Source: a virus
Reading direction: 5' to 3' (one strand)
IMG/VR virus record: IMGVR_UViG_3300035682_001491
Span: 1 to 50,533 of that record
DNA: 50,533 nt
A program made the translations under genes and the position numbers. Position 1 is the first letter of the stretch. Every line of letters starts with the position of its first letter. The notes below the pieces were generated by a model. That model was given only the letters and a program-made list of their open reading frames with translations, made no database searches and was not told where the DNA came from. Below are positions 1 to 50,533 of the stretch, in pieces.

Positions 1-167
1 ACTGTGTTTGCTGTGTTAGCAGATGTTGCTGTACCACCAATAAGACCAACGATATAATCTTGGTCTGCTTGCTTTTTTGTAAGAACGTCAAAGTTGTTAA
101 CTGTAGCTGTTGTACCTTCAACAACCAGACCATTCTTTACCTTAAAGTTTTTATTTACTGTTGCCAC
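1..167 (-). CDS. Phage structural/appendage protein, N-terminal part
   Basis: Only the first 55 codons are present; the gene runs off the left edge. A GTG start at 167 is set by a strong ribosome site (AAGGAGAT) 5 nt upstream. The opening (ATVNKNFKVKNGLVVEG) is of the kind seen at the start of phage tail-fibre or appendage proteins that carry many repeated beta units. It is the downstream partner of the appendage gene at 186-632. The exact virion role cannot be read from this fragment. Confidence 0.7.
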   Translation of the reverse strand, partial: MATVNKNFKVKNGLVVEGTTATVNNFDVLTKKQADQDYIVGLIGGTATSANTANT

Positions 168-185
168 TTTCTATCTCCTTGTTGG

Positions 186-632
186 TTAGGCCTTGAGACC
201 AATACGAGCAAATCGTACGGTTACAGGCGTAATTCCCACCACTGGCTCTACAGCAATGTTTACTGTATTAGCCACCCTAGAGACATTAATGGTGCCAATA
301 TTCCCATCATTGTCTATTGTTCCATACTCGCTGACTGATACACCTGTACCATCAACAAGAATCGTCATTTCTGTTGCGTAGAACTTATTATCTCCAGCAG
401 ATGTTTTCTTGATAGAGATTAAGTATTTGACCATACGCCATACCGTTGCATCAAAGTTATCAATTACTGTTGTTGTCTCAATACCGTTGACTGTATTCTC
501 ATTATTACCTGCAGAACCTAGGTCTGTTGCTTGAGCAGCAGTAGTATCAATAAGGTTTTCATAATCTGCCTGTGTTGGGCGATCACCTGTTTGAAAAGTT
601 GATTTTATGTTGCTTATTGGAAGCTTGGCCAT
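186..632 (-). CDS. Phage appendage/tail protein
   Basis: 148 aa. A short alpha-helical start with the phrase RPTQADYENLID is followed by a beta-rich body, a pattern common in tail-fibre-associated phage proteins. No enzymatic motif. The start at 632 is supported by an extended -10 box (TGATATAAT) only 6 nt upstream and no Shine-Dalgarno site, so translation is probably from a leaderless mRNA. The next gene follows 18 bp after the stop. Confidence 0.75.
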   Translation of the reverse strand: MAKLPISNIKSTFQTGDRPTQADYENLIDTTAAQATDLGSAGNNENTVNGIETTTVIDNFDATVWRMVKYLISIKKTSAGDNKFYATEMTILVDGTGVSVSEYGTIDNDGNIGTINVSRVANTVNIAVEPVVGITPVTVRFARIGLKA

Positions 633-638
633 GCCCTA

Positions 639-647
639 ATTATATCA
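639..647 (-). promoter_or_regulatory. Leaderless promoter for 186-632
   Basis: TGATATAAT, then 6 nt, then the ATG at 632. With the usual 7-nt step from -10 to +1 the transcript starts at or next to the ATG. Confidence 0.7.
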
Positions 648-654
648 TGTTATA

Positions 655-879
655 TCAAAGTATATAATTACTGTAACCTATGATTTGAAGCGGAATTGGA
701 GGAACAGCACTTGCTCCACCTGCTTCAATACGTATTGCTGTTAATCTGATTCTAAAAGGAAGTGTAGAGTTAATAGCTACATTTTTGCTTGGAGCACTAA
801 TTGATGTTTTGATAGAAAAATCTTCTTCAATTCGTTTTGTGAATACTGGTCGCTTTTCGTATATCTTAACGCTAGCCAT
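655..879 (-). CDS. Small phage protein, probably structural
   Basis: 74 aa, not recognised. Basic N-terminus (ASVKIYEKRPVFTKR) followed by a beta-rich body with short hydrophobic strands. Its ATG overlaps the stop codon of 879-1292 by one base (TAATG), so it is translationally coupled to that appendage gene. It may be an accessory virion subunit; this is inferred from position only. Confidence 0.6.
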   Translation of the reverse strand: MASVKIYEKRPVFTKRIEEDFSIKTSISAPSKNVAINSTLPFRIRLTAIRIEAGGASAVPPIPLQIIGYSNYIL

Positions 880-1292
880 TATGCAGTCACATCTTCAAGG
901 ACAATAAGTTTGCCTTGAGCTACCGTCCAAACTATTGCGTCTCCACCTAAAGAAACCTCAATATCAAATATATCGTTTGTCTGAAGTACTGAAGTTTGAC
1001 TTGCTGACAAAGAAACAGTAAACTCACCAACTAGATCATCAGCATCCTGTATTGGAGTTAACGTATGAATAAGTGTTGCTGTATCTGTAATCTCTCCAGG
1101 TACAACTGGATTAGTTGTTGGACGCTTAATCTGCATAGAAATATTCCAGTCTGGAATTACAAGAGGTACCTTTGCATCATCAGTTAAATAAACTTTAAAT
1201 GCTGCTGTGTCCCCCTTGACAAAGGTCCAATTTACGAATGGTGGTCTTTCTCCAATGTCGTATGTAGATGCTTGTCCTCTAAATGTAGCCAT
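879..1292 (-). CDS. Virion-associated protein, paralogue of 11941-12342
   Basis: 137 aa. The start at 1292 is preferred over an upstream ATG at 1337 because a perfect extended -10 (TGGTATAAT) ends 6 nt before it. The protein has the order W(T/V)xx(K/R)GD near residue 25, an acidic DD a few residues later, a central 'DW/DSW' strand and a C-terminal I-x-V-L-x-D-(V/I)-T. The protein at 11941-12342 shares this order, so the two are probably diverged copies. All-beta virion protein is the best guess. Confidence 0.7.
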   Translation of the reverse strand: MATFRGQASTYDIGERPPFVNWTFVKGDTAAFKVYLTDDAKVPLVIPDWNISMQIKRPTTNPVVPGEITDTATLIHTLTPIQDADDLVGEFTVSLSASQTSVLQTNDIFDIEVSLGGDAIVWTVAQGKLIVLEDVTA

Positions 1293-1298
1293 TTTTAT

Positions 1299-1307
1299 AT
1301 TATACCA
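1299..1307 (-). promoter_or_regulatory. Leaderless promoter for 879-1292
   Basis: TGGTATAAT, 6-nt gap, ATG at 1292; no ribosome site between. Confidence 0.7.
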
Positions 1308-1353
1308 CGATGAAAACAACAAATAAAATAATTTCAAAAAATATTACCAAAAC

Positions 1354-1383
1354 TTGTCTTTTGGGTCAATTTCATGTTATACT
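1354..1383 (+). promoter_or_regulatory. Promoter of the secreted lysozyme-like gene
   Basis: TTGTCT at 1354 and TATACT at 1378 with an 18-bp spacer. The predicted start near 1390 coincides with the first base of the leader hairpin at 1391. Confidence 0.6.
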
Positions 1384-1390
1384 TAGATAG

Positions 1391-1408
1391 TGCTACCAAC
1401 GGGTAGCA
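1391..1408 (+). other. 5' leader hairpin
   Basis: TGCTACC and GGTAGCA form a 7-bp stem with loop AACG, placed at the predicted 5' end of the mRNA of the gene at 1435. No T-run that would fit a terminator follows directly. A 5'-end stabiliser or attenuator are possible roles. Confidence 0.5.
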
Positions 1409-1434
1409 TCTTTAGTCTCTAGGAGGTTATTATT

Positions 1435-2007
1435 ATGAGAAGAGATAAAAAGATATGGATTGGAATCCTTGCTGCACTTGGGTTTATTGCACCACTAAGT
1501 AATGCAGCTAACGCTTTAAGTATTGATAATAATTTGAGTAAACCAGCCATTGCTGAACCTTCAACCGCCAAGGCGGTTTTTTTGGTTTCTAAGCCTAAAA
1601 GTCTGGTAGCAGTAAAAAAGAACTTAAACGTTCTACACAAGTATCAAGACGCTGTTAGTCTTACAGACCGTCAATTAAAAGAACTGCTTCATGCAGTTGG
1701 TTTTCGTGGTCAAGGACTTGTAAAGGCTTGGGCTGTTGCTAAAAAAGAGTCTAATGGGCGACCACTGGCTTTTAATGGCAATGTAAAGACTGGTGACAAC
1801 TCTTATGGCATCTTCCAAATTAATATGCTGGGAATGCTAAAGGAAGGTCGTCAGGACAAGTTTGGACTTAACTTCAATAGCGAACTATTAAACCCTGTTA
1901 TTAATGCACAGGTTGCATACCACATGAGTAATGGTGGAAAGAACTGGTCTGCTTGGAAGGGAATGACTCCAAGAACTAAGTTCTGGATGTCTAAATTCCC
2001 TGCCTAG
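1435..2007 (+). CDS. Secreted lysozyme/transglycosylase-like protein
   Basis: 190 aa. Residues 1-27 form a signal peptide (basic MRRDKK, hydrophobic core, A-x-A before residue 28). The C-terminal half resembles goose-type/SLT lysozymes: a catalytic-type Glu in VAKKESNGRP, the substrate-groove phrase SYGIFQINM, and W/Y residues near the end. It should cut peptidoglycan outside the membrane, as a second lysin beside the CHAP protein at 48608 or as an exported host-wall enzyme. AGGAGG lies 9 nt before the ATG. It is a single + strand gene between two - strand blocks. Confidence 0.75.
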   Translation: MRRDKKIWIGILAALGFIAPLSNAANALSIDNNLSKPAIAEPSTAKAVFLVSKPKSLVAVKKNLNVLHKYQDAVSLTDRQLKELLHAVGFRGQGLVKAWAVAKKESNGRPLAFNGNVKTGDNSYGIFQINMLGMLKEGRQDKFGLNFNSELLNPVINAQVAYHMSNGGKNWSAWKGMTPRTKFWMSKFPA

Positions 2008-2009
2008 CT

Positions 2010-2678
2010 TTACCCAAACTTGCTACTACTTATATGGTTCATTTCAATATGGTTAATATTAAAATGACTTGGTAGCTCTGATACCCATCTAATAGACTCT
2101 GCAAGATCTTCAGCAGTTAAGGCTATTTCACGCTTTTCTATTTGCGTATCAATGGTTCCTGGGCATATCTCAGTAATCTTGATTCCGTATTCAGGGAACT
2201 CTAGTCTCATTGTATCAACTAGCGCCATCATGCCTCTCTTGGCATTTATGTAGTTTCCACCACTACGGTATGGAACCTTTCCTCCTAAAGAACTTACAAA
2301 TATGATGGTTGGAGAAGCAGACCTTTTCATGCACGGAACAAAAAGCTGAGAAAGATACATTGGACCAGAGACATTAATATCATATGCTCTTCTAAAGTTA
2401 TCCATTGTTTCATTAATGATAAAGGTAGGACCTGACCCTCCACCAGCATTATTTACAAGAAGATCAAGAGTTATATCCTTGTATTTTTCAAAAAAGGCTT
2501 TGATTTCGTTAGGACTAGTAATATCCATCTGATATGTCTCAACATTATCTGAAACAAGTTCATTAACTTTAGAAAGGTTCCTAGAAACAGCTATTACCTT
2601 ATATCCATTCTCAGATAGAAGTTTTACTGTAGCATAGCCAACGCCCTTGCTAGCCCCCGTTACTATGGCTGTTTTCAA
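2010..2678 (-). CDS. Short-chain dehydrogenase/reductase
   Basis: 222 aa from a TTG start one base after the stop of the upstream oxygenase; an ATG at 2720 would instead overlap that gene by 41 bp. Classical SDR layout: nucleotide-binding TGASKGVG at residues 7-14, NNAG in the middle, then a Ser followed by the Y-x-x-x-K pair in YINAK, and a C-terminal PGTIDT. It should be an NAD(P)-dependent oxidoreductase. It is the last gene of the oxygenase cluster, so it may reduce or oxidise a product of those enzymes; the substrate is unknown. Confidence 0.85.
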   Translation of the reverse strand: MKTAIVTGASKGVGYATVKLLSENGYKVIAVSRNLSKVNELVSDNVETYQMDITSPNEIKAFFEKYKDITLDLLVNNAGGGSGPTFIINETMDNFRRAYDINVSGPMYLSQLFVPCMKRSASPTIIFVSSLGGKVPYRSGGNYINAKRGMMALVDTMRLEFPEYGIKITEICPGTIDTQIEKREIALTAEDLAESIRWVSELPSHFNINHIEMNHISSSKFG

Positions 2679-2679
2679 A

Positions 2680-3321
2680 TTAATGAATCCAGTGTTGTGG
2701 AACCATATACTTAAAGCCACTCTTAACTAAGTGTGCTGTATGGTGATATGGAGGCGAAGGAGGGAAAACAATAACGCTTCCTGCCTCTGGCTTTACATAA
2801 AACGTAAAAGAATTGTCTTGAGCTTTTGCAAGATCCATATCAGGGTGAGGTCCACCATTATACATTGGTCCGTCAGGTGATCCGATTGTAAATGAAATCT
2901 CTCCGCCTTCGTAATCATCATTTAAGTACATTACAAAAGAAACCTTTAGTCTTTCATCCCCTTCTTGTTGGTCAAAGTGTGCCCCCATGTATGTTCCTGC
3001 TTGATACTTCTTAATAGGGTACATATCAAAAAGTTTTGGTTCTTCTGTAATACCCTGAGCTTTTGCATAGTCTCTAGCTACAACATCAAAAGCATCTTTT
3101 AAGGTATTGTAGATATAATCATTGTTAGCATCTTTAATTCCCTGAGATTCTGAAGAAGATATGCTTCTATCAGTTCCATACACATAATGCTCCCCGCTGC
3201 ATGCAGCCCATTCGCCCCAGTTTGTTGACTCATCGCCTTCAATTGCAGCCATTAACTTCTTTGGATCTTCAATTACGTTTGTGTAGTAGTAGACCTTTTC
3301 TTCTAGGATGTTTTTATTCAT
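2680..3321 (-). CDS. Fe(II)/2OG oxygenase (prolyl-4-hydroxylase-like) A
   Basis: 213 aa. The double-stranded beta-helix core has the metal pair H115-x-D117 (AHFDQQ), the strand YLNDDYEGGEI, and a distal His (193-197) followed by the 2OG-binding basic residue K204 in SGFKY. Lys replaces the more usual Arg. Such enzymes hydroxylate Pro, Lys or small molecules using O2 and 2-oxoglutarate. GGAGAA upstream fixes the start. First of seven related enzymes in this - strand block. Confidence 0.88.
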   Translation of the reverse strand: MNKNILEEKVYYYTNVIEDPKKLMAAIEGDESTNWGEWAACSGEHYVYGTDRSISSSESQGIKDANNDYIYNTLKDAFDVVARDYAKAQGITEEPKLFDMYPIKKYQAGTYMGAHFDQQEGDERLKVSFVMYLNDDYEGGEISFTIGSPDGPMYNGGPHPDMDLAKAQDNSFTFYVKPEAGSVIVFPPSPPYHHTAHLVKSGFKYMVPQHWIH

Positions 3322-3334
3322 CTGTATTCTCCAT

Positions 3335-3997
3335 TCATGAGTACTTGTTGTCTTGATAAAAGTTTGAAACCTTTACAAATCCTACTATAACATATCTTAT
3401 GGGTCCTTCTCCAACATGCTTAACGCCATGCTCATGCTCTTCATCCCCTGGGAAAAACAGCAAATCTCCTGGTTTTGGCCTCAAAGATATATCAAGATTT
3501 GGAAAGAAAATTTCTCCATCTATATACTCATCGTTTAAATAAATTATAGTGGCATATTTTATTGATGGGTCTGTATGTTGATCTGTGTGAGACTTTAACT
3601 CTACGCCTGGCTGCATTCTTTGAATTGTTGCAAGTCCGCTCAAGTTTAACTCTGGATCACACTGTGTAACTATATCATTAAGCCTATCATAAAATATTTT
3701 TTGTTCTTTATGATTTGTAATATTTAAATTTTTATCAACCCAGTTTTGAGTAATTTCAAATTTGCCTTCAGCAACAAGGTTATCAACATCATCTCTTCCA
3801 AATTTTTCTAAACAAAAAATTTTTAAGTTGCTCATATATTCTACTTCCCAATCTGCTTGGGATGCCCCATCTATTATATTTAGAACAAAATCAAGCTCAT
3901 CTTTGTTTAAGAAGTTTTTTATACAAATTATATTATTTGTAATTTCTTCAAATATAAAGTTGTCTTCTTTAAGTTTTTCCTTAAAGGTTTCAAGCAT
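3335..3997 (-). CDS. Fe(II)/2OG oxygenase B
   Basis: 220 aa from the ATG at 3997, which overlaps the upstream stop by 8 nt; an alternative start lies at 4009. Metal ligands H137-x-D139 (SHTDQH) and H190, with R201 in GPIRY for the 2OG carboxylate. The strand IIYLNDEYIDGEIFFP carries the usual acidic turn. The N-terminal 110 residues are unlike the other copies and may bind the substrate. Confidence 0.87.
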   Translation of the reverse strand: MLETFKEKLKEDNFIFEEITNNIICIKNFLNKDELDFVLNIIDGASQADWEVEYMSNLKIFCLEKFGRDDVDNLVAEGKFEITQNWVDKNLNITNHKEQKIFYDRLNDIVTQCDPELNLSGLATIQRMQPGVELKSHTDQHTDPSIKYATIIYLNDEYIDGEIFFPNLDISLRPKPGDLLFFPGDEEHEHGVKHVGEGPIRYVIVGFVKVSNFYQDNKYS

Positions 3998-4745
3998 TTG
4001 GAATCTCATCAGACTTGTACTTATTTCCGTCCTTGTCTAATTTCCAGCCTTGCTTCAATAGCTCTTGCCACTCTGCTCTTTCAATTTCTTGCTTTGCCCT
4101 AGTTTCTTTCATTTCTGCTGCCCAAGCATCTCTAACTTCTTGAGGGTAAGCATCTTCTTCTCTATCATCCCAAAAAGATCCTATAGTATATCTTACACCA
4201 CTAGTAATAAGAGATACTTCGTGCATATTATTAAATCCTCCGTCAAAAACAGCAAGCATTCCAACCTTTGGTTGAATCTCTATATTTTGATCTGGGAATC
4301 TAAGAAGTCCGCCTTCAAATTCATCATTAAGGTATAAAAATCCAGCATATCTACTTCTTGTAAAAGCACCAGAGTTTCCGTGCTCATCAGTGTTGTCAGA
4401 ATGTACTCTAGCGTATGCTCCTGGCTCCCATTTTTGTGTATGGTATCCAATCTTTGAAATTATTTTTGGGTCAAGATCATGTACTGATGCAATTGCTTCT
4501 GGCATTATTTTTTCAATATCTGAAAAAATTGTTGGTACCAAACCAGCGTCAACAACTTCTTGATCATTGTCTTGTGGTAGCACAGATGAGTATGACTCAT
4601 AAAAAGATATTGGCATCCAAGAAAGCTTGCCATTTTCTGCCTGAGCATCTAAAGCATTAACCATTTTTTGACACTCTTCTTTACTTATAAAGTCTTCATA
4701 AACAACTATGTCTTTTGTTAACCTTACTTTATTATCTAGGTTCAT
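3990..4745 (-). CDS. Fe(II)/2OG oxygenase C
   Basis: 251 aa. Metal ligands H115-x-D117 (RVHSDN) and H175, R185 in TSGVRYTIGSFW, and strand LYLNDEFEGG. A charged helical C-terminal extension of about 60 residues (KETRAKQEIERAEWQELLK) is not part of the catalytic fold and may hold a partner. ATGA overlap with the gene upstream. Confidence 0.88.
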   Translation of the reverse strand: MNLDNKVRLTKDIVVYEDFISKEECQKMVNALDAQAENGKLSWMPISFYESYSSVLPQDNDQEVVDAGLVPTIFSDIEKIMPEAIASVHDLDPKIISKIGYHTQKWEPGAYARVHSDNTDEHGNSGAFTRSRYAGFLYLNDEFEGGLLRFPDQNIEIQPKVGMLAVFDGGFNNMHEVSLITSGVRYTIGSFWDDREEDAYPQEVRDAWAAEMKETRAKQEIERAEWQELLKQGWKLDKDGNKYKSDEIPNA

Positions 4746-5608
4746 TTGATCCTTCTTTCTTTTTCGGCACTGATTTTATTTGGATGATCATCTCTAAACT
4801 TTTGCATAATGTCTGGCTGCATTTCTGCCCAAAGAGCAGACCCAAACTCTTTTTCTTTTTCAAACCATTCGGCATCTCCAGGGGAGTACTTCATCCAGTA
4901 CATTCTTGATAAATACTTATTTGATCCAGTGGCTGGCATTACTCCATGAAGATATACGGACCCATTCTTTTTTAATATATCTGGGTGACCTGATGGGAAC
5001 ACCAAAAAATCTCCCGCCTCTGGCTTATACATGTAGGCTTCTCCATCAACTATAAAGTCAATCTCTCCACCTTCATAGTCATCATTAAAATAGGCAAGTG
5101 CCGTTATTGCAAACTTATATCCTGGACTAACGATAGGCTCTCTAATATAGTCAGAGTGGTATGTCATTGCAACTTCATCCTGAATGTCTGTTCTATACCT
5201 TGCAATTGAAGGGCCAGTCATTCTCCACTCTTTTATGGGCTCTCCGCTATTTGTTAAAACATCTCTTTCTGTGTCAAAATCAACATTGTTTTTAACGGCA
5301 TAGTCTTGTGTTACTAAATAAAAGTTTTTAAATAGTTCTAAAATTGCTAGCTTTTGTTTTTCTTGTTTTTCTGTTTTTGTTTCTATAGCCTCAATATACT
5401 CTATTGAAAGACCGTGTGGATGATTTGCAAAAGTTGGGTTTAGGTATGTACCAAATAGTGACCACTGTGTCCAAGGACTAAACAAGCCATCATCTTCTCC
5501 ATTAGAGTTTTTTAGTTCTGAATATGTTGAATCTATATCTTTAAAAACATTCTTGTATACAAAAATTTGAGGATAGATTTCAATTGGATCTAAAACTTTT
5601 TCTGTCAT
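4742..5608 (-). CDS. Fe(II)/2OG oxygenase D
   Basis: 288 aa from the ATG at 5608, which overlaps the upstream stop (ATGA); a start at 5644 is also open. Metal ligands H151-x-D153 (YHSDY) and H221 (LHGVMPATGS); the anion-binding residue is K231 or R235. The strand YFNDDYEGGEIDF is typical. Longest of the cluster, with an extended N-terminal domain rich in Glu and Lys at about residues 70-90. Confidence 0.87.
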   Translation of the reverse strand: MTEKVLDPIEIYPQIFVYKNVFKDIDSTYSELKNSNGEDDGLFSPWTQWSLFGTYLNPTFANHPHGLSIEYIEAIETKTEKQEKQKLAILELFKNFYLVTQDYAVKNNVDFDTERDVLTNSGEPIKEWRMTGPSIARYRTDIQDEVAMTYHSDYIREPIVSPGYKFAITALAYFNDDYEGGEIDFIVDGEAYMYKPEAGDFLVFPSGHPDILKKNGSVYLHGVMPATGSNKYLSRMYWMKYSPGDAEWFEKEKEFGSALWAEMQPDIMQKFRDDHPNKISAEKERRIK

Positions 5609-6279
5609 GGCTTTCTGTCTCCTGTATGCTCTGTTATTTCCCAAAAGAAAGGACAGGTATATCTAACTCCACTCTTAATTTCTGTTACTCCGTGAATATA
5701 ATTCATATCACCTGGGAAAAAATAAGCAGCGCCTTTCTTGGGCTTAAACTGAACACCTTGTTTTGGGAAGTATAACTCTCCACCTTCATAATCTTCATTC
5801 AAATAAAACAGACTTGACAGATCATAGTTTGGAAAATCGTTTGGAAGTCCAGCATCTGGACCTTCGTGCAGTTCTTTGTCTGCGTGAGGGTTTTGAAACT
5901 GTCCTGGAAGCCATCTAACAATTGTTGTTCCAGTTGGAATAACTCTTACTTTATAAAACTCTTCAACAATTGGCTTTAGTCTTTGAAACAAACCTGCAAT
6001 AATTGGAGCAATAGCTGGATCATTTTTATCTAAAGATGGGCTTGTGCAAACTCTATCTTTCCAATAATCAGAGTCATAGACAACTGTTCCATTTTCATTA
6101 ACATGACTTTCTGTTACATCCCATATAGTTAAAGATTTTGCAGCTTTTTCTAAAAACTCCATCTCTTCTACAGTCATAAAATTTTCCAGCTCAACGATCA
6201 TGTCTTTCCCATCACCAAACCAACCAGAAGGGGTTAAAGATGGCTTTCTAACCACAACAGATGCATTTATATTATCCAT
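5605..6279 (-). CDS. Fe(II)/2OG oxygenase E
   Basis: 224 aa. Metal ligands H132-x-D134 (PHADKE) and H196 (IHGVTEI), R206 in KSGVRY; strand FYLNEDYEGGELYFP. It is first in its transcription unit: an extended -10 ends 6 nt before the ATG and the upstream gene stops 2 bp away. The C-terminus overlaps the next oxygenase start. Closest to animal and algal prolyl-4-hydroxylase domains in motif spacing, by eye. Confidence 0.88.
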   Translation of the reverse strand: MDNINASVVVRKPSLTPSGWFGDGKDMIVELENFMTVEEMEFLEKAAKSLTIWDVTESHVNENGTVVYDSDYWKDRVCTSPSLDKNDPAIAPIIAGLFQRLKPIVEEFYKVRVIPTGTTIVRWLPGQFQNPHADKELHEGPDAGLPNDFPNYDLSSLFYLNEDYEGGELYFPKQGVQFKPKKGAAYFFPGDMNYIHGVTEIKSGVRYTCPFFWEITEHTGDRKP

Positions 6280-6281
6280 AA

Positions 6282-7010
6282 TTAGATTATACCATTTCCT
6301 TTGTTAGTACGACTATCAATCACAGAAAGCCTTAAAGCCTTTACTTCGTGACTACCCAAAGATTCTCCTTTTTCATTTACTGCATCTCTATACCAGTCGG
6401 TCCATGATCCAGAAGAGTTTACAACTTGTGCTGCAGTTCCATAGGAAACATTTGCATCCATTCTTTTTCTATCTTCGTCTTTGTAGTCAAGTATCTCAAT
6501 AGAAGAATTGTTTAGGGTTGATAAAGAAATGGGTATTATTGTTGCCAATGGAGTATGTGCTTTAATTGTTACTTTTTCCCCTGACTTTTTTGCTTTTATT
6601 GCAAGTGGCAAGGGATTATCATAAAAAGATGTACTGATAAGGTTAGACATAGTTTCAAAATCATTGCTAAAAAAGTTTACTGGGTTTATGGTAAGCATGC
6701 TTATGTCTTCAGATGTTCTAAAAACTAATCCCGTGTTTAGGCTTATGGTTGACTGACCTCTTCCACCGTAAGAACCTTCTGGTGCTTTAATTATCTCAAT
6801 ATGATCTTGAGTTTGATCGTTTATGCCATCCCAAACAAACTCTATGTCTTGGTCACAAGAAAGGCTCCAGCCAACCACATTTGATTGTGTTACTGGAAAG
6901 CACCTATATGCGTGACCTTCTGATGTTTCATCCATCCAGTCTCTTTTTATTGACATTGGCAAAATACTAAATGATGAACCATTCATCTTTTCAGCAAATA
7001 TATTTAACAT
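6282..7010 (-). CDS. DUF6065 family protein
   Basis: 242 aa from the ATG at 7010, sharing its A with the upstream stop (TGATG). The N-terminal half matches the DUF6065 pattern as I recall it: a RDWMDET phrase, AYRCFP, GWSLSC, an E-x-x-W-D-G strand, then GLVFRT and NPVN. Function unknown; an all-beta fold is likely. It sits between two 2OG oxygenases, and a second, more diverged relative (7676-8455) also does, so it probably works in the same pathway. Confidence 0.65.
   Translation of the reverse strand: MLNIFAEKMNGSSFSILPMSIKRDWMDETSEGHAYRCFPVTQSNVVGWSLSCDQDIEFVWDGINDQTQDHIEIIKAPEGSYGGRGQSTISLNTGLVFRTSEDISMLTINPVNFFSNDFETMSNLISTSFYDNPLPLAIKAKKSGEKVTIKAHTPLATIIPISLSTLNNSSIEILDYKDEDRKRMDANVSYGTAAQVVNSSGSWTDWYRDAVNEKGESLGSHEVKALRLSVIDSRTNKGNGII
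6286..6294 (-). promoter_or_regulatory. Leaderless promoter inside the oxygenase cluster
   Basis: TGGTATAAT, 6 nt, ATG at 6279. It lies within the 3' end of the DUF6065 gene, so the block 5605-2010 can be transcribed separately from the genes upstream. Confidence 0.65.
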
Positions 7011-7666
7011 CACTCTGCCTCTGGAACGTACATCTCTGGAGTATGAAACTTTTTGTTATAGTCTAACATCGTAACAATTGAATATTTTGTTCCTGATGTT
7101 ACTGGCATTGCTTTATGTGGATACATAAAGTTTGAAGGGAATATATAGAGATCTCCAGCTTTTGGCTTAATCTTTAAGTCTTGTAACCTAAAGTACAATT
7201 CTCCACCTTCGTAATCATCGTTTACATATGACACTAAAGAAACAGTACAGTTATAAGAAAACCCGTGGTCGTGGTGCTCCTGAAAATGTTGACCTGGGCC
7301 ATACTTGATAAAGTTAAAAGCTTCCCAATACTTTAAATCCATAATGTTATAGTCTTTTCTATAGTCTTCAACTGCTGGGGATTGTGCATCATATACATCT
7401 TGCCACAGTGATTGAAGATTTAAAGATGTCTGACTCTTATCTTGCTCAATATCTGTTTTTTTAAATTTAAAGTCATTGCAGTCTCTATATTCTGGCATTA
7501 ACTGTTGGTATCCTACATAGGCAGGAAGCCAACTATATCCAGTTTTATCTCCTACTGGCTTTAAGTTAGACTCTAATCTTCCTATTACGTCAATATCACT
7601 TTTGATTACATCTCTATAGCAAACAATACCGTTGCCTAGATTTTCTTTTGAGCTCCAAGTGTTCAT
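7010..7666 (-). CDS. Fe(II)/2OG oxygenase F
   Basis: 218 aa. The second of two adjacent ATGs (7666) is chosen because AAGGGG lies 5 nt before it and only 2 nt before the first. Metal ligands H131-x-D133 (EHHDHG) and H184 (PHKAMPV), with K194 in TSGTKY. The sequence KYWEAFNFIKYGPGQHF resembles oxygenase G at 8455-9168, and both use Lys at the 2OG site, so F and G form a sub-family. Confidence 0.88.
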   Translation of the reverse strand: MNTWSSKENLGNGIVCYRDVIKSDIDVIGRLESNLKPVGDKTGYSWLPAYVGYQQLMPEYRDCNDFKFKKTDIEQDKSQTSLNLQSLWQDVYDAQSPAVEDYRKDYNIMDLKYWEAFNFIKYGPGQHFQEHHDHGFSYNCTVSLVSYVNDDYEGGELYFRLQDLKIKPKAGDLYIFPSNFMYPHKAMPVTSGTKYSIVTMLDYNKKFHTPEMYVPEAE

Positions 7667-7675
7667 CATTACCCC

Positions 7676-8455
7676 TTATTTATATTCTCTTCTAGTCCAG
7701 ACATGGTTTTTATAAATACCGCCATCTGGTTGACGGTAGAATTTCATGTTATTCATCATTTTATCATAAATTTCTTTGTCTTTTAAAAATTCTAACTTAT
7801 GATCCCAGTTTTCTCTTTTAAAAGGAAGGATCTGCAAGTATGGTGTTCCTGCTGGTATTGTTCCTTCCCAATCTTTTGCTATAAAAAACGGAAATGTTCC
7901 TAATAGATGAACCTTGTCGCTATCTACAATTCCTGTTGTATTCATAAAAGGTAGATCAAATCTATTCATTGGAGTCATAAACAAAGCGCTGTATCCTTCA
8001 GGTAGCTCTATGCCCCATCCTGAGTACCAGGCAAAGTGATCTTTATAAAATCCTTCTGGATGCTCAAACTGAGGCATTGCAAGTCTTCTTGTACAGAAAT
8101 CTTTGTTTTTAGGATCATCAATTTTTACATCTATTGATCCTTCTGGTGTTTTAAAGAATGTAATATCACATGGTGTTTTTAAAACATACCCTGTTGAAAA
8201 ACCATCCATAATTGCTGGGCATGCCTTCCAAGTTGGTATCTTTCCGTAATCATCTGTAGTTCCTTCTTTTGGAAAGGGACACACCTCTTTAGGTGCTTTA
8301 TAGTATTCACCATTAGGCATTTTTGCAAATCTATCTGCATCTTTATACCATTTTGGAATTTCATTTTGTGTTGGAGTCGGAACTGATGGGTTTTCAGAAT
8401 TTACCCAAGATCTATAAGATCTAAATATTGCAGTCTGCGATATTTGTTCAGTCAT
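7676..8455 (-). CDS. DUF6065-like protein
   Basis: 259 aa. An N-terminal W-x-N segment and PKWYKD are followed by TWKACPAIMDG, a GY-x-LKTPCD strand, GWGIELPEGYSALF, MTPMNR and a closing GTPYLQILPFKR. The order resembles the second half of the DUF6065 protein next door. The fold is probably a beta sandwich. No catalytic residues are recognised. TAATG overlap with oxygenase G shows coupling. Confidence 0.6.
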   Translation of the reverse strand: MTEQISQTAIFRSYRSWVNSENPSVPTPTQNEIPKWYKDADRFAKMPNGEYYKAPKEVCPFPKEGTTDDYGKIPTWKACPAIMDGFSTGYVLKTPCDITFFKTPEGSIDVKIDDPKNKDFCTRRLAMPQFEHPEGFYKDHFAWYSGWGIELPEGYSALFMTPMNRFDLPFMNTTGIVDSDKVHLLGTFPFFIAKDWEGTIPAGTPYLQILPFKRENWDHKLEFLKDKEIYDKMMNNMKFYRQPDGGIYKNHVWTRREYK

Positions 8456-9168
8456 TACTTATGACCTATCTCATTTATATCTGTCATAATAACAACACAA
8501 TATTTTGTACCAGACTCCATTGGAAGTGAGGCATGCTCATAAATATAGTTTGATGGAAATACTGCTATGTCTCCAACTCTTGGTTTGTATACCAAGTTAT
8601 CTAGTCTTGGAAACTTTAAATCCCCGCCAACATAGTCATCATTTATATAGATCACAGCAGAAACTGTGCAATTATAAGCAGGCCCATGGTCTGCATGAAT
8701 ATTAAAATGTGTGCCAGCACCTTCATATTTTACAAAGTTAAAAGCTTCGTAATACACTACATTAATGCCCCAATACTGTGCATAATCATCTATACAATAC
8801 TTTAGTTTTTGATAAATTTCTTCATGCAGATCTATTAATTCAGAGTTATACTCATCTCTTGGCCCTAAGTTTTCCTGTTTATATTTAAAGTCTACTGCGT
8901 CCCTTGCTTTTTTAATTGGAACTGTAGAGTTTGTTACTTGTGCTTCTGACCACTTATACTTGGAACCAGTTGACAAATTGGACTCAAGGGTGTTGATATA
9001 TCTTTTTGAATCCTCTAAAGAAAATGTGTTGTGGTACACATGTAGACCTAGCCCTAAATTTTCAACAATAAATCTATTGTCTAGCACTCTTTCGGGCACT
9101 CTGTTTGATGCTGTCTCTGACCTGTCTTTTGTAAACCATGGGTTTTCATTTTCATTGTAGATATCCAT
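8455..9168 (-). CDS. Fe(II)/2OG oxygenase G
   Basis: 237 aa. The ATG at 9168 is chosen over a GTG at 9177 that overlaps the AAAGGGG ribosome site. Metal ligands H158-x-D160 (IHADHG) and H212 (EHASLPM), K222 in ESGTKY; strand YINDDYVGGDLKFP. First gene of the cluster, with a TATAAT box upstream at 9189. Confidence 0.88.
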   Translation of the reverse strand: MDIYNENENPWFTKDRSETASNRVPERVLDNRFIVENLGLGLHVYHNTFSLEDSKRYINTLESNLSTGSKYKWSEAQVTNSTVPIKKARDAVDFKYKQENLGPRDEYNSELIDLHEEIYQKLKYCIDDYAQYWGINVVYYEAFNFVKYEGAGTHFNIHADHGPAYNCTVSAVIYINDDYVGGDLKFPRLDNLVYKPRVGDIAVFPSNYIYEHASLPMESGTKYCVVIMTDINEIGHK

Positions 9169-9188
9169 TGTTACCACCCCTTTATTTT

Positions 9189-9197
9189 ATTATAACA
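9189..9197 (-). promoter_or_regulatory. Promoter of the oxygenase cluster
   Basis: TGTTATAAT on the - strand about 20 nt before the ATG at 9168, leaving a short leader that contains the AAAGGGG ribosome site. Confidence 0.55.
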
Positions 9198-9245
9198 TAG
9201 TACTTCATAATACACAACTTTTTAGCGTGTGCTAGCTCTCAAGGC

Positions 9246-9488
9246 TTAAGATTCTTTTCCCCATTTTCCAATAGGGCACTCCGCAATTTTAAGTGTCGTC
9301 TTTGCTTTCATAATACATCCACACTGTGTGCATTGAGTTGTTATTTTCATAAAATGATCACAGGACTTACATATTTCAAACCTTTTGTCTATTATTTCTT
9401 TATCTGTTATCCTGGCATCTGAATCTAACAAGTGCCAAGGCCTAGATGAGCCAATATTTTTTTTCCAATTTTCCCACGCCTCAGACAT
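9246..9488 (-). CDS. Cys-rich zinc-binding protein, paralogue of 15139-15336
   Basis: 80 aa. The pattern is C-x2-C-(9-10)-C-x2-C-G-C, then K-x-K-T-T-L and a final C-P-x-x-K-W. The gene at 15139-15336 has the same core with the same spacing. Phages often carry this small family, whose function I do not know; four or more Cys suggest a zinc ribbon. It ends the - strand unit that begins with the genes at 9491-9934. Confidence 0.7.
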   Translation of the reverse strand: MSEAWENWKKNIGSSRPWHLLDSDARITDKEIIDKRFEICKSCDHFMKITTQCTQCGCIMKAKTTLKIAECPIGKWGKES

Positions 9489-9490
9489 TT

Positions 9491-9934
9491 TTAACTATCT
9501 AAATGCTGTGTAAGAACAGTGCCGTCCCAATTAAAGGTTTGTCCAATTGGATTTATTATATCTAGTGTATATTTAACCAAAATTGTTTCCCCCGAAAAAG
9601 CTGCCTCAAACATTTCTGAATCAGGAGAATTTATTTTCATGGTTGCTGAAAAAACTACCTTATCGTCACACAAAAAAACATACCTATTAATAGTATCAAG
9701 ATATTCATTATCTAGCGGTGTTCCTAGATTAATGTTTCCACCAGTAAATGAAGTACCGTCCCACGTTGCTCCTCTTACTGCAGATGTTTTATGTTCTGCT
9801 GCATTCATTCCAGTTATTGGAAGTCCTGTTTCAATTGCTGCATCTAAAACCGTTGTATCGTGTTCAGGACTAAGAATAACTTTTTTAATGCAATCCCAAG
9901 TGTTGTTACTATTTTTTGTTAGTATAGCGTACAT
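9491..9934 (-). CDS. Phage protein, likely virion-associated
   Basis: 147 aa, not recognised. The first 55 residues read as a small alpha/beta domain, then G-rich turns (WDGTSFTGG) and beta strands with a second WDGT near the C-terminus. AAAAGGAG lies ahead of the ATG. The location between the Phe/Pro-repeat fibre and a zinc-ribbon gene suggests a structural role. Confidence 0.55.
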   Translation of the reverse strand: MYAILTKNSNNTWDCIKKVILSPEHDTTVLDAAIETGLPITGMNAAEHKTSAVRGATWDGTSFTGGNINLGTPLDNEYLDTINRYVFLCDDKVVFSATMKINSPDSEMFEAAFSGETILVKYTLDIINPIGQTFNWDGTVLTQHLDS

Positions 9935-9971
9935 AAGGTTTTTCTCCTTTTATTAAAGTATATCATATGCA

Positions 9972-11081
9972 TTAGTAGTAACATCCACCACATAATGACT
10001 GGCATGTAGAAGAACAGTTCCATGGTGGTGCATAGCAGTTAGCTCCACAGTTAAAGCTTGTAAAGGATGGAGGGAAGAATGGGAAGAACGGTGGGAAGAA
10101 TGGGAAGAACGGGAAGAATGGAGGCGGGAAGTATGGAGGGAAGAAAGGTGGGAAGAACGGTGGGAAGAATGGGAAGAACGGTGGGAAGAATGGGAAGAAC
10201 GGTGGGAAGAATGGTGGGAAGAAAGGAGGGAAGAACGGGAAGAATGGAGGGAAGAACGGTGGGAAGAACGGTGGGAAGAATGGCGGGAAGAAAGGTGGGA
10301 AGAACGGGAAGAACGGTGGGAAGAATGGGAAGAACGGTGGGAAGAATGGTGGGAAGAAAGGAGGGAAGAACGGGAAGAATGGAGGGAAGAATGGCGGGAA
10401 GAAAGGAGGAAAGAATGGTGGGAAGAATGGAGGGAAGAACGGAAAGAATGGGAAGAACGGAGGAAAGAATGGACCAAAAGTAGAAACTACACCATTACTT
10501 GCTGCAGATGCAGGAGATGTTCCATTTGCATTTGTTGCGGTAACGGTATAAGTATAAGTTCCAGCAGTAACTTCTGTAATAGATATTGGTGTTGTTGTAT
10601 TTGTTGCTGTTCTTCCAGAACTTGATGTAGCTGTAAAAACTGTTACTGTTTTATTACCTGTATTATTTGCTGTAAACGGAACAGACACTACACCAGAAGT
10701 TCCTCCAGATGCTGTTCCAATAGTTGGAGCCTGTGGTTTTGCAGTTGGTACAACCGCTCCTGATGCACTAGATGCTCCAGAAGTTCCCATTGCATTTGTT
10801 GCGGTAACAGTAAAAGTATATGATGATGCAGGAGCTGTATTTAGTCCTGAAACAACTATTGGCGATGAAGATCCTGATCCAGTAAGTCCTCCAGGAGAAG
10901 ATGTAACTGTGTAGCTTGTTATTGGAAGTTTACCATCAAAGCTTGGGGCAGTAAAAGTTACAGATACCTGTCCAGCGTTATATGTAAGATTTGTTCCTAC
11001 ATCTGTACCAGTCCCAATTGTTGGTGGTAGCGGTGCTGACTTGCTTTGTGACTCAACAACACCAGGCTTTTTAGGACTCAT
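9972..11081 (-). CDS. Fibronectin-III protein with Phe/Pro repeat tract and Cys-rich tail
   Basis: 369 aa. Two fibronectin-III-like modules (about residues 20-112 and 115-200, each ending TYTVTATNANGTS or similar) are followed by about 135 residues made almost only of FFP and FFPP units (about 204-337), then a 32-residue tail with six Cys (C-x3-C, N-C-x3-C, L-C-x2-C). No signal peptide or membrane segment is obvious outside the F/P tract. Probably a virion fibre or adhesive appendage; the proline-rich tract is a candidate substrate for the encoded hydroxylases. The long reading frames on the opposite strand and in the second - strand frame are by-products of the repeat. Confidence 0.8.
   Translation of the reverse strand: MSPKKPGVVESQSKSAPLPPTIGTGTDVGTNLTYNAGQVSVTFTAPSFDGKLPITSYTVTSSPGGLTGSGSSSPIVVSGLNTAPASSYTFTVTATNAMGTSGASSASGAVVPTAKPQAPTIGTASGGTSGVVSVPFTANNTGNKTVTVFTATSSSGRTATNTTTPISITEVTAGTYTYTVTATNANGTSPASAASNGVVSTFGPFFPPFFPFFPFFPPFFPPFFPPFFPPFFPPFFPFFPPFFPPFFPPFFPFFPPFFPFFPPFFPPFFPPFFPPFFPPFFPFFPPFFPPFFPPFFPFFPPFFPFFPPFFPPFFPPYFPPPFFPFFPFFPPFFPFFPPSFTSFNCGANCYAPPWNCSSTCQSLCGGCYY
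10071..10472. repeat. Minisatellite encoding the FFP/FFPP tract
   Basis: About 400 bp of 9-15 bp units. The + strand is nearly pure purine with T (GGGAAGAAYGG-type units); the mRNA strand is pyrimidine-rich. Variation is mostly in third positions, which keeps F and P, so selection acts on the protein. Such tracts can form triplex or G-rich structures and can change length by slippage. Confidence 0.85.
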
Positions 11082-11088
11082 GTCAGTA

Positions 11089-11097
11089 ATTGTACCA
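11089..11097 (-). promoter_or_regulatory. Leaderless promoter for the Phe/Pro fibre gene
   Basis: TGGTACAAT, 7 nt, ATG at 11081. Confidence 0.6.
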
Positions 11098-11122
11098 CAT
11101 AAATAATACAGTTTTTCATATT

Positions 11123-11848
11123 TTACCTAACACTTACATATATAGAGTGAGCTACCATTGAGCATGGGTTATCCGTTAATATTTCTGGATATGCCCCAGA
11201 ATCTTTCATTTTTTCGCTATCAATAAACAAGGTTTGTTCAAGGGATAGGTCATAGTCAAATTGATATTTTAGATTTCCCGCATACCCCACAACTGGATAT
11301 GACCCTGGGCTAAATGTCCTAAAAAGGACCTCTGTGTTATTGCTAAAGGTTGTTATTGTTATATCATAACGAACAGTTATAATTGATCCAACTTTGATAT
11401 TTTTAAAATTAAGTTTTTGTGCTTTTGGGTTATATAGTGCAACATGGTTTTCTGGTAAGTAGTCTTCATTGTTTTTACCCTTGCAGTCTACACTAAATTT
11501 AACCCAACCATCATTACCACAAGCAGCTCCAAGCTGAATACTGTTTTTATTTAAATTTGAATAATGTGCCCAACCATGTTTTTGTCCAGATAAAGATAGA
11601 ACGCTTTCTCCAGGTATGCCATCTATGCCGTTCTTTCCGTCTTTTCCAGGCTTTCCAGGATCTCCTTTAGGTCCTTGCTTGCCTTCTGGCCCCTGCAGGC
11701 CCTGTAGACCGTTATCTCCTTTTGGTCCACGTTCTCCTTGAGGTCCAGGTACAGCTATAAAAGAAACTGGCTGCTCAAGTTGATAGTTATTGTTTATTGT
11801 TTCAGAATATTTTTTTGGACTGCCTGGAAAATCCATGCTCTTTGCCAT
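11123..11848 (-). CDS. Collagen-like phage fibre protein
   Basis: 241 aa. Residues 35-81 are about 15 uninterrupted Gly-X-Y triplets (GPQ GER GPK GDN and so on to GIP), enough for a short triple helix. A C-terminal domain of about 155 residues, rich in beta strand, probably trimerises. In the Y position there are three Pro (GDP, GKP, GIP) and two Lys (GPK), the residues that collagen hydroxylases modify in animals. Probably a virion appendage. It starts 7 nt after a 28-aa gene in the same operon. Confidence 0.85.
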   Translation of the reverse strand: MAKSMDFPGSPKKYSETINNNYQLEQPVSFIAVPGPQGERGPKGDNGLQGLQGPEGKQGPKGDPGKPGKDGKNGIDGIPGESVLSLSGQKHGWAHYSNLNKNSIQLGAACGNDGWVKFSVDCKGKNNEDYLPENHVALYNPKAQKLNFKNIKVGSIITVRYDITITTFSNNTEVLFRTFSPGSYPVVGYAGNLKYQFDYDLSLEQTLFIDSEKMKDSGAYPEILTDNPCSMVAHSIYVSVR

Positions 11849-11854
11849 GGACTA

Positions 11855-11941
11855 CTATTTCTTTACCTTAAAAACCTTTTTTCCAATTTTAATAACTGGT
11901 GGTAGGTTTGGTTGAGATACTGTAACTTTGATCACAGGCAT
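11855..11941 (-). CDS. 28-aa basic phage peptide
   Basis: The ATG shares its A with the upstream stop (TAATG), and CTGGAGG lies 7 nt before it. The product is short and basic, with PVIKV, QPNLPPVI and a C-terminal KKVFKVKK. Not recognised. The good ribosome site and tight packing between two virion genes argue that it is real. Confidence 0.55.
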   Translation of the reverse strand: MPVIKVTVSQPNLPPVIKIGKKVFKVKK

Positions 11942-12342
11942 TATAAACCTCCAGGAGTTATGTCACCTAAAACACAGATTGTTCCAAGTACTGGTGTCCA
12001 GACAGTTGGTTCTATATCATCTTCTCCAGCAGGTATTGTGGCCTGTAGATCAAATGGAAGTTCAGAAACTATTGATGTATATTTTGTTCCCCAGTTTTTT
12101 GTAAGATCTGCTGATGCAAAAATTGTTGCGGTATGACCAGAAATTGTAACTGTCAGCTCATCTAAAAAATCACCAGATATATCATAAGCGGTTGCTGCAA
12201 ATTCCCAAGAATCAATATCCCAACCAGTAACTTCATCATCTTCTAGAAATTGAACTGCTAGGCTTGATGAATCTCCACGAACAACGGTCCACTGGATGTG
12301 AGCTGGAGTTGCTCCTAATTTTTCTATTGCTGGTGTACACAT
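11941..12342 (-). CDS. Virion-associated protein, paralogue of 879-1292
   Basis: 133 aa. It shares the order of features of 879-1292: WTVVRGD near residue 18, an acidic EDDE patch, a W-x-F strand, a DLT-like region and a closing VLGDIT. All-beta virion protein is likely. A leaderless promoter sits 7 nt before the ATG. First gene of the unit leading to the collagen-like protein. Confidence 0.65.
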   Translation of the reverse strand: MCTPAIEKLGATPAHIQWTVVRGDSSSLAVQFLEDDEVTGWDIDSWEFAATAYDISGDFLDELTVTISGHTATIFASADLTKNWGTKYTSIVSELPFDLQATIPAGEDDIEPTVWTPVLGTICVLGDITPGGL

Positions 12343-12349
12343 GTAACTG

Positions 12350-12358
12350 ATTATACCA
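12350..12358 (-). promoter_or_regulatory. Leaderless promoter for 11941-12342
   Basis: TGGTATAAT, 7 nt, ATG at 12342. It follows the terminator hairpin at 12369-12414 at once. Confidence 0.7.
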
Positions 12359-12368
12359 TTAAATAAAG

Positions 12369-12414
12369 CTAGTACTCAGACGCAGTGGGGTGGGTTAGAA
12401 TCTGAGTACTAGCA
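12369..12414 (-). terminator. Hairpin terminator after the GT32 gene
   Basis: A perfect 13-bp inverted repeat (GCTAGTACTCAGA and its complement) with a 20-nt loop. On the - strand it is followed by CTTTATTT, which suits termination of transcripts from 12641-13297 before the next promoter. Confidence 0.65.
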
Positions 12415-12640
12415 GACTTAAAGTATAACATTATTTATTTAAACATATACAAATTGGACATTTCAGACATTAAATTATAAAAAGCCAGGGTATATAAAAA
12501 TTGTTATATGATTGTTACAATTACAAAAGAACCAAATGTCCGTTTTATTACAATTGCCAGAATAGCGATGGTGTATACTTAAAATATATAAAGAAAAGAA
12601 TATACTGTAAATAGGTTTTTAAAAGACATATTATATATAG
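12415..12640. other. AT-rich intergenic stretch
   Basis: No convincing gene on either strand. It holds one copy (12534-12548) of the AAATGTCCGTTTT motif that also occurs at 17407, 23106 (one change) and 24358 (reverse strand). Otherwise mostly A/T. Confidence 0.5.
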
Positions 12641-13297
12641 CTAAAAAAGCCAATTATTGTTTTTTGCTAAATCACAGTACTTGATCTCTTGATCGTCTAT
12701 TTTAACAATAAAATCTGAAGTATAAACATACTTGTTTCCTTCGTGTTCTCCATGCAAAGGTGACAATAAATTAAAGTCTATATCGTCGTAATGTTTTTTT
12801 ATTATGTCACTTATTATATTAAAATGAATATATATTTCGCTATCTTTATACTTTGACACATTTTGTATATTTACTATTAGTTCATCAAGTATTTCTTTTG
12901 TAATTTTTGAATCTTTAATAGATGACATTGAGCCAATTATACAGCTACCGTCAGGCTGTTTTGGCATAACCACAAAGTTTTGTTTTTTTATATAGTTGTC
13001 AAAAACATGATCAAGAGGTATTTGGCAAAGAGAGTCCATATCTGTATAGAAACCACCCTTTAAATACAGAATGCACAATCTCCAAACATCTGCCTGAGTT
13101 ACTGGAATTAATTTTTTATAGTAAGGGTATAGGTCCTGACTGTATTCTTTTATGTGCATCTCTCTTTCTTCGGAGCTACAGTACCTATACTCCCAACCTG
13201 GGTTTAAATTTTTCCATGTTAGTGATGCCATCTTGTAGTTATAGGACAAATTTTCGTATTTATTTTCATATGTTTGCCAAATTATTTTAGGTATCAT
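12641..13297 (-). CDS. GT32-family glycosyltransferase
   Basis: 218 aa. The N-terminal PKIIWQTYEN, then LNPGWEYRY, ADVWRLCILYLKGGFYTDMDS with the DxD metal/sugar-nucleotide site, as in OCH1/capsular-type glycosyltransferases. A cytoplasmic enzyme that moves a hexose from a nucleotide sugar. The acceptor may be a host surface polymer or the phage fibre proteins. Two - strand promoter-like boxes precede it and a strong terminator follows. Confidence 0.85.
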   Translation of the reverse strand: MIPKIIWQTYENKYENLSYNYKMASLTWKNLNPGWEYRYCSSEEREMHIKEYSQDLYPYYKKLIPVTQADVWRLCILYLKGGFYTDMDSLCQIPLDHVFDNYIKKQNFVVMPKQPDGSCIIGSMSSIKDSKITKEILDELIVNIQNVSKYKDSEIYIHFNIISDIIKKHYDDIDFNLLSPLHGEHEGNKYVYTSDFIVKIDDQEIKYCDLAKNNNWLF

Positions 13298-13304
13298 GAT
13301 TAAT

Positions 13305-13313
13305 ATTCTACCG
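13305..13313 (-). promoter_or_regulatory. Leaderless promoter for the GT32 gene
   Basis: CGGTAGAAT, 7 nt, ATG at 13297; the -10 is less perfect than its neighbours. Confidence 0.45.
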
Positions 13314-13333
13314 AAGTATATTAAATATGACAG

Positions 13334-13621
13334 CTACTTAGAATTTTTAGATATATATTCTATAAGAATATCGTACATGTGATCTAGCTTATCGTTATAT
13401 GCTAGTCTTGTTTTAGCAGATCTTTCTTGTTCAAGCTTGATATACTTAATTTCATCACGCATAGAAGATCCGCCATTGGTCTTAGTTTCTGAACGAATAT
13501 CGTCTACTGCTTCTTGAATTGGTTTGACTTGAACCTTTATATACCAGCGAATACCACTAAGCACAATGCCGCTAATTGACAATAATGTAAGTATGAAACC
13601 TGCCCAGTCTTGTGCTGACAT
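13334..13621 (-). CDS. Holin-like or lysis-associated membrane protein
   Basis: 95 aa. One transmembrane segment (about residues 6-27, WAGFILTLLSISGIVLSGI), then a charged, helical cytoplasmic part containing SETKTNGGSSMRDEIKYI, a phrase seen in actinophage holin-type proteins. Single-membrane-span holin or anchor of the lysis unit is the best guess. Confidence 0.55.
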   Translation of the reverse strand: MSAQDWAGFILTLLSISGIVLSGIRWYIKVQVKPIQEAVDDIRSETKTNGGSSMRDEIKYIKLEQERSAKTRLAYNDKLDHMYDILIEYISKNSK

Positions 13622-13630
13622 AATAAGATT

Positions 13631-13639
13631 ATTATATCA
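13631..13639 (-). promoter_or_regulatory. Promoter for the holin-like gene
   Basis: TGATATAAT, 9 nt, ATG at 13621; leaderless or with a leader of 2-3 nt. Confidence 0.55.
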
Positions 13640-13649
13640 TTATTTAAGA

Positions 13650-14108
13650 TTAAACTGGCTGTGCTATGTATGTTCCAGATACATGAAAGTTATCTTCTAC
13701 CGCTAAAGCAAATGGTGTATTGTGCGTAAATGCAGTATCTCTACCTTGGCTATCCGTAAAGTTTAATCGTAGCTGATTGCTTGCAGCAAAAACATGTCCA
13801 CCGACTGAATATTTTCTAGAGGTAGAAAAATCATCAACATTTCCTTCTCTCATTTGATAATCATATCTTGCTGGGAATGGAAGATTGACATAATACTGAC
13901 CATCTCCAAATGAAGTTATGTTATCAAAATCTACCTGTATTTGAAAATGTACTAGGTCGCCAATTCTAGAGTAAGAGCCTGTAAAGAGTGGAGCACCATT
14001 AAATGTAGGTTGAGTTCCAGATACAACTCCACCAGCAACTACAAAGTCATTTACAGTTCCAGGAATGTTTCCATATGCATCAGTTCCTGGGTGTGTAAAC
14101 CGTGCCAT
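13650..14108 (-). CDS. Phage appendage protein
   Basis: 152 aa. A beta-rich protein with G-x-Y-x-R-I-G-D-x-V-x-F-x-I, a pattern of jelly-roll/C1q-like domains at the tips of phage fibres. Probably a receptor-binding or tail-tip subunit. Its start shares the last base of the preceding stop (overlap at 14108). Confidence 0.6.
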   Translation of the reverse strand: MARFTHPGTDAYGNIPGTVNDFVVAGGVVSGTQPTFNGAPLFTGSYSRIGDLVHFQIQVDFDNITSFGDGQYYVNLPFPARYDYQMREGNVDDFSTSRKYSVGGHVFAASNQLRLNFTDSQGRDTAFTHNTPFALAVEDNFHVSGTYIAQPV

Positions 14109-14389
14109 TACGATCCAATCTCAATACCAGTTTGTAGTACTGCAACCTTCATGCTGTTTATTGATGCAATAGCATATAAAGAATCTTTTCCTGGTAGCTC
14201 AAAAGAGATAGCATGATTTGGCATAATTCTAAATCCATAATTTGTGGATGAAACCGAAGAAGATCCTATATAAATATATCCACTTGTATTTACGTTTTGA
14301 AGAGTAATATCAATTCCTGAGTGAGTTCCAGCTGGAGTGATCTTTGTAGCAGTTGAGCTGCTTAGTGTGGTTAGCGCATGCTTTGTCAT
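14108..14389 (-). CDS. Small beta-rich virion protein
   Basis: 93 aa. Reads as a single beta sandwich: ITLQNVNTSGYIYIGSSSVS, then a hydrophobic strand and a KDSLYAIAS segment. Similar short proteins accompany tail-fibre genes. A leaderless promoter lies 6 nt ahead. Confidence 0.55.
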   Translation of the reverse strand: MTKHALTTLSSSTATKITPAGTHSGIDITLQNVNTSGYIYIGSSSVSSTNYGFRIMPNHAISFELPGKDSLYAIASINSMKVAVLQTGIEIGS

Positions 14390-14395
14390 GTTAGC

Positions 14396-14404
14396 ATTAT
14401 ATCA
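14396..14404 (-). promoter_or_regulatory. Leaderless promoter for 14108-14389
   Basis: TGATATAAT, 6 nt, ATG at 14389. Confidence 0.7.
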
Positions 14405-14497
14405 TTATTAACTAAACTATCTTTTAAGTTCGGGCGGGGCACTTAAATCGTCGCCGAAAATAGAGGTTATACAAACCATCACACAGACACACATGGA

Positions 14498-14527
14498 TTG
14501 ACACAATCCTAACATGTCTGATACACT
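14498..14527 (+). promoter_or_regulatory. Promoter of the 14537-16314 operon
   Basis: TTGACA at 14498 and TACACT at 14522, 18-bp spacer. Predicted +1 is about 3 nt before the ATG at 14537 and there is no Shine-Dalgarno site, so this mRNA is nearly leaderless. Confidence 0.7.
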
Positions 14528-14536
14528 GGGTTTACT

Positions 14537-15142
14537 ATGCATGATGAATTAAAAAATACTTTAATAGGTGGTTTGCTAGGAAAGCTGGCAATCCATCATT
14601 CGGTATATCGTTTACCGTGTACAAGTGAATATCTAGAAGAACTTGTATCTGATGTGCTAAACGAAAACGGTATGCCAAATGACTGGAAGCCTGATAGAAG
14701 TCATAGCGTCAGTATAGACATGACTTTAGAGTCAGGTGAGAGTATATCCGTCAAGTCAGGAAGATATGATCCAGATAAGGCTACATTGGTTATATCTGGG
14801 TCTAGGCTAGGCAAACACGAGACATTGGAGAAGATGGTAGAGTCTGTTGCTTCTACACATGCTGATTACTATGTGTGTTTAGCCAAAGCAGACCAGGATT
14901 GGTCTCATATCCCGTCAAAAAATGAGATCAAGACATATCACCTATTTGTATTTGAAGCATCCAAATTAGATTATGGTTTTGAACATTGGTCAAGAAAAGA
15001 ATCTAAGCATGGAAAAGGTTATAAATATGTAATGGATATACCAGGTATGTCAGCTACTATACGTCCTACTATGTCTCATCAGTTGTGGACTACTGTATCT
15101 TGTGATATCATTGGTATACCGACAAAATTGGAGATACTGTGA
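14537..15142 (+). CDS. Hypothetical protein, possibly restriction-endonuclease-like
   Basis: 201 aa. The segment SVSIDMTL-ESGESISVKSG (D61 and K73) followed by ATLVISGSRLGKH resembles the core strands of PD-(D/E)XK nucleases, but the usual acidic residue two before the Lys is Ser, so catalysis is not assured. It could be a degraded or variant nuclease, or an unrelated fold. First gene of a five-gene + strand unit that ends with oxygenase H. Confidence 0.45.
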   Translation: MHDELKNTLIGGLLGKLAIHHSVYRLPCTSEYLEELVSDVLNENGMPNDWKPDRSHSVSIDMTLESGESISVKSGRYDPDKATLVISGSRLGKHETLEKMVESVASTHADYYVCLAKADQDWSHIPSKNEIKTYHLFVFEASKLDYGFEHWSRKESKHGKGYKYVMDIPGMSATIRPTMSHQLWTTVSCDIIGIPTKLEIL

Positions 15143-15336
15143 GCGACGATGTTCGTCCTTGGGATCTAATTAATGGATCACCTAGGAGCCCTGAAGAGCT
15201 TTCAGAATACCGTTTAGAAATATGTAGAAGCTGTGAATTCTTTCGTAAAAGAACTCAAACTTGTAGACAGTGTGGGTGCTTTATGAAACTTAAAACGACA
15301 CTAGAACACGCTAGCTGTCCAGAAAAGAAATGGTGA
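15139..15336 (+). CDS. Cys-rich zinc-binding protein, paralogue of 9246-9488
   Basis: 65 aa from a GTG that overlaps the previous stop (GTGA). Shares EICRSC, then CRQCGCFMKLKTTL and CPEKKW with the protein at 9246-9488. Six Cys suggest one zinc ribbon. Function unknown. Confidence 0.7.
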   Translation: MSDDVRPWDLINGSPRSPEELSEYRLEICRSCEFFRKRTQTCRQCGCFMKLKTTLEHASCPEKKW

Positions 15337-15340
15337 TAAA

Positions 15341-15538
15341 ATGAGTGAAGAACAAAAGAAGACAGAAACCGTTGCTATTATGCTTGATAGCTTAAACGAA
15401 GACAATAGAAATATTTGTTTACAAAATGGAATGAACCCAGAAGATGTTGAGCGTAACATTGAGCAAAGCCAAGCATCTTTAAACTTTATGCTTTCAAATG
15501 TATACGATAAGCTAAAGGAGGCGAACATAATTGCCTAA
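15341..15538 (+). CDS. Small helical phage protein
   Basis: 65 aa, not recognised. Entirely charged and helical with no Cys or membrane segment (TVAIMLDSLNEDNRN, then a long C-terminal helix). Four bases separate it from the gene before, and its end carries the ribosome site of the next. Confidence 0.6.
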   Translation: MSEEQKKTETVAIMLDSLNEDNRNICLQNGMNPEDVERNIEQSQASLNFMLSNVYDKLKEANIIA

Positions 15539-15734
15539 ATACTACTATAAGCCAATTCTGAGTATAGTATCAGAAAGTTATTTGGAAAATGCTAAAAAAG
15601 AATACGCCCCTCCAGTAGACATTGAAACAAGTGTAAAGCTTGTTGTTGAGGCAGAGACTGAAGAAGCATCTTACGAAACACTTTACGGCTTTGTTGATAT
15701 CCGAATGTGGGAGATAGACAAAGTTGAAGATTAA
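15531..15734 (+). CDS. Small acidic phage protein
   Basis: 67 aa from a TTG start, fixed by AAAGGAGG 9 nt upstream. Starts PKYYYKPILSIV and becomes acidic. Overlaps its neighbours at both ends (8 and 11 nt), so it is coupled to oxygenase H. Function unknown. Confidence 0.6.
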   Translation: MPKYYYKPILSIVSESYLENAKKEYAPPVDIETSVKLVVEAETEEASYETLYGFVDIRMWEIDKVED

Positions 15735-16314
15735 TAGAATTTCTCCAGACCTTTACGAGATTGAGGATTTTGTAACTGTTGAACAACAGGTAGAGGTTCT
15801 GGAGTTTTTCAAGTCTTTAGACGAACAAGCCTGGTGGACAACACCAGAAGGACATGAGCAGCACGGGTTTTTCTATGGAAAACAATATCATGATAAGCGC
15901 CCAGATGTTTTTAATCAAATAACTTCAAATGTTAGAAACCTTTTTAGCACATCTTTGTACATAGGAGATATAGGTTTACAAAGATATAAAATTGATGAAG
16001 CTATGCAAGAGCACAGAGACTACTGGTTATATGATGAAGATTATCATATTAGGTATGGAATTGCTATTTACTATAACGATGACTACGAAGGTGGCGAAAT
16101 CAGCTACCCCGAACTAAATATTGTTCACAAGCCAAAAGCAAGATCTTTATTGATGCATGGTGGAAATATACTTCATGGAACCTTGCCTGTTACAAGCGAT
16201 GATACAAGGTTTTTCTCAACAGCTTTTGTTAGAGGATCAGTTGAAAGTCCAGTTACCTTAGATCCAGAGTTGTTTGCTGAAGTTGAACTACATGACGGAT
16301 CTAGTTATACATAG
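15724..16314 (+). CDS. Fe(II)/2OG oxygenase H
   Basis: 196 aa from a TTG inside the end of the preceding gene. Metal ligands H97-x-D99 (QEHRDYW) and H151 (LHGTLPV), R162 in DDTRFF; strand YYNDDYEGGEISYP. Only copy in the left half on the + strand. Its 3' end overlaps the convergent gene at 16301 by 14 bp. Confidence 0.87.
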   Translation: MKINRISPDLYEIEDFVTVEQQVEVLEFFKSLDEQAWWTTPEGHEQHGFFYGKQYHDKRPDVFNQITSNVRNLFSTSLYIGDIGLQRYKIDEAMQEHRDYWLYDEDYHIRYGIAIYYNDDYEGGEISYPELNIVHKPKARSLLMHGGNILHGTLPVTSDDTRFFSTAFVRGSVESPVTLDPELFAEVELHDGSSYT

Positions 16315-16462
16315 ATGTGTCTCTGCCCATGTTGTCTCTTTCTACCATGGGTTTTGATTCACATTCTTTACATACCGTTTCTGAAAAAATTTTTGTAGCA
16401 AGGTTTTCTGGTTCCTTGTCTAAGAAGTCCAAATAGGATTCAAGGTTGTTTAGTATTGACAT
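16301..16462 (-). CDS. Small CxxC protein
   Basis: 53 aa. ATG at 16462 has AAAGGGG 7 nt upstream; an in-frame ATG at 16534 lies inside the next gene and is not needed. Contains one C-K-E-C near residue 35. Not recognised. Confidence 0.6.
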   Translation of the reverse strand: MSILNNLESYLDFLDKEPENLATKIFSETVCKECESKPMVERDNMGRDTSMYN

Positions 16463-16484
16463 AAAATTACCCCTTTTGTTTGTA

Positions 16485-16568
16485 TTAGTCTTGAGGCTTT
16501 GATTGATGAGGATCTTCGCATGTGCACTCTGCACAGCAGTTAGGTCCTTTAATTGTATCTTCGGTCAT
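16485..16568 (-). CDS. 27-aa Cys-rich miniprotein
   Basis: Sequence carries CC-x2-C-x-C within residues 11-16, then HQSKPQD. Too short for an automatic caller, but an extended -10 ends 6 nt before the ATG and a well-spaced gene follows. Probably a metal-binding peptide of unknown role. Confidence 0.5.
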   Translation of the reverse strand: MTEDTIKGPNCCAECTCEDPHQSKPQD

Positions 16569-16574
16569 GATTTT

Positions 16575-16583
16575 ATTATATCA
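16575..16583 (-). promoter_or_regulatory. Leaderless promoter for 16485-16568
   Basis: TGATATAAT, 6 nt, ATG at 16568. Confidence 0.65.
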
Positions 16584-16672
16584 TAATCCGCCCTGATCTG
16601 AAAATATTTTCATTTTCCTAAAATCTGAATATTTTGTAGCTTTGTATGATACACGTATAAGGAGAAAAATAA

Positions 16673-16707
16673 CAAAAAAAATAGTGAGCACACTGTTGTA
16701 TGCCCAC
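16673..16707 (-). terminator. Rho-independent terminator of the 17254-16716 operon
   Basis: A 10-bp stem with two G-T pairs (GTGGGCATAC with GTGTGCTCAC on the - strand), loop AACA, then a run of T with one break. It sits 9 bp after the stop of 16716-16820. Confidence 0.8.
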
Positions 16708-16715
16708 CATCTTAA

Positions 16716-16820
16716 TTATTTACACTTACAGGGGTCTATGCGTGTTGTATTGCCATCAAATAGAATGATGCCTGTGTCTCCGCATGATTCGCATGTGTGT
16801 GCGTAGAGTGCTGATGTCAT
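16716..16820 (-). CDS. 34-aa zinc-ribbon miniprotein
   Basis: Contains C-E-S-C-G-D-T-G and a closing C-K-C-K, the pattern of a two-knuckle zinc ribbon. The ATG follows the upstream stop directly (TAAATG) and a strong terminator comes next. Confidence 0.6.
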   Translation of the reverse strand: MTSALYAHTCESCGDTGIILFDGNTTRIDPCKCK

Positions 16821-16988
16821 TTACTTACCTGCCTCAATCTTTTGAATGTTAGCGGTGAACTTCTTGACCTTGCCTAATTCGCTATCATTGAGTGATGCGA
16901 TGAGGTGGTCAATAGCCTTGACCTCATGTGCGATGTTGTCAATGCTTAGTAGTTTAGAGCCTTGCCAAATTGAGTATGTGATTGTCAT
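16821..16988 (-). CDS. 55-aa helical protein
   Basis: Begins TITYSIWQGSKLLSIDNIAHE and continues as helix; no metal or membrane motifs. Its promoter (TTGACT-N17-TAGTAT) lies about 40 bp upstream with a TGTGG-N6-TCACA operator beyond it. Unknown function, early-type phage gene. Confidence 0.65.
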   Translation of the reverse strand: MTITYSIWQGSKLLSIDNIAHEVKAIDHLIASLNDSELGKVKKFTANIQKIEAGK

Positions 16989-17025
16989 TTACTGTTCTTC
17001 TTTCGTTAGTTTGTTTATAGTGATA

Positions 17026-17054
17026 ATACTAGTAGGGATAGGGGTAAAAGTCAA
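17026..17054 (-). promoter_or_regulatory. Promoter of 16988-16716
   Basis: On the - strand TTGACT and TAGTAT are separated by 17 bp. Predicted +1 near 17019. Confidence 0.7.
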
Positions 17055-17064
17055 GCCTTTAGCA

Positions 17065-17080
17065 TGTGGTGTTGGTCACA
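17065..17080. promoter_or_regulatory. TGTGA-N6-TCACA-type operator
   Basis: TGTGG-TGTTGG-TCACA. Centre 53.5 bp upstream of the predicted +1 at 17019 on the - strand, the same distance as the site at 20613. Confidence 0.6.
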
Positions 17081-17254
17081 CTACCAGCCATAGACACGCT
17101 TGCGGTAAGCCTCTACCTCAGCGATTTGCTCTGGTGTAGCGTTGCGATAGGCTTGCACGCTCTCTCTAATCCATGGTGACTTAGACATAGCCTTCTCATG
17201 CTCTATTGCATAGCGAGCCTGTTGCTCTGCTCTTAGTGTATCTAGTGTATTCAT
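17081..17254 (-). CDS. 57-aa charged helical protein
   Basis: Contains LRAEQQARYAIEHEKAM and EQIAEVEAYRKRVYGW. AGAAAGG lies 8 nt before the ATG at 17254, so a GTG at 17263 is not used. Promoter class TTGTCA-N11-TAGTAT. Unknown function. Confidence 0.65.
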   Translation of the reverse strand: MNTLDTLRAEQQARYAIEHEKAMSKSPWIRESVQAYRNATPEQIAEVEAYRKRVYGW

Positions 17255-17287
17255 TGTGAACACCTTTCTTTAGTTTGTTATAGTAGA

Positions 17288-17310
17288 ATACTATCACACT
17301 ACCCTGACAA
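17288..17310 (-). promoter_or_regulatory. TGTCA-N11 promoter for 17081-17254
   Basis: On the - strand TTGTCA, 11 bp, TAGTAT; +1 near 17281. It faces the promoter at 17432. Confidence 0.75.
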
Positions 17311-17337
17311 ATGCAAGTCTAGCCACGGCGTGTCGCA

Positions 17338-17353
17338 TGTGATGTCCGTCACA
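17338..17353. promoter_or_regulatory. TGTGA-N6-TCACA operator
   Basis: TGTGA-TGTCCG-TCACA, perfect half sites. Centre 64.5 bp upstream of +1 of the - strand promoter at 17288, the same distance as the site at 18331. Confidence 0.7.
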
Positions 17354-17367
17354 CCCCTCGGGGCCCC

Positions 17368-17383
17368 TGTGGTGTAGGTCACA
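17368..17383. promoter_or_regulatory. TGTGA-N6-TCACA-type operator
   Basis: TGTGG-TGTAGG-TCACA, centred 85.5 bp upstream of +1 of the + strand promoter at 17432. Confidence 0.65.
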
Positions 17384-17399
17384 TGTGTTCTACGTCACA
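17384..17399. promoter_or_regulatory. Weak TGTGA-N6-TCACA-type site
   Basis: TGTGT-TCTACG-TCACA, next to the previous site and out of helical phase (-69.5). Confidence 0.35.
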
Positions 17400-17431
17400 A
17401 TGTCCTAAATGTCCGTTTTGTACCCCCCAAT

Positions 17432-17454
17432 TTGTCAGACCCCCCTGTTATACT
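17432..17454 (+). promoter_or_regulatory. TGTCA-N11 promoter for 17505-18131
   Basis: TTGTCA, 11 bp (GACCCCCCTGT), TATACT. No -35 at the normal place. AAATGTCCGTTTTGT lies just upstream at 17407-17421. Confidence 0.75.
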
Positions 17455-17504
17455 TACTAGTATAAAGAAAGTTAAAAAGGTTTTAACTAAGAAAGGAAAA
17501 CAAA

Positions 17505-17729
17505 ATGTTTTCACTAAAATACAAAGTAGAGTATAACTCTAATCCTAACTACCCTCTATCAAAAGAGTTTGGTAATGTTTCTATAACAGTACCTAGCGAG
17601 GTCTATGCTAATGAATACTTAGACCTAGTATCTCAAAGAGGTACTATCCTAGAAGTTTCTCTAACAGAGTTAGAAAACTACACACCTAGCAACCGCAAGG
17701 TGTATGCTACTACTAGAAGTTGGGAGTAA
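17505..17729 (+). CDS. Small beta-rich phage protein
   Basis: 74 aa, not recognised. AAGAAAGGAAAAC before the ATG. Alternating hydrophobic residues (FSLKYKVEY, FGNVSITVP) suggest a small beta sheet. First gene of a four-gene early operon. Confidence 0.65.
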   Translation: MFSLKYKVEYNSNPNYPLSKEFGNVSITVPSEVYANEYLDLVSQRGTILEVSLTELENYTPSNRKVYATTRSWE

Positions 17730-17734
17730 TCGTA

Positions 17735-17881
17735 ATGGATACTTATAACAGAATTCTAAAAGAGCAACAAGAAAAAAGAATTGCTCAATCAATAAAAGAT
17801 AAAGCGGTTATTGAGTCCATGTTCTCAAATAACAATCGCCCCCTTAATAATAATCATGAATTAAAGAAAGTAGAAAACTAA
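17735..17881 (+). CDS. 48-aa basic helical protein
   Basis: Contains ILKEQQEKRIAQSIKDKAVIE, then an Asn-rich stretch. GGGAG upstream; its TAA is joined to the next start (TAATG). Unknown. Confidence 0.6.
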   Translation: MDTYNRILKEQQEKRIAQSIKDKAVIESMFSNNNRPLNNNHELKKVEN

Positions 17882-18045
17882 TGAGTACCTTTGTACCAAT
17901 CAAATCTGTTTGTGGTTCAGTATCAACCACTATTGATGTCTATGACCTAGAGTTAAACCCTCATGGGGTTATCTGTTGTGACAATTGCAAATCAATTGTG
18001 TTATGCCGTAAGGCTTGGGATTTCTTGTATAAGGAGAATAAATGA
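17881..18045 (+). CDS. 54-aa Cys-containing protein
   Basis: Contains CC-x2-C and a later C-R-K, which can form a zinc site. Overlaps both neighbours (TAATG upstream, ATGA downstream). Unknown. Confidence 0.6.
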   Translation: MSTFVPIKSVCGSVSTTIDVYDLELNPHGVICCDNCKSIVLCRKAWDFLYKENK

Positions 18046-18131
18046 TTGACTTTTTTGTAAATGGTAATGCATTGTTTTGGTTTTCTTTCGTTTGTTTGTT
18101 TTATGGATTTTACTCTTTTGTAAAAGAATAA
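18042..18131 (+). CDS. 29-aa membrane peptide
   Basis: Almost all hydrophobic (LFWFSFVCLFYGFYSF) and ends VKE. AAGGAG lies 5 nt before the ATG and a strong terminator follows. A single-span membrane miniprotein; role unknown. Confidence 0.55.
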   Translation: MIDFFVNGNALFWFSFVCLFYGFYSFVKE

Positions 18132-18139
18132 ATAAAAAG

Positions 18140-18168
18140 ATCGCAGAAATAAAAAGCTGCGATTTTTT
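18140..18168 (+). terminator. Rho-independent terminator after 18042-18131
   Basis: ATCGCAG and CTGCGAT form a 7-bp stem, 10-nt loop, followed by TTTTTT. Confidence 0.85.
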
Positions 18169-18201
18169 GCTCGGGGCTTCTCAGTTGACTCTCAGGAATA
18201 A

Positions 18202-18217
18202 TGTGTGTAAGGTCACA
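18202..18217. promoter_or_regulatory. TGTGA-N6-TCACA-type operator
   Basis: TGTGT-GTAAGG-TCACA, centred 74.5 bp upstream of the +1 predicted for the promoter at 18249. Confidence 0.55.
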
Positions 18218-18248
18218 CGATTATTTCTCCAATTTACGGCGTGTCGTC

Positions 18249-18277
18249 TTGACTTTTTGGCTTTTGTAGTGTAGTAT
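18249..18277 (+). promoter_or_regulatory. Sigma-A-type promoter
   Basis: TTGACT, 17 bp, TAGTAT. It lies upstream of a second promoter at 18374 and may feed the same operon. An 11-bp copy of ACGGCGTGTCG ends just before it; the same 11-mer is at 17325. Confidence 0.6.
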
Positions 18278-18313
18278 TCTACTTATACAATTAAATAAAG
18301 ATGAATCAGGCAG

Positions 18314-18365
18314 TGAGCCTAGCAAATAAGTGTGATACAAATCACAATGAGCCTAGCGAATAAAT
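18314..18365. repeat. Direct repeats flanking an operator
   Basis: TGAGCCTAGCAAATAAGT (18314-18331) and the same with two changes at 18348-18365 flank the palindrome at 18331. The copies are 34 bp apart. Confidence 0.6.
18331..18346. promoter_or_regulatory. TGTGA-N6-TCACA operator, best match
   Basis: TGTGATACAAATCACA is a near-perfect palindrome, identical in form to CRP/GlxR-family sites. Centre is 64.5 bp upstream of +1 for the promoter at 18374. Confidence 0.75.
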
Positions 18366-18373
18366 GCCAAGAT

Positions 18374-18396
18374 TTGTCAGCCCCCCATGATAGGAT
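18374..18396 (+). promoter_or_regulatory. TGTCA-N11 promoter for 18430-19045
   Basis: TTGTCA, 11 bp (GCCCCCCATGA), TAGGAT; +1 near 18403. Confidence 0.75.
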
Positions 18397-18429
18397 AGTC
18401 TTATCAATTAAACGAAAGGAAGTCATTCA

Positions 18430-18615
18430 ATGGCTTACACTGTAACACTAGAAACCTTTTCAGGTTCAGTAAAGAAAATCAACCTACCTTCAAGAGGTGC
18501 TGTTGCTCAATTCGTATCACAATACCCTAACACTTTACCTGTTGGCGTATCTGTTAAAGTCGCTTGCGACACTCTAGGAATTACTGGAACACTAAGAGGA
18601 AAGGCTTCACTATAA
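18430..18615 (+). CDS. 61-aa small phage protein
   Basis: Contains YTVTLETFSGSVKKINLP, which reads as two beta strands, then a helix and a third strand. AAAGGAAG upstream. Unknown. Confidence 0.65.
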   Translation: MAYTVTLETFSGSVKKINLPSRGAVAQFVSQYPNTLPVGVSVKVACDTLGITGTLRGKASL

Positions 18616-18818
18616 TGAAAATTGAACACAACCTAAAATTCGTAACTGAATTTCAAGAGGGCCACCCTGTAACTGCAACAATGAGTTCACTACCTGAAAC
18701 ACTACGCATTCAAATGCTTGAGTCAATGCTAAAAGAGTTAATCGCTCCAAAGTTAGGACCTATCCTTGATGAAATTAACGCAGGCGGGTCCTATGCAATT
18801 CTTAAGGTGGCAGACTAA
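18615..18818 (+). CDS. 67-aa small phage protein
   Basis: Starts at the ATG inside TAATG; a longer frame starting at 18564 would overlap most of the preceding gene. Contains LRIQMLESMLKELIAPKLGP, an amphipathic helix. Unknown. Confidence 0.6.
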   Translation: MKIEHNLKFVTEFQEGHPVTATMSSLPETLRIQMLESMLKELIAPKLGPILDEINAGGSYAILKVAD

Positions 18819-19045
18819 TGCCAATGACACGAAAAGACTATGTGGAAACTGCAAGCATTCTAAATAAGTTTTCTAACAAAATTGACTCACTAGAATTTCA
18901 AGATTTAGTTTTTGAATTTAGTGAGTGGTTTGCTTCTGACAATCCAAGATTTGATGAAGATAAATTTTATTCTGCTTGCATGGTAGATGAACAAGATGTG
19001 TTTGCACACATGCAACAATCAACAAGATACAATCCTAACTTGTAA
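18818..19045 (+). CDS. 75-aa small phage protein
   Basis: TAATG-coupled. Helical and acidic (YVETASILNKFSNKIDSLE). The repeated 3' hairpin begins 9 nt after the stop. Unknown. Confidence 0.6.
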   Translation: MPMTRKDYVETASILNKFSNKIDSLEFQDLVFEFSEWFASDNPRFDEDKFYSACMVDEQDVFAHMQQSTRYNPNL

Positions 19046-19053
19046 AATAAAAA

Positions 19054-19080
19054 TCCTAAGCATGATTTAAAACTGCTTGA
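19054..19080 (+). other. 3'-UTR hairpin element, copy 1
   Basis: TCCTAAGCA, loop TGATTTAAAAC, TGCTTGA. Stem AAGCA/TGCTT: an A-T pair replaces the G-C pair of other copies, which keeps pairing. Confidence 0.65.
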
Positions 19081-19110
19081 TCTTTTCAAATAAAAAAGCT
19101 CGGGGGGTTT

Positions 19111-19128
19111 TCCACAGGCTGTGGATAA
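19111..19128. other. Palindrome with a DnaA-box-like sequence
   Basis: TCCACAGGCTGTGGATAA contains TGTGGATAA (19120-19128), a perfect complement of TTATCCACA, and a TCCACAG/CTGTGGA palindrome. Single box, unlike the cluster at 27785. Confidence 0.55.
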
Positions 19129-19139
19129 GTTTACGTGGT

Positions 19140-19155
19140 TGTGATTTTTCTCACA
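19140..19155. promoter_or_regulatory. TGTGA-N6-TCACA operator
   Basis: TGTGA-TTTTTC-TCACA, centred 85.5 bp upstream of +1 for the promoter at 19204. Confidence 0.65.
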
Positions 19156-19203
19156 TTTATTGAGCGTCTCACTATTTAAGACTACTCGCTAGTAATTAGA
19201 TTT

Positions 19204-19226
19204 TTGTCAGTCTGCCATGATAGGAT
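19204..19226 (+). promoter_or_regulatory. TGTCA-N11 promoter for 19271-20596
   Basis: TTGTCA, 11 bp, TAGGAT. A longer reading frame that begins at 19217 starts inside this promoter, so it is not the real start. Confidence 0.75.
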
Positions 19227-19270
19227 TACAGAGTAATAAAGTAATTAAACAAAAAGAAAGAGGTTGCCAC

Positions 19271-19480
19271 ATGGCTACTAAACTATACACAATAGAAAAC
19301 CTACTTGTAGGAAAAACTTATCGCTCACGAAACCGCCACTTTGAGGGTGTAATCACACACGCAGAAAAGCGTGAAGGAATTTGGTATGGAGAAAATACTG
19401 AGGCGTATGTCGTACAGATTGACACGCCTTCCTATTTGTCAGACCGCTATGCTACTGTTGCAGTAAAGATTGGAGAATAA
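19271..19480 (+). CDS. 69-aa small phage protein
   Basis: AAAGAGG lies 7 nt before the ATG. Beta-rich, with KLYTIENLLVGKTYRS and YVVQIDTPSYLSD; may be a small SH3-like barrel. First gene of the 19271-20596 operon. Confidence 0.65.
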   Translation: MATKLYTIENLLVGKTYRSRNRHFEGVITHAEKREGIWYGENTEAYVVQIDTPSYLSDRYATVAVKIGE

Positions 19481-19483
19481 ATA

Positions 19484-19660
19484 ATGAACGCTTGGGATTG
19501 CATGGATTGCTATGATGAGGGTGTCCTATTTTGGGGTAGCACTAATGGCGAATACGATACAGATTTTTGTGAGTGTAACAAGGGTGTTATGCTTTACAAC
19601 GAATACACCGCATGGTACGCTAGTAATGAATTAAACGAATACACATTGGAGAACGCATAA
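19484..19660 (+). CDS. 58-aa zinc-ribbon-like protein
   Basis: Has C-x2-C near the start (DCMDCY) and C-x-C at residues 29-31. Starts 3 nt after the previous stop and is joined to the next by TAATG. Unknown. Confidence 0.6.
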   Translation: MNAWDCMDCYDEGVLFWGSTNGEYDTDFCECNKGVMLYNEYTAWYASNELNEYTLENA

Positions 19661-19875
19661 TGGAATACTTATACTCTGTCACCGCTACCTATGACTCTGC
19701 CTCTGCACCAGTTTGGATTGGTCGCTACTCAGATGCTTTAACTGCCGTTGAAACTTTTCAGCAATTTGTTGATAGTGGAGATGCTAAAGAATACGCAACA
19801 ATTAACTTATCTGAACCTTCAGGCAAGATGCACACAAAAACCCTCTACACTACAGGATTGGTGGTAACACGATAA
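19660..19875 (+). CDS. 71-aa small phage protein
   Basis: Contains YSVTATYDSASAPVWIGRYSDALTA split over a strand and a helix. TAATG overlaps at both ends. Unknown. Confidence 0.6.
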   Translation: MEYLYSVTATYDSASAPVWIGRYSDALTAVETFQQFVDSGDAKEYATINLSEPSGKMHTKTLYTTGLVVTR

Positions 19876-20195
19876 TGGGAAGTAACTTCGCAACAGACTT
19901 AGCAGAAAACATTGACATAAGCCTTGAACAGGCTATTGGTTATCACTTACAGGGTAATCACTATCCACCAGTACCTCTAAGCATGGTGCCAGTATGCATA
20001 CAGGCTATTGACTTTGCTCATGAGGATTTGTGGGACGAGACTATTGAAATGCCAGATGGTATTTCTTATAAGGGCTTAACCGCTGCACCAGTTTGGGCTA
20101 TCATTGAGCAACACCACCTTCACGCATGGCTACCAGAAAACGTTGAAGACTATGAAGAAGACCTAGGATTTGAATTAGGATTGGGGCTTGAATAA
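19875..20195 (+). CDS. 106-aa acidic phage protein
   Basis: Helical with a Trp- and His-containing centre (VWAIIEQHHLHAWLP) and a very acidic C-terminus (EDYEEDLG). Could be a DNA-mimic or inhibitor type protein, but only the charge supports this. Confidence 0.6.
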   Translation: MGSNFATDLAENIDISLEQAIGYHLQGNHYPPVPLSMVPVCIQAIDFAHEDLWDETIEMPDGISYKGLTAAPVWAIIEQHHLHAWLPENVEDYEEDLGFELGLGLE

Positions 20196-20366
20196 ATGCC
20201 GTCTAAAGCACCAACAGCACTTTCTGCAAAACATTCAGGCCAGTCAAGGTATCAAGGACAAAGTAAAATATCAGAACTTAAAATGCTATACTCAAAAGGT
20301 AATGGCTATGAGGGTCGCTATAACTTTCCAGTTACAATAACTAAGATTGAGGATAATAATAAATGA
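20196..20366 (+). CDS. 56-aa basic phage protein
   Basis: The gene follows the previous stop directly and overlaps the next start (ATGA). Basic, Ser/Lys-rich (SAKHSGQSRYQGQSK). Unknown. Confidence 0.55.
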   Translation: MPSKAPTALSAKHSGQSRYQGQSKISELKMLYSKGNGYEGRYNFPVTITKIEDNNK

Positions 20367-20596
20367 GTGCTACAATAAATGACATGGAACTTGTAAAAGC
20401 TGATTCGCTAACTGTTGATGCGTTAGAGATTGGTGATCTAATTGGTTATGATGATGACATCGTTGAAGTAACTTTCATTGAATGCGATGCAACAGGAGAT
20501 AACTATGACATTGAAATCACAAATGATTTTGGTGAAACAGAAATGATTCAGTTTGCATTTGATGAAGAAGTTGATTGGTACGTCTACTTAGACTAA
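20363..20596 (+). CDS. 77-aa acidic phage protein
   Basis: Very acidic (YDDDIVEVTFIECDATGDN), beta-rich. Last gene of the operon; GGGGCCCGAGG follows within 25 bp. Unknown. Confidence 0.6.
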   Translation: MSATINDMELVKADSLTVDALEIGDLIGYDDDIVEVTFIECDATGDNYDIEITNDFGETEMIQFAFDEEVDWYVYLD

Positions 20597-20612
20597 AAGG
20601 GGCCCGAGGCCC

Positions 20613-20628
20613 TGTGATCTACGCCACA
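20613..20628. promoter_or_regulatory. TGTGA-N6-TCACA-type operator
   Basis: TGTGA-TCTACG-CCACA, centred 53.5 bp upstream of +1 for the promoter at 20639. Confidence 0.6.
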
Positions 20629-20638
20629 ATTACGTAAG

Positions 20639-20667
20639 TTGATATTTTCTCCCATTTCTGGTAAGAT
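20639..20667 (+). promoter_or_regulatory. Promoter of 20674-21610, leaderless
   Basis: TTGATA, 17 bp, TAAGAT, 6 nt, ATG at 20674. +1 falls on the ATG. Confidence 0.7.
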
Positions 20668-20673
20668 TATTAC

Positions 20674-20814
20674 ATGAAGAAAAATAGTGAGGAATTAAGA
20701 CGATTAATGGAATTACGTCGTTCTAATGCAGCCTCCGCTGTCCCAAATAAAAAGAAATACAATAGAAAAAAATGTCAGTCCCTTATGCTAAAATTAAAGA
20801 AAGAAAGCGAGTAG
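20674..20814 (+). CDS. 46-aa basic protein
   Basis: Lys/Arg-rich (ELRRLMELRRSN, KKKYNRKK) with one Cys; could bind nucleic acid. It starts at the predicted transcription start and ends just before GP88. Confidence 0.6.
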   Translation: MKKNSEELRRLMELRRSNAASAVPNKKKYNRKKCQSLMLKLKKESE

Positions 20815-20819
20815 CCACC

Positions 20820-21542
20820 ATGACAAAATTACTCAGAAGCAAAGATAGGAAAGTAGCAAATGCCGTCACCCCTAATGGAAAACAAGCAAGTATCGCCAAC
20901 ACGTTTGGTCTCCCCGCAGGAAAGTCTTATTCATGTCCTGGAGCGACTAGCGTATGCGAGAGTGTTTGTTATGCTGGCAAATTGGAAAAAGTATTCCCAA
21001 CAGTAAAGAAAAACCTATTGCACAATTGGGAATTAGTCAAAAACGCAGACCATGACACTATTGAAGCATTGCTTGAAGAGATGATTAAAGATTTCAAGGC
21101 TGATTGTGTAAAGCGTGAAGCGCCTATGCTATTTCGTATTCATTGGGACGGAGATTTCTTTAATGATACTTATACATTCGCATGGAAGCATGTCATTCTT
21201 AATCATCCTGATATTCAATTCTGGGTATACACTAGAGTGAAGAGTGCAGCGGTAATGCTTAAAGACATTGCTAATCTTTCTTTATACTATTCTACGGATA
21301 GTGAGAATAAGTCTATTGGCGTTACCCTGAAAAAAGATCATGGCATAAAGCTTGCTTACCTTGCTAAGAATTTCTTAGTAGGACAGGCAGACATGAAAGA
21401 GATGATTGGTAAGGTAGGGGCTAAGTGCCCTGAGAATAAAAAAGCCATTCCCCTAATCTCAACAAATGGAAGCGCTTGCGTTTCTTGCTCATTGTGTGTA
21501 TACTCAAAGAGCGACATAGTATTCTCATCAAGTAAGAAATGA
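20820..21542 (+). CDS. GP88 family protein
   Basis: 240 aa. Conserved features of the mycobacteriophage gene-product-88 family as I recall it: SYSCPGATSVCESVCYAGK with C39, C46 and C50, a central DFFND, and a C-terminal C-x2-C-x2-C. The Cys set suggests a metal or Fe-S cofactor; the reaction is not known. The ATG at 20820 is chosen because the frame from 20772 overlaps the preceding gene. Weak ribosome site. Confidence 0.8.
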   Translation: MTKLLRSKDRKVANAVTPNGKQASIANTFGLPAGKSYSCPGATSVCESVCYAGKLEKVFPTVKKNLLHNWELVKNADHDTIEALLEEMIKDFKADCVKREAPMLFRIHWDGDFFNDTYTFAWKHVILNHPDIQFWVYTRVKSAAVMLKDIANLSLYYSTDSENKSIGVTLKKDHGIKLAYLAKNFLVGQADMKEMIGKVGAKCPENKKAIPLISTNGSACVSCSLCVYSKSDIVFSSSKK

Positions 21543-21550
21543 GGAGATAA

Positions 21551-21610
21551 ATGGAAAGCCTAGTTATCCTATCTTTAATAGGGCTATTAGTCTTGCTAGT
21601 TAACCAATAA
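21551..21610 (+). CDS. 19-aa membrane miniprotein
   Basis: One hydrophobic helix (LVILSLIGLLVLLV) with GAGGAG just upstream. Too short to be called automatically. Could be a small membrane regulator, but the sequence says no more than that. Confidence 0.4.
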   Translation: MESLVILSLIGLLVLLVNQ

Positions 21611-21626
21611 TGTGACATAAATCACA
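21611..21626. promoter_or_regulatory. TGTGA-N6-TCACA operator
   Basis: TGTGA-CATAAA-TCACA, centred 85.5 bp upstream of +1 for the promoter at 21675. Confidence 0.65.
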
Positions 21627-21674
21627 CCCACAAGCGTCTCAAATAGTGAGAAATACAAGAAATGGAGTTGAAAA

Positions 21675-21697
21675 ATGTCAGTAGGAAATGTTATACT
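21675..21697 (+). promoter_or_regulatory. TGTCA-N11 promoter for 21732-21899
   Basis: ATGTCA, 11 bp, TATACT; +1 near 21704. The ATG within this box belongs to the promoter, not to a gene. Confidence 0.7.
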
Positions 21698-21731
21698 TAA
21701 TACATACAACAAACTAAAAAGGAGAAACAAA

Positions 21732-21899
21732 ATGACAGTAGCAACAAACACATACAAGGTAGGCGACCTCTACACATCACAGAAGTCAAAGGTAACAGGA
21801 ACAATTCTTGAAATCTCACCTACTGCAAAGGACACAGTTCGTGTGAAGTTAGATGTAAATGGCAACACACGCTGGACAACATGGAAGGCTAATGCGTAA
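21732..21899 (+). CDS. 55-aa small beta protein
   Basis: AAAAAGGAG precedes the ATG. Beta-rich (YKVGDLYTSQKSKVTGTIL), with TRWTTWKANA at the end; may be a small SH3-like barrel. A repeated 3' hairpin follows. Confidence 0.65.
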   Translation: MTVATNTYKVGDLYTSQKSKVTGTILEISPTAKDTVRVKLDVNGNTRWTTWKANA

Positions 21900-21914
21900 T
21901 TAGTTAGTTCTATG

Positions 21915-21940
21915 TCCTGAGCATGACTCTAAACTGCTCA
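21915..21940 (+). other. 3'-UTR hairpin element, copy 2
   Basis: TCCTGAGCA, loop TGACTCTAAAC, TGCTCA; 6-bp stem. Confidence 0.65.
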
Positions 21941-21948
21941 CACTAAAA

Positions 21949-21971
21949 ATGTCAGACCCACCCCCTATACT
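21949..21971 (+). promoter_or_regulatory. TGTCA-N11 promoter for 22005-22430
   Basis: ATGTCA, 11 bp (GACCCACCCCC), TATACT. No TGTGA site lies upstream of this one. Confidence 0.7.
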
Positions 21972-22004
21972 ATAAATAAACCACCAAAAGAAAAGAGAAA
22001 ACAC

Positions 22005-22430
22005 ATGGCAAGAAACGGGAAATCAATCTCAGTAAAAATCGCAACACCAAAGGTAATCAAGGCACTAGAAACTCGTCTAGCAGAACTAGAAACTAACTAC
22101 GCTAATCAAGAAGCAAACGAAGCAAAATACACAAAGGCTTTTGAGAAGTATAAGAAAGAACTTATTGCTTATGCCGTTGCTAACATCAAGAAGGCAGAGA
22201 ACTTTCGCACAAACTATCGCACATGGAACAACACACTTAACATTGACTTTGACTTAACAGTTACAGAGTCAGAGTTACCAAAAGAACCTCAGCGTGAGTT
22301 TGAGCAAATGGGTCGTCATACCTACCTAGAGCAGAAGCAAGAAATTGAGAACGCAATTCGTATTCTCAAGATGACAGATGAGGAAGTAGTTAATACAAGC
22401 ACTTACAATGCTATTGCTCGTTACCTGTAA
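22005..22430 (+). CDS. Coiled-coil phage protein
   Basis: 141 aa, long helices with heptad-like leucines (LETRLAELETNYANQEANEA) and a second helix of similar type. No catalytic motif. Monocistronic between a TGTCA promoter and a 3' hairpin. Unknown. Confidence 0.65.
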   Translation: MARNGKSISVKIATPKVIKALETRLAELETNYANQEANEAKYTKAFEKYKKELIAYAVANIKKAENFRTNYRTWNNTLNIDFDLTVTESELPKEPQREFEQMGRHTYLEQKQEIENAIRILKMTDEEVVNTSTYNAIARYL

Positions 22431-22467
22431 TGAGATAATCGTTCTCGCATAACGATAAATTGCGACC

Positions 22468-22492
22468 TCCTGAGCATGAGGCTAAACTGCTA
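22468..22492 (+). other. 3'-UTR hairpin element, copy 3
   Basis: TCCTGAGCA, loop TGAGGCTAAAC, TGCTA; 4-bp stem, the weakest copy. A separate small inverted repeat, ATCGTT/AACGAT, lies about 20 bp before it. Confidence 0.55.
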
Positions 22493-22515
22493 CCCGTAAG
22501 GGTGCTGGATCAAGC

Positions 22516-22545
22516 TTGACAAATGTCAGTGGGCACCTGTAGAAT
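22516..22545 (+). promoter_or_regulatory. Hybrid promoter for 22578-22997
   Basis: TTGACA at 22516 and TAGAAT at 22540 with 18 bp between; TGTCA at 22524 lies inside the spacer at the usual 11-bp distance from the -10. It shows that the TGTCA box can sit together with a true -35. Confidence 0.7.
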
Positions 22546-22577
22546 TAAACTAAACAAACTAACAGAAAGAGGCCCCC

Positions 22578-22997
22578 ATGGACCAAGTAACAAAAGTAGA
22601 TAACCACTTCATGACAAGAGAATTCCTTGAGTCACAACTAGTACAAAACAAAAACCGTATTGAGCAATTAGAAAAGCATATCCAAGAAGTAACTCAGCGC
22701 TCATATGGTGAGGCTGCAGAACGTAACCGCATGCGTAATGAAATGCATGAATGGACCTTAGAACAACTTAACGATTCAGTTATCTCAGAGGATGTTGCAG
22801 AAGAGATTGCAAACATTTGTGGCTTTGAGTTAACACAAGAATTTGAATTGGAAGTTTCAGTTCAGTATTCAGTTACAGTCAATGCACGTAATGAAGAAGA
22901 GGCAATGAACTTAATGTATGACATTGATTTTGATTCAGTGTCACAACCTGACGGAATAACTTATTTGTCATCAACAGTTGATAGAGTGGATATTTAG
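22578..22997 (+). CDS. Coiled-coil plus ferredoxin-like protein
   Basis: 139 aa. An N-terminal coiled coil (LVQNKNRIEQLEKHIQEVTQ) is followed by a short beta-alpha domain (VQYSVTVNARNEEEAMNLM) and ends in strands. Unknown function; sole gene of its unit. Confidence 0.6.
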   Translation: MDQVTKVDNHFMTREFLESQLVQNKNRIEQLEKHIQEVTQRSYGEAAERNRMRNEMHEWTLEQLNDSVISEDVAEEIANICGFELTQEFELEVSVQYSVTVNARNEEEAMNLMYDIDFDSVSQPDGITYLSSTVDRVDI

Positions 22998-23015
22998 TAG
23001 GGGGCTACTAATAAA

Positions 23016-23040
23016 TCCTGAGCACGATTTAAAACTGCTC
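23016..23040 (+). other. 3'-UTR hairpin element, copy 4
   Basis: TCCTGAGCA, loop CGATTTAAAAC, TGCTC; 5-bp stem. Confidence 0.65.
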
Positions 23041-23074
23041 CTGCAATTCCCTTCAAAAAAAATCTCGGGGCAGC

Positions 23075-23090
23075 TGTGATATTGATCACT
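23075..23090. promoter_or_regulatory. TGTGA-N6-TCACA-type operator
   Basis: TGTGA-TATTGA-TCACT, centred 94.5 bp upstream of +1 for the promoter at 23148. CTCGGGG lies just before it, as near several other sites. Confidence 0.55.
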
Positions 23091-23147
23091 TTACGTAGGT
23101 TTAAGAAATGTCCATTTTATCCTATATTTAACTATCTAGATTTGCAT

Positions 23148-23170
23148 TTGTCAGACTGTCCTGTTATACT
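23148..23170 (+). promoter_or_regulatory. TGTCA-N11 promoter for the DUF932 gene
   Basis: TTGTCA, 11 bp (GACTGTCCTGT), TATACT; very close to the promoter at 17432. Confidence 0.75.
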
Positions 23171-23203
23171 TAAATTATAAACAAAACAAAAAGGAGAAAA
23201 CTC

Positions 23204-24220
23204 ATGGCACATGAACTAGAATCACAAAATGGTAAAGTTTCATTCGCATCATTTCGTGAACCTGCTTGGCATGGATTGGGTACCGTATTCACAGAAGAAA
23301 AGAACACAGCAGAAATGTTAGAGGCTGCAAGCCTTAACAACTGGAATGTTCGTCTGGAAGATTTGGAAACCCCATCACATTTAACAAGCGACAAAAACTA
23401 TCAGTACGTATTGCGTACTAACCCAACAGACAATTCACAGACAGACATTCTTGGTGTCGTAGGTGAGCGTTACCATGTTATGCAGAATGAAGATTTATTT
23501 TCATTTGGTGATAACATTCTAGATGGTGGTGGACGATGGGAAACCGCTGGCTCAATTCGTGGAGGGCGTGTAGTATTTGGCGCACTTGCATTAGAGCGTG
23601 AAACAATTCTTGACCCTAACGGCGTTGCAGATAAGGTAAAGACTTATTTGCTCATCAACACATCACATGATGGCTCAATCGCTATTCAAGCAAGCATTAC
23701 ACCTGTTCGTGTTGTGTGCGCTAATACTCTTAATCTTGCATTGAACACAACTAAGAAAAAGAATGGCATCAAGCAATCATTCAAGATTCGTCATACACAG
23801 ACTGCATCTGGCAAGGTTGCGATTGCACGCCAGACACTAGGTATGGCTAACTCTTACATGGATTCATTTGACATCATGGCTAAGGCTATGATTGAAAAAG
23901 AAATCAATGCTAAGCAATTTAACGACATCATTCTTGCTGCATACCCTCAGCCTGATAAGGACACTAAGGGCGCATTGAAGAAGTGGGAAAACAAGGTTGA
24001 TGTTATCAATGACATTTACACAGGCGAGTTTAACGGAATGATTGCTGGTAATGCGTGGGGTGCTTTCAATGCACTTACAGAACGCCTTGACTGGTACCGT
24101 TCTGCACGTGGTGGCAATAACGAATCAATCCTTGCATCTGCAAGTGGTTTTGACCCTGCTATCAATGCAGAAAAAAATCGTTTGTTAAAAGTTGTACAGA
24201 ATACTTTGCAACTAGTGTGA
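23204..24220 (+). CDS. DUF932 phage/plasmid-like protein
   Basis: 338 aa, full length. Starts MAHELESQNGKVSFASFREPAWHGLG, typical of the DUF932/TIGR03299 family, with later GGRVVFGALAL and VVCANTLN. This family is found on phages and plasmids and is expressed early, but its activity is not known. AAGGAG precedes the ATG. Single gene between a TGTCA promoter and 3' hairpin copy 5. Confidence 0.85.
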   Translation: MAHELESQNGKVSFASFREPAWHGLGTVFTEEKNTAEMLEAASLNNWNVRLEDLETPSHLTSDKNYQYVLRTNPTDNSQTDILGVVGERYHVMQNEDLFSFGDNILDGGGRWETAGSIRGGRVVFGALALERETILDPNGVADKVKTYLLINTSHDGSIAIQASITPVRVVCANTLNLALNTTKKKNGIKQSFKIRHTQTASGKVAIARQTLGMANSYMDSFDIMAKAMIEKEINAKQFNDIILAAYPQPDKDTKGALKKWENKVDVINDIYTGEFNGMIAGNAWGAFNALTERLDWYRSARGGNNESILASASGFDPAINAEKNRLLKVVQNTLQLV

Positions 24221-24227
24221 TACACTT

Positions 24228-24253
24228 TCCTGAGCATGAAATAAAACTGCTCC
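24228..24253 (+). other. 3'-UTR hairpin element, copy 5
   Basis: TCCTGAGCA, loop TGAAATAAAAC, TGCTCC. It ends 3 bp before the tRNA-Asp gene, so it separates the mRNA from the tRNA. Confidence 0.65.
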
Positions 24254-24256
24254 GCT

Positions 24257-24330
24257 GGTCTGTTAGCTCAGTTGGTTAGAGCGCTACCCTGTCACGGTAG
24301 AGGTCGTGGGTTCAAGTCCCATACAGATCG
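24257..24330 (+). tRNA. tRNA-Asp(GTC)
   Basis: Complete cloverleaf: acceptor GGTCTGT/ACAGATC with one G-T pair, D arm GCTC/GAGC, anticodon stem CTACC/GGTAG with loop CTGTCAC (anticodon GTC), T arm with GGTTCAAGTCCC. No encoded CCA. Confidence 0.92.
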
Positions 24331-24417
24331 CAAGAATTGGGGCCCGAGGAAATTCGGACAAAACGGACACTTTAAGAAGCTATATAATTAATCTCAGAAA
24401 TTTTGATTACGGTAGGC

Positions 24418-24446
24418 TTGCACTTTTCCCATTTTTAGGCTACAAT
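24418..24446 (+). promoter_or_regulatory. Promoter of 24453-24795, leaderless
   Basis: TTGCAC, 17 bp, TACAAT, 6 nt, ATG at 24453. Confidence 0.65.
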
Positions 24447-24452
24447 TAATAT

Positions 24453-24611
24453 ATGACTACCACATATAAACCTTACACAATAGACGAACTACTCACCGCT
24501 ATCTATGAGGATAACTTCTCACACTTTGAACTAATAGAAAATATGAATGGTGGGGATTGTGATTGTTTCCTACACCAGGCTATGGCATTGGTGGTATCTT
24601 ATGTGGACTAA
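24453..24611 (+). CDS. 52-aa phage protein
   Basis: Helical (TIDELLTAIYEDNFSHFELIE) with C-x-C in the C-terminal half. The next gene starts inside it. Unknown. Confidence 0.55.
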   Translation: MTTTYKPYTIDELLTAIYEDNFSHFELIENMNGGDCDCFLHQAMALVVSYVD

Positions 24612-24795
24612 GTATAGTTATGTTTGTACTAACTGTGATGCATTGATTGAGATCACTACTCAAGTTACCCCTGAAGAAAATGCATCCTGTACTTGTATGC
24701 GTGGTGCATGGGTCACCCGTACAGCGGTATCAGAAGTTGTGACTAGTATCACACCCTCAAGAGTTGTAAAAATCAACACCAACCCTTATAATTAA
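24601..24795 (+). CDS. 64-aa zinc-ribbon protein
   Basis: Contains C-T-N-C and C-T-C-M, a zinc-ribbon pair 19 residues apart. The start overlaps the previous gene by 11 nt; an upstream ATG at 24547 is less likely. Its last codons contain the promoter of the next gene. Confidence 0.6.
   Translation: MWTKYSYVCTNCDALIEITTQVTPEENASCTCMRGAWVTRTAVSEVVTSITPSRVVKINTNPYN
24787..24792 (+). promoter_or_regulatory. -10 box of 24799, leaderless
   Basis: TATAAT, 6 nt, ATG at 24799. Confidence 0.5.
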
Positions 24796-24798
24796 TAT

Positions 24799-24975
24799 AT
24801 GGACCTAAATACATTAAGAGAGTATATAAATATTCACAAAATCTCATTGGAGCAAGACCTTGAGGACGCTAAAGAAGGAATTGATATTCCTGATGAAGAG
24901 TACTTTGGGTCAGACGATTACTATGAAGGCGCTATTGATACCTGTAACCACCTATTGGAGTATATAAGTGAGTAA
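24799..24975 (+). CDS. 58-aa acidic helical protein
   Basis: Contains SLEQDLEDAKEGIDIPDEEYF, then a second helix. The next gene starts with a GTG inside its last codons. Unknown. Confidence 0.6.
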   Translation: MDLNTLREYINIHKISLEQDLEDAKEGIDIPDEEYFGSDDYYEGAIDTCNHLLEYISE

Positions 24976-25243
24976 GGAATATCCTTTCATACCACCACAC
25001 CTGGAGAAAGCTTTAGAGGATATCTCTATTCCTTTGATTGACCTTATGCATGGACACCTCAAGGTAGAAATGCTGGACTGTGAAGAACAATTAAATAATC
25101 TATCAGAGACTCAGGATGTGCCTATGTATAACTATGTGCAGGGATACATGGAGGCCTTGACAAATCTATATGCCTTGACGTATAATTTAAGTATTGACCG
25201 CCAACAAATAGAAAGAGACCACCATGCCAAACTGGGTATATAA
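24968..25243 (+). CDS. 91-aa helical phage protein
   Basis: GTG start. Long helices with acidic surface (LDCEEQLNNLSETQDVPMYN). Ends within the promoter and ribosome site of the DUF1281-like gene. Unknown. Confidence 0.6.
   Translation: MSKEYPFIPPHLEKALEDISIPLIDLMHGHLKVEMLDCEEQLNNLSETQDVPMYNYVQGYMEALTNLYALTYNLSIDRQQIERDHHAKLGI
25157..25186 (+). promoter_or_regulatory. Promoter for 25224-26154
   Basis: TTGACA, 18 bp, TATAAT. It lies inside the end of the gene at 24968. Confidence 0.75.
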
Positions 25244-25919
25244 CGGATTAACTGTAGAGGGCAAGCCTGAGTCTGTCAAGAAGATGATGGAGCAACTCAA
25301 TACACCATTCGTCCGTGTCCATGATAACTGGAACGTAGCAACACAAAAATTTGAAAAGCAACAGGTAACATATCCAAACCCTGTATTTGCTTTCTGGAAT
25401 ATAATTAAACCAACAGACATGGAAGCCTACGACGGCCCTCAACCTAAGAATGAGAACCTTGAAGAGGCTATGAAGTTTAAGTCAGACCATTGGTATGATT
25501 GGAATGTTCGTAACTGGGGAACTAAGTGGGACGTAGCCGTCTCATCTGTTGATACACATCCTGATACCTACATGGAAGAAACAGCCAATGGTGAGAACCA
25601 TGTTGTCTACTATAACTTTGAGACTGCATGGTCTCGTCCTATGAGTGCATTGTGTACTCTTTCTGAACAGTACCCTGATTTATTATTTACTTTGTCATAT
25701 GAAGAAGAGACTGGCTGGGGTGGCGAACTAGAACTGCTTCGTGGTAAAGTTATATCAGAGTCACAGTATGACAACATGTGCAGGAACTGCGACGGTACCT
25801 ATCTAGATGAAGATATCGTTGCCTGTGATGACTGTGGCGACTATCCATGCCCTAAGTGTGGCTGGAGCAATGACATGTGTAATGTACACCAAACTAGATA
25901 TGAGGACCAACATGCCTAA
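25224..25919 (+). CDS. DUF1281/Api92-like protein with zinc ribbon
   Basis: 231 aa. Starts MPNWVYNGLTVEGK, has RNWGTKWD in the middle and a ferredoxin-like pattern, all features of the Api92-like phage/plasmid family. The last 60 residues add a zinc-binding tail with C-x2-C repeats (CRNCDG, CDDCGDYPCPKCG). The combination suggests nucleic-acid contact. GAAAGAG upstream. Confidence 0.75.
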   Translation: MPNWVYNGLTVEGKPESVKKMMEQLNTPFVRVHDNWNVATQKFEKQQVTYPNPVFAFWNIIKPTDMEAYDGPQPKNENLEEAMKFKSDHWYDWNVRNWGTKWDVAVSSVDTHPDTYMEETANGENHVVYYNFETAWSRPMSALCTLSEQYPDLLFTLSYEEETGWGGELELLRGKVISESQYDNMCRNCDGTYLDEDIVACDDCGDYPCPKCGWSNDMCNVHQTRYEDQHA

Positions 25920-26154
25920 GACTACTTATCTTATTGAACTAGCCGTTGACGAAGAATGGTTTAAGGCCCTTGACAGATTTACTGCAGATGTACACGAGGG
26001 TGAACTATGCGAATGGGTCAGGGTACAAGCAGAGACTGAGACAGATGAAGACGACTGTGAGAACTGTGAGTCTAATCCTAAAGAGCACCCTGAAGGCAAG
26101 TGGTGCACATCATGCAGGGATGAATTTAAAGAGTCTGAGGAGGACGACGAATAA
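25912..26154 (+). CDS. 80-aa zinc-ribbon protein
   Basis: Starts at the ATG inside the previous stop region; TGAGGA upstream. Acidic, with C-E-N-C and C-T-S-C, a zinc ribbon near the C-terminus (about residues 46-68). Unknown. Confidence 0.65.
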   Translation: MPKTTYLIELAVDEEWFKALDRFTADVHEGELCEWVRVQAETETDEDDCENCESNPKEHPEGKWCTSCRDEFKESEEDDE

Positions 26155-26228
26155 TGTGGGAACAATTGACAATGCCTCTAGATTTTGGTACAATTAAAGA
26201 GACCACTACAGAGGAGACAGATGTTTGA
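26154..26228 (+). CDS. 24-aa peptide, uncertain
   Basis: TAATG-coupled to the previous gene, and its sequence covers the promoter at 26166. It may be a leader peptide or only a by-product of the promoter. Confidence 0.3.
   Translation: MWEQLTMPLDFGTIKETTTEETDV
26166..26194 (+). promoter_or_regulatory. Promoter for 26221-26702
   Basis: TTGACA, 17 bp, TACAAT; strongest consensus match in this part. Confidence 0.75.
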
Positions 26229-26352
26229 TTTTGATGACCCCACTTATGTTGCTACTTGCAGGGTATGTGGGTATACAGTTTATAGTGACAAGCCAATCAA
26301 TCCTAAGAAATGCAAAGGTTGCGGACTAAAAGTTATCAAGGAGGAAGAATAA
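26221..26352 (+). CDS. 43-aa zinc-ribbon miniprotein
   Basis: C-R-V-C-G at residues 13-17 and C-K-G-C-G at 31-35, the classic two-knuckle ribbon. GAGGAG precedes the ATG; TAATG joins it to the next gene. Confidence 0.65.
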   Translation: MFDFDDPTYVATCRVCGYTVYSDKPINPKKCKGCGLKVIKEEE

Positions 26353-26702
26353 TGGGAGCTCGTATAAATTTTGTTTTTAAAGATGATTTAGATTCAGCGG
26401 TAGTACTGTACAGTCACTGGGGCCAGACAGAATGGCAACGGGACCTAGCAATGGCTATGAACCATGCTAAACCTAGATGGACAGACTCTTCATATGCAAC
26501 ACGTATGATGATTAGTTACCTTATGCAAGATAGCATTCTAGAAGAAACAGGGTTTGGTATCTATTCAATCACTGGGACCAACTATGACCTGGGGGAGCAG
26601 ACAGTGGTAATTGATTTAATTAATCATACAGTCACTGATATCCATCCTGTCAAATGGGATAATTTTATCCAAGCATATTTACCTGAGCACGCAGCGGTAT
26701 AA
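26352..26702 (+). CDS. 116-aa phage protein
   Basis: Starts GARINFVFKDDLDSAVVLYSH. It resembles small phage proteins that begin with the same GARINFVF phrase, but I cannot name a family. Start fixed by TAATG overlap. Followed by a terminator. Confidence 0.65.
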   Translation: MGARINFVFKDDLDSAVVLYSHWGQTEWQRDLAMAMNHAKPRWTDSSYATRMMISYLMQDSILEETGFGIYSITGTNYDLGEQTVVIDLINHTVTDIHPVKWDNFIQAYLPEHAAV

Positions 26703-26716
26703 GCAGACGCTGCAAC

Positions 26717-26760
26717 GGGGGAGTGCGATTTGTGGTGGGTTGCGCTCCCCCCTTCTTTTT
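26717..26760 (+). terminator. Rho-independent terminator after 26352-26702
   Basis: GGGGGAGTGCG and TGCGCTCCCCC pair over 11 positions with two G-T pairs, 13-nt loop, then CCTTCTTTTT. Confidence 0.85.
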
Positions 26761-26768
26761 GATACAAT
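26760..26768 (+). promoter_or_regulatory. Extended -10 promoter for 26785
   Basis: TGATACAAT at the end of the terminator T-run; a GAGGGAG ribosome site follows. Confidence 0.6.
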
Positions 26769-26784
26769 GAACTGAGGGAGAACT

Positions 26785-26997
26785 ATGAGACGAAAACTAA
26801 TAACCAAAGAAGAAAAGGTAGCAATCCAACTATCTAATGTTTTGGCAGACCTTCGCCTTGACCTTGACATGGTGGGACAGTATCTTGCAGAGTCATCTCC
26901 CAATGTAATCTACAATCGTTTAATTACTATTGCAGACTCAGCGGAACATACAAAGCAAGAGCAATACAATCACTACAATAACTACAAACTATTCTAG
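26785..26997 (+). CDS. 70-aa helical protein
   Basis: Charged helix (KLITKEEKVAIQLSNVLADL) with a Tyr/Asn-rich end. Last gene before the origin-like region. Unknown. Confidence 0.6.
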   Translation: MRRKLITKEEKVAIQLSNVLADLRLDLDMVGQYLAESSPNVIYNRLITIADSAEHTKQEQYNHYNNYKLF

Positions 26998-27096
26998 AAA
27001 GGCTGCAGCGGTGGGCTTGACAAGAGCCTGCCGTTGTGCCCGAGAAACCTTCTTTCAAACCTTATTACGATAGAGCTAAAAATTTCCCATTTTCTA

Positions 27097-27142
27097 GACA
27101 TTACGACAGCTCAAAAATTTTCTCCTAATTTAGACATTACGA
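27097..27142. repeat. GACATTACG direct repeats
   Basis: GACATTACGA at 27097 and 27133, a 36-bp step; further copies at 27453 and 27689 (last base differs). Each of the first two is followed by a run of A and TTTTC. Confidence 0.55.
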
Positions 27143-27195
27143 ACAATCAAAAAATTTTCCAGATTGTAGCCTATCAAACCTTATATGTCAAACCA

Positions 27196-27204
27196 TGTTA
27201 TAAT
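27196..27204 (+). promoter_or_regulatory. Leaderless promoter of 27211
   Basis: TGTTATAAT, 6 nt, ATG at 27211. Confidence 0.65.
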
Positions 27205-27210
27205 GGTTTT

Positions 27211-27435
27211 ATGGGAAGAGATCATTTTGCTCAGCTATCTAGACAAACCTCTCATCGCCATGATCAACCACATGATATAGAAACCTTCAATAAAGACTTT
27301 GGTGCTATATGTGGTATGTTGTATAGTGTTATAACTCTTAAGTGTTTCTTTCCTAAGTTCCCCGCCCAAAACGTGACTAATAATCCTGTCAGTGATTCTG
27401 CGGGACGGTATATACAAGAACAACTACCACTCTAA
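27211..27435 (+). CDS. 74-aa protein inside the origin region
   Basis: Starts GRDHFAQLSRQTSHRHDQPHD. An upstream in-frame ATG at 27034 would read through the repeats and is not likely. No recognised domain; basic and His-rich N-terminus could bind DNA, but this is weak evidence. Confidence 0.5.
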   Translation: MGRDHFAQLSRQTSHRHDQPHDIETFNKDFGAICGMLYSVITLKCFFPKFPAQNVTNNPVSDSAGRYIQEQLPL

Positions 27436-27585
27436 ATCCCTATAGTATATAAGACATTACGATATCAAACCTTTTCTCCTGGTTTTTGATATCTTTTTAA
27501 ATATTATCAAACCTTTATATAATATTATTGGACATTTCGGACGATTTTGTATAGGGTTTTATATAAGGTTTGTAAGGTTTGATAC

Positions 27586-27614
27586 TTGACAAATGTGAGG
27601 TTTGGGTATATAAT
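27586..27614 (+). promoter_or_regulatory. Promoter inside the origin region
   Basis: TTGACA, 17 bp, TATAAT. No gene starts for about 295 bp downstream, so the transcript would run through the tandem repeats and the DnaA boxes; an origin-activating or primer RNA is possible. Confidence 0.7.
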
Positions 27615-27618
27615 GCAA

Positions 27619-27658
27619 GCCAGATGTAAGGTTTGATAAAGCCAGATGTAAGGTTTGA
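27619..27658. repeat. Tandem 22-bp iteron-like repeat
   Basis: GCCAGATGTAAGGTTTGA at 27619 and again, identical, at 27641; the 22-bp step is about two helical turns. Confidence 0.7.
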
Positions 27659-27784
27659 AGGTTTGGTATGTGAGGTTTTAAAGCCGTTGACATTACGGCC
27701 CCATCTGTATAAGAGCTCAATAACCCATTAGACATATTGAAAGTACATGTAAACCATATATAAAAAATATCAGTAAGATTTATA

Positions 27785-27859
27785 TGTGGATAACCTGTGG
27801 ATAACTATGTGTAAAACCACTAATTTAGGCTATCCAAATTATCGTTTAGCTGTGGATAA
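27785..27859. other. DnaA-box cluster
   Basis: TGTGGATAA (complement of the consensus TTATCCACA) at 27785-27793, 27796-27804 and 27851-27859, all in the same orientation. Confidence 0.8.
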
Positions 27860-27893
27860 CTATAACACTTCTATATTCAATTGCGTATAGATG

Positions 27894-27902
27894 TGCTATC
27901 AT
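27894..27902 (+). promoter_or_regulatory. Leaderless promoter of 27909
   Basis: TGCTATCAT, 6 nt, ATG at 27909. Confidence 0.6.
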
Positions 27903-27908
27903 TAACAT

Positions 27909-28451
27909 ATGATAACTCCTGAGATACTAGAAACCATCAAGCAACACAAGAAAGACTCTAAAATTGCGGTAATTAAAGATTTCTGCACAGACACTCCATC
28001 ATGGCAAGAGTTCATTGATTACATAGACAAAGGCTCTAATGCTAAAGAACCTACTATGCCTCAACCAGGTGAGTATGATAAATCTTTGGGTGGTGTAACC
28101 ATTGGTAATGTTATGATCAAACAAAACTTCTACTTCTATATATCAGGAAGTGGTCCTATAGGAAAAGCCAGTCAAGAAATACAAGACTCTTTCACTCACG
28201 AGTTTGGTACCTATGGGGGTATTAGTACTCTTTATGTTAACTTCTCTACAAACCTAAGTAATATTCCACAACACTTTGATCCACATGATAACTTCTATTG
28301 GCAGTGCATAGGCTCAACTACATGGCATTGTGAAGATAAGACATATGAGGTAAATCCAGGAGATCTGGTATACATCCCATCTAAGACCTATCATGGAGTA
28401 GATTTCTCTATGCCTAGGGCTGCTGTAGGCTTTAGCTGGAACCTAGACTAA
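27909..28451 (+). CDS. JmjC/cupin-type Fe(II)/2OG oxygenase
   Basis: 180 aa. Metal-type triad H122-x-D124 (QHFDPHDNF) and H162 (YHGVDF) spaced as in JmjC and Cupin-8 proteins, with the tryptophan strand WQCIGSTTWHC between. Family members hydroxylate protein side chains. First gene right of the origin region. Confidence 0.75.
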   Translation: MITPEILETIKQHKKDSKIAVIKDFCTDTPSWQEFIDYIDKGSNAKEPTMPQPGEYDKSLGGVTIGNVMIKQNFYFYISGSGPIGKASQEIQDSFTHEFGTYGGISTLYVNFSTNLSNIPQHFDPHDNFYWQCIGSTTWHCEDKTYEVNPGDLVYIPSKTYHGVDFSMPRAAVGFSWNLD

Positions 28452-28556
28452 AAAACGGTACACGCTCTTAGGCTATTGGGCATATGGGCATATCCTTCTA
28501 TAGGGGTTATTTACTATAGGGATTATGGTTTCTTATTTGACTTACCCGTTTTTTTC

Positions 28557-28565
28557 TGAGACAAT
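28557..28565 (+). promoter_or_regulatory. Leaderless promoter of 28572
   Basis: TGAGACAAT, 6 nt, ATG at 28572. Confidence 0.5.
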
Positions 28566-28571
28566 AGGGTT

Positions 28572-28730
28572 ATGAAACCTTTATCAGATAGACAAGTAGA
28601 CAACCGCTTCTGGAACATGATTAGAGATAACTGTGACCATGTGTTTGAATGGTCATTGCAATGTGGTGAAGTAGCCTGTGATAAGTGCTATACAACCTAT
28701 GATAAGTATAAGAAGATATCTCAAGAATGA
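28572..28730 (+). CDS. 52-aa zinc-ribbon protein
   Basis: Contains C-D-H-V-F-E-W and C-x5-C-D-K-C, a pattern of one zinc site with W/F stacking that recurs in the next gene. Overlaps the next start (ATGA). Confidence 0.6.
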   Translation: MKPLSDRQVDNRFWNMIRDNCDHVFEWSLQCGEVACDKCYTTYDKYKKISQE

Positions 28731-28963
28731 AAAAATGTTACGCTACCAAGAACAATGGCAAGACCTGCTTTGCTAATGTTACTGCTGCCTGGCCTGCTCA
28801 AACATGCCACATACATGACCCAAATGGAAAGTTTAGACAACAATTAAAGGCTAAAGGAATGGGTAAGAGTTATGTTGTTAAGTGTGAACATAAATGGTAT
28901 ATGCGTGAAGAAGGCATTCAATGCGAGAAATGTCTTTTAGTGTGGCAAAAGGGAATGGATTAA
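28727..28963 (+). CDS. 78-aa two-zinc-site protein
   Basis: An N-terminal CHIH half (C-x-x-C/H type, MKKCYATKNNGKTCF... ) and a C-terminal CEHKWYMREEGIQCEKC. The second half repeats the C-x-H...C-x2-C of the previous gene. Unknown. Confidence 0.6.
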   Translation: MKKCYATKNNGKTCFANVTAAWPAQTCHIHDPNGKFRQQLKAKGMGKSYVVKCEHKWYMREEGIQCEKCLLVWQKGMD

Positions 28964-28978
28964 AATATATGGAGAATC

Positions 28979-29104
28979 ATGGTATTTAACGATTGGTTTC
29001 ACATGCTAATGTCTTTTTGGGTTTATGGGATGGCAACAAGCTTTTCCCTTATTTGTTTATGGCTAATAAAAGACCTTGTAAAGATTATTATAAAAGGTGA
29101 GTAG
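28979..29104 (+). CDS. 41-aa membrane protein
   Basis: GGAGAATC before the ATG. A hydrophobic span (FSLICLWLIKDLVKIIIK after a first hydrophobic segment) and basic end. Unknown. Confidence 0.5.
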   Translation: MVFNDWFHMLMSFWVYGMATSFSLICLWLIKDLVKIIIKGE

Positions 29105-29111
29105 AATCATA

Positions 29112-29201
29112 GTGTGTCCTGTATGCAAGAAAGAATGGGAGTTTAGAAAAGGCTTTGCTTACGAAAGTCTATATAAGCATATGAAGGTTTGTAACCAATA
29201 G
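29112..29201 (+). CDS. 29-aa zinc-finger miniprotein
   Basis: GTG start. C-P-V-C at residues 2-5 and H-x3-C near the end form a C2HC finger. A small hairpin follows. Confidence 0.5.
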   Translation: MCPVCKKEWEFRKGFAYESLYKHMKVCNQ

Positions 29202-29216
29202 TGCCCGTGTAGGGCA
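29202..29216. terminator. Small hairpin between convergent genes
   Basis: TGCCC/GGGCA 5-bp stem, loop GTGTA; no T-run. It may end transcription for the + strand genes or the - strand pstS gene. Confidence 0.35.
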
Positions 29217-29253
29217 TTCAAAGGTTTGCTTACCTCTATTTTGCCGCCGAACT

Positions 29254-30378
29254 TTAAAGACGATTGATCTGCTTATTGACGAACTCTAAAAATTTGCCCG
29301 TAATAAGTGCGAAACCTAATTCAGGCTTTGCACTGACGCATGCTGGACTTACTATATACTTTGCCCATTCCTTTACAGCTTCCTTGTTCTTGCCTGCTGT
29401 ATCTGCTAGAAGGTAGGATACGATGCCTAGAGGGTATGCCCCAGGCTCTTTGGTGGAATAGTCATAGGTAAGTATGTTATTTGAGTCAATAGAGGCTTCT
29501 CCAAGGAATGCTGAGACATTTGCGCTGTTTGGCTCAACGAAGTTACCAGATGCATTACCTATATTTACTACCTTTAAGTTAAAGAACTTAGCAAAGGAAA
29601 CTTCTGCATAAGTAATAGAGTACTTAGTCTTTGATGCAAGTGTTGCTACACCTTGTGACTGGTTTGCTCCAACAATTCTTCCCATGTTACCAATGTCATT
29701 TATATTCTTTGGAAATGATGTTGAGAATGAGTCAGACACTGGCTTTGTCCAAACCTCTGGTAGTGATGCCTTCATGTATCTAACAAAGTTATTTGTTGTT
29801 CCAGAGTTATCAAGTCTAAACACCACCTTGATCTTTTGATTGGGAAGTGTATATACAATACTCTTGGTTGCTATTCTTAATACTACTGGGTTGCCATACT
29901 TGTCTTTAACTAGATTACCAGACTTATCTTTTCTGTAAATAACTTCTTTAATCTTTCTATTGTTATCAGCTTTAATAGCAGGATCATTCCACATTGTTAT
30001 GTCCCCTGCAAAAATCTTAGCAATAGTGGTTGATGATAGATAAACCTGTCTGTTACCTGGAAGGTTATGCATTACAGCAATAGGTGCTGCAACAACTGGT
30101 ATGTGTATGATGGATGGCTTCTTAGTTGCTGCAGTGTGTGCTGAATCGGAGAACCAGAAATCACCAATGCCCTTGTCTGATGATGTCTTGCCAGCCCCAG
30201 AGCCATTTGGAGAGTATGTAACTACATTACCTGTTGACTTGGCATAAGATGATCTGCATTCGTCAATAAGGTTTGCTGGAAAAGATGCTCCATTACCAAC
30301 AATATTTTCTGCTGCAAAAGCAGGGGTAGAAATAGATAGAGCAGCAACGACTGCTATTACGATAAGTTTAAGTCTCAT
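29254..30378 (-). CDS. pstS: Phosphate-binding protein PstS
   Basis: 374 aa. Signal peptide of 22 residues ending S-T-P-A-F-A. Residues that bind phosphate in PstS are recognisable: GNGASFPA, SGAGKTS with the P-loop-like turn, DFWFSDSA and RLDNSGTTNNF. Takes up periplasmic phosphate in hosts; phage copies are a known auxiliary metabolic gene. There is no lipobox Cys after the signal, so this copy should be released rather than anchored. An extra insert at about residues 145-165 (YRKDKSGNLVKDKYGNPV) is present. Confidence 0.88.
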   Translation of the reverse strand: MRLKLIVIAVVAALSISTPAFAAENIVGNGASFPANLIDECRSSYAKSTGNVVTYSPNGSGAGKTSSDKGIGDFWFSDSAHTAATKKPSIIHIPVVAAPIAVMHNLPGNRQVYLSSTTIAKIFAGDITMWNDPAIKADNNRKIKEVIYRKDKSGNLVKDKYGNPVVLRIATKSIVYTLPNQKIKVVFRLDNSGTTNNFVRYMKASLPEVWTKPVSDSFSTSFPKNINDIGNMGRIVGANQSQGVATLASKTKYSITYAEVSFAKFFNLKVVNIGNASGNFVEPNSANVSAFLGEASIDSNNILTYDYSTKEPGAYPLGIVSYLLADTAGKNKEAVKEWAKYIVSPACVSAKPELGFALITGKFLEFVNKQINRL

Positions 30379-30384
30379 AATAAG

Positions 30385-30390
30385 AGTATA
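30385..30390 (-). promoter_or_regulatory. -10 box of pstS, leaderless
   Basis: TATACT, 6 nt, ATG at 30378. No obvious Pho-box-like direct repeat was seen upstream. Confidence 0.55.
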
Positions 30391-30493
30391 TAGTAAATAA
30401 ACTATATTCTAGCAAACAATAGGCTCATTTAACCAAGTGTTCATCTAATGTTTTATATACTGACATATAGCATAAGTATGATACTATATATAC

Positions 30494-31168
30494 ATGAAGC
30501 CAATCCTAAAGCCATTGATAGAAATTAATATTACAAACAATCATAACGAATCCTTTACCCTTAAAACATTTGATCATGTTTCCTTGATAGTAGAGCACGA
30601 GCATGCATCTCTTAATAATTCTTTTGCTTTAAGATTTTGTGGTGATAAAGACAATGGAACCTATGTTGAGATTGGATCATCACACTGGGTTGAGGGAAAC
30701 CATACATACATGCTTGAGAAAGAATTTGGATGGACAGGTGTAGGAATAGACATTGAAAAACACCATGCAGATAAATATAACGAAGCTAGGTCTAACCCAT
30801 GCATAGAGGGTGATGCTACGACATTTAACTGGGATAAGTACTTTGAAGAAAATAACTTTCCAAATCAAATAGACTTTTTATCAATAGACACTGACGCATC
30901 AAACCTTTTATCACTAATAAATCTTCCATTGTCAAGATATAGATTTTCTACTATTGTTTTAGAAAACAAAGAAAGCTCAAACCAAGCATTAGATATTGAT
31001 GAAAAAGTAAAAAAAATACAACGAGAAATTCTTGCTAAATACAACTATACACTCATTGGGTCTGGGTTTACAGATGATTTTTGGATAGATAATACATATC
31101 TTGATCTTCAAGGAAATCAGTGGGACCCCTTAGCCTTTGCTTTCTGGAATAAACTGATACACAACTAA
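30494..31168 (+). CDS. FkbM-like methyltransferase
   Basis: 224 aa. The SAM-binding YVEIGSSHWVEGNHT, the acidic end of strand 2 in GVGIDIEK, and GDATTFNW, then FLSIDTDA are the usual FkbM landmarks. N-terminal ~60 residues are variable. Likely an O-methyltransferase acting on sugar or protein. A -10-like GATACT is 8 nt before the ATG. A second related copy follows. Confidence 0.8.
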   Translation: MKPILKPLIEINITNNHNESFTLKTFDHVSLIVEHEHASLNNSFALRFCGDKDNGTYVEIGSSHWVEGNHTYMLEKEFGWTGVGIDIEKHHADKYNEARSNPCIEGDATTFNWDKYFEENNFPNQIDFLSIDTDASNLLSLINLPLSRYRFSTIVLENKESSNQALDIDEKVKKIQREILAKYNYTLIGSGFTDDFWIDNTYLDLQGNQWDPLAFAFWNKLIHN

Positions 31169-31177
31169 TAGCATTTA

Positions 31178-31186
31178 TGGTATGAT
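31178..31186 (+). promoter_or_regulatory. Leaderless promoter of 31193
   Basis: TGGTATGAT, 6 nt, ATG at 31193. Confidence 0.65.
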
Positions 31187-31192
31187 ATAGGT

Positions 31193-31318
31193 ATGAATAA
31201 AACAAAGTGCTTCTTTTGTGACAAAGAGGCTGCATACCTAGACGTTGTGGTTAATCATGCAGACTACATAGTTGCAGACGTATGTGAAAAGCATTTACAA
31301 ATGGGACTGTCTTCTTAA
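31193..31318 (+). CDS. 41-aa zinc-finger miniprotein
   Basis: C-F-F-C-D-K-E-A near residue 6-13 and C-E-K-H at the end, matching a treble-clef-like pattern. Not recognised. Confidence 0.6.
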   Translation: MNKTKCFFCDKEAAYLDVVVNHADYIVADVCEKHLQMGLSS

Positions 31319-31343
31319 GTCCCCCAAAAAAAGGGGTAACGCA

Positions 31344-31937
31344 ATGAATCAGGGATGGCAAAACAAAAGCGAGCAAGAAGAGTTTGTATTAAAACTACTT
31401 AATAATAAAAAAGAGGGTTACTACGTTGAGTTGGGTGCTGCTCATTCAAAGAACGGAAGTAATACCTATAGGCTTGAAAATGAGTTTGACTGGAAAGGTG
31501 TTTCATTTGAGATTGTTCCAGAACTGCACGAAGAAATATCTGCAAATAGAAAGAATCCATGCATATTAGGAGATGCCACTAAGTTTAACTATATAAGCTA
31601 TTTTGAAGAAAATAACTTTCCAGAACAAATAGATTATCTTCAGGTAGACATTGATGCTGGGTATCAGTGGGATGGTAGACCAGCTGGTAACCATTACACA
31701 ACATTGCATGGACTAATTGCGGTGCCACTAAACAAGTATAGGTTTTCAGTTATTACATTTGAACATGATTCCAACATGTACTGGAGAAATACAGCCATGA
31801 GAGATGCACAACGAGAGATTCTTGATTCACTTGGATACTCCTTAGTTGTAAGACAAATTCATGAAGACTGGTGGGTTGATCCAAATGTTATTGGTTTAGA
31901 AGACTATAGAAGTAGTTTTAAATGGGATACTCTATAG
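31344..31937 (+). CDS. FkbM-like methyltransferase, second copy
   Basis: 197 aa. AAAGGGG before the ATG at 31344 sets the start, not an upstream ATG at 31272. Has YVELGAAHSKNGSNTYRLE, then FEIVPEL and GDATKFNY, parallel to 30494-31168, so the two come from one duplication. Likely modifies the same class of acceptor. Confidence 0.8.
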   Translation: MNQGWQNKSEQEEFVLKLLNNKKEGYYVELGAAHSKNGSNTYRLENEFDWKGVSFEIVPELHEEISANRKNPCILGDATKFNYISYFEENNFPEQIDYLQVDIDAGYQWDGRPAGNHYTTLHGLIAVPLNKYRFSVITFEHDSNMYWRNTAMRDAQREILDSLGYSLVVRQIHEDWWVDPNVIGLEDYRSSFKWDTL

Positions 31938-31939
31938 GA

Positions 31940-32575
31940 ATGGATACTTTTCATGTAGAACATTTTTTCCCAACAATGGAAAAAATAGGTGATGAAGTAT
32001 ATGTTTACAGAGGTTTTTTATCAAAAGAAAAAGTAAAGCAATATTTAGACATTATTCTTGATCAAAAAGAATGGATAGATGGTGCACAGTTCAACAAGCC
32101 AACAATTGAAACATTTTCAAATCCTATATTTGGAGACCTGTTAAAAAAAATTCAGGATGAATTAGCTTTAGAAAAAATGTTTCTTGAATTTACTCCAAGC
32201 ATAACAAAAATAAAAACTGGAAATGGTATGGAAGAACATTCTGATGATTGCCCATATTGTTGGAAAGTCAGGGACCCAGAAATAAATATAAGTGATAACG
32301 AAGGCAAGAGATGTGTTCTTTATGGCATAGTTTTATATTTTAGCGATTTTGAGGGTGGAGATATATACTATCCAGAACAAGGTATATCCTTTAAACCAGA
32401 ACCTGGTGACTTAATCATGCACTCAACAAAAAAGTACTGTAAGCATGGGGTCAGTCCAGTTACTAGTGGTACAAGGTATTCCTTATCTCCTTATATAGTT
32501 CAATATCACTCTGAATCTGACGAAAAAGTGGCATATGATTTTTGGAATAATTACACATTAAAAAATATTTTTTAA
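31940..32575 (+). CDS. Fe(II)/2OG oxygenase I
   Basis: 211 aa; starts 3 nt after the methyltransferase stop (a frame from 31922 is also open). Metal ligands H100-x-D102 (EEHSDDC) and H169 (KHGVSPV), R179 in SGTRYS; strand LYFSDFEGGDIYYP. An insert with C-x2-C (CPYCWKV) next to the metal site is pecul­iar to this copy. Confidence 0.86.
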   Translation: MDTFHVEHFFPTMEKIGDEVYVYRGFLSKEKVKQYLDIILDQKEWIDGAQFNKPTIETFSNPIFGDLLKKIQDELALEKMFLEFTPSITKIKTGNGMEEHSDDCPYCWKVRDPEINISDNEGKRCVLYGIVLYFSDFEGGDIYYPEQGISFKPEPGDLIMHSTKKYCKHGVSPVTSGTRYSLSPYIVQYHSESDEKVAYDFWNNYTLKNIF

Positions 32576-32584
32576 TATAAAGGG

Positions 32585-32613
32585 TTGACAAACAACATTG
32601 TAGTTGATATACT
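32585..32613 (+). promoter_or_regulatory. Promoter of 32620
   Basis: TTGACA, 17 bp, TATACT, 6 nt, ATG at 32620. Leaderless with a full -35. Confidence 0.75.
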
Positions 32614-32619
32614 AATTAT

Positions 32620-32751
32620 ATGAAAGAACCAAGCATTATGAAAATGGACTGGAAGGCTTTAGGGTATGAAAGAGAGTATAAAGATGGAAGACTCAGATGG
32701 GTTCCTCAGAATGTCACAGAAAATACAAAGGACAAAGATACTTCCTCTTAG
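32620..32751 (+). CDS. 43-aa phage protein
   Basis: Basic, Trp-containing (MDWKALGYEREYKDGRLRW). Fits the start exactly at the predicted +1. Unknown. Confidence 0.55.
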   Translation: MKEPSIMKMDWKALGYEREYKDGRLRWVPQNVTENTKDKDTSS

Positions 32752-32935
32752 GTGGATAGGTAATGCCTGTAGTGATATCGCTACTAGGAGTTTGCTTAAA
32801 GCTTTTGATTTAGATGAGCAAGGCAATTATGGATACCGTTTCAAATTTCATAGTAAGGTATGGGTTAAGTTCAACAAGCCCTATGAACGTTGGGGAACAT
32901 ACTACACAATTGATACAAGTGGGTGGGAAAATTAA
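32711..32935 (+). CDS. 74-aa phage protein, start uncertain
   Basis: Contains LRWIGNACSDIATRSLLK and WVKFNKPYERWGTYY. It overlaps the previous gene from any ATG; the start may be the ATG at 32711 or a later rare codon. Unknown. Confidence 0.45.
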   Translation: MSQKIQRTKILPLRWIGNACSDIATRSLLKAFDLDEQGNYGYRFKFHSKVWVKFNKPYERWGTYYTIDTSGWEN

Positions 32936-32937
32936 TT

Positions 32938-33048
32938 ATGGGATGTAATAAATGCGGTATGACAAAAGAAAATATATCCTACTGGGATACTCATCAGACT
33001 ATGAGCGACTATAGCATTTGGTGTTTAAAGAAAGTTGTGGTATTATAA
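32938..33048 (+). CDS. 36-aa CxxC miniprotein
   Basis: Starts MGCNKCGM, a half zinc knuckle; the partner Cys is at residue 31. GGTGGG upstream. Its end contains the promoter of the next gene. Confidence 0.45.
   Translation: MGCNKCGMTKENISYWDTHQTMSDYSIWCLKKVVVL
33038..33046 (+). promoter_or_regulatory. Leaderless promoter of 33053
   Basis: TGGTATTAT, 6 nt, ATG at 33053. Confidence 0.6.
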
Positions 33049-33052
33049 AACT

Positions 33053-33751
33053 ATGGAAAAAACATACTTAGATGATAACAAAAAAATATGGGTTATAGAA
33101 AATTTTTTGACCCAAGAAGAAATAGACTGGTTTAAAGTTCAAACGGATGATCCTAATGGTTGGTATGCTACCATGCGTTCTCCATATGGAAACATTTTAA
33201 ATAAATTTTTAGATGTTTTACCAGTATACGATAATGAAGGAAAGATTGAATTTCCTAATCAATTTTCAAAGTCTATAGATCTTCCAGTATTTTCTAGTCC
33301 TGGAGGTATTTGGGAACGACTTGAGTCTGTCTTGCCAGAGGGATATAGGAGGCATGCAACTCTTCAAACTTTTAAGTATATGACAGATGAAGAAATTCAG
33401 ACTAACTTAAACCATGCATTCTTTGAGCCTTATAATACACCAGAAGTGACGATACAAAAAGACAAAATTGACTTTGCAATGTACTGGCATTATGATCCAG
33501 GATTGGAAAGTAACATTCTTATATCTTTTAGCTTATACCTAAATGATGATTTTGACGGTGGAGAATTAGAGTTTGCAAACTTACCAATAAAAATAAAACC
33601 AAAGTCAGGAATGTTAGTTGGAATACCTGGTGGAGAGTTTTATACACACAGAGTTGCCAAAGTTCTTGGTCCAAACTCAAGGCATACTCTTTATGGCAAT
33701 TCTTATGTAAATCCTCAGAGTGCTCCAATTAGCACTGCTGATGACTGCTAA
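33053..33751 (+). CDS. Fe(II)/2OG oxygenase J
   Basis: 232 aa. Metal ligands H146-x-D148 (WHYDPG) and H199 (YTHRVAK), R210 in NSRHTL; strand LYLNDDFDGGELEF. The first 140 residues are unlike the others and include a long PYNTPEVTI loop. An in-frame ATG at 33035 lies upstream of the promoter box. Confidence 0.86.
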   Translation: MEKTYLDDNKKIWVIENFLTQEEIDWFKVQTDDPNGWYATMRSPYGNILNKFLDVLPVYDNEGKIEFPNQFSKSIDLPVFSSPGGIWERLESVLPEGYRRHATLQTFKYMTDEEIQTNLNHAFFEPYNTPEVTIQKDKIDFAMYWHYDPGLESNILISFSLYLNDDFDGGELEFANLPIKIKPKSGMLVGIPGGEFYTHRVAKVLGPNSRHTLYGNSYVNPQSAPISTADDC

Positions 33752-33758
33752 TTTGATA

Positions 33759-33968
33759 ATGAATAAACATTACGATATCCCTGATCCATTTCAAACCTTT
33801 GTAGCCAAGAAGTATGCTAATGCCAAAGGCTATGTGCATGATTTCTTTACTGGGGAATGGTCTTATAAGTGTATTGCTTGTAAGGATGATCTTTCTGCTC
33901 CATCCCGCAAAATTATGACAAAGATTAGACTGTTTCACACACGCAACGAGTGTCTTGGAGGATACTAA
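33759..33968 (+). CDS. 69-aa zinc-finger protein
   Basis: Contains C-I-A-C-K-D-D and H-x4-C (HTRNEC), a C2HC finger. ATG at 33759 follows the oxygenase stop. Unknown. Confidence 0.55.
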   Translation: MNKHYDIPDPFQTFVAKKYANAKGYVHDFFTGEWSYKCIACKDDLSAPSRKIMTKIRLFHTRNECLGGY

Positions 33969-34114
33969 TGAGAATTAAAATTAATCGTGGCAAGCAGGTT
34001 GCTAACTATTCTTTGGGAGTCTATGCACATAACTGGGCGTATCCTATTGCCAATGAATGGGAAGTTGGTATATACTTTTTAAAGTGGTATGTGGGAGTGG
34101 AGTTGTTTAGATGA
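33968..34114 (+). CDS. 48-aa phage protein
   Basis: TAATG-coupled to the previous gene. Basic start (RIKINRGKQ) and aromatic end (YFLKWYVGVELF). Unknown. Confidence 0.5.
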   Translation: MRIKINRGKQVANYSLGVYAHNWAYPIANEWEVGIYFLKWYVGVELFR

Positions 34115-34230
34115 ACGAATCAGAGTTTGACCAAGAGTTTAGTGTTGAAGACATTACGAACGCCATAGTTAATCAGGCTAAGGCTGAGGTTAAGTCTAAG
34201 TTTGGCAATAAGAAACGGCATAGACAATAA
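34111..34230 (+). CDS. 39-aa phage protein
   Basis: ATGA overlap with the gene before. Acidic start (NESEFDQEFSVEDI), basic end (KKRHRQ). Unknown. Confidence 0.5.
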   Translation: MNESEFDQEFSVEDITNAIVNQAKAEVKSKFGNKKRHRQ

Positions 34231-34395
34231 TTAAAGATAAATATCTTCAAGACATCTATTACAAAACCAGTCAGCTGAACCTGCAACCTTTCTAGAACCA
34301 CCATAAACAACTTCATTATTGTCTACCTTATCAATTACTTCCCCATACATATATCCGTATACTATTGGTATTAGCCAGTGGTCGCATTCATACAT
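34231..34395 (-). CDS. 54-aa zinc-binding protein
   Basis: Start at 34395 follows from an extended -10 6 nt upstream; a longer frame from 34458 would overlap the + strand promoter. C-D-H at residues 4-6 and C-N-R-C near the end. Unknown. Confidence 0.5.
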   Translation of the reverse strand: MYECDHWLIPIVYGYMYGEVIDKVDNNEVVYGGSRKVAGSADWFCNRCLEDIYL

Positions 34396-34401
34396 ACAAT
34401 A

Positions 34402-34410
34402 ATCATACCA
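34402..34410 (-). promoter_or_regulatory. Leaderless promoter of 34231-34395
   Basis: TGGTATGAT, 6 nt, ATG at 34395. Confidence 0.6.
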
Positions 34411-34433
34411 TACTTGCATTACCGCTGAGTTTC

Positions 34434-34442
34434 TGGTATGAT
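34434..34442 (+). promoter_or_regulatory. Leaderless promoter of 34449
   Basis: TGGTATGAT, 6 nt, ATG at 34449. Divergent to the box at 34402. Confidence 0.65.
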
Positions 34443-34448
34443 TGACAT

Positions 34449-34676
34449 ATGGAAACAAATGGGTGGACTAAAGACTTAGATGATGAACAAAAGGCCTACG
34501 TTATGGACCTAGTTATCACTACAGTCAAAGAAATTAGAGAGCAGATTGCTCAAGATATTGAGGCAACTGTTCCTGTTTGGCAAGGCTTGGGTTTTATGAA
34601 GAGTCGTAGAACAAAGGCTGCATTTAAAGTATGTGCTGCAATTGCAAGAGGACAAAATGAAAGGGTACCTATATAA
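34449..34676 (+). CDS. 75-aa helical phage protein
   Basis: Charged helix (LDDEQKAYVMDLVITTVKEI), then a basic stretch MKSRRTKAAFK. TAATG-coupled to the next gene. Unknown. Confidence 0.6.
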   Translation: METNGWTKDLDDEQKAYVMDLVITTVKEIREQIAQDIEATVPVWQGLGFMKSRRTKAAFKVCAAIARGQNERVPI

Positions 34677-34909
34677 TGTGGTCATGGGTTCTAGCAATAC
34701 TAGGCATCACTGGAATATTTCTTGTTGGAAGAAAAACAATATGGGGTTGGTTAGTACTTTGTGCTAATGAAGTTCTTTGGGTTACATATGCTTTAGTAAC
34801 CAAACAATATGGATTTATAGCAATGGCAATTGCATATGTTGTAGTATATCTTAAGTCGTACTCTCACTGGAGAAAAGATCATTTACAAATAGAAAAGGAA
34901 AATAAATGA
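34676..34909 (+). CDS. Small membrane protein, PnuC-like in part
   Basis: 77 aa with three hydrophobic segments (WVLAILGITGIFLVG, GWLVLCANEVLWVTYAL, FIAMAIAYVVVYL). The W-x-L-C-x-N-E-x-L-W phrase is like parts of PnuC and similar small phage membrane proteins. It is far shorter than a full transporter. Role unknown. Confidence 0.5.
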   Translation: MWSWVLAILGITGIFLVGRKTIWGWLVLCANEVLWVTYALVTKQYGFIAMAIAYVVVYLKSYSHWRKDHLQIEKENK

Positions 34910-35010
34910 ACATAGCAGAAGCACTTGTACTTGGACTATTTGCATTCTTTGCAGGGTATGGAGTATCATATCTTGTAATGACAATTGGTATTAAGCAAGA
35001 TAAAGAATAG
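34906..35010 (+). CDS. 34-aa membrane miniprotein
   Basis: AAAAGGAA upstream, ATGA overlap. One membrane helix (ALVLGLFAFFAGYGVSYLVM). Unknown. Confidence 0.5.
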   Translation: MNIAEALVLGLFAFFAGYGVSYLVMTIGIKQDKE

Positions 35011-35018
35011 TGGTATTA

Positions 35019-35092
35019 GCTCCAGTAGCTCAGTTGGTTAGAGCCCCAAACTCATAATTTGGTCGTCGTAGGTTCAAGTCCTACCTGGTGCA
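35019..35092 (+). tRNA. tRNA-Met(CAT)
   Basis: Cloverleaf with D arm GCTC/GAGC, anticodon stem CCAAA/TTTGG and loop CTCATAA (anticodon CAT), T arm GTAGG/CCTAC. The acceptor GCTCCAG/CTGGTGC has one T-T mismatch. Elongator Met is likeliest; a lysidine-modified Ile isoacceptor is possible. No CCA encoded. Confidence 0.85.
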
Positions 35093-35131
35093 CAAGATCT
35101 GTTTATAGATCTACTTATATAAGGAGAATAA

Positions 35132-35668
35132 ATGAAAACTGTAGGAGAAAAACTTGGTAACTTTGCCGTTACTGGAGTTAAGCCTGGGGCATTATCTTAT
35201 GATGATTCCTCATTTGAAGTACTAACACAAGATTCTTTTCCAGGCAAATGGAAGATTATTGTATTCTATCCAAAGGACTTTACATTTGTATGCCCAACAG
35301 AAATTGTTGCATATGATGCACTTGTAAATGATTTCAATGATCGTGATGCAGTCCTTATGACTGGATCAGTTGATAACGAGTTCTGTAAGGTTGCATGGAG
35401 AAATGCACATGATGATCTAAAGAAGACAAACTCATGGGCATTTGCAGACACAGCACATCAGTTAGCTGGAGACCTTGGTGTTCATCATTCATCTGGTGTT
35501 ACATATCGTGCAACATTTATTGTTGATCCAGAAAACACTATTCAACACATTACAGTAAATAATCTTGATGTTGGTCGTAATGCAGATGAGGCTCTTCGTG
35601 TGCTTGATGCACTACAAACAGGAGAGCTTTGTGCATGCAATAGACCTCTTGGAGGAGAGACTCTATAA
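35132..35668 (+). CDS. ahpC: Peroxiredoxin AhpC
   Basis: 178 aa, 2-Cys peroxiredoxin. Peroxidatic C54 in FTFVCPTE and resolving Cys at 167 or 169 in LCACNRP near the C-terminus, as in actinobacterial AhpC. Reduces H2O2 and organic peroxides; its reductase partner in these bacteria is AhpD, encoded next. AAGGAG before the ATG. The gene pair sits between tRNA genes. Confidence 0.92.
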   Translation: MKTVGEKLGNFAVTGVKPGALSYDDSSFEVLTQDSFPGKWKIIVFYPKDFTFVCPTEIVAYDALVNDFNDRDAVLMTGSVDNEFCKVAWRNAHDDLKKTNSWAFADTAHQLAGDLGVHHSSGVTYRATFIVDPENTIQHITVNNLDVGRNADEALRVLDALQTGELCACNRPLGGETL

Positions 35669-36180
35669 TGTCTTGGGTTGATCAGCTTAAGGAAAACCTT
35701 CCAGAGTATGCAAAGGACATTAAGTTAAATCTTGATGCAGTAATTAATAGATCATCTATTGATCCTGATCATGCTACATACCTTGCTTTAGCAGCAGCAT
35801 TTTCCACAGGCAATGGCAAGCTTGTTGCTTTTATTACAGCAAGTGCAACTGATCAAGTAGAACGAGATGCAGCATTAACTGCTGGTGCAATCATGGCACA
35901 AAACAATGTTTGGTATCCATACTTAGAAATGGCAGATGATGCTAACCTAACTGGACTACCAGCACAACTTCGTATGAATGCAATTGCATCTCATGGTGGT
36001 ACAACAAAGGGCAAGTTTGAGGCATACTCTCTTGCTTCATCTATTGTTGGTAAGTGTCACTTCTGTGTTAAAGCACACTATGAAACATTGAAAGAAGAAG
36101 GCTATACAGTTGAACAGTTGCGTGATATCGGAAGAATTGCAGCAACAGTTAATGCATTAGCAAAGATACTTTCAGCTTAG
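35668..36180 (+). CDS. ahpD: Alkyl hydroperoxide reductase AhpD
   Basis: 170 aa, all-helical carboxymuconolactone decarboxylase fold. The C130-x2-C133 with H137 (KCHFCVKAH) is the redox site that recycles AhpC. TAATG overlap shows coupling to ahpC. Repeated hairpin copy 6 follows the stop by 6 nt. Confidence 0.92.
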   Translation: MSWVDQLKENLPEYAKDIKLNLDAVINRSSIDPDHATYLALAAAFSTGNGKLVAFITASATDQVERDAALTAGAIMAQNNVWYPYLEMADDANLTGLPAQLRMNAIASHGGTTKGKFEAYSLASSIVGKCHFCVKAHYETLKEEGYTVEQLRDIGRIAATVNALAKILSA

Positions 36181-36186
36181 CAAAAG

Positions 36187-36211
36187 TCCTGGGTATGACT
36201 AAAACTGCCTA
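36187..36211 (+). other. 3'-UTR hairpin element, copy 6
   Basis: TCCTGGGTA, loop TGACTAAAAC (10 nt), TGCCTA. The stem differs from the others at several positions but still pairs (two G-T). It lies 8 bp before tRNA-Ile. Confidence 0.65.
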
Positions 36212-36218
36212 ACTTTAA

Positions 36219-36295
36219 ACATCTGTAACTCAGTTGGTTAGAGTACCTGCCTTATATGCAGAGAGCCGTAGGTTCAAGTCCTACCAGATGTACCA
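36219..36295 (+). tRNA. tRNA-Ile(TAT), with encoded CCA
   Basis: Acceptor ACATCTG/CAGATGT (7 bp), D arm ACTC/GAGT, anticodon loop CTTATAT giving anticodon TAT, T arm GTAGG/CCTAC. The anticodon stem has a C-A mismatch at its first pair. Ends ACCA, so CCA is encoded. Reads AUA, a codon common in AT-rich genes. Confidence 0.85.
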
Positions 36296-36296
36296 A

Positions 36297-36368
36297 GCCT
36301 TTATAGCTCAGCGGAAGAGCGGACGGTTTCTACCCGTTAGGTCGGAGGTTCAAATCCTTCTAAGGGCG
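36297..36368 (+). tRNA. tRNA-Arg(TCT)
   Basis: Acceptor GCCTTTA/TAAGGGC, D arm GCTC/GAGC, anticodon loop TTTCTAC giving TCT, T arm GGAGG/CCTTC. Reads AGA. The end of the convergent methyltransferase gene overlaps its last 9 bp. Confidence 0.85.
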
Positions 36369-36941
36369 CTTTTTAATGTATACATCTGCATACATGTTTT
36401 CTTGTAATGCAAAACCAATAACTTCCCAGTCTTTGTTTTGATCTAAAAATTCACACACAACTTCAATAACACCGTAGTCTACTCCATGATCTTGGTCTAC
36501 TATATAGTCGTTAAACCCAATGATTCCATCTTCCGCTAAAAGCAAAAGGGAATTAATTAAATCAGTTTTACAGTGATTGTAGTCATGGTTAGCATCAATG
36601 TAAATATAGTCAAACTTTTTATCAAGTGTTGGCATAATGTCATCACTATATCCTCTATGATAAGTAATAGTTTTAACATTCTTAAATCTATTTTTTACAA
36701 AATCAAAATGTCCTGCTTTATTAAACCTATTGCAGTCAGGCCAATCGTTGGCTTTAAACACGTCTACAAGGTCAATAGAGACTGGATTAACTTCTTTTAT
36801 AAGTACTTCTGCATAGTCTCCAGCAAGTGTGCCTATCTCAAGTATTCTTGATCCCTTTGGTATGTGCTTGGCAAATTCTTCTTTGCTTGTAAAAAGTCTT
36901 GCATTATTTAGCTGATCTTGTGATATAGTTTTAATAGGCAT
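36360..36941 (-). CDS. Class I SAM methyltransferase
   Basis: 193 aa. Motif I SRILEIGTLAGDYA, motif II-like LVDVF, the acidic YIYIDANHDYN as in Methyltransf_24, and GIIGFNDYIVD. Probably an O-methyltransferase on a sugar. Convergent with the tRNA genes. Confidence 0.78.
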   Translation of the reverse strand: MPIKTISQDQLNNARLFTSKEEFAKHIPKGSRILEIGTLAGDYAEVLIKEVNPVSIDLVDVFKANDWPDCNRFNKAGHFDFVKNRFKNVKTITYHRGYSDDIMPTLDKKFDYIYIDANHDYNHCKTDLINSLLLLAEDGIIGFNDYIVDQDHGVDYGVIEVVCEFLDQNKDWEVIGFALQENMYADVYIKKRP

Positions 36942-36947
36942 AAGCCT

Positions 36948-36956
36948 AGTATATCA
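36948..36956 (-). promoter_or_regulatory. Leaderless promoter of 36360-36941
   Basis: TGATATACT, 6 nt, ATG at 36941. Confidence 0.65.
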
Positions 36957-36968
36957 GAGTCTCTAGTG

Positions 36969-36974
36969 TATAAT
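36969..36974 (+). promoter_or_regulatory. -10 box of 36982
   Basis: TATAAT, 7 nt, ATG at 36982. An ATG at 36973 overlaps the box itself, so 36982 is the start. Confidence 0.6.
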
Positions 36975-36981
36975 GATATAC

Positions 36982-37557
36982 ATGGGGTATCCAAATTGGT
37001 TTAATATAAGTGCCGTTAAATATTTTGATTTAATCTTACCACGCAGGTTTGCAGGTAAACCACTCATAGACTTTCTACAGATAGGTGCGTACACTGGTGA
37101 TGCTAGTGAATGGATGTTAGATAATATACTTACAGATCCAACTTCATGGCTTACTGATGTTGATACCTGGTCTGGGTCTGAAGAAGAAGCACACAAGAAA
37201 TTTGACTGGAATGAACTTGAACAGTTTTATGATAGCAGAATGTCTGCTTATACAAATGTATGTAAAGTTAAAGGGTACTCTGAAGAGTTCCTTAATACCG
37301 CTGAGAAATCACACTATGATTTTATATACATAGATGGCGATCATACTGCACATGGAGTATATACAGATGCAATACTTGGCTGGGATAAGCTAAAAATTAA
37401 TGGGATAATGGCATTTGATGACTACCTATGGCAACATGATACATACCAGGAACACCTTAGACCTAAGCCAGGAATAGATAGGTTTTTACAAGAGCATAGT
37501 GGTAAATATCAGATACTGATTATGGATGAGCAAGTTTGGATATTAAAGCATGAGTAA
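36982..37557 (+). CDS. Methyltransferase (Methyltransf_24-like)
   Basis: 191 aa. FLQIGAYTGDASEW is motif I, TDVDTW the acidic strand, FIYIDGDHTAHG and GIMAFDDYLW the later motifs. Likely acts on a sugar or surface polymer. Ends 8 bp inside the start of the GT25 gene, so the two are made together. Confidence 0.78.
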   Translation: MGYPNWFNISAVKYFDLILPRRFAGKPLIDFLQIGAYTGDASEWMLDNILTDPTSWLTDVDTWSGSEEEAHKKFDWNELEQFYDSRMSAYTNVCKVKGYSEEFLNTAEKSHYDFIYIDGDHTAHGVYTDAILGWDKLKINGIMAFDDYLWQHDTYQEHLRPKPGIDRFLQEHSGKYQILIMDEQVWILKHE

Positions 37558-39025
37558 GCTTAAAGGGTTTGGGCCAGCGTATGTTATAAATCTTAAAGAC
37601 CACACTCATAGATTAAAGAATGTAGAGGATCAGTTTAATAAGTACGGAGTAACTGATTATACTATTATTGAAGCAGTTGATGGTAGGAAAAGCGATCTTT
37701 CTGATCAAATATCTGGAAAGTATCCTAAGTTAAAACCATCAGAAATTGGATGCATGATATCTCATATTAAAACTATAAAGCATTGGCTTGATACTTCTGA
37801 TAGTGATTATGCAATTATAATGGAGGATGACTTTAGTTTTGATACAGTTGAGCATTGGTCATGGGATTGGCAATATGTAATAAATAATCTACCAAAAAGG
37901 TGGGATATTGTACAACTAATAATGATTAAGAATGAGCCAGTTAAATTTAGTCTTCATAAAAAAGAAAAGTATAACGTTAATACAAGAGGCTCGTATGAGT
38001 GGTCAACTGCATGCTATATTATTAATAGAAAATATGCAGAGTCATTTATTAAAGATCATACGATAGAAGATAAATATGTTCTTAAAAATTATGGATTGAA
38101 AAATCAAGCAGCAGATGTTATTTTGTATAACCTTGGTGAAGCATATTCTATGCCACTATTTACACATATACTAGATCCAAAAAATTCAATAAATAAAAAT
38201 CATGAAGACTTTCATTTAAAGTCTAGCAACTATATAAATAAATGGTGGGCAAAGAATGGTAAACTTTATCCCAAAGAACAATTTTTTAATATTAATGAAG
38301 GCCTCAATAATAAGGTTGGAAAACCAAATATTTGTTTTAAGATATTTCATAACGAAGAAGATACTCCTATGATGGAAAAAAGAAATATACTAACTAAGCG
38401 TGCTATCACACAACTGGAAAAAGATTTTGATAACTTTGATACGCCAACAATAATGATTAAAAACACAGACGACATAAAATCTTTTTATAAAAATGCACAA
38501 ATAAAGGTTGATCCAAAAGGATGGCTAGGTGAAGGTTGGAAGCCTGGAGAGCTTGGAATTTGGGCAAGTAACTATACGGCATGGAAAAACTTTTCTGAAT
38601 CTAGTTATGACCATATTATATTAATGGAAGATGATATACAACTTTCAAAAGACTTTAGTGAAAAACTATATGAGTACATAGACGAACTTCCAGAGGACTG
38701 GGATGTATTCACAGTTTATGTTCCTCCAACTGGCAACGTAAGATACAAGAAAGATGGAAAGCATCTGGACATTGGAAAGAAAAATGTATGTAAGGTTTAT
38801 CAATCATGGTCATGCTTATGCTATGTTGTAAGCAAGGATGGTGCTAAAAAATTAACTGAAATGGTAAAAACTCCAGTATCAAGACCAATTGATCACTATC
38901 TATTTTATAATGAAGATATAAATGTTTATGCTATAAAATACAATAGAGCTAATATTTGTAATATATATTCAACAACATCAACTGTTCAGCATACAAAAAA
39001 ACAAGATATGACAGGATATCTTTAA
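37550..39025 (+). CDS. Tandem GT25-family glycosyltransferase
   Basis: 491 aa with two GT25-like domains. Domain 1: AYVINLKDHTHRLKNV, IGCMISH, metal-binding MEDDF (E92-D94). Domain 2 (from about 255): GELGIWASNYTAWK, LMEDD (360-362), PEDWDVFT. GT25 includes LPS glycosyltransferases and animal collagen galactosyltransferases that act on hydroxylysine. The tandem arrangement resembles the latter. Acceptor here unknown. Confidence 0.82.
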   Translation: MSKLKGFGPAYVINLKDHTHRLKNVEDQFNKYGVTDYTIIEAVDGRKSDLSDQISGKYPKLKPSEIGCMISHIKTIKHWLDTSDSDYAIIMEDDFSFDTVEHWSWDWQYVINNLPKRWDIVQLIMIKNEPVKFSLHKKEKYNVNTRGSYEWSTACYIINRKYAESFIKDHTIEDKYVLKNYGLKNQAADVILYNLGEAYSMPLFTHILDPKNSINKNHEDFHLKSSNYINKWWAKNGKLYPKEQFFNINEGLNNKVGKPNICFKIFHNEEDTPMMEKRNILTKRAITQLEKDFDNFDTPTIMIKNTDDIKSFYKNAQIKVDPKGWLGEGWKPGELGIWASNYTAWKNFSESSYDHIILMEDDIQLSKDFSEKLYEYIDELPEDWDVFTVYVPPTGNVRYKKDGKHLDIGKKNVCKVYQSWSCLCYVVSKDGAKKLTEMVKTPVSRPIDHYLFYNEDINVYAIKYNRANICNIYSTTSTVQHTKKQDMTGYL

Positions 39026-39720
39026 ACAAACTTGTTGTAAAAATATTCTATTGCAGAACCTTTAGGAAGATCGTTCTTGTCAATGCCTTCTCTATTTAAG
39101 AATTGATTCCATATCTGCAGTGTGTGTGAATACTTACACTTTTCTAAGACTTCTTCTAGGTGTTCACTCATCCAAATCTTCTTCCATTGCCAAAAATGAA
39201 TTGGATAGAAAACCTTTGGTTGCTGTGCATATCTCAAAAGCCCAAGCTTTTTAGCACACTTGGTTACAAGTAGTGGACCTATTTCTGACCAAACTATCTT
39301 TGTCTTATCATAATTAACTGAATTATCTATTAGCATATTAACAAGGTTAGAGTCTTGTGGCATTCTTAATATGCCGTTTGCAAGTCGTCCCTCTTCTTCA
39401 TAGCCAAACAGATAATCTCCAAAATCCCATTTATGCCTAAGACATATAGAGTCTGTATCAGTCCATGTAAGTCCTGTCTTTTGTATCATTGTATATCTAA
39501 ACATATCAGCAAACGGTCCATATGAATTCTGTATTGTAAAAATCTCAGACTCAGGAATTATTTTATTTGCATCTTCTTTTACTACACCTTTTGGAACCTT
39601 CATGTCCATGTCATAAACAAACAGGGTAAAGGAATGACCATAATATATAAATGAAGCAAGAGCTGTTTGTTCAACCTTACTTAAAGGATTGCCTATCCAC
39701 AAAGATCCAAAATCAGCCAT
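39022..39720 (-). CDS. GT32/DXD-type glycosyltransferase
   Basis: 232 aa. N-terminal SLWIGNPLSKVEQTALAS, then ADMFRYTMIQKTGLTWTDTDS with a D-T-D metal site, like capsule and GT32 enzymes. Convergent with the GT25 gene (4 bp overlap). Confidence 0.78.
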   Translation of the reverse strand: MADFGSLWIGNPLSKVEQTALASFIYYGHSFTLFVYDMDMKVPKGVVKEDANKIIPESEIFTIQNSYGPFADMFRYTMIQKTGLTWTDTDSICLRHKWDFGDYLFGYEEEGRLANGILRMPQDSNLVNMLIDNSVNYDKTKIVWSEIGPLLVTKCAKKLGLLRYAQQPKVFYPIHFWQWKKIWMSEHLEEVLEKCKYSHTLQIWNQFLNREGIDKNDLPKGSAIEYFYNKFV

Positions 39721-39726
39721 GAGTAT

Positions 39727-39735
39727 ATCCTATCA
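39727..39735 (-). promoter_or_regulatory. Leaderless promoter of 39022-39720
   Basis: TGATAGGAT, 6 nt, ATG at 39720. Confidence 0.6.
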
Positions 39736-39769
39736 TAATAAAGAAGGCCAGCCTACGAATAGACTGGCC
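39735..39769 (-). terminator. Rho-independent terminator after 39785
   Basis: A near-perfect 10-bp stem with one C-A mismatch (GGCCAG core) and CGAA loop; on the - strand it is followed by TTCTTTATT. Confidence 0.75.
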
Positions 39770-39784
39770 CCCATATATATTGTA

Positions 39785-40051
39785 TTACTTTACTGGCTTC
39801 TTAGCAGCCTTCTTCTTTACAGGTGCCTTAGCAGCCTTCAGAGCCTCATCTACAGCCTTAGCATCTGGCAAGATACCAAATGACTTGTCGTTAGGGTTGA
39901 GTGCTCTAATGGCAACTGGTGCGATAGCAGCAACAAGTGCTGTCCATAGATCCTTTGGATCTGTCACGCCTGCCATGTATAGGGCAAGTCCTGATGCAAG
40001 TACTGATCTTCCGTATGAAGATAGTAGTGCCTTTAGTTGTTCTGTATTCAT
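39785..40051 (-). CDS. 88-aa holin-like protein with basic tail
   Basis: AGGAGG before the ATG at 40051. One or two hydrophobic segments (SVLASGLALYMAGV, LWTALVAAIAPVAIRAL) and a tail rich in Ala/Lys (KKKAAKKPVK). Small holin-like; other explanations are possible. Confidence 0.55.
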   Translation of the reverse strand: MNTEQLKALLSSYGRSVLASGLALYMAGVTDPKDLWTALVAAIAPVAIRALNPNDKSFGILPDAKAVDEALKAAKAPVKKKAAKKPVK

Positions 40052-40059
40052 TTTTCCTC

Positions 40060-40218
40060 CTAGGATATTACTCGTGTTAGTAATGTAAAGCCAATCCATA
40101 GACCAATAATTCCTGCGACTCCCGCAAAAACTGGTGGTGCTGGTACTGGCAATTTGAATGCTGCGAACACGACACCGCACCCAAAACCTGTTAGTGTTGA
40201 TAATAAAATATCTTTCAT
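40060..40218 (-). CDS. XapX-domain membrane protein
   Basis: 52 aa. FKLPVPAPPVFAGVAGIIGLW matches the XapX pattern (PVPAPP then G-x-x-G-I-x-G-x-W) of a two-span membrane family. GGAGGA upstream inside the end of the previous gene, ATGA overlap. Function unknown. Confidence 0.7.
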   Translation of the reverse strand: MKDILLSTLTGFGCGVVFAAFKLPVPAPPVFAGVAGIIGLWIGFTLLTRVIS

Positions 40219-40625
40219 TGTTCTTCCTCCGTTGGCAAAAGCTTTTTCAGTTCTTGATATTCTTTTGATATTTTTTTCATTGAATGATAGTGTGGGTATG
40301 CTTCACCTACAAGACCATATTCATCAAAGTATGCTATCTCAGGTTCAATCTCGTTAACAAATTTTGTTAGACCTTTTTGAACATCTTCAATGTAAAGATA
40401 AGCCCAATCACGTGAATCAGATAAAAATTTAATAAAGTTTTCTTTATGTACGTCACTGTCAGACTCTTCTTGCTTTGTGCTATTAAAAATGTCTTGAACT
40501 CTAGCCAGAGATACCACTAAGACTTTCATTCTTTGTCTTAGTGTGATTACCTTGAAAGTCATAGCTATTGCAATAATTGAAACAACTATAACAAGTGCTC
40601 CAGATATAAGTGTTACTGGTTCCAT
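40215..40625 (-). CDS. Membrane-anchored helical protein
   Basis: 136 aa. Residues 7-27 are one membrane span (ISGALVIVVSIIAIAMTF), then a long cytoplasmic helix with D-x-D and E residues. May be a spanin or holin partner. Unknown. Confidence 0.55.
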   Translation of the reverse strand: MEPVTLISGALVIVVSIIAIAMTFKVITLRQRMKVLVVSLARVQDIFNSTKQEESDSDVHKENFIKFLSDSRDWAYLYIEDVQKGLTKFVNEIEPEIAYFDEYGLVGEAYPHYHSMKKISKEYQELKKLLPTEEEQ

Positions 40626-40856
40626 TTACTTCACCGCTTCTCTAGATACTAACACAACTGCACCTTCCATTTCTAGTGCATTTTTTAGTTGAACAACATA
40701 TTGCAATGCTTTTATCTTTTCGTCATGACTCATTGATATAAAATCATACTCATTAAGCTTAATTGTAAGGAAATGTTCATTGTCTATTATATTAACCCCA
40801 AAACCTTTAGGAGCAAGTATAGAGTGAGCTGCTCTACGCATTGAGTCTGTATACAT
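40626..40856 (-). CDS. 76-aa phage protein
   Basis: MYTDSMRRAAHSIL, then beta strands (FLTIKLNEYDFISM) and a helix. One base shared with the next stop. Unknown. Confidence 0.6.
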   Translation of the reverse strand: MYTDSMRRAAHSILAPKGFGVNIIDNEHFLTIKLNEYDFISMSHDEKIKALQYVVQLKNALEMEGAVVLVSREAVK

Positions 40857-41161
40857 TAAACATCCTTCTTTCCATCATCTACAAAATTAAAGACTTCCTC
40901 AAGTGATTCCCAACCTAGATCTTCTTTTATTTCTAGTGCTGCAAGAAAAATATCCCACGTTTCATATACATATTGCTTTGCAAGCTTGCTTGGCTCTACA
41001 AGTTCATTGTCAATTAAAAATGCAATGGGCAAACCAATATCATTATATTCAATAAAGTCTTTAAAGTATTTGTCAGACTTATAGTCCATCCACAAGTCTC
41101 CAAGTATTGAACAGATTGCTTCAAAACTAGTTACTACTTCTCCATTGTTAGAGATTTCCAC
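40856..41161 (-). CDS. 101-aa acidic phage protein
   Basis: GTG start inside the end of the WhiB gene (28-nt overlap). Helical and acidic (EALEIKEDLGWESLEEVF-like end). Coupled to WhiB; may work with it, but there is no direct evidence. Confidence 0.55.
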   Translation of the reverse strand: MEISNNGEVVTSFEAICSILGDLWMDYKSDKYFKDFIEYNDIGLPIAFLIDNELVEPSKLAKQYVYETWDIFLAALEIKEDLGWESLEEVFNFVDDGKKDV

Positions 41162-41418
41162 ATCTCACCCCACTGTTCTTTTGTTCTATGTTTGCTAAAC
41201 TCTCTGGATATCTCACCATTTTCTAAGTATATGCCTCCCCATACTCCCCACTCTTTTCCTGACACGCCATTTGCAAAACATGTTTTTTGAACAGGGCAAG
41301 ACTTGCATAAGGTGTCTATTGATACTCTTACAAGCTCATTATCTTCATAGTGATCAAAAAATAAATTAGTATCAGAATCAAAACAGGCACCAGTATCTTT
41401 CCATAAGTGTTGTTTCAT
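41134..41418 (-). CDS. WhiB-family Fe-S transcription regulator
   Basis: 94 aa. Four Cys at 12, 38, 41 and 47 (C-x25-C-x2-C-x5-C) ligate a 4Fe-4S cluster; the turn GVWGG at 58-62 and the basic KHRTK after it are family marks. WhiB proteins bind the sigma-A region-4 surface and alter promoter use. In phages they can block or redirect host transcription. It is the most likely regulator for the unusual TGTCA-N11 promoters, but this is a guess. Confidence 0.88.
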   Translation of the reverse strand: MKQHLWKDTGACFDSDTNLFFDHYEDNELVRVSIDTLCKSCPVQKTCFANGVSGKEWGVWGGIYLENGEISREFSKHRTKEQWGEMWKSLTMEK

Positions 41419-41420
41419 AT

Positions 41421-41630
41421 CTATACCTTGTATCTATTTGGAATATCCCACCCATTACGATCAGGTACAAAGTTTTTAGCTAAAAACCACTTACCATTAC
41501 GATAGATTCCATTAATTGCTGTTTTAGCCATATCAGATTGCTTTGTTTCAACAACTGTCCAGCCATTCCAATGAAGGTTGTAGTTCTTTGCTACAATTTT
41601 TTCCATTGCTTCTAAATTATTTACTATCAT
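41421..41630 (-). CDS. 69-aa phage protein
   Basis: AAGGGG upstream. Trp-rich (NLHWNGWTVVE, NGWDIPNRYKV), beta-rich. Unknown. Confidence 0.6.
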   Translation of the reverse strand: MIVNNLEAMEKIVAKNYNLHWNGWTVVETKQSDMAKTAINGIYRNGKWFLAKNFVPDRNGWDIPNRYKV

Positions 41631-41639
41631 TTTTACCCC

Positions 41640-41990
41640 TTAGTATCGGAAAATTCCAACTTCAACATTATTTTTTTCAGCAATTGTAACAAGTTTTGAT
41701 ATAGGCTGCCTAGGCTTGCTTAAAAAAGCAAGATAATTTACATGAGACATGTTTTCCTCAATCCATGAAGAAGGAACCTTATGTAACTTAATCTTGCGTC
41801 CACGAGACTTCATTCCTCTTTCAGACAAATTACAAAACTCAGAAGCAAAAGAATTAATTGCTGCTGGTCCTGCTGAATAAATTACGAACTCTTTATCTCC
41901 AGTCTTCATTCCAGAAAGAGCAACACTCATAGCACGAAGAAAGACTTGATAATTATCAAAGTCCGTTGTTCCATGCACCGCTACTATCAT
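41640..41990 (-). CDS. Rossmann-like phage protein
   Basis: 116 aa from the ATG at 41990 (42002 is also open). MIVAVHGTTDFDNYQVF and VIYSAGPAA read as beta-alpha turns of a Rossmann-like domain, perhaps SLOG-like. Nucleotide ligand suggested but unproven. Overlaps the previous gene by 35 nt. Confidence 0.5.
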   Translation of the reverse strand: MIVAVHGTTDFDNYQVFLRAMSVALSGMKTGDKEFVIYSAGPAAINSFASEFCNLSERGMKSRGRKIKLHKVPSSWIEENMSHVNYLAFLSKPRQPISKLVTIAEKNNVEVGIFRY

Positions 41991-42381
41991 CAGAATTTCC
42001 ATTCTTTAAACTATCCAAAATGAATAGCATCTTATCAATATCCCGATTTGACATATTGCTTGTATCAACTGGCTTAACTGTTTCTGGATTAACTAATCCA
42101 TTAGCAATGTCTGCCACATAAAACATATTGTCATGTACCCAATATGCATGATCTTCAACCATTAGAACCCTTACGCTGTTATTCTTCAAATGCTTTCTAG
42201 CTTGTGAAGGACGCTTTGGTTCATCAAAAAGATCCTTTGGAATAAAGTGTTTTACTATGCTGTGTATATCACTTTGTGTATATACAACTTTAGCAAAGTA
42301 TTTTTTACTCCTTTTTACCGCTATTACAATTATAGAGCATCCCGCTATCAATGTCAAGCTGATAGCAAGCAATGTAATCAT
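41956..42381 (-). CDS. Membrane-anchored phage protein
   Basis: 141 aa. One membrane segment at residues 1-22 (MITLLAISLTLIAGCSIIVIA), then a basic, mixed domain. TAATG-linked to the 44-aa gene before it. Confidence 0.55.
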   Translation of the reverse strand: MITLLAISLTLIAGCSIIVIAVKRSKKYFAKVVYTQSDIHSIVKHFIPKDLFDEPKRPSQARKHLKNNSVRVLMVEDHAYWVHDNMFYVADIANGLVNPETVKPVDTSNMSNRDIDKMLFILDSLKNGNSDDSSGAWNNGL

Positions 42382-42515
42382 TAGTTTTCCTTTTTAGTAT
42401 GCTTAACAGTATAGTTATCAATGATAGATTTAACTGTACCGTTTTTATTTAAGCGCACAATCTTTCCATCTTTAATCTGTGTTGCATTAAAAGATCCAGC
42501 CTTTTTCTTTGGCAT
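42381..42515 (-). CDS. 44-aa basic protein
   Basis: Lys-rich (MPKKKAGSFNATQIKDGKIV). Exactly TAATG-coupled at both ends, which argues that it is real. Unknown. Confidence 0.55.
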   Translation of the reverse strand: MPKKKAGSFNATQIKDGKIVRLNKNGTVKSIIDNYTVKHTKKEN

Positions 42516-43498
42516 TACTTTTCACCCTCTTGTTTTGTATTAAATATATGAGTTAGTGATTCTGCTCTTGTATAATCCTTACCAAAGTCAGCAAACAATG
42601 CCTTATCTTTTTCACGATTAACAATTCCTCTTGACCATGAGAAACCTGCATCCCCACCCCATGCAAGCCACATTATGTATCCATTAGATGGGTTAGCTGT
42701 GTTTCCCCAGTCTTTGCCCTTCTTATCTACTTCGTGGCGTGAGAAGTATGAGTACATTCTTTTAACAGTACTAAGAGAAATAGTTTCTCCTCTTGCCAGC
42801 TGACCTGCACGAGTCCAACCAACTGCAGTTCCTGCACCAGTTGCCTTACCATCTTCTTTAAACTTAATTGCTCTACGAGCTGCAGATCTTGCTCCTGCTG
42901 GTGGTGAGTACCCATCTGCTTTTGAAACTGTATCTGTTTCATATTCAACTGTGTCGTCATCTTCAAACAGATCGTCTGCTTTTGCAGCAGGAACACAGTT
43001 AGGAACCCTCTTCCCATCTTTTCCTGGCTTCATTCCACGCTGTACATATCCATCCCAGCAAGGAGCTTGCTTGTTCATTTCATCTTTACAAACTGGACAG
43101 TCTGGACAATCAACATCTAATTCTTTGCATGTTTCACATCCACAACCTTGATATGCTTTATCAATTGAGGTACTTTCTGGGCAACAGTGAGACTTGCCAA
43201 TTGATGCGTCATACATTGCTATTTCAACTTCTGAATCCATTTCATGTCCTTCCAGACTATCAAGTCTTGTTGCATCCATATACATCATCCCAATACTATA
43301 AGCAGTCTCTTCCCACTTACCGTCTTCTTGCTCATACATCCTGACAGACATAGCTGGGTTGTCTGGTGGCATTGACTCAAGGGCATACTCAGAACCAGGG
43401 GTTCCTAGTGTTCCACCCTCTATCATAATGTGTTCTACCCTACCATGAACCATGCCTTCTTTGGTCATGCCCATTACAAAATCGCCTTCTTTTATCAT
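42515..43498 (-). CDS. Head/prohead-associated phage protein with zinc ribbon
   Basis: 327 aa. The N-terminal half (GDFVMGMTKEGMVHGRVE) has a beta barrel-like part; then a Cys-rich segment at about residues 104-147 with at least nine Cys; the C-terminal YSPPAGARSAARRAIKFKE and MWLAWGGDAGFSW is a domain that in other phages is linked to portal or prohead-protease proteins. Leaderless promoter before it. Confidence 0.65.
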   Translation of the reverse strand: MIKEGDFVMGMTKEGMVHGRVEHIMIEGGTLGTPGSEYALESMPPDNPAMSVRMYEQEDGKWEETAYSIGMMYMDATRLDSLEGHEMDSEVEIAMYDASIGKSHCCPESTSIDKAYQGCGCETCKELDVDCPDCPVCKDEMNKQAPCWDGYVQRGMKPGKDGKRVPNCVPAAKADDLFEDDDTVEYETDTVSKADGYSPPAGARSAARRAIKFKEDGKATGAGTAVGWTRAGQLARGETISLSTVKRMYSYFSRHEVDKKGKDWGNTANPSNGYIMWLAWGGDAGFSWSRGIVNREKDKALFADFGKDYTRAESLTHIFNTKQEGEK

Positions 43499-43504
43499 AT
43501 ACTG

Positions 43505-43513
43505 ATTATATCA
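43505..43513 (-). promoter_or_regulatory. Leaderless promoter of 42515-43498
   Basis: TGATATAAT, 6 nt, ATG at 43498. Confidence 0.65.
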
Positions 43514-43549
43514 GAATTGTTGATTATATTAATTGGTTTTATCCCTGTG

Positions 43550-44608
43550 TTATTTTTCAGTAAAGCCTATTTTTGCTTTAGCAGCCATCAAGGACTCTTT
43601 ATCTGGAGCCCCCCAATAACCTAAATATTCACCACTAAATATTTCCTTATATATTTTTTCAGAATCAGCATGCATTCTACCTTGATAGTCTGAGCCAGAT
43701 TGATTAATATTTTTGTTCATTCTCCAATTCCATTCTGGATCTATAAAATCATTATTTTTATCGCTGGGAAGAGTTTGTTCGTGATACTTATTTAATGTTA
43801 AAAGAAGGGGATGCTTTATGGCAAAAATTTTATATCCTCTAGACAAAAGCCTTAATCCATGATTAATTTGATCTCCATTGAAAAAATCTGATGGGTCGTG
43901 CATAACTTCCCTTATAGTGCTATATTTAAAAAATACCAATGAGGCATGTATACAATTTACTTCTTCATACTCCTCGGACTCAAAAATATGTGTTCCATAT
44001 GTGATTGGTAAACCAACATTATATTCGGAAAAATGTTTTCCTTGCCAACCATCAAACCTAATCTCTGGCTTTGTATTATGATAGTCTATTAATTCATGAT
44101 ATTTATTGTTGTAAGGATCTATCTTGTTTTTACCGTCTGTTGATAGTGCAGTATCTGTAGAAAACATTGTGTCTCTATCTTTTGTATCATAGTATAGGTT
44201 TCCTCTTGGGATTGCAGTTAAAACCAATCTATCAGTTTTAGCATGGTCAACAATTTTTTCAAAATTCTCTATAAGCTTTAAGTCCCAATCTTTTGTGAAT
44301 ACTGTGTGTGCATCTATTTGCAAAACATAATCATGTTTACGTGTGGATAAAAGAGATGCGTTCATTCTTCCAAAACCAGTTCCCATAGGTGATGGTGTGA
44401 ATATCTCAGCATAGAATATGTTTGAATTATTTGTAAAAAAATCATTGTCTAATAGTGAGTGCTCTTTTGTTAATATGTTGTTAAATACACCAAAGAATAT
44501 TCTATCTGGTTTATTGGCCATCAGCATTGCACTTTTAATTGTTTGCTCAAGAAAGTATTCTTCACATGATGCCATTGTAACAAAAATTGTATTTTCTATA
44601 TTATTCAT
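43550..44608 (-). CDS. GT60-like (PF11397-type) GlcNAc transferase
   Basis: 352 aa. Landmarks of the family: IFVTMASCEEYFLEQTIKSA at the N-terminus, LQIDAHTVF (97-101 with D, H) for the sugar-nucleotide and metal, and SLVFFKYSTIREV later. This family includes the enzyme that adds GlcNAc to 4-hydroxyproline of Skp1 in Dictyostelium. With many prolyl-hydroxylase-like genes in this genome, hydroxyproline is a plausible acceptor. Last gene of the operon that starts near 47965. Confidence 0.72.
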   Translation of the reverse strand: MNNIENTIFVTMASCEEYFLEQTIKSAMLMANKPDRIFFGVFNNILTKEHSLLDNDFFTNNSNIFYAEIFTPSPMGTGFGRMNASLLSTRKHDYVLQIDAHTVFTKDWDLKLIENFEKIVDHAKTDRLVLTAIPRGNLYYDTKDRDTMFSTDTALSTDGKNKIDPYNNKYHELIDYHNTKPEIRFDGWQGKHFSEYNVGLPITYGTHIFESEEYEEVNCIHASLVFFKYSTIREVMHDPSDFFNGDQINHGLRLLSRGYKIFAIKHPLLLTLNKYHEQTLPSDKNNDFIDPEWNWRMNKNINQSGSDYQGRMHADSEKIYKEIFSGEYLGYWGAPDKESLMAAKAKIGFTEK

Positions 44609-44942
44609 TTTTATTTATCACCCTTTTTAGTTCTTGTAATGACCACCTTTCTTGTTTAGAAAGTGCCTGTATTTCTTTTGGATCGTAAGATTTTTTAGTT
44701 AAAGATATTGCTGGGTCTTCCATTAATAAATCTATATTTACATATCCTTTTTCCCAAAGAGCCATTAGTTCAGCATTTACAAAGTTAAGATGGTCAGCAT
44801 AAAGCTCTGGCATTATTTCTTTTACTTTTGGTGTAAAAGCATAAAGCATTTCTCCACTATCAGGATCTACTCCTGCTACCTCTATTCCACCTTCAAGAAT
44901 TAAGTAGTCTATCATTTCACTAATACGCTCATCATCAAACAT
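44601..44942 (-). CDS. 113-aa phage protein
   Basis: Acidic, helical N-terminus (MFDDERISEMIDYLILEGG), then beta. Overlaps its neighbours by 8 nt each. Unknown. Confidence 0.6.
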   Translation of the reverse strand: MFDDERISEMIDYLILEGGIEVAGVDPDSGEMLYAFTPKVKEIMPELYADHLNFVNAELMALWEKGYVNIDLLMEDPAISLTKKSYDPKEIQALSKQERWSLQELKRVINKNE

Positions 44943-45186
44943 CTATAAAGTCCAAGAACTCTTGACGAGTCTTTGCACCATTCATACGCTTTATTTCTCT
45001 TCCATCTTCCAAGAGTACGTATGTTGGAATAGACTTAATGCCAAACTTTTCTAATAGCTCTATCTCTGTATCTGCATCAACAAAAATAAAATCAATCACT
45101 CCATCTTTTTTTAATTCTTCTGCAACTGGTCTTGTACGCTGACAAGGGTTACACCACTCAGCAGTAAAGTAAAGGACGTGGCTCAT
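44935..45186 (-). CDS. Thioredoxin-like protein
   Basis: 83 aa. Active-site WCNPC at 11-15, cis-Pro in IPTYVLL. Too short for full-length thioredoxin; similar to small phage glutaredoxin/thioredoxins. Could reduce ribonucleotide reductase or keep Cys-rich proteins reduced. Overlaps SNase-like gene (ATGA). Confidence 0.85.
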   Translation of the reverse strand: MSHVLYFTAEWCNPCQRTRPVAEELKKDGVIDFIFVDADTEIELLEKFGIKSIPTYVLLEDGREIKRMNGAKTRQEFLDFIDV

Positions 45187-45590
45187 TTTCCAGACTTCTT
45201 TCTAGCTTTTGCAAGTAAATCAAAGTCTTTAACTTTAGTATCTCCCATGTATCCCCATGCATAACCATCATTAATCATAATATCATTCAAGGATACTGTG
45301 TCTCCATTGATATATACCCAGCCCAGTATGCGACCATACTTCTCAGATGAGTCCATCTTCTCTGTCTTAATAACAACAGACTTAGCATCCTTAAGGTTCT
45401 TCTTTAGGTACTCTTTAGACTCAAGACCTAGAGCCTTTTCTTTAAGGTCCTTTGTACGAGACTCAGGGGTATCAATGCCAGCTAATCTTACACGGGACTG
45501 AAATAGAATATCAAATCCTAAATCAATAAGAACGTCAATGGTATCTCCATCTACTACGTTCTCTACTTTTCTTACATAGTATTCATACAT
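45183..45590 (-). CDS. SNase-like nuclease
   Basis: 135 aa. DGDT (14-17), R35 in RVRLAGIDTPE with E43, and R87 in YGRILG make the catalytic trio of staphylococcal nuclease. Cleaves DNA and RNA with calcium. No signal peptide, so it should act inside the cell or the virion. Confidence 0.87.
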   Translation of the reverse strand: MYEYYVRKVENVVDGDTIDVLIDLGFDILFQSRVRLAGIDTPESRTKDLKEKALGLESKEYLKKNLKDAKSVVIKTEKMDSSEKYGRILGWVYINGDTVSLNDIMINDGYAWGYMGDTKVKDFDLLAKARKKSGK

Positions 45591-46395
45591 TTGTAGCCTC
45601 CTTGTTTTTTACAAAATTGTAAACCTGTAAATCTATACTGTTGAGTTCTAAAATCCTATCTTTTTCCGCCTGGGTTAATAGGCTTACAAAATACTCAGAA
45701 GAAACACTCTCTTTGTTTAGCTCAGATGGTCCAACATTAATCTTAGTATTAAAATCAAAGTTTATTTCAATATCGTGATTCAGTAAAAACCAATCCTTAA
45801 TTTTACCACAAAATACTTTAATATTTTCAACTGTGTTTACTATTTCAAAGCTGTTTATATTATCAATTGCATTGGACAAAGATGTTTTTTCATTTCCAAC
45901 AAACCAATCAAATCCACCACCTTCATGATATTTTTTCATTATTTCTGATCCATACTTTGTATAAAAAGATTTTGGATCCCAGGACCTTGGGTCAGCAGAG
46001 TTACAAATAAACCTACTCTGATAATTATTATGAATTAAAAAGTTTTTGTCTTCAAACAAATAATATAAAAATTTTTCTTTGTTGTCTTCTATACTTGTAT
46101 ACTCAGGTCTGTTTTTTAAATATCTTGGATATATAAAATTAAAGTAGCTTGCTCTTGCCTCTATTGGTTCCCTAACTATTGTTGCCGTGTCAACATCTTT
46201 TAAAAATTCTATTGGGTATGTTCCAGCATGAGCAGAAATATAAATTTTTGAATGTAAAAATTCATTATTATTTGGATAGTGAGTGCTAACATAAGATAAA
46301 AAATCATTGCTTATACTATTCTTTATGTTATGAGAGATAAATTTTCCAGCAGTTTTTGGTATGTGCAAAAAGTATAGCTGCTTACCTACGCTCAT
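45583..46395 (-). CDS. Sulfotransferase-2-like protein
   Basis: 270 aa. HIPKTAGKF (11-19) is the PAPS 5'-phosphate loop, and TIVREPIEARASYF (R75) the 3'-phosphate site. Needs PAPS, which the APS kinase gene three places upstream can supply. The acceptor is probably a sugar or Tyr-type hydroxyl on a surface or virion polymer; unknown. Confidence 0.75.
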   Translation of the reverse strand: MSVGKQLYFLHIPKTAGKFISHNIKNSISNDFLSYVSTHYPNNNEFLHSKIYISAHAGTYPIEFLKDVDTATIVREPIEARASYFNFIYPRYLKNRPEYTSIEDNKEKFLYYLFEDKNFLIHNNYQSRFICNSADPRSWDPKSFYTKYGSEIMKKYHEGGGFDWFVGNEKTSLSNAIDNINSFEIVNTVENIKVFCGKIKDWFLLNHDIEINFDFNTKINVGPSELNKESVSSEYFVSLLTQAEKDRILELNSIDLQVYNFVKNKEATNV

Positions 46396-46595
46396 TTTCT
46401 ACCCCATTGTATATAATTCCATCCACGCTCGTGTGCGTAGTAGATGAATATTTTAACTACCGTTTCCCAAAATGCAATTGTGACAGACAGGGCAGCATTC
46501 TTTGTAATAACATAAGCAACAGCAACTGAGGAAAGTGTTCCCCATATACGATAACTTAGTGCCTTAGCAAACGACCTGGCCTTTGTTACTTTCAT
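46392..46595 (-). CDS. DUF2061 membrane protein
   Basis: 67 aa from the ATG at 46595 (GGAG 8 nt upstream). SFAKALSYRIWGTLSS, then two spans and AHERGWNYIQWGR, typical of DUF2061, often found near sulfate-activation genes. ATGA overlap with the sulfotransferase. Confidence 0.78.
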   Translation of the reverse strand: MKVTKARSFAKALSYRIWGTLSSVAVAYVITKNAALSVTIAFWETVVKIFIYYAHERGWNYIQWGRK

Positions 46596-46687
46596 GCTGG
46601 CCACTCCATATTGTTAGGTCCTTTACTAATTGAGTTCCAAATTTTAGATACCCATTTCTTTACGTTTTTGCGTAGCCGAAATAGCAT
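46592..46687 (-). CDS. 31-aa basic overlapping miniprotein
   Basis: Starts inside the last 44 nt of the APS-kinase gene in another frame and ends ATGA-overlapped with DUF2061. Basic, Trp-containing (MLFRLRKNVKKWVSKIW...GPNNMEWPA). It joins the two genes with no gap, which argues for a real gene. Confidence 0.45.
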   Translation of the reverse strand: MLFRLRKNVKKWVSKIWNSISKGPNNMEWPA

Positions 46688-47405
46688 GAATGTCTGCCCC
46701 CAAATCTACTTGTTCAATCTTGTATCCTACATCACGACCATATACAATGTTGGTAATGTTAGGCAGTCTTAGTACTAATGCTCCATCCATAAATTCATCC
46801 TTGGCAATATACTCCTTTACCTGATCAAACTTAAGTGGATCTTTTTCACTTGTATTGTATGTATTGCGTACACCAAGAAGAACCTGGTCTGTTCTTTTAC
46901 CCGCCTCTTTATAAAGAGCATGGTGTCCTTCATGCCATGGTTGGTATCGGCCAAGCATTAGTGTTGTTGGAGCTGACCAATCATGAAGGCTAAACTTATC
47001 AATGATGTGAGATGCCTTTGCTTCTGCATCTAAGTTGTGACTAATAAAAGAAACATCTGTATTGGTTGGTCGTTCAAACATTTTATTTGTATCTTCAAAT
47101 CTGCCCTCAGCAATTGTGTCCATAAACACCAAGATATCTGGGTTACCAAACGCTGCACGAGTAAGATCAGTTGGGCATACAAAGTCAACAATTACTGGAG
47201 CAACTCCCTGCCTAGATATAAGCCTTGCTATCTCGCCCATGCGTCGTGATTGTTCAAGTCTATCTTCAGAAGAGAAACCTAAATCTGAATTTACAGTTGC
47301 ACGTACCTCATCTGCATTAAGATGAATAGCATTTATGCGTTCTTTTAGAGCCTTTGCCAACTCTGTTTTACCAGAGCCAGGGAGACCAATAATCTGAATA
47401 ATCAT
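46644..47405 (-). CDS. APS-kinase/nucleotidyltransferase fusion
   Basis: 253 aa. N-terminal kinase: Walker A GLPGSGKT (7-14), LNADEVRATVNSDLGFSSEDR as in APS kinase, VIVDFVCP. C-terminal HxGH-type nucleotidyltransferase: RYQPWHEGHH (158-161) and ISAT near the end. APS kinase makes PAPS from APS; the second domain might make APS or act on another nucleotide. It supports the sulfotransferase. ATGA overlap with the beta-hydroxylase. Confidence 0.78.
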   Translation of the reverse strand: MIIQIIGLPGSGKTELAKALKERINAIHLNADEVRATVNSDLGFSSEDRLEQSRRMGEIARLISRQGVAPVIVDFVCPTDLTRAAFGNPDILVFMDTIAEGRFEDTNKMFERPTNTDVSFISHNLDAEAKASHIIDKFSLHDWSAPTTLMLGRYQPWHEGHHALYKEAGKRTDQVLLGVRNTYNTSEKDPLKFDQVKEYIAKDEFMDGALVLRLPNITNIVYGRDVGYKIEQVDLGADIHAISATQKRKEMGI

Positions 47406-47965
47406 TTTTTTCTCATTTCTTTATTTGGCATTATATCAATAAGCAAATGAACCCTATCGTCTTTGCCATTATTTTCTACTGCATGTACTCTTGAATTATT
47501 AATCTCCCAGCATTCTCCTTCAGCCATATTAATCTTTTCTGATCCAACAGTAAAGAATGTTTGATCTGATGTAATTATTGGTATATGATGCCTTCTTGAA
47601 GAAATAAGATATTCTCCGCTATCTGAATGTGCAGAAATATTATGACCTGCTTTTAACTTTATTAAAAGAACATTACTTCTAATTCCATGATGCTTTAATT
47701 CTAAATCTGTAATAATTGGATTGATCATATCAAGCAATGTATTATCATTGCTTTTTTGCTCAACAACAAGATATTCTCCTTGCTTCCAACCAAGATTTGT
47801 TTTATATATAAAATAAGAATTTGTATCTTTGTGTGCATGAAAAACATCTTGCCTTGATGTATCAATAAACCATTCATCAGAAAAACTATTTATATATTCT
47901 TTAATTGGCAATACATCGTAGTTGCCAAGAAAATTAAAGTTAAAGTCTTCTAATAACTTGCTCAT
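47402..47965 (-). CDS. Asp/Asn beta-hydroxylase-like oxygenase
   Basis: 187 aa. Metal ligands H113-x-D115 (SAHSDSG) and H161 (VHAVENN) with R171 (DRVHLL), plus the RRHHIPI strand, as in Asp/Asn beta-hydroxylases. Eleventh 2OG enzyme of HxD type. Same operon as sulfation and glycosyl genes. Confidence 0.8.
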   Translation of the reverse strand: MSKLLEDFNFNFLGNYDVLPIKEYINSFSDEWFIDTSRQDVFHAHKDTNSYFIYKTNLGWKQGEYLVVEQKSNDNTLLDMINPIITDLELKHHGIRSNVLLIKLKAGHNISAHSDSGEYLISSRRHHIPIITSDQTFFTVGSEKINMAEGECWEINNSRVHAVENNGKDDRVHLLIDIMPNKEMRKK

Positions 47966-47967
47966 TG

Positions 47968-48198
47968 TTAGCTAACTAGTTTTTCTCGTTCATCAAGAAT
48001 TGTCAGCGCAAAAGACATCATTTTCTTATAACCTTCAGCATTATCCATGATTTTGTTATAGTGATGTCCACAAAACATTAAGTCACCAGACAGTCCAGTT
48101 ACTTTCACTAAAGCTTCTGCAGCACAAGAATCACAACGATCTGATGGCTTCAACACCCATTCTTTTGTTACTTCTTCTTCTGTAACCATTGTATTCAT
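47968..48198 (-). CDS. Zinc-binding protein, DUF7455-like
   Basis: 76 aa. C-D-S-C and C-G-H-H 20 residues later resemble a family common in actinobacteria and their phages. AAGGG upstream. Unknown function. Confidence 0.6.
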   Translation of the reverse strand: MNTMVTEEEVTKEWVLKPSDRCDSCAAEALVKVTGLSGDLMFCGHHYNKIMDNAEGYKKMMSFALTILDEREKLVS

Positions 48199-48207
48199 AG
48201 TATACCC

Positions 48208-48390
48208 TTACTTTCTGTTATCAGTGGAATAAAAACCACTACCGTTGAAAACTGCTCCTACATTAGAGTATACACGAACCAGTGGTAGATTGCAATCTTC
48301 ACAATCATACCCTGGGTCATTTTCTTTGATAGATCTTTCTTTTATATACCGTGTTGCACAAGGCATACAGTCATATTCGTACGCTGGCAT
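48208..48390 (-). CDS. FmdB-type zinc ribbon protein
   Basis: 60 aa. MPAYEYDCMPC, then CEDCNLPLVRVYSNV and GSGFYSTD are FmdB marks. TAATG-coupled to the DUF2061 gene next to it. Regulator in some bacteria. Confidence 0.82.
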   Translation of the reverse strand: MPAYEYDCMPCATRYIKERSIKENDPGYDCEDCNLPLVRVYSNVGAVFNGSGFYSTDNRK

Positions 48391-48608
48391 TACTTAACCT
48401 TACGACCAAACCTTGCCCACATTCTTTCATGAATATAGAAGAAAGTCATTTCTAGTGAAAGATACATCAATCCATACAGACCAACATACTCCCACTCTGC
48501 CTCTCCAGTAAAATACTTTAGAACAAAATAAATTATTCCAGCTACAAAAGTAAAGTGTACGAAAGGCCAACTAACAGTCTTTAGTAATGACTTTTTTTTA
48601 GACTCCAT
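48390..48608 (-). CDS. DUF2061-like membrane protein, second copy
   Basis: 72 aa. LKTVSWPFVHFTFV, two spans and YIHERMWARFGRK match DUF2061. The two copies flank the APS-kinase operon. Confidence 0.75.
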   Translation of the reverse strand: MESKKKSLLKTVSWPFVHFTFVAGIIYFVLKYFTGEAEWEYVGLYGLMYLSLEMTFFYIHERMWARFGRKVK

Positions 48609-49270
48609 TACAGTGCTACCTTATTTGTCTTTCCGCCACCGCCACCAGAAGACTTCTTGGCAGATGGCTTTGCAGCCTTCTTAGCAGCATCTGGAGATGC
48701 AGCCTTGACAGGTGTTGGTGTTGATGCTAACTTATTAAGAAGTGGAATATTCTCTTCACCAGTATATACTGGGCGACCCCAACCAACGATTCCGTTAATT
48801 AACTTCTTTTTGTTATTCTTTACATATGCACGAGTTTTTTCTACGCACATTCCGCCATTGCGTTGATCTCCCTTGGCAGTTCCTGAAGTGTTTCCTTCAA
48901 TTACTTGGATTGTTCCATCGCCGTTGTTCTTAATGCAAATACCAACATGTGAAATACGATTTACACCGTCATCTGGAAAATCAAAATAGATCCAGTCTCC
49001 TGGCATTGGATCATCATTACGGGCATCTGACCAACGCTCATTCTTCTTAAACCAATCTGATGCTGCTACTGTTGAAGCAGACTTTGGATACTTCTTTGGA
49101 TTTAAACCAGATGTGAATGCACACCAAGAAACAAATGACTGGCACCATGGCTGAAAATTCATTCCAGTCCACTTTCCATATTTTGTTTCATTATCTTTAG
49201 GACCTTCAATGGTCCCCACTTCTGCCTTTGCAACCTCAATGATTGCTTCTAGTGATCCTTTAATTGACAT
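48608..49270 (-). CDS. CHAP-domain endolysin
   Basis: 220 aa. Catalytic C43 in PWCQSFVSWC, H108 in RISHVG and E125/N127 in VIEGNTS. An amidase or endopeptidase for peptidoglycan. The C-terminal 60 residues are a low-complexity Ala/Lys/Pro linker ending in GGGGG, probably wall-binding or disordered. TAGGAGG before the ATG. Confidence 0.87.
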   Translation of the reverse strand: MSIKGSLEAIIEVAKAEVGTIEGPKDNETKYGKWTGMNFQPWCQSFVSWCAFTSGLNPKKYPKSASTVAASDWFKKNERWSDARNDDPMPGDWIYFDFPDDGVNRISHVGICIKNNGDGTIQVIEGNTSGTAKGDQRNGGMCVEKTRAYVKNNKKKLINGIVGWGRPVYTGEENIPLLNKLASTPTPVKAASPDAAKKAAKPSAKKSSGGGGGKTNKVAL

Positions 49271-49304
49271 TTTACCCTCCTATAGGTATCTATCTATTAT
49301 AGCA

Positions 49305-49580
49305 CTAGGAGGCTTTGTGTGTCAAACGATAATGAGTCCTTATTCTATGACAGTTAGCACACACAACTTCACACTTGGCTATTTCTTTTTTAATTGCTGC
49401 CCAAGAAAATCCATCATGAATCATACGTGAAACATTATATTTTTTATCTTTAAGATGATCAAAGTCTAAGACTATTGGGTTGTTTGCTCCACAGTCTGCA
49501 CAGCCAGATGCTTCCTTTATATCTGAAAGCCTTTTTTTTAGCTGTTGTTTATTATAATGTGCTAACTCTTTGTCAGTCAT
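49305..49580 (-). CDS. HNH endonuclease
   Basis: 91 aa. CADCGANNPIVLDFDH, then CANCHR: zinc-binding Cys with D-H and the closing N-C-H pair of HNH nucleases. Free-standing; may be a homing enzyme or DNA-packaging aid. Confidence 0.82.
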   Translation of the reverse strand: MTDKELAHYNKQQLKKRLSDIKEASGCADCGANNPIVLDFDHLKDKKYNVSRMIHDGFSWAAIKKEIAKCEVVCANCHRIRTHYRLTHKAS

Positions 49581-49601
49581 AATAATAGTTATATATTGTA
49601 T

Positions 49602-50384
49602 TTAACTATTTTCAGGATTTATAATAGATTTTTTTCCAGCAATTAGTGATTCTATTTCTTTACAAACCACTTCATACTCTTCTTCAAATATTTTCTTAGA
49701 TCTTCCAGGACCAACGTCTATAGGTATTCCTGCTTTTTCCGCAGCTTCTTTAACACCCTTTTCAGAATCATAATTTAAAACAGTGCACTGATACCATTTA
49801 GAGATGTACCCATCTTTATCAATGAGATACTTTTCAAAGTTTCCGCCTTGCTCACCACCACATGCCTGATCCATGTTTAGCCAGTACGAGTAGTATTCCT
49901 TTTTATTTATAATGCCCAAATCTTTTTCTTTATTGGCAATATTATTCATATGGTTTTTAACTTCTTTATACAGTTCATGAGGTTCTTGTCTTGGTTGACC
50001 TAAACCATTTACAGTTGTGTCCCCGTTATGAGGATTAAGCTCATTTACAGACATGTTTGGATTTGATGCCACCATTTCTGAAAACTGAAAGGTAGTTCCA
50101 TAAACATCTCTTCCATACTCTTGTGAATCTAATCCACAAGTAATTCCTTGTGACCACTTTCCATGAGTAATTCCAGGACCACAATAATCATTGGTTGGGA
50201 TAGCAATAACTTGGAAGTCATCTCCACCATACTTATCTTGAAGCCATTGTAGGATTTCCATTTGGTTAGCATTGCCACAACCAACTGTTGTGTTTACTAA
50301 TAGTCCAACCTTGCCTTTAAACTGATCTAAGAAGTTCGGCGCATCTTCAGCCGAGTTAAGAGGGATTGAGTAGATGGGTTTCAT
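49602..50384 (-). CDS. Glutathione-peroxidase-like thioredoxin-fold protein
   Basis: 260 aa. Start at 50384 fits the leaderless box at 50391; an ORF from 50456 is not needed. LLVNTTVGCGNANQMEIL with the Cys at the place of the peroxidatic residue in GPx, then IAIPTNDYCGP. Lengthy inserts (100-190) are unlike standard GPx. May detoxify peroxides with AhpC. Confidence 0.7.
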   Translation of the reverse strand: MKPIYSIPLNSAEDAPNFLDQFKGKVGLLVNTTVGCGNANQMEILQWLQDKYGGDDFQVIAIPTNDYCGPGITHGKWSQGITCGLDSQEYGRDVYGTTFQFSEMVASNPNMSVNELNPHNGDTTVNGLGQPRQEPHELYKEVKNHMNNIANKEKDLGIINKKEYYSYWLNMDQACGGEQGGNFEKYLIDKDGYISKWYQCTVLNYDSEKGVKEAAEKAGIPIDVGPGRSKKIFEEEYEVVCKEIESLIAGKKSIINPENS

Positions 50385-50390
50385 GTAATT

Positions 50391-50399
50391 ATTATAGCA
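50391..50399 (-). promoter_or_regulatory. Leaderless promoter of 49602-50384
   Basis: TGCTATAAT, 6 nt, ATG at 50384. Confidence 0.6.
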
Positions 50400-50410
50400 T
50401 ATGTTAAAAG

Positions 50411-50492
50411 CCCCACACAGGCAATTCACCTGACTTGCGCCACGGTCTCTATCCAATGGGTAACTAATCCATCACTAAGGTCCTGTGTGGGG
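50411..50492 (-). ncRNA. Structured element at the right end
   Basis: CCCCACACAGG and CCTGTGTGGGG pair perfectly over 11 bp and close an 82-nt segment. Inside are two smaller possible stems (ATGG/CCAT and CAGG/CCTG). On the - strand a TACAAT box (50501-50506) predicts a start at about 50494, right at the 5' base, and GGGGCTTTT follows the 3' arm. It fits a small RNA better than a leader, because the next gene has its own promoter. It is not a tRNA: no T-loop. Confidence 0.45.
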
Positions 50493-50533
50493 ACATTTAT
50501 ATTGTACTACTTGATTTTGATTGTCTTAGGCTT

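Follow-up and report, generated by a model that had tools for sequence, protein, structure and literature searches.

The window analysed here is the whole stretch of 50,533 nucleotides that makes up IMG/VR record IMGVR_UViG_3300035682_001491 (positions 1 to 50,533). The gene under study lies on its minus strand, starts with ATG and encodes a protein of 369 amino acids with the following layout.

9972..11081, minus strand: protein of 369 aa with Fn3 domains, a Phe/Pro tract and a Cys tail (ORF analysis, Pfam, AF2, Foldseek)
10470..11021, minus strand: two Fn3-like domains, residues 21-204 (Pfam fn3 for domain 1, AF2, Foldseek)
10068..10469, minus strand: FFP/FFPP tract of 134 residues (codon and unit analysis)
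9975..10067, minus strand: C-terminal tail of 31 residues with six Cys, an exchangeable tip (DNA comparison with loci L003, L005 and L006)

The approximately 20 residues before the Fn3 domains correspond to the N-terminal motif of the relatives, which reads ..KKxGxxSxxxNDFLxP.. in N-terminal alignments. Residues 35-105, in domain 1, match Pfam fn3 (PF00041; E 3e-6, 27.8 bits vs a curated cut-off of 25), and AF2 folds residues ~21-203 into two beta domains with block pLDDT values mostly between 80 and 98. Sequence search of the PDB with the window protein gave no match below E 0.06; with the AF2 model, Foldseek ranks tandem Fn3 pairs first among PDB structures, the alignment covering ~200 residues (E 1e-9). 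An earlier note on this DNA, made from the letters alone, had called the protein an Fn3 fibre, and the domain match together with the tandem fold bears this out. Structure prediction, which the same note had proposed as a check, was informative for the two Fn3-like domains but returned the tract and the tail at low confidence (about 50 or below for the tail).

The tract (residues 205-338) was described in the earlier note as approximately 135 residues of Phe and Pro, and the count agrees: there are 134 residues, i.e. 71 Phe, 62 Pro and a single Tyr, none of them charged. FFPP is found elsewhere only once in 523,498 residues of the other ORFs of these loci, so the tract is far above chance. Gly is absent, i.e. 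the collagen pattern of Gly at every third residue does not occur. Departures from the commonest base occur at 35 out of 134 third codon positions vs 1 out of 268 first and second positions (Fisher 2e-17), the sole exception being the Tyr codon. The third-position variation claimed previously is therefore genuine for the Pro codons (CCA 30, CCG 17, CCT 15) but not for the Phe codons, which are nearly all TTC (68 out of 71, with three TTT), and selection at the amino-acid level is upheld since the changes fall on synonymous Pro third positions. The neighbouring genes have a Phe codon ratio of TTT 103 : TTC 20, and about nine in ten Phe codons in the pooled tracts of the relatives are TTC. This bias may reflect the avoidance of T runs or may be a trace of duplication-driven expansion.

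The tract is encoded by many IMG/VR contigs, and a census gave 160 distinct FFP proteins. The earlier note had named the lack of the tract in most relatives as a refutation, and this is not what is observed. Searches that ignored the tract, with the Fn3 N-terminus as query, gave 129 distinct relatives, 76 of which are Pro-rich (FFP or GFFAPP), and most of the others have a different aromatic repeat at the same place. A class survey, conducted via a neighbouring gene and by searches with the Fn3 N-terminus alone, showed the same for relatives without FFP: behind the same Fn3 domains they mostly hold another aromatic repeat, such as GFFAPP, (FGA)n, FGFSPFGVFGFSPF, FGFTPF, HFPPFFPP or an Asn/Tyr-rich YNF sequence, FGFSP being one of the classes. 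Judged from these repeats, the conserved property is an aromatic, uncharged and periodic sequence rather than Phe-Pro itself.

A WhiB gene is found in the window record, and 12 out of the 20 long family records have one. PMC10202952 describes WhiB as exclusive to Actinobacteriota and as a marker of actinophages, and the WhiB genes suggest that the hosts of these phages are probably actinobacterial. A conserved window gene (23204-24220) is about 52% identical to its nearest named relatives, which are from Streptomyces phages. A cellular source of the tract was considered and rejected, as its DNA pattern is missing from all 395 sampled actinobacterial-class genomes; three genome contigs match the Fn3 part only, and the tract pattern is lacking in those genomes. 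Several proteins were searched against 50,697 named phage records and no relative of the window protein was found, the tract being blocked by the low-complexity filter, and a DNA search with positions 1-25000 of the window against the same records gave no cultured relative. Within the limits of this collection the lineage appears to be uncultured. A search for Gp23, as a test for T4-like phages, matched none of 35 records, and its control was also silent. Among open-licence papers we found none on a protein that joins Fn3 domains to an aromatic tract, or on an enzyme array of this kind.

The tail behind the tract contains exactly six Cys, as had been noted before, at residues 345, 349, 356, 360, 364 and 367, and has no Pfam match at E values up to 5. 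Six Cys in so short a segment (residues 345-367) would fit a cystine-knot peptide, and the tail may be knot-like as the earlier note proposed. It is conspicuous that the tails vary in type: the 160 proteins include 59 tails with at least four Cys, 53 short ones with fewer, 15 that are intein/Hint-like, 14 other long ones, 10 with an S74-like S-S/D-x-R-F/L-K motif and 9 that are truncated. Of 364 protein pairs whose N-termini share 75% identity or more, 223 have tails that are less than 40% identical. The same is seen at the DNA level, where the window and L003, L005 and L006 are 73-81% identical as far as the tract and once more beyond position ~9160, with no similarity over most of ~10063-9160, a region that comprises the tail and the two genes after it. 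In other words, comparison of these sequences demonstrates that the C-terminal tips swap between phages. These next two genes are the following.

9491..9934, minus strand: first partner of Cys-rich tails (cluster 7), a protein of 147 aa whose gene adjoins 31 out of 53 Cys-rich tails and 0 out of 74 others
9246..9488, minus strand: DUF6171 CxxC protein (Pfam), the second partner (cluster 6), adjoining 25 out of 53 Cys-rich tails and 1 out of 74 others

At least one of the two adjoins 47 out of 53 Cys-rich tails vs 1 out of 74 other tails. The association holds in a phylogenetic control with 12 independent pairs, of which about 10.7 agree and none disagrees (p about 0.001). The 147-aa protein has a confident predicted fold (pLDDT 90) that matches nothing in the PDB below E 0.6, and in BFVD two proteins of uncultured phages. 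We infer that the 147-aa and DUF6171 proteins assist in assembling their particular tip and are passed on together with it.

A number of minor features concern the tails. A second DUF6171 CxxC copy is found in the window at 15139-15336, on the strand opposite to 9246-9488. Some phages have two FFP-tract proteins, the tails of which differ in several cases (L045, L048, L053, L054, L061, L070, L107, L120, L123 and L157 are the loci concerned). Intein/Hint-like C-terminal domains, often ending in His-Asn, follow the aromatic tract in some relatives (L023, L040, L101, L139, L140, L168, L222, L274 and others); the intein splicing profile PF14890 matches relatives' tails with E values of 2e-5 and 4e-3, neither of which attains the curated cut-off, and reaches ...HN near the end. 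In L026, L071, L150 and L369 there is a motif like that of the S74 chaperone (SSxRFK / SDYRLK), with the stop codon within approximately 25-45 residues, so that the remainder of an S74 domain is missing. A diversity-generating retroelement is an unlikely source of variation, since a search for reverse transcriptase (RVT_1) found none in 23 virus records, the control being positive in 3 out of 14 known genomes.

Downstream of the tip-associated genes, the window has an array in which seven PF13640 oxygenases are interspersed with two genes of DUF6065 type, and a collagen-like gene is located just upstream of the tract gene.

8455..9168, minus strand: 2OG-Fe(II) oxygenase, HAD...H...K, ORF may start at 9177 (PF13640, alignment)
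7676..8455, minus strand: DUF6065-related protein, phrog_7084 (PHROG E 2e-33; clusters with DUF6065)
7010..7669, minus strand: 2OG-Fe(II) oxygenase, HHD...H...K (PF13640 E 2e-15, alignment)
6282..7010, minus strand: DUF6065 protein (PF19541 E 3e-26)
5605..6279, minus strand: 2OG-Fe(II) oxygenase, HAD...H...R (PF13640, alignment)
4742..5608, minus strand: 2OG-Fe(II) oxygenase homologue with RTD in place of HxD, ORF may start at 5644 (PF13640, alignment)
3990..4745, minus strand: 2OG-Fe(II) oxygenase, HSD...H...R (PF13640, alignment)
3335..4009, minus strand: 2OG-Fe(II) oxygenase, HTD...H...R (PF13640, alignment)
2680..3321, minus strand: 2OG-Fe(II) oxygenase, HFD...H...K (PF13640, alignment)
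11123..11848, minus strand: collagen-like tail-fibre protein immediately upstream, which is not a general feature of the family (PF01391 E 4e-10, phrog_5073)

The metal and 2OG site HxD...H...K/R is complete in six of the seven copies; the copy at 4742-5608 lacks the first metal-binding His. Compared with solved structures, the array profile is closest to bacterial prolyl 4-hydroxylase (3itq/5hv0, E 4e-13), followed by P3H1 (E 3e-11) and then by PKHD hydroxylases and collagen P4H, with 5c5t at E 3e-7. By these profile matches the enzymes are prolyl-4-hydroxylase-like, with a predicted activity on peptidyl proline. The DUF6065-type genes (6282-7010 and 7676-8455) accompany oxygenase arrays and are seen at FGA loci too. 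DUF6065 has no PDB match below E 0.4; related proteins occur in viruses of haloarchaea, and the one in HF1 is encoded close to genes for minor virion and baseplate proteins. As for the other neighbouring genes, an ORF upstream in the relatives matches minor tail or tail fibre families (phrog_8780, E 2e-32), the collagen-like gene also matches tail fibre families, and a third neighbour has a weak match to a baseplate wedge tail fibre connector; these neighbours argue for a tail-region placement of the tract gene.

In a first sample, in which some loci overlap, an oxygenase was found downstream of 133 out of the 139 tract genes with sufficient flanking sequence and upstream of 3 out of 77. Among the 129 distinct loci, at least three oxygenases lie within 7 kb downstream at 68 out of 76 Pro-rich loci vs 0 out of 44 Pro-poor loci; the remaining 8 Pro-rich loci have fewer than three adjacent ones. 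In this tract-agnostic set, the number of Pro residues in the tract and the number of enzymes are correlated (Spearman 0.84). The FGA loci have no oxygenase (10 out of 10), the FGFSP loci have a median of one, and both GFFAPP and FFP loci have a median of six. When the oxygenases are divided at 45% identity, three large subfamilies are common to FFP and GFFAPP loci, and the others are FFP-only, GFFAPP-only or FGFSP-only, i.e. they split by tract class. Pro-rich tracts are thus linked to the oxygenase array and matched with it by class.

The FGFSP loci have instead an unassigned family, in about two copies each, in which His, Asp and Arg residues are invariant (HDH...H...R; for example L317:9661-10356 and L347:12679-13326), which does not occur at FGA loci and has no match in Pfam, PHROG or the PDB. 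From its residue pattern it could be another oxygenase, and since the FGFSP loci carry this family of their own instead, reading the enzyme number as a simple response to Pro dose may be an oversimplification. The oxygenase HMM was trained on FFP neighbours, and an independent Pfam model served as a control. According to this control the FGA phages do have PF13640 genes, usually in parts of the genome away from the tract gene, which means that Pro-rich phages are not alone in having this family; the YNF phage record has no PF13640 oxygenase. A tree of the Fn3 part supports three to five independent tract switches (p 0.06 to 0.5); the supported pairs go in the same direction or show no difference, and none goes in the opposite one. 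As the independent transitions are few, shared descent as a block may also account for the link.

The reading we favour, with about even confidence, is that the protein is a modular tail-region adhesin and that the array of oxygenases hydroxylates the prolines of its Pro-rich stalk. The conserved N-terminus of approximately 20 residues and the two Fn3 domains would form the anchor, and the aromatic repeat tract an extended, uncharged and sticky stalk. Recombination at the tract, for which the repetitive sequence may supply the homology, would exchange the tip, here Cys-rich, along with its partner genes. The protein would be part of the virion and its tip would bind the host. In the Pro-rich versions, the downstream 2OG-Fe(II) oxygenases would hydroxylate the tract prolines during or after synthesis. 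Hydroxylation is known to alter the conformation and stability of poly-Pro and collagen; in the Phe/Pro stalk it could alter stiffness and solubility, giving a less sticky or stiffer chain, or could create sites for further modification. A broader suggestion, which we put forward tentatively, is that these proteins may constitute a new class of tail biopolymer, with several types of aromatic stalk, each matured by cognate enzymes, and swappable tips with partner genes; the Pro-rich stalks would be hydroxylated at numerous positions by a multi-enzyme array dedicated to them.

The chief alternative accepts the tail adhesin with its repeat stalk and swappable tip but assigns the oxygenases to something else, be it the metabolism of 2OG or nitrogen, a DNA or small-molecule substrate, or a different structural protein, the tail block being simply co-inherited. 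We consider this unlikely, though it has several points in its favour: the weak phylogenetic independence of the tract-array link, the PF13640 genes elsewhere in the FGA phage genomes, and the precedent of the cultured T4-like cyanophages, for whose 2OG-Fe(II) oxygenases PMC3037559 proposes an action via 2-oxoglutarate and nitrogen signalling. Against it, most Pro-rich loci have five to eight distinct paralogues directly downstream and the matching position is without oxygenases in all FGA loci. Moreover, the subfamilies track the tract class, the nearest solved structures are protein prolyl hydroxylases, and a metabolic use of 2OG needs neither adjacency to a tail gene nor several specialised paralogues.

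The hydroxylases could also be directed at the collagen-like neighbour (11123-11848), as in the case of eukaryotic collagen or the chlorovirus prolyl 4-hydroxylase. In the window this gene is adjacent and has Gly-X-Y repeats with Pro, and the array does resemble collagen P4H. However, 65 out of 69 loci with an oxygenase array have no collagen-like ORF, so collagen is not the general substrate, whereas 68 have a Pro-rich aromatic tract, and we regard this possibility as improbable. More improbable still is the suggestion of the earlier note that the tract may be a hydrophobic rod that enters a membrane, here that of the host. A stretch of 134 uncharged residues, 53% of them Phe, speaks for this idea, but the hydropathy is moderate (mean 0.73, best 19-residue window 0.95), a Pro at each third or fourth residue disfavours a membrane helix, and the tract swaps for other aromatic repeats in the same slot (FGA, FGFSP, Asn/Tyr-rich). 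Finally, a functionless simple-sequence expansion is hardly credible even though the tract DNA repeats in tandem, at periods of 12, 21, 45 and 135 bases, and its other reading frames are also open, because the variation is limited as described above and the same reading is kept in some 160 different proteins, the N-termini of which have diverged.

The adhesin with an enzymatically modified stalk can be compared with several known systems. Fibres of the T4 gp37/gp38 and Mu S/U type have swappable tips and dedicated chaperones. The proteins described here resemble them in having a constant shaft, an exchangeable tip and an adjoining tip-specific partner gene, but differ in that the stalk is an aromatic low-complexity repeat, the tip is a short Cys-rich peptide and the partner has an unmatched fold. 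Long uncharged stretches with regularly spaced Phe are typical of FG-repeat nucleoporins and silk-like aromatic low-complexity proteins. The FGA and FGFSP tract classes resemble FG repeats in composition, a resemblance that we do not take as homology; unlike the nucleoporins, the phage protein has an Fn3 anchor, and FG motifs are absent from the FFP class.

Virus-encoded prolyl 4-hydroxylase has a precedent in the chlorovirus PBCV-1, which has such an enzyme as well as hydroxyproline-containing viral proteins (Eriksson et al. 1999, as cited in PMC9301287); the section of this recent survey dealing with the enzyme calls its viral use cryptic. As in PBCV-1, the enzymes here are prolyl-4-hydroxylase-like and viral proteins are the proposed targets. 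The account of PBCV-1 given there is of a single enzyme in an algal virus, unlike the five to eight paralogues beside one tail-region gene of a phage, whose product has an aromatic tract. Like the T4-like cyanophages, the present phages have several PF13640-type enzymes per genome, recognisable by tblastn; the passages of PMC3037559 on the cyanophage enzymes name no substrate and describe no link with a repeat protein. The cultured Nanopelagicales phages E7 and F5 are actinophages with WhiB, as those studied here probably are too, and they have a hypervariable island of tail-fibre and collagen-like genes that is thought to govern host recognition (PMC10202952, in its part on these phages); an Fn3-aromatic tract or an oxygenase array is not reported in that part.

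The 2OG-Fe(II) oxygenase clusters of aquatic phages have so far been without a demonstrated substrate. In these phages most such enzymes adjoin one tail-region gene, the Pro content of which tracks the enzyme number. If the tract is the substrate, phage oxygenase arrays gain a role, phages would produce hydroxyproline-rich virion proteins on a large scale, and a new aromatic repeat material would become accessible. The swappable tips may in addition help to set the host range of these phages, for which the searched collection contains no cultured relative.

Two glycosyltransferases are also encoded in the window (43550-44608 and 37550-39025; PF11397 and GT25). PF11397 includes the Skp1 hydroxyproline GlcNAc transferase, and GT25 is the collagen glycosyltransferase family. 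Glycosylation of hydroxyproline by the PF11397 enzyme was set aside as a general step, since the gene is present in only 3 out of 20 related records. The window further encodes a PstS-like phosphate-binding protein (29254-30378) and an APS-kinase/cytidylyltransferase-like protein (46644-47405).
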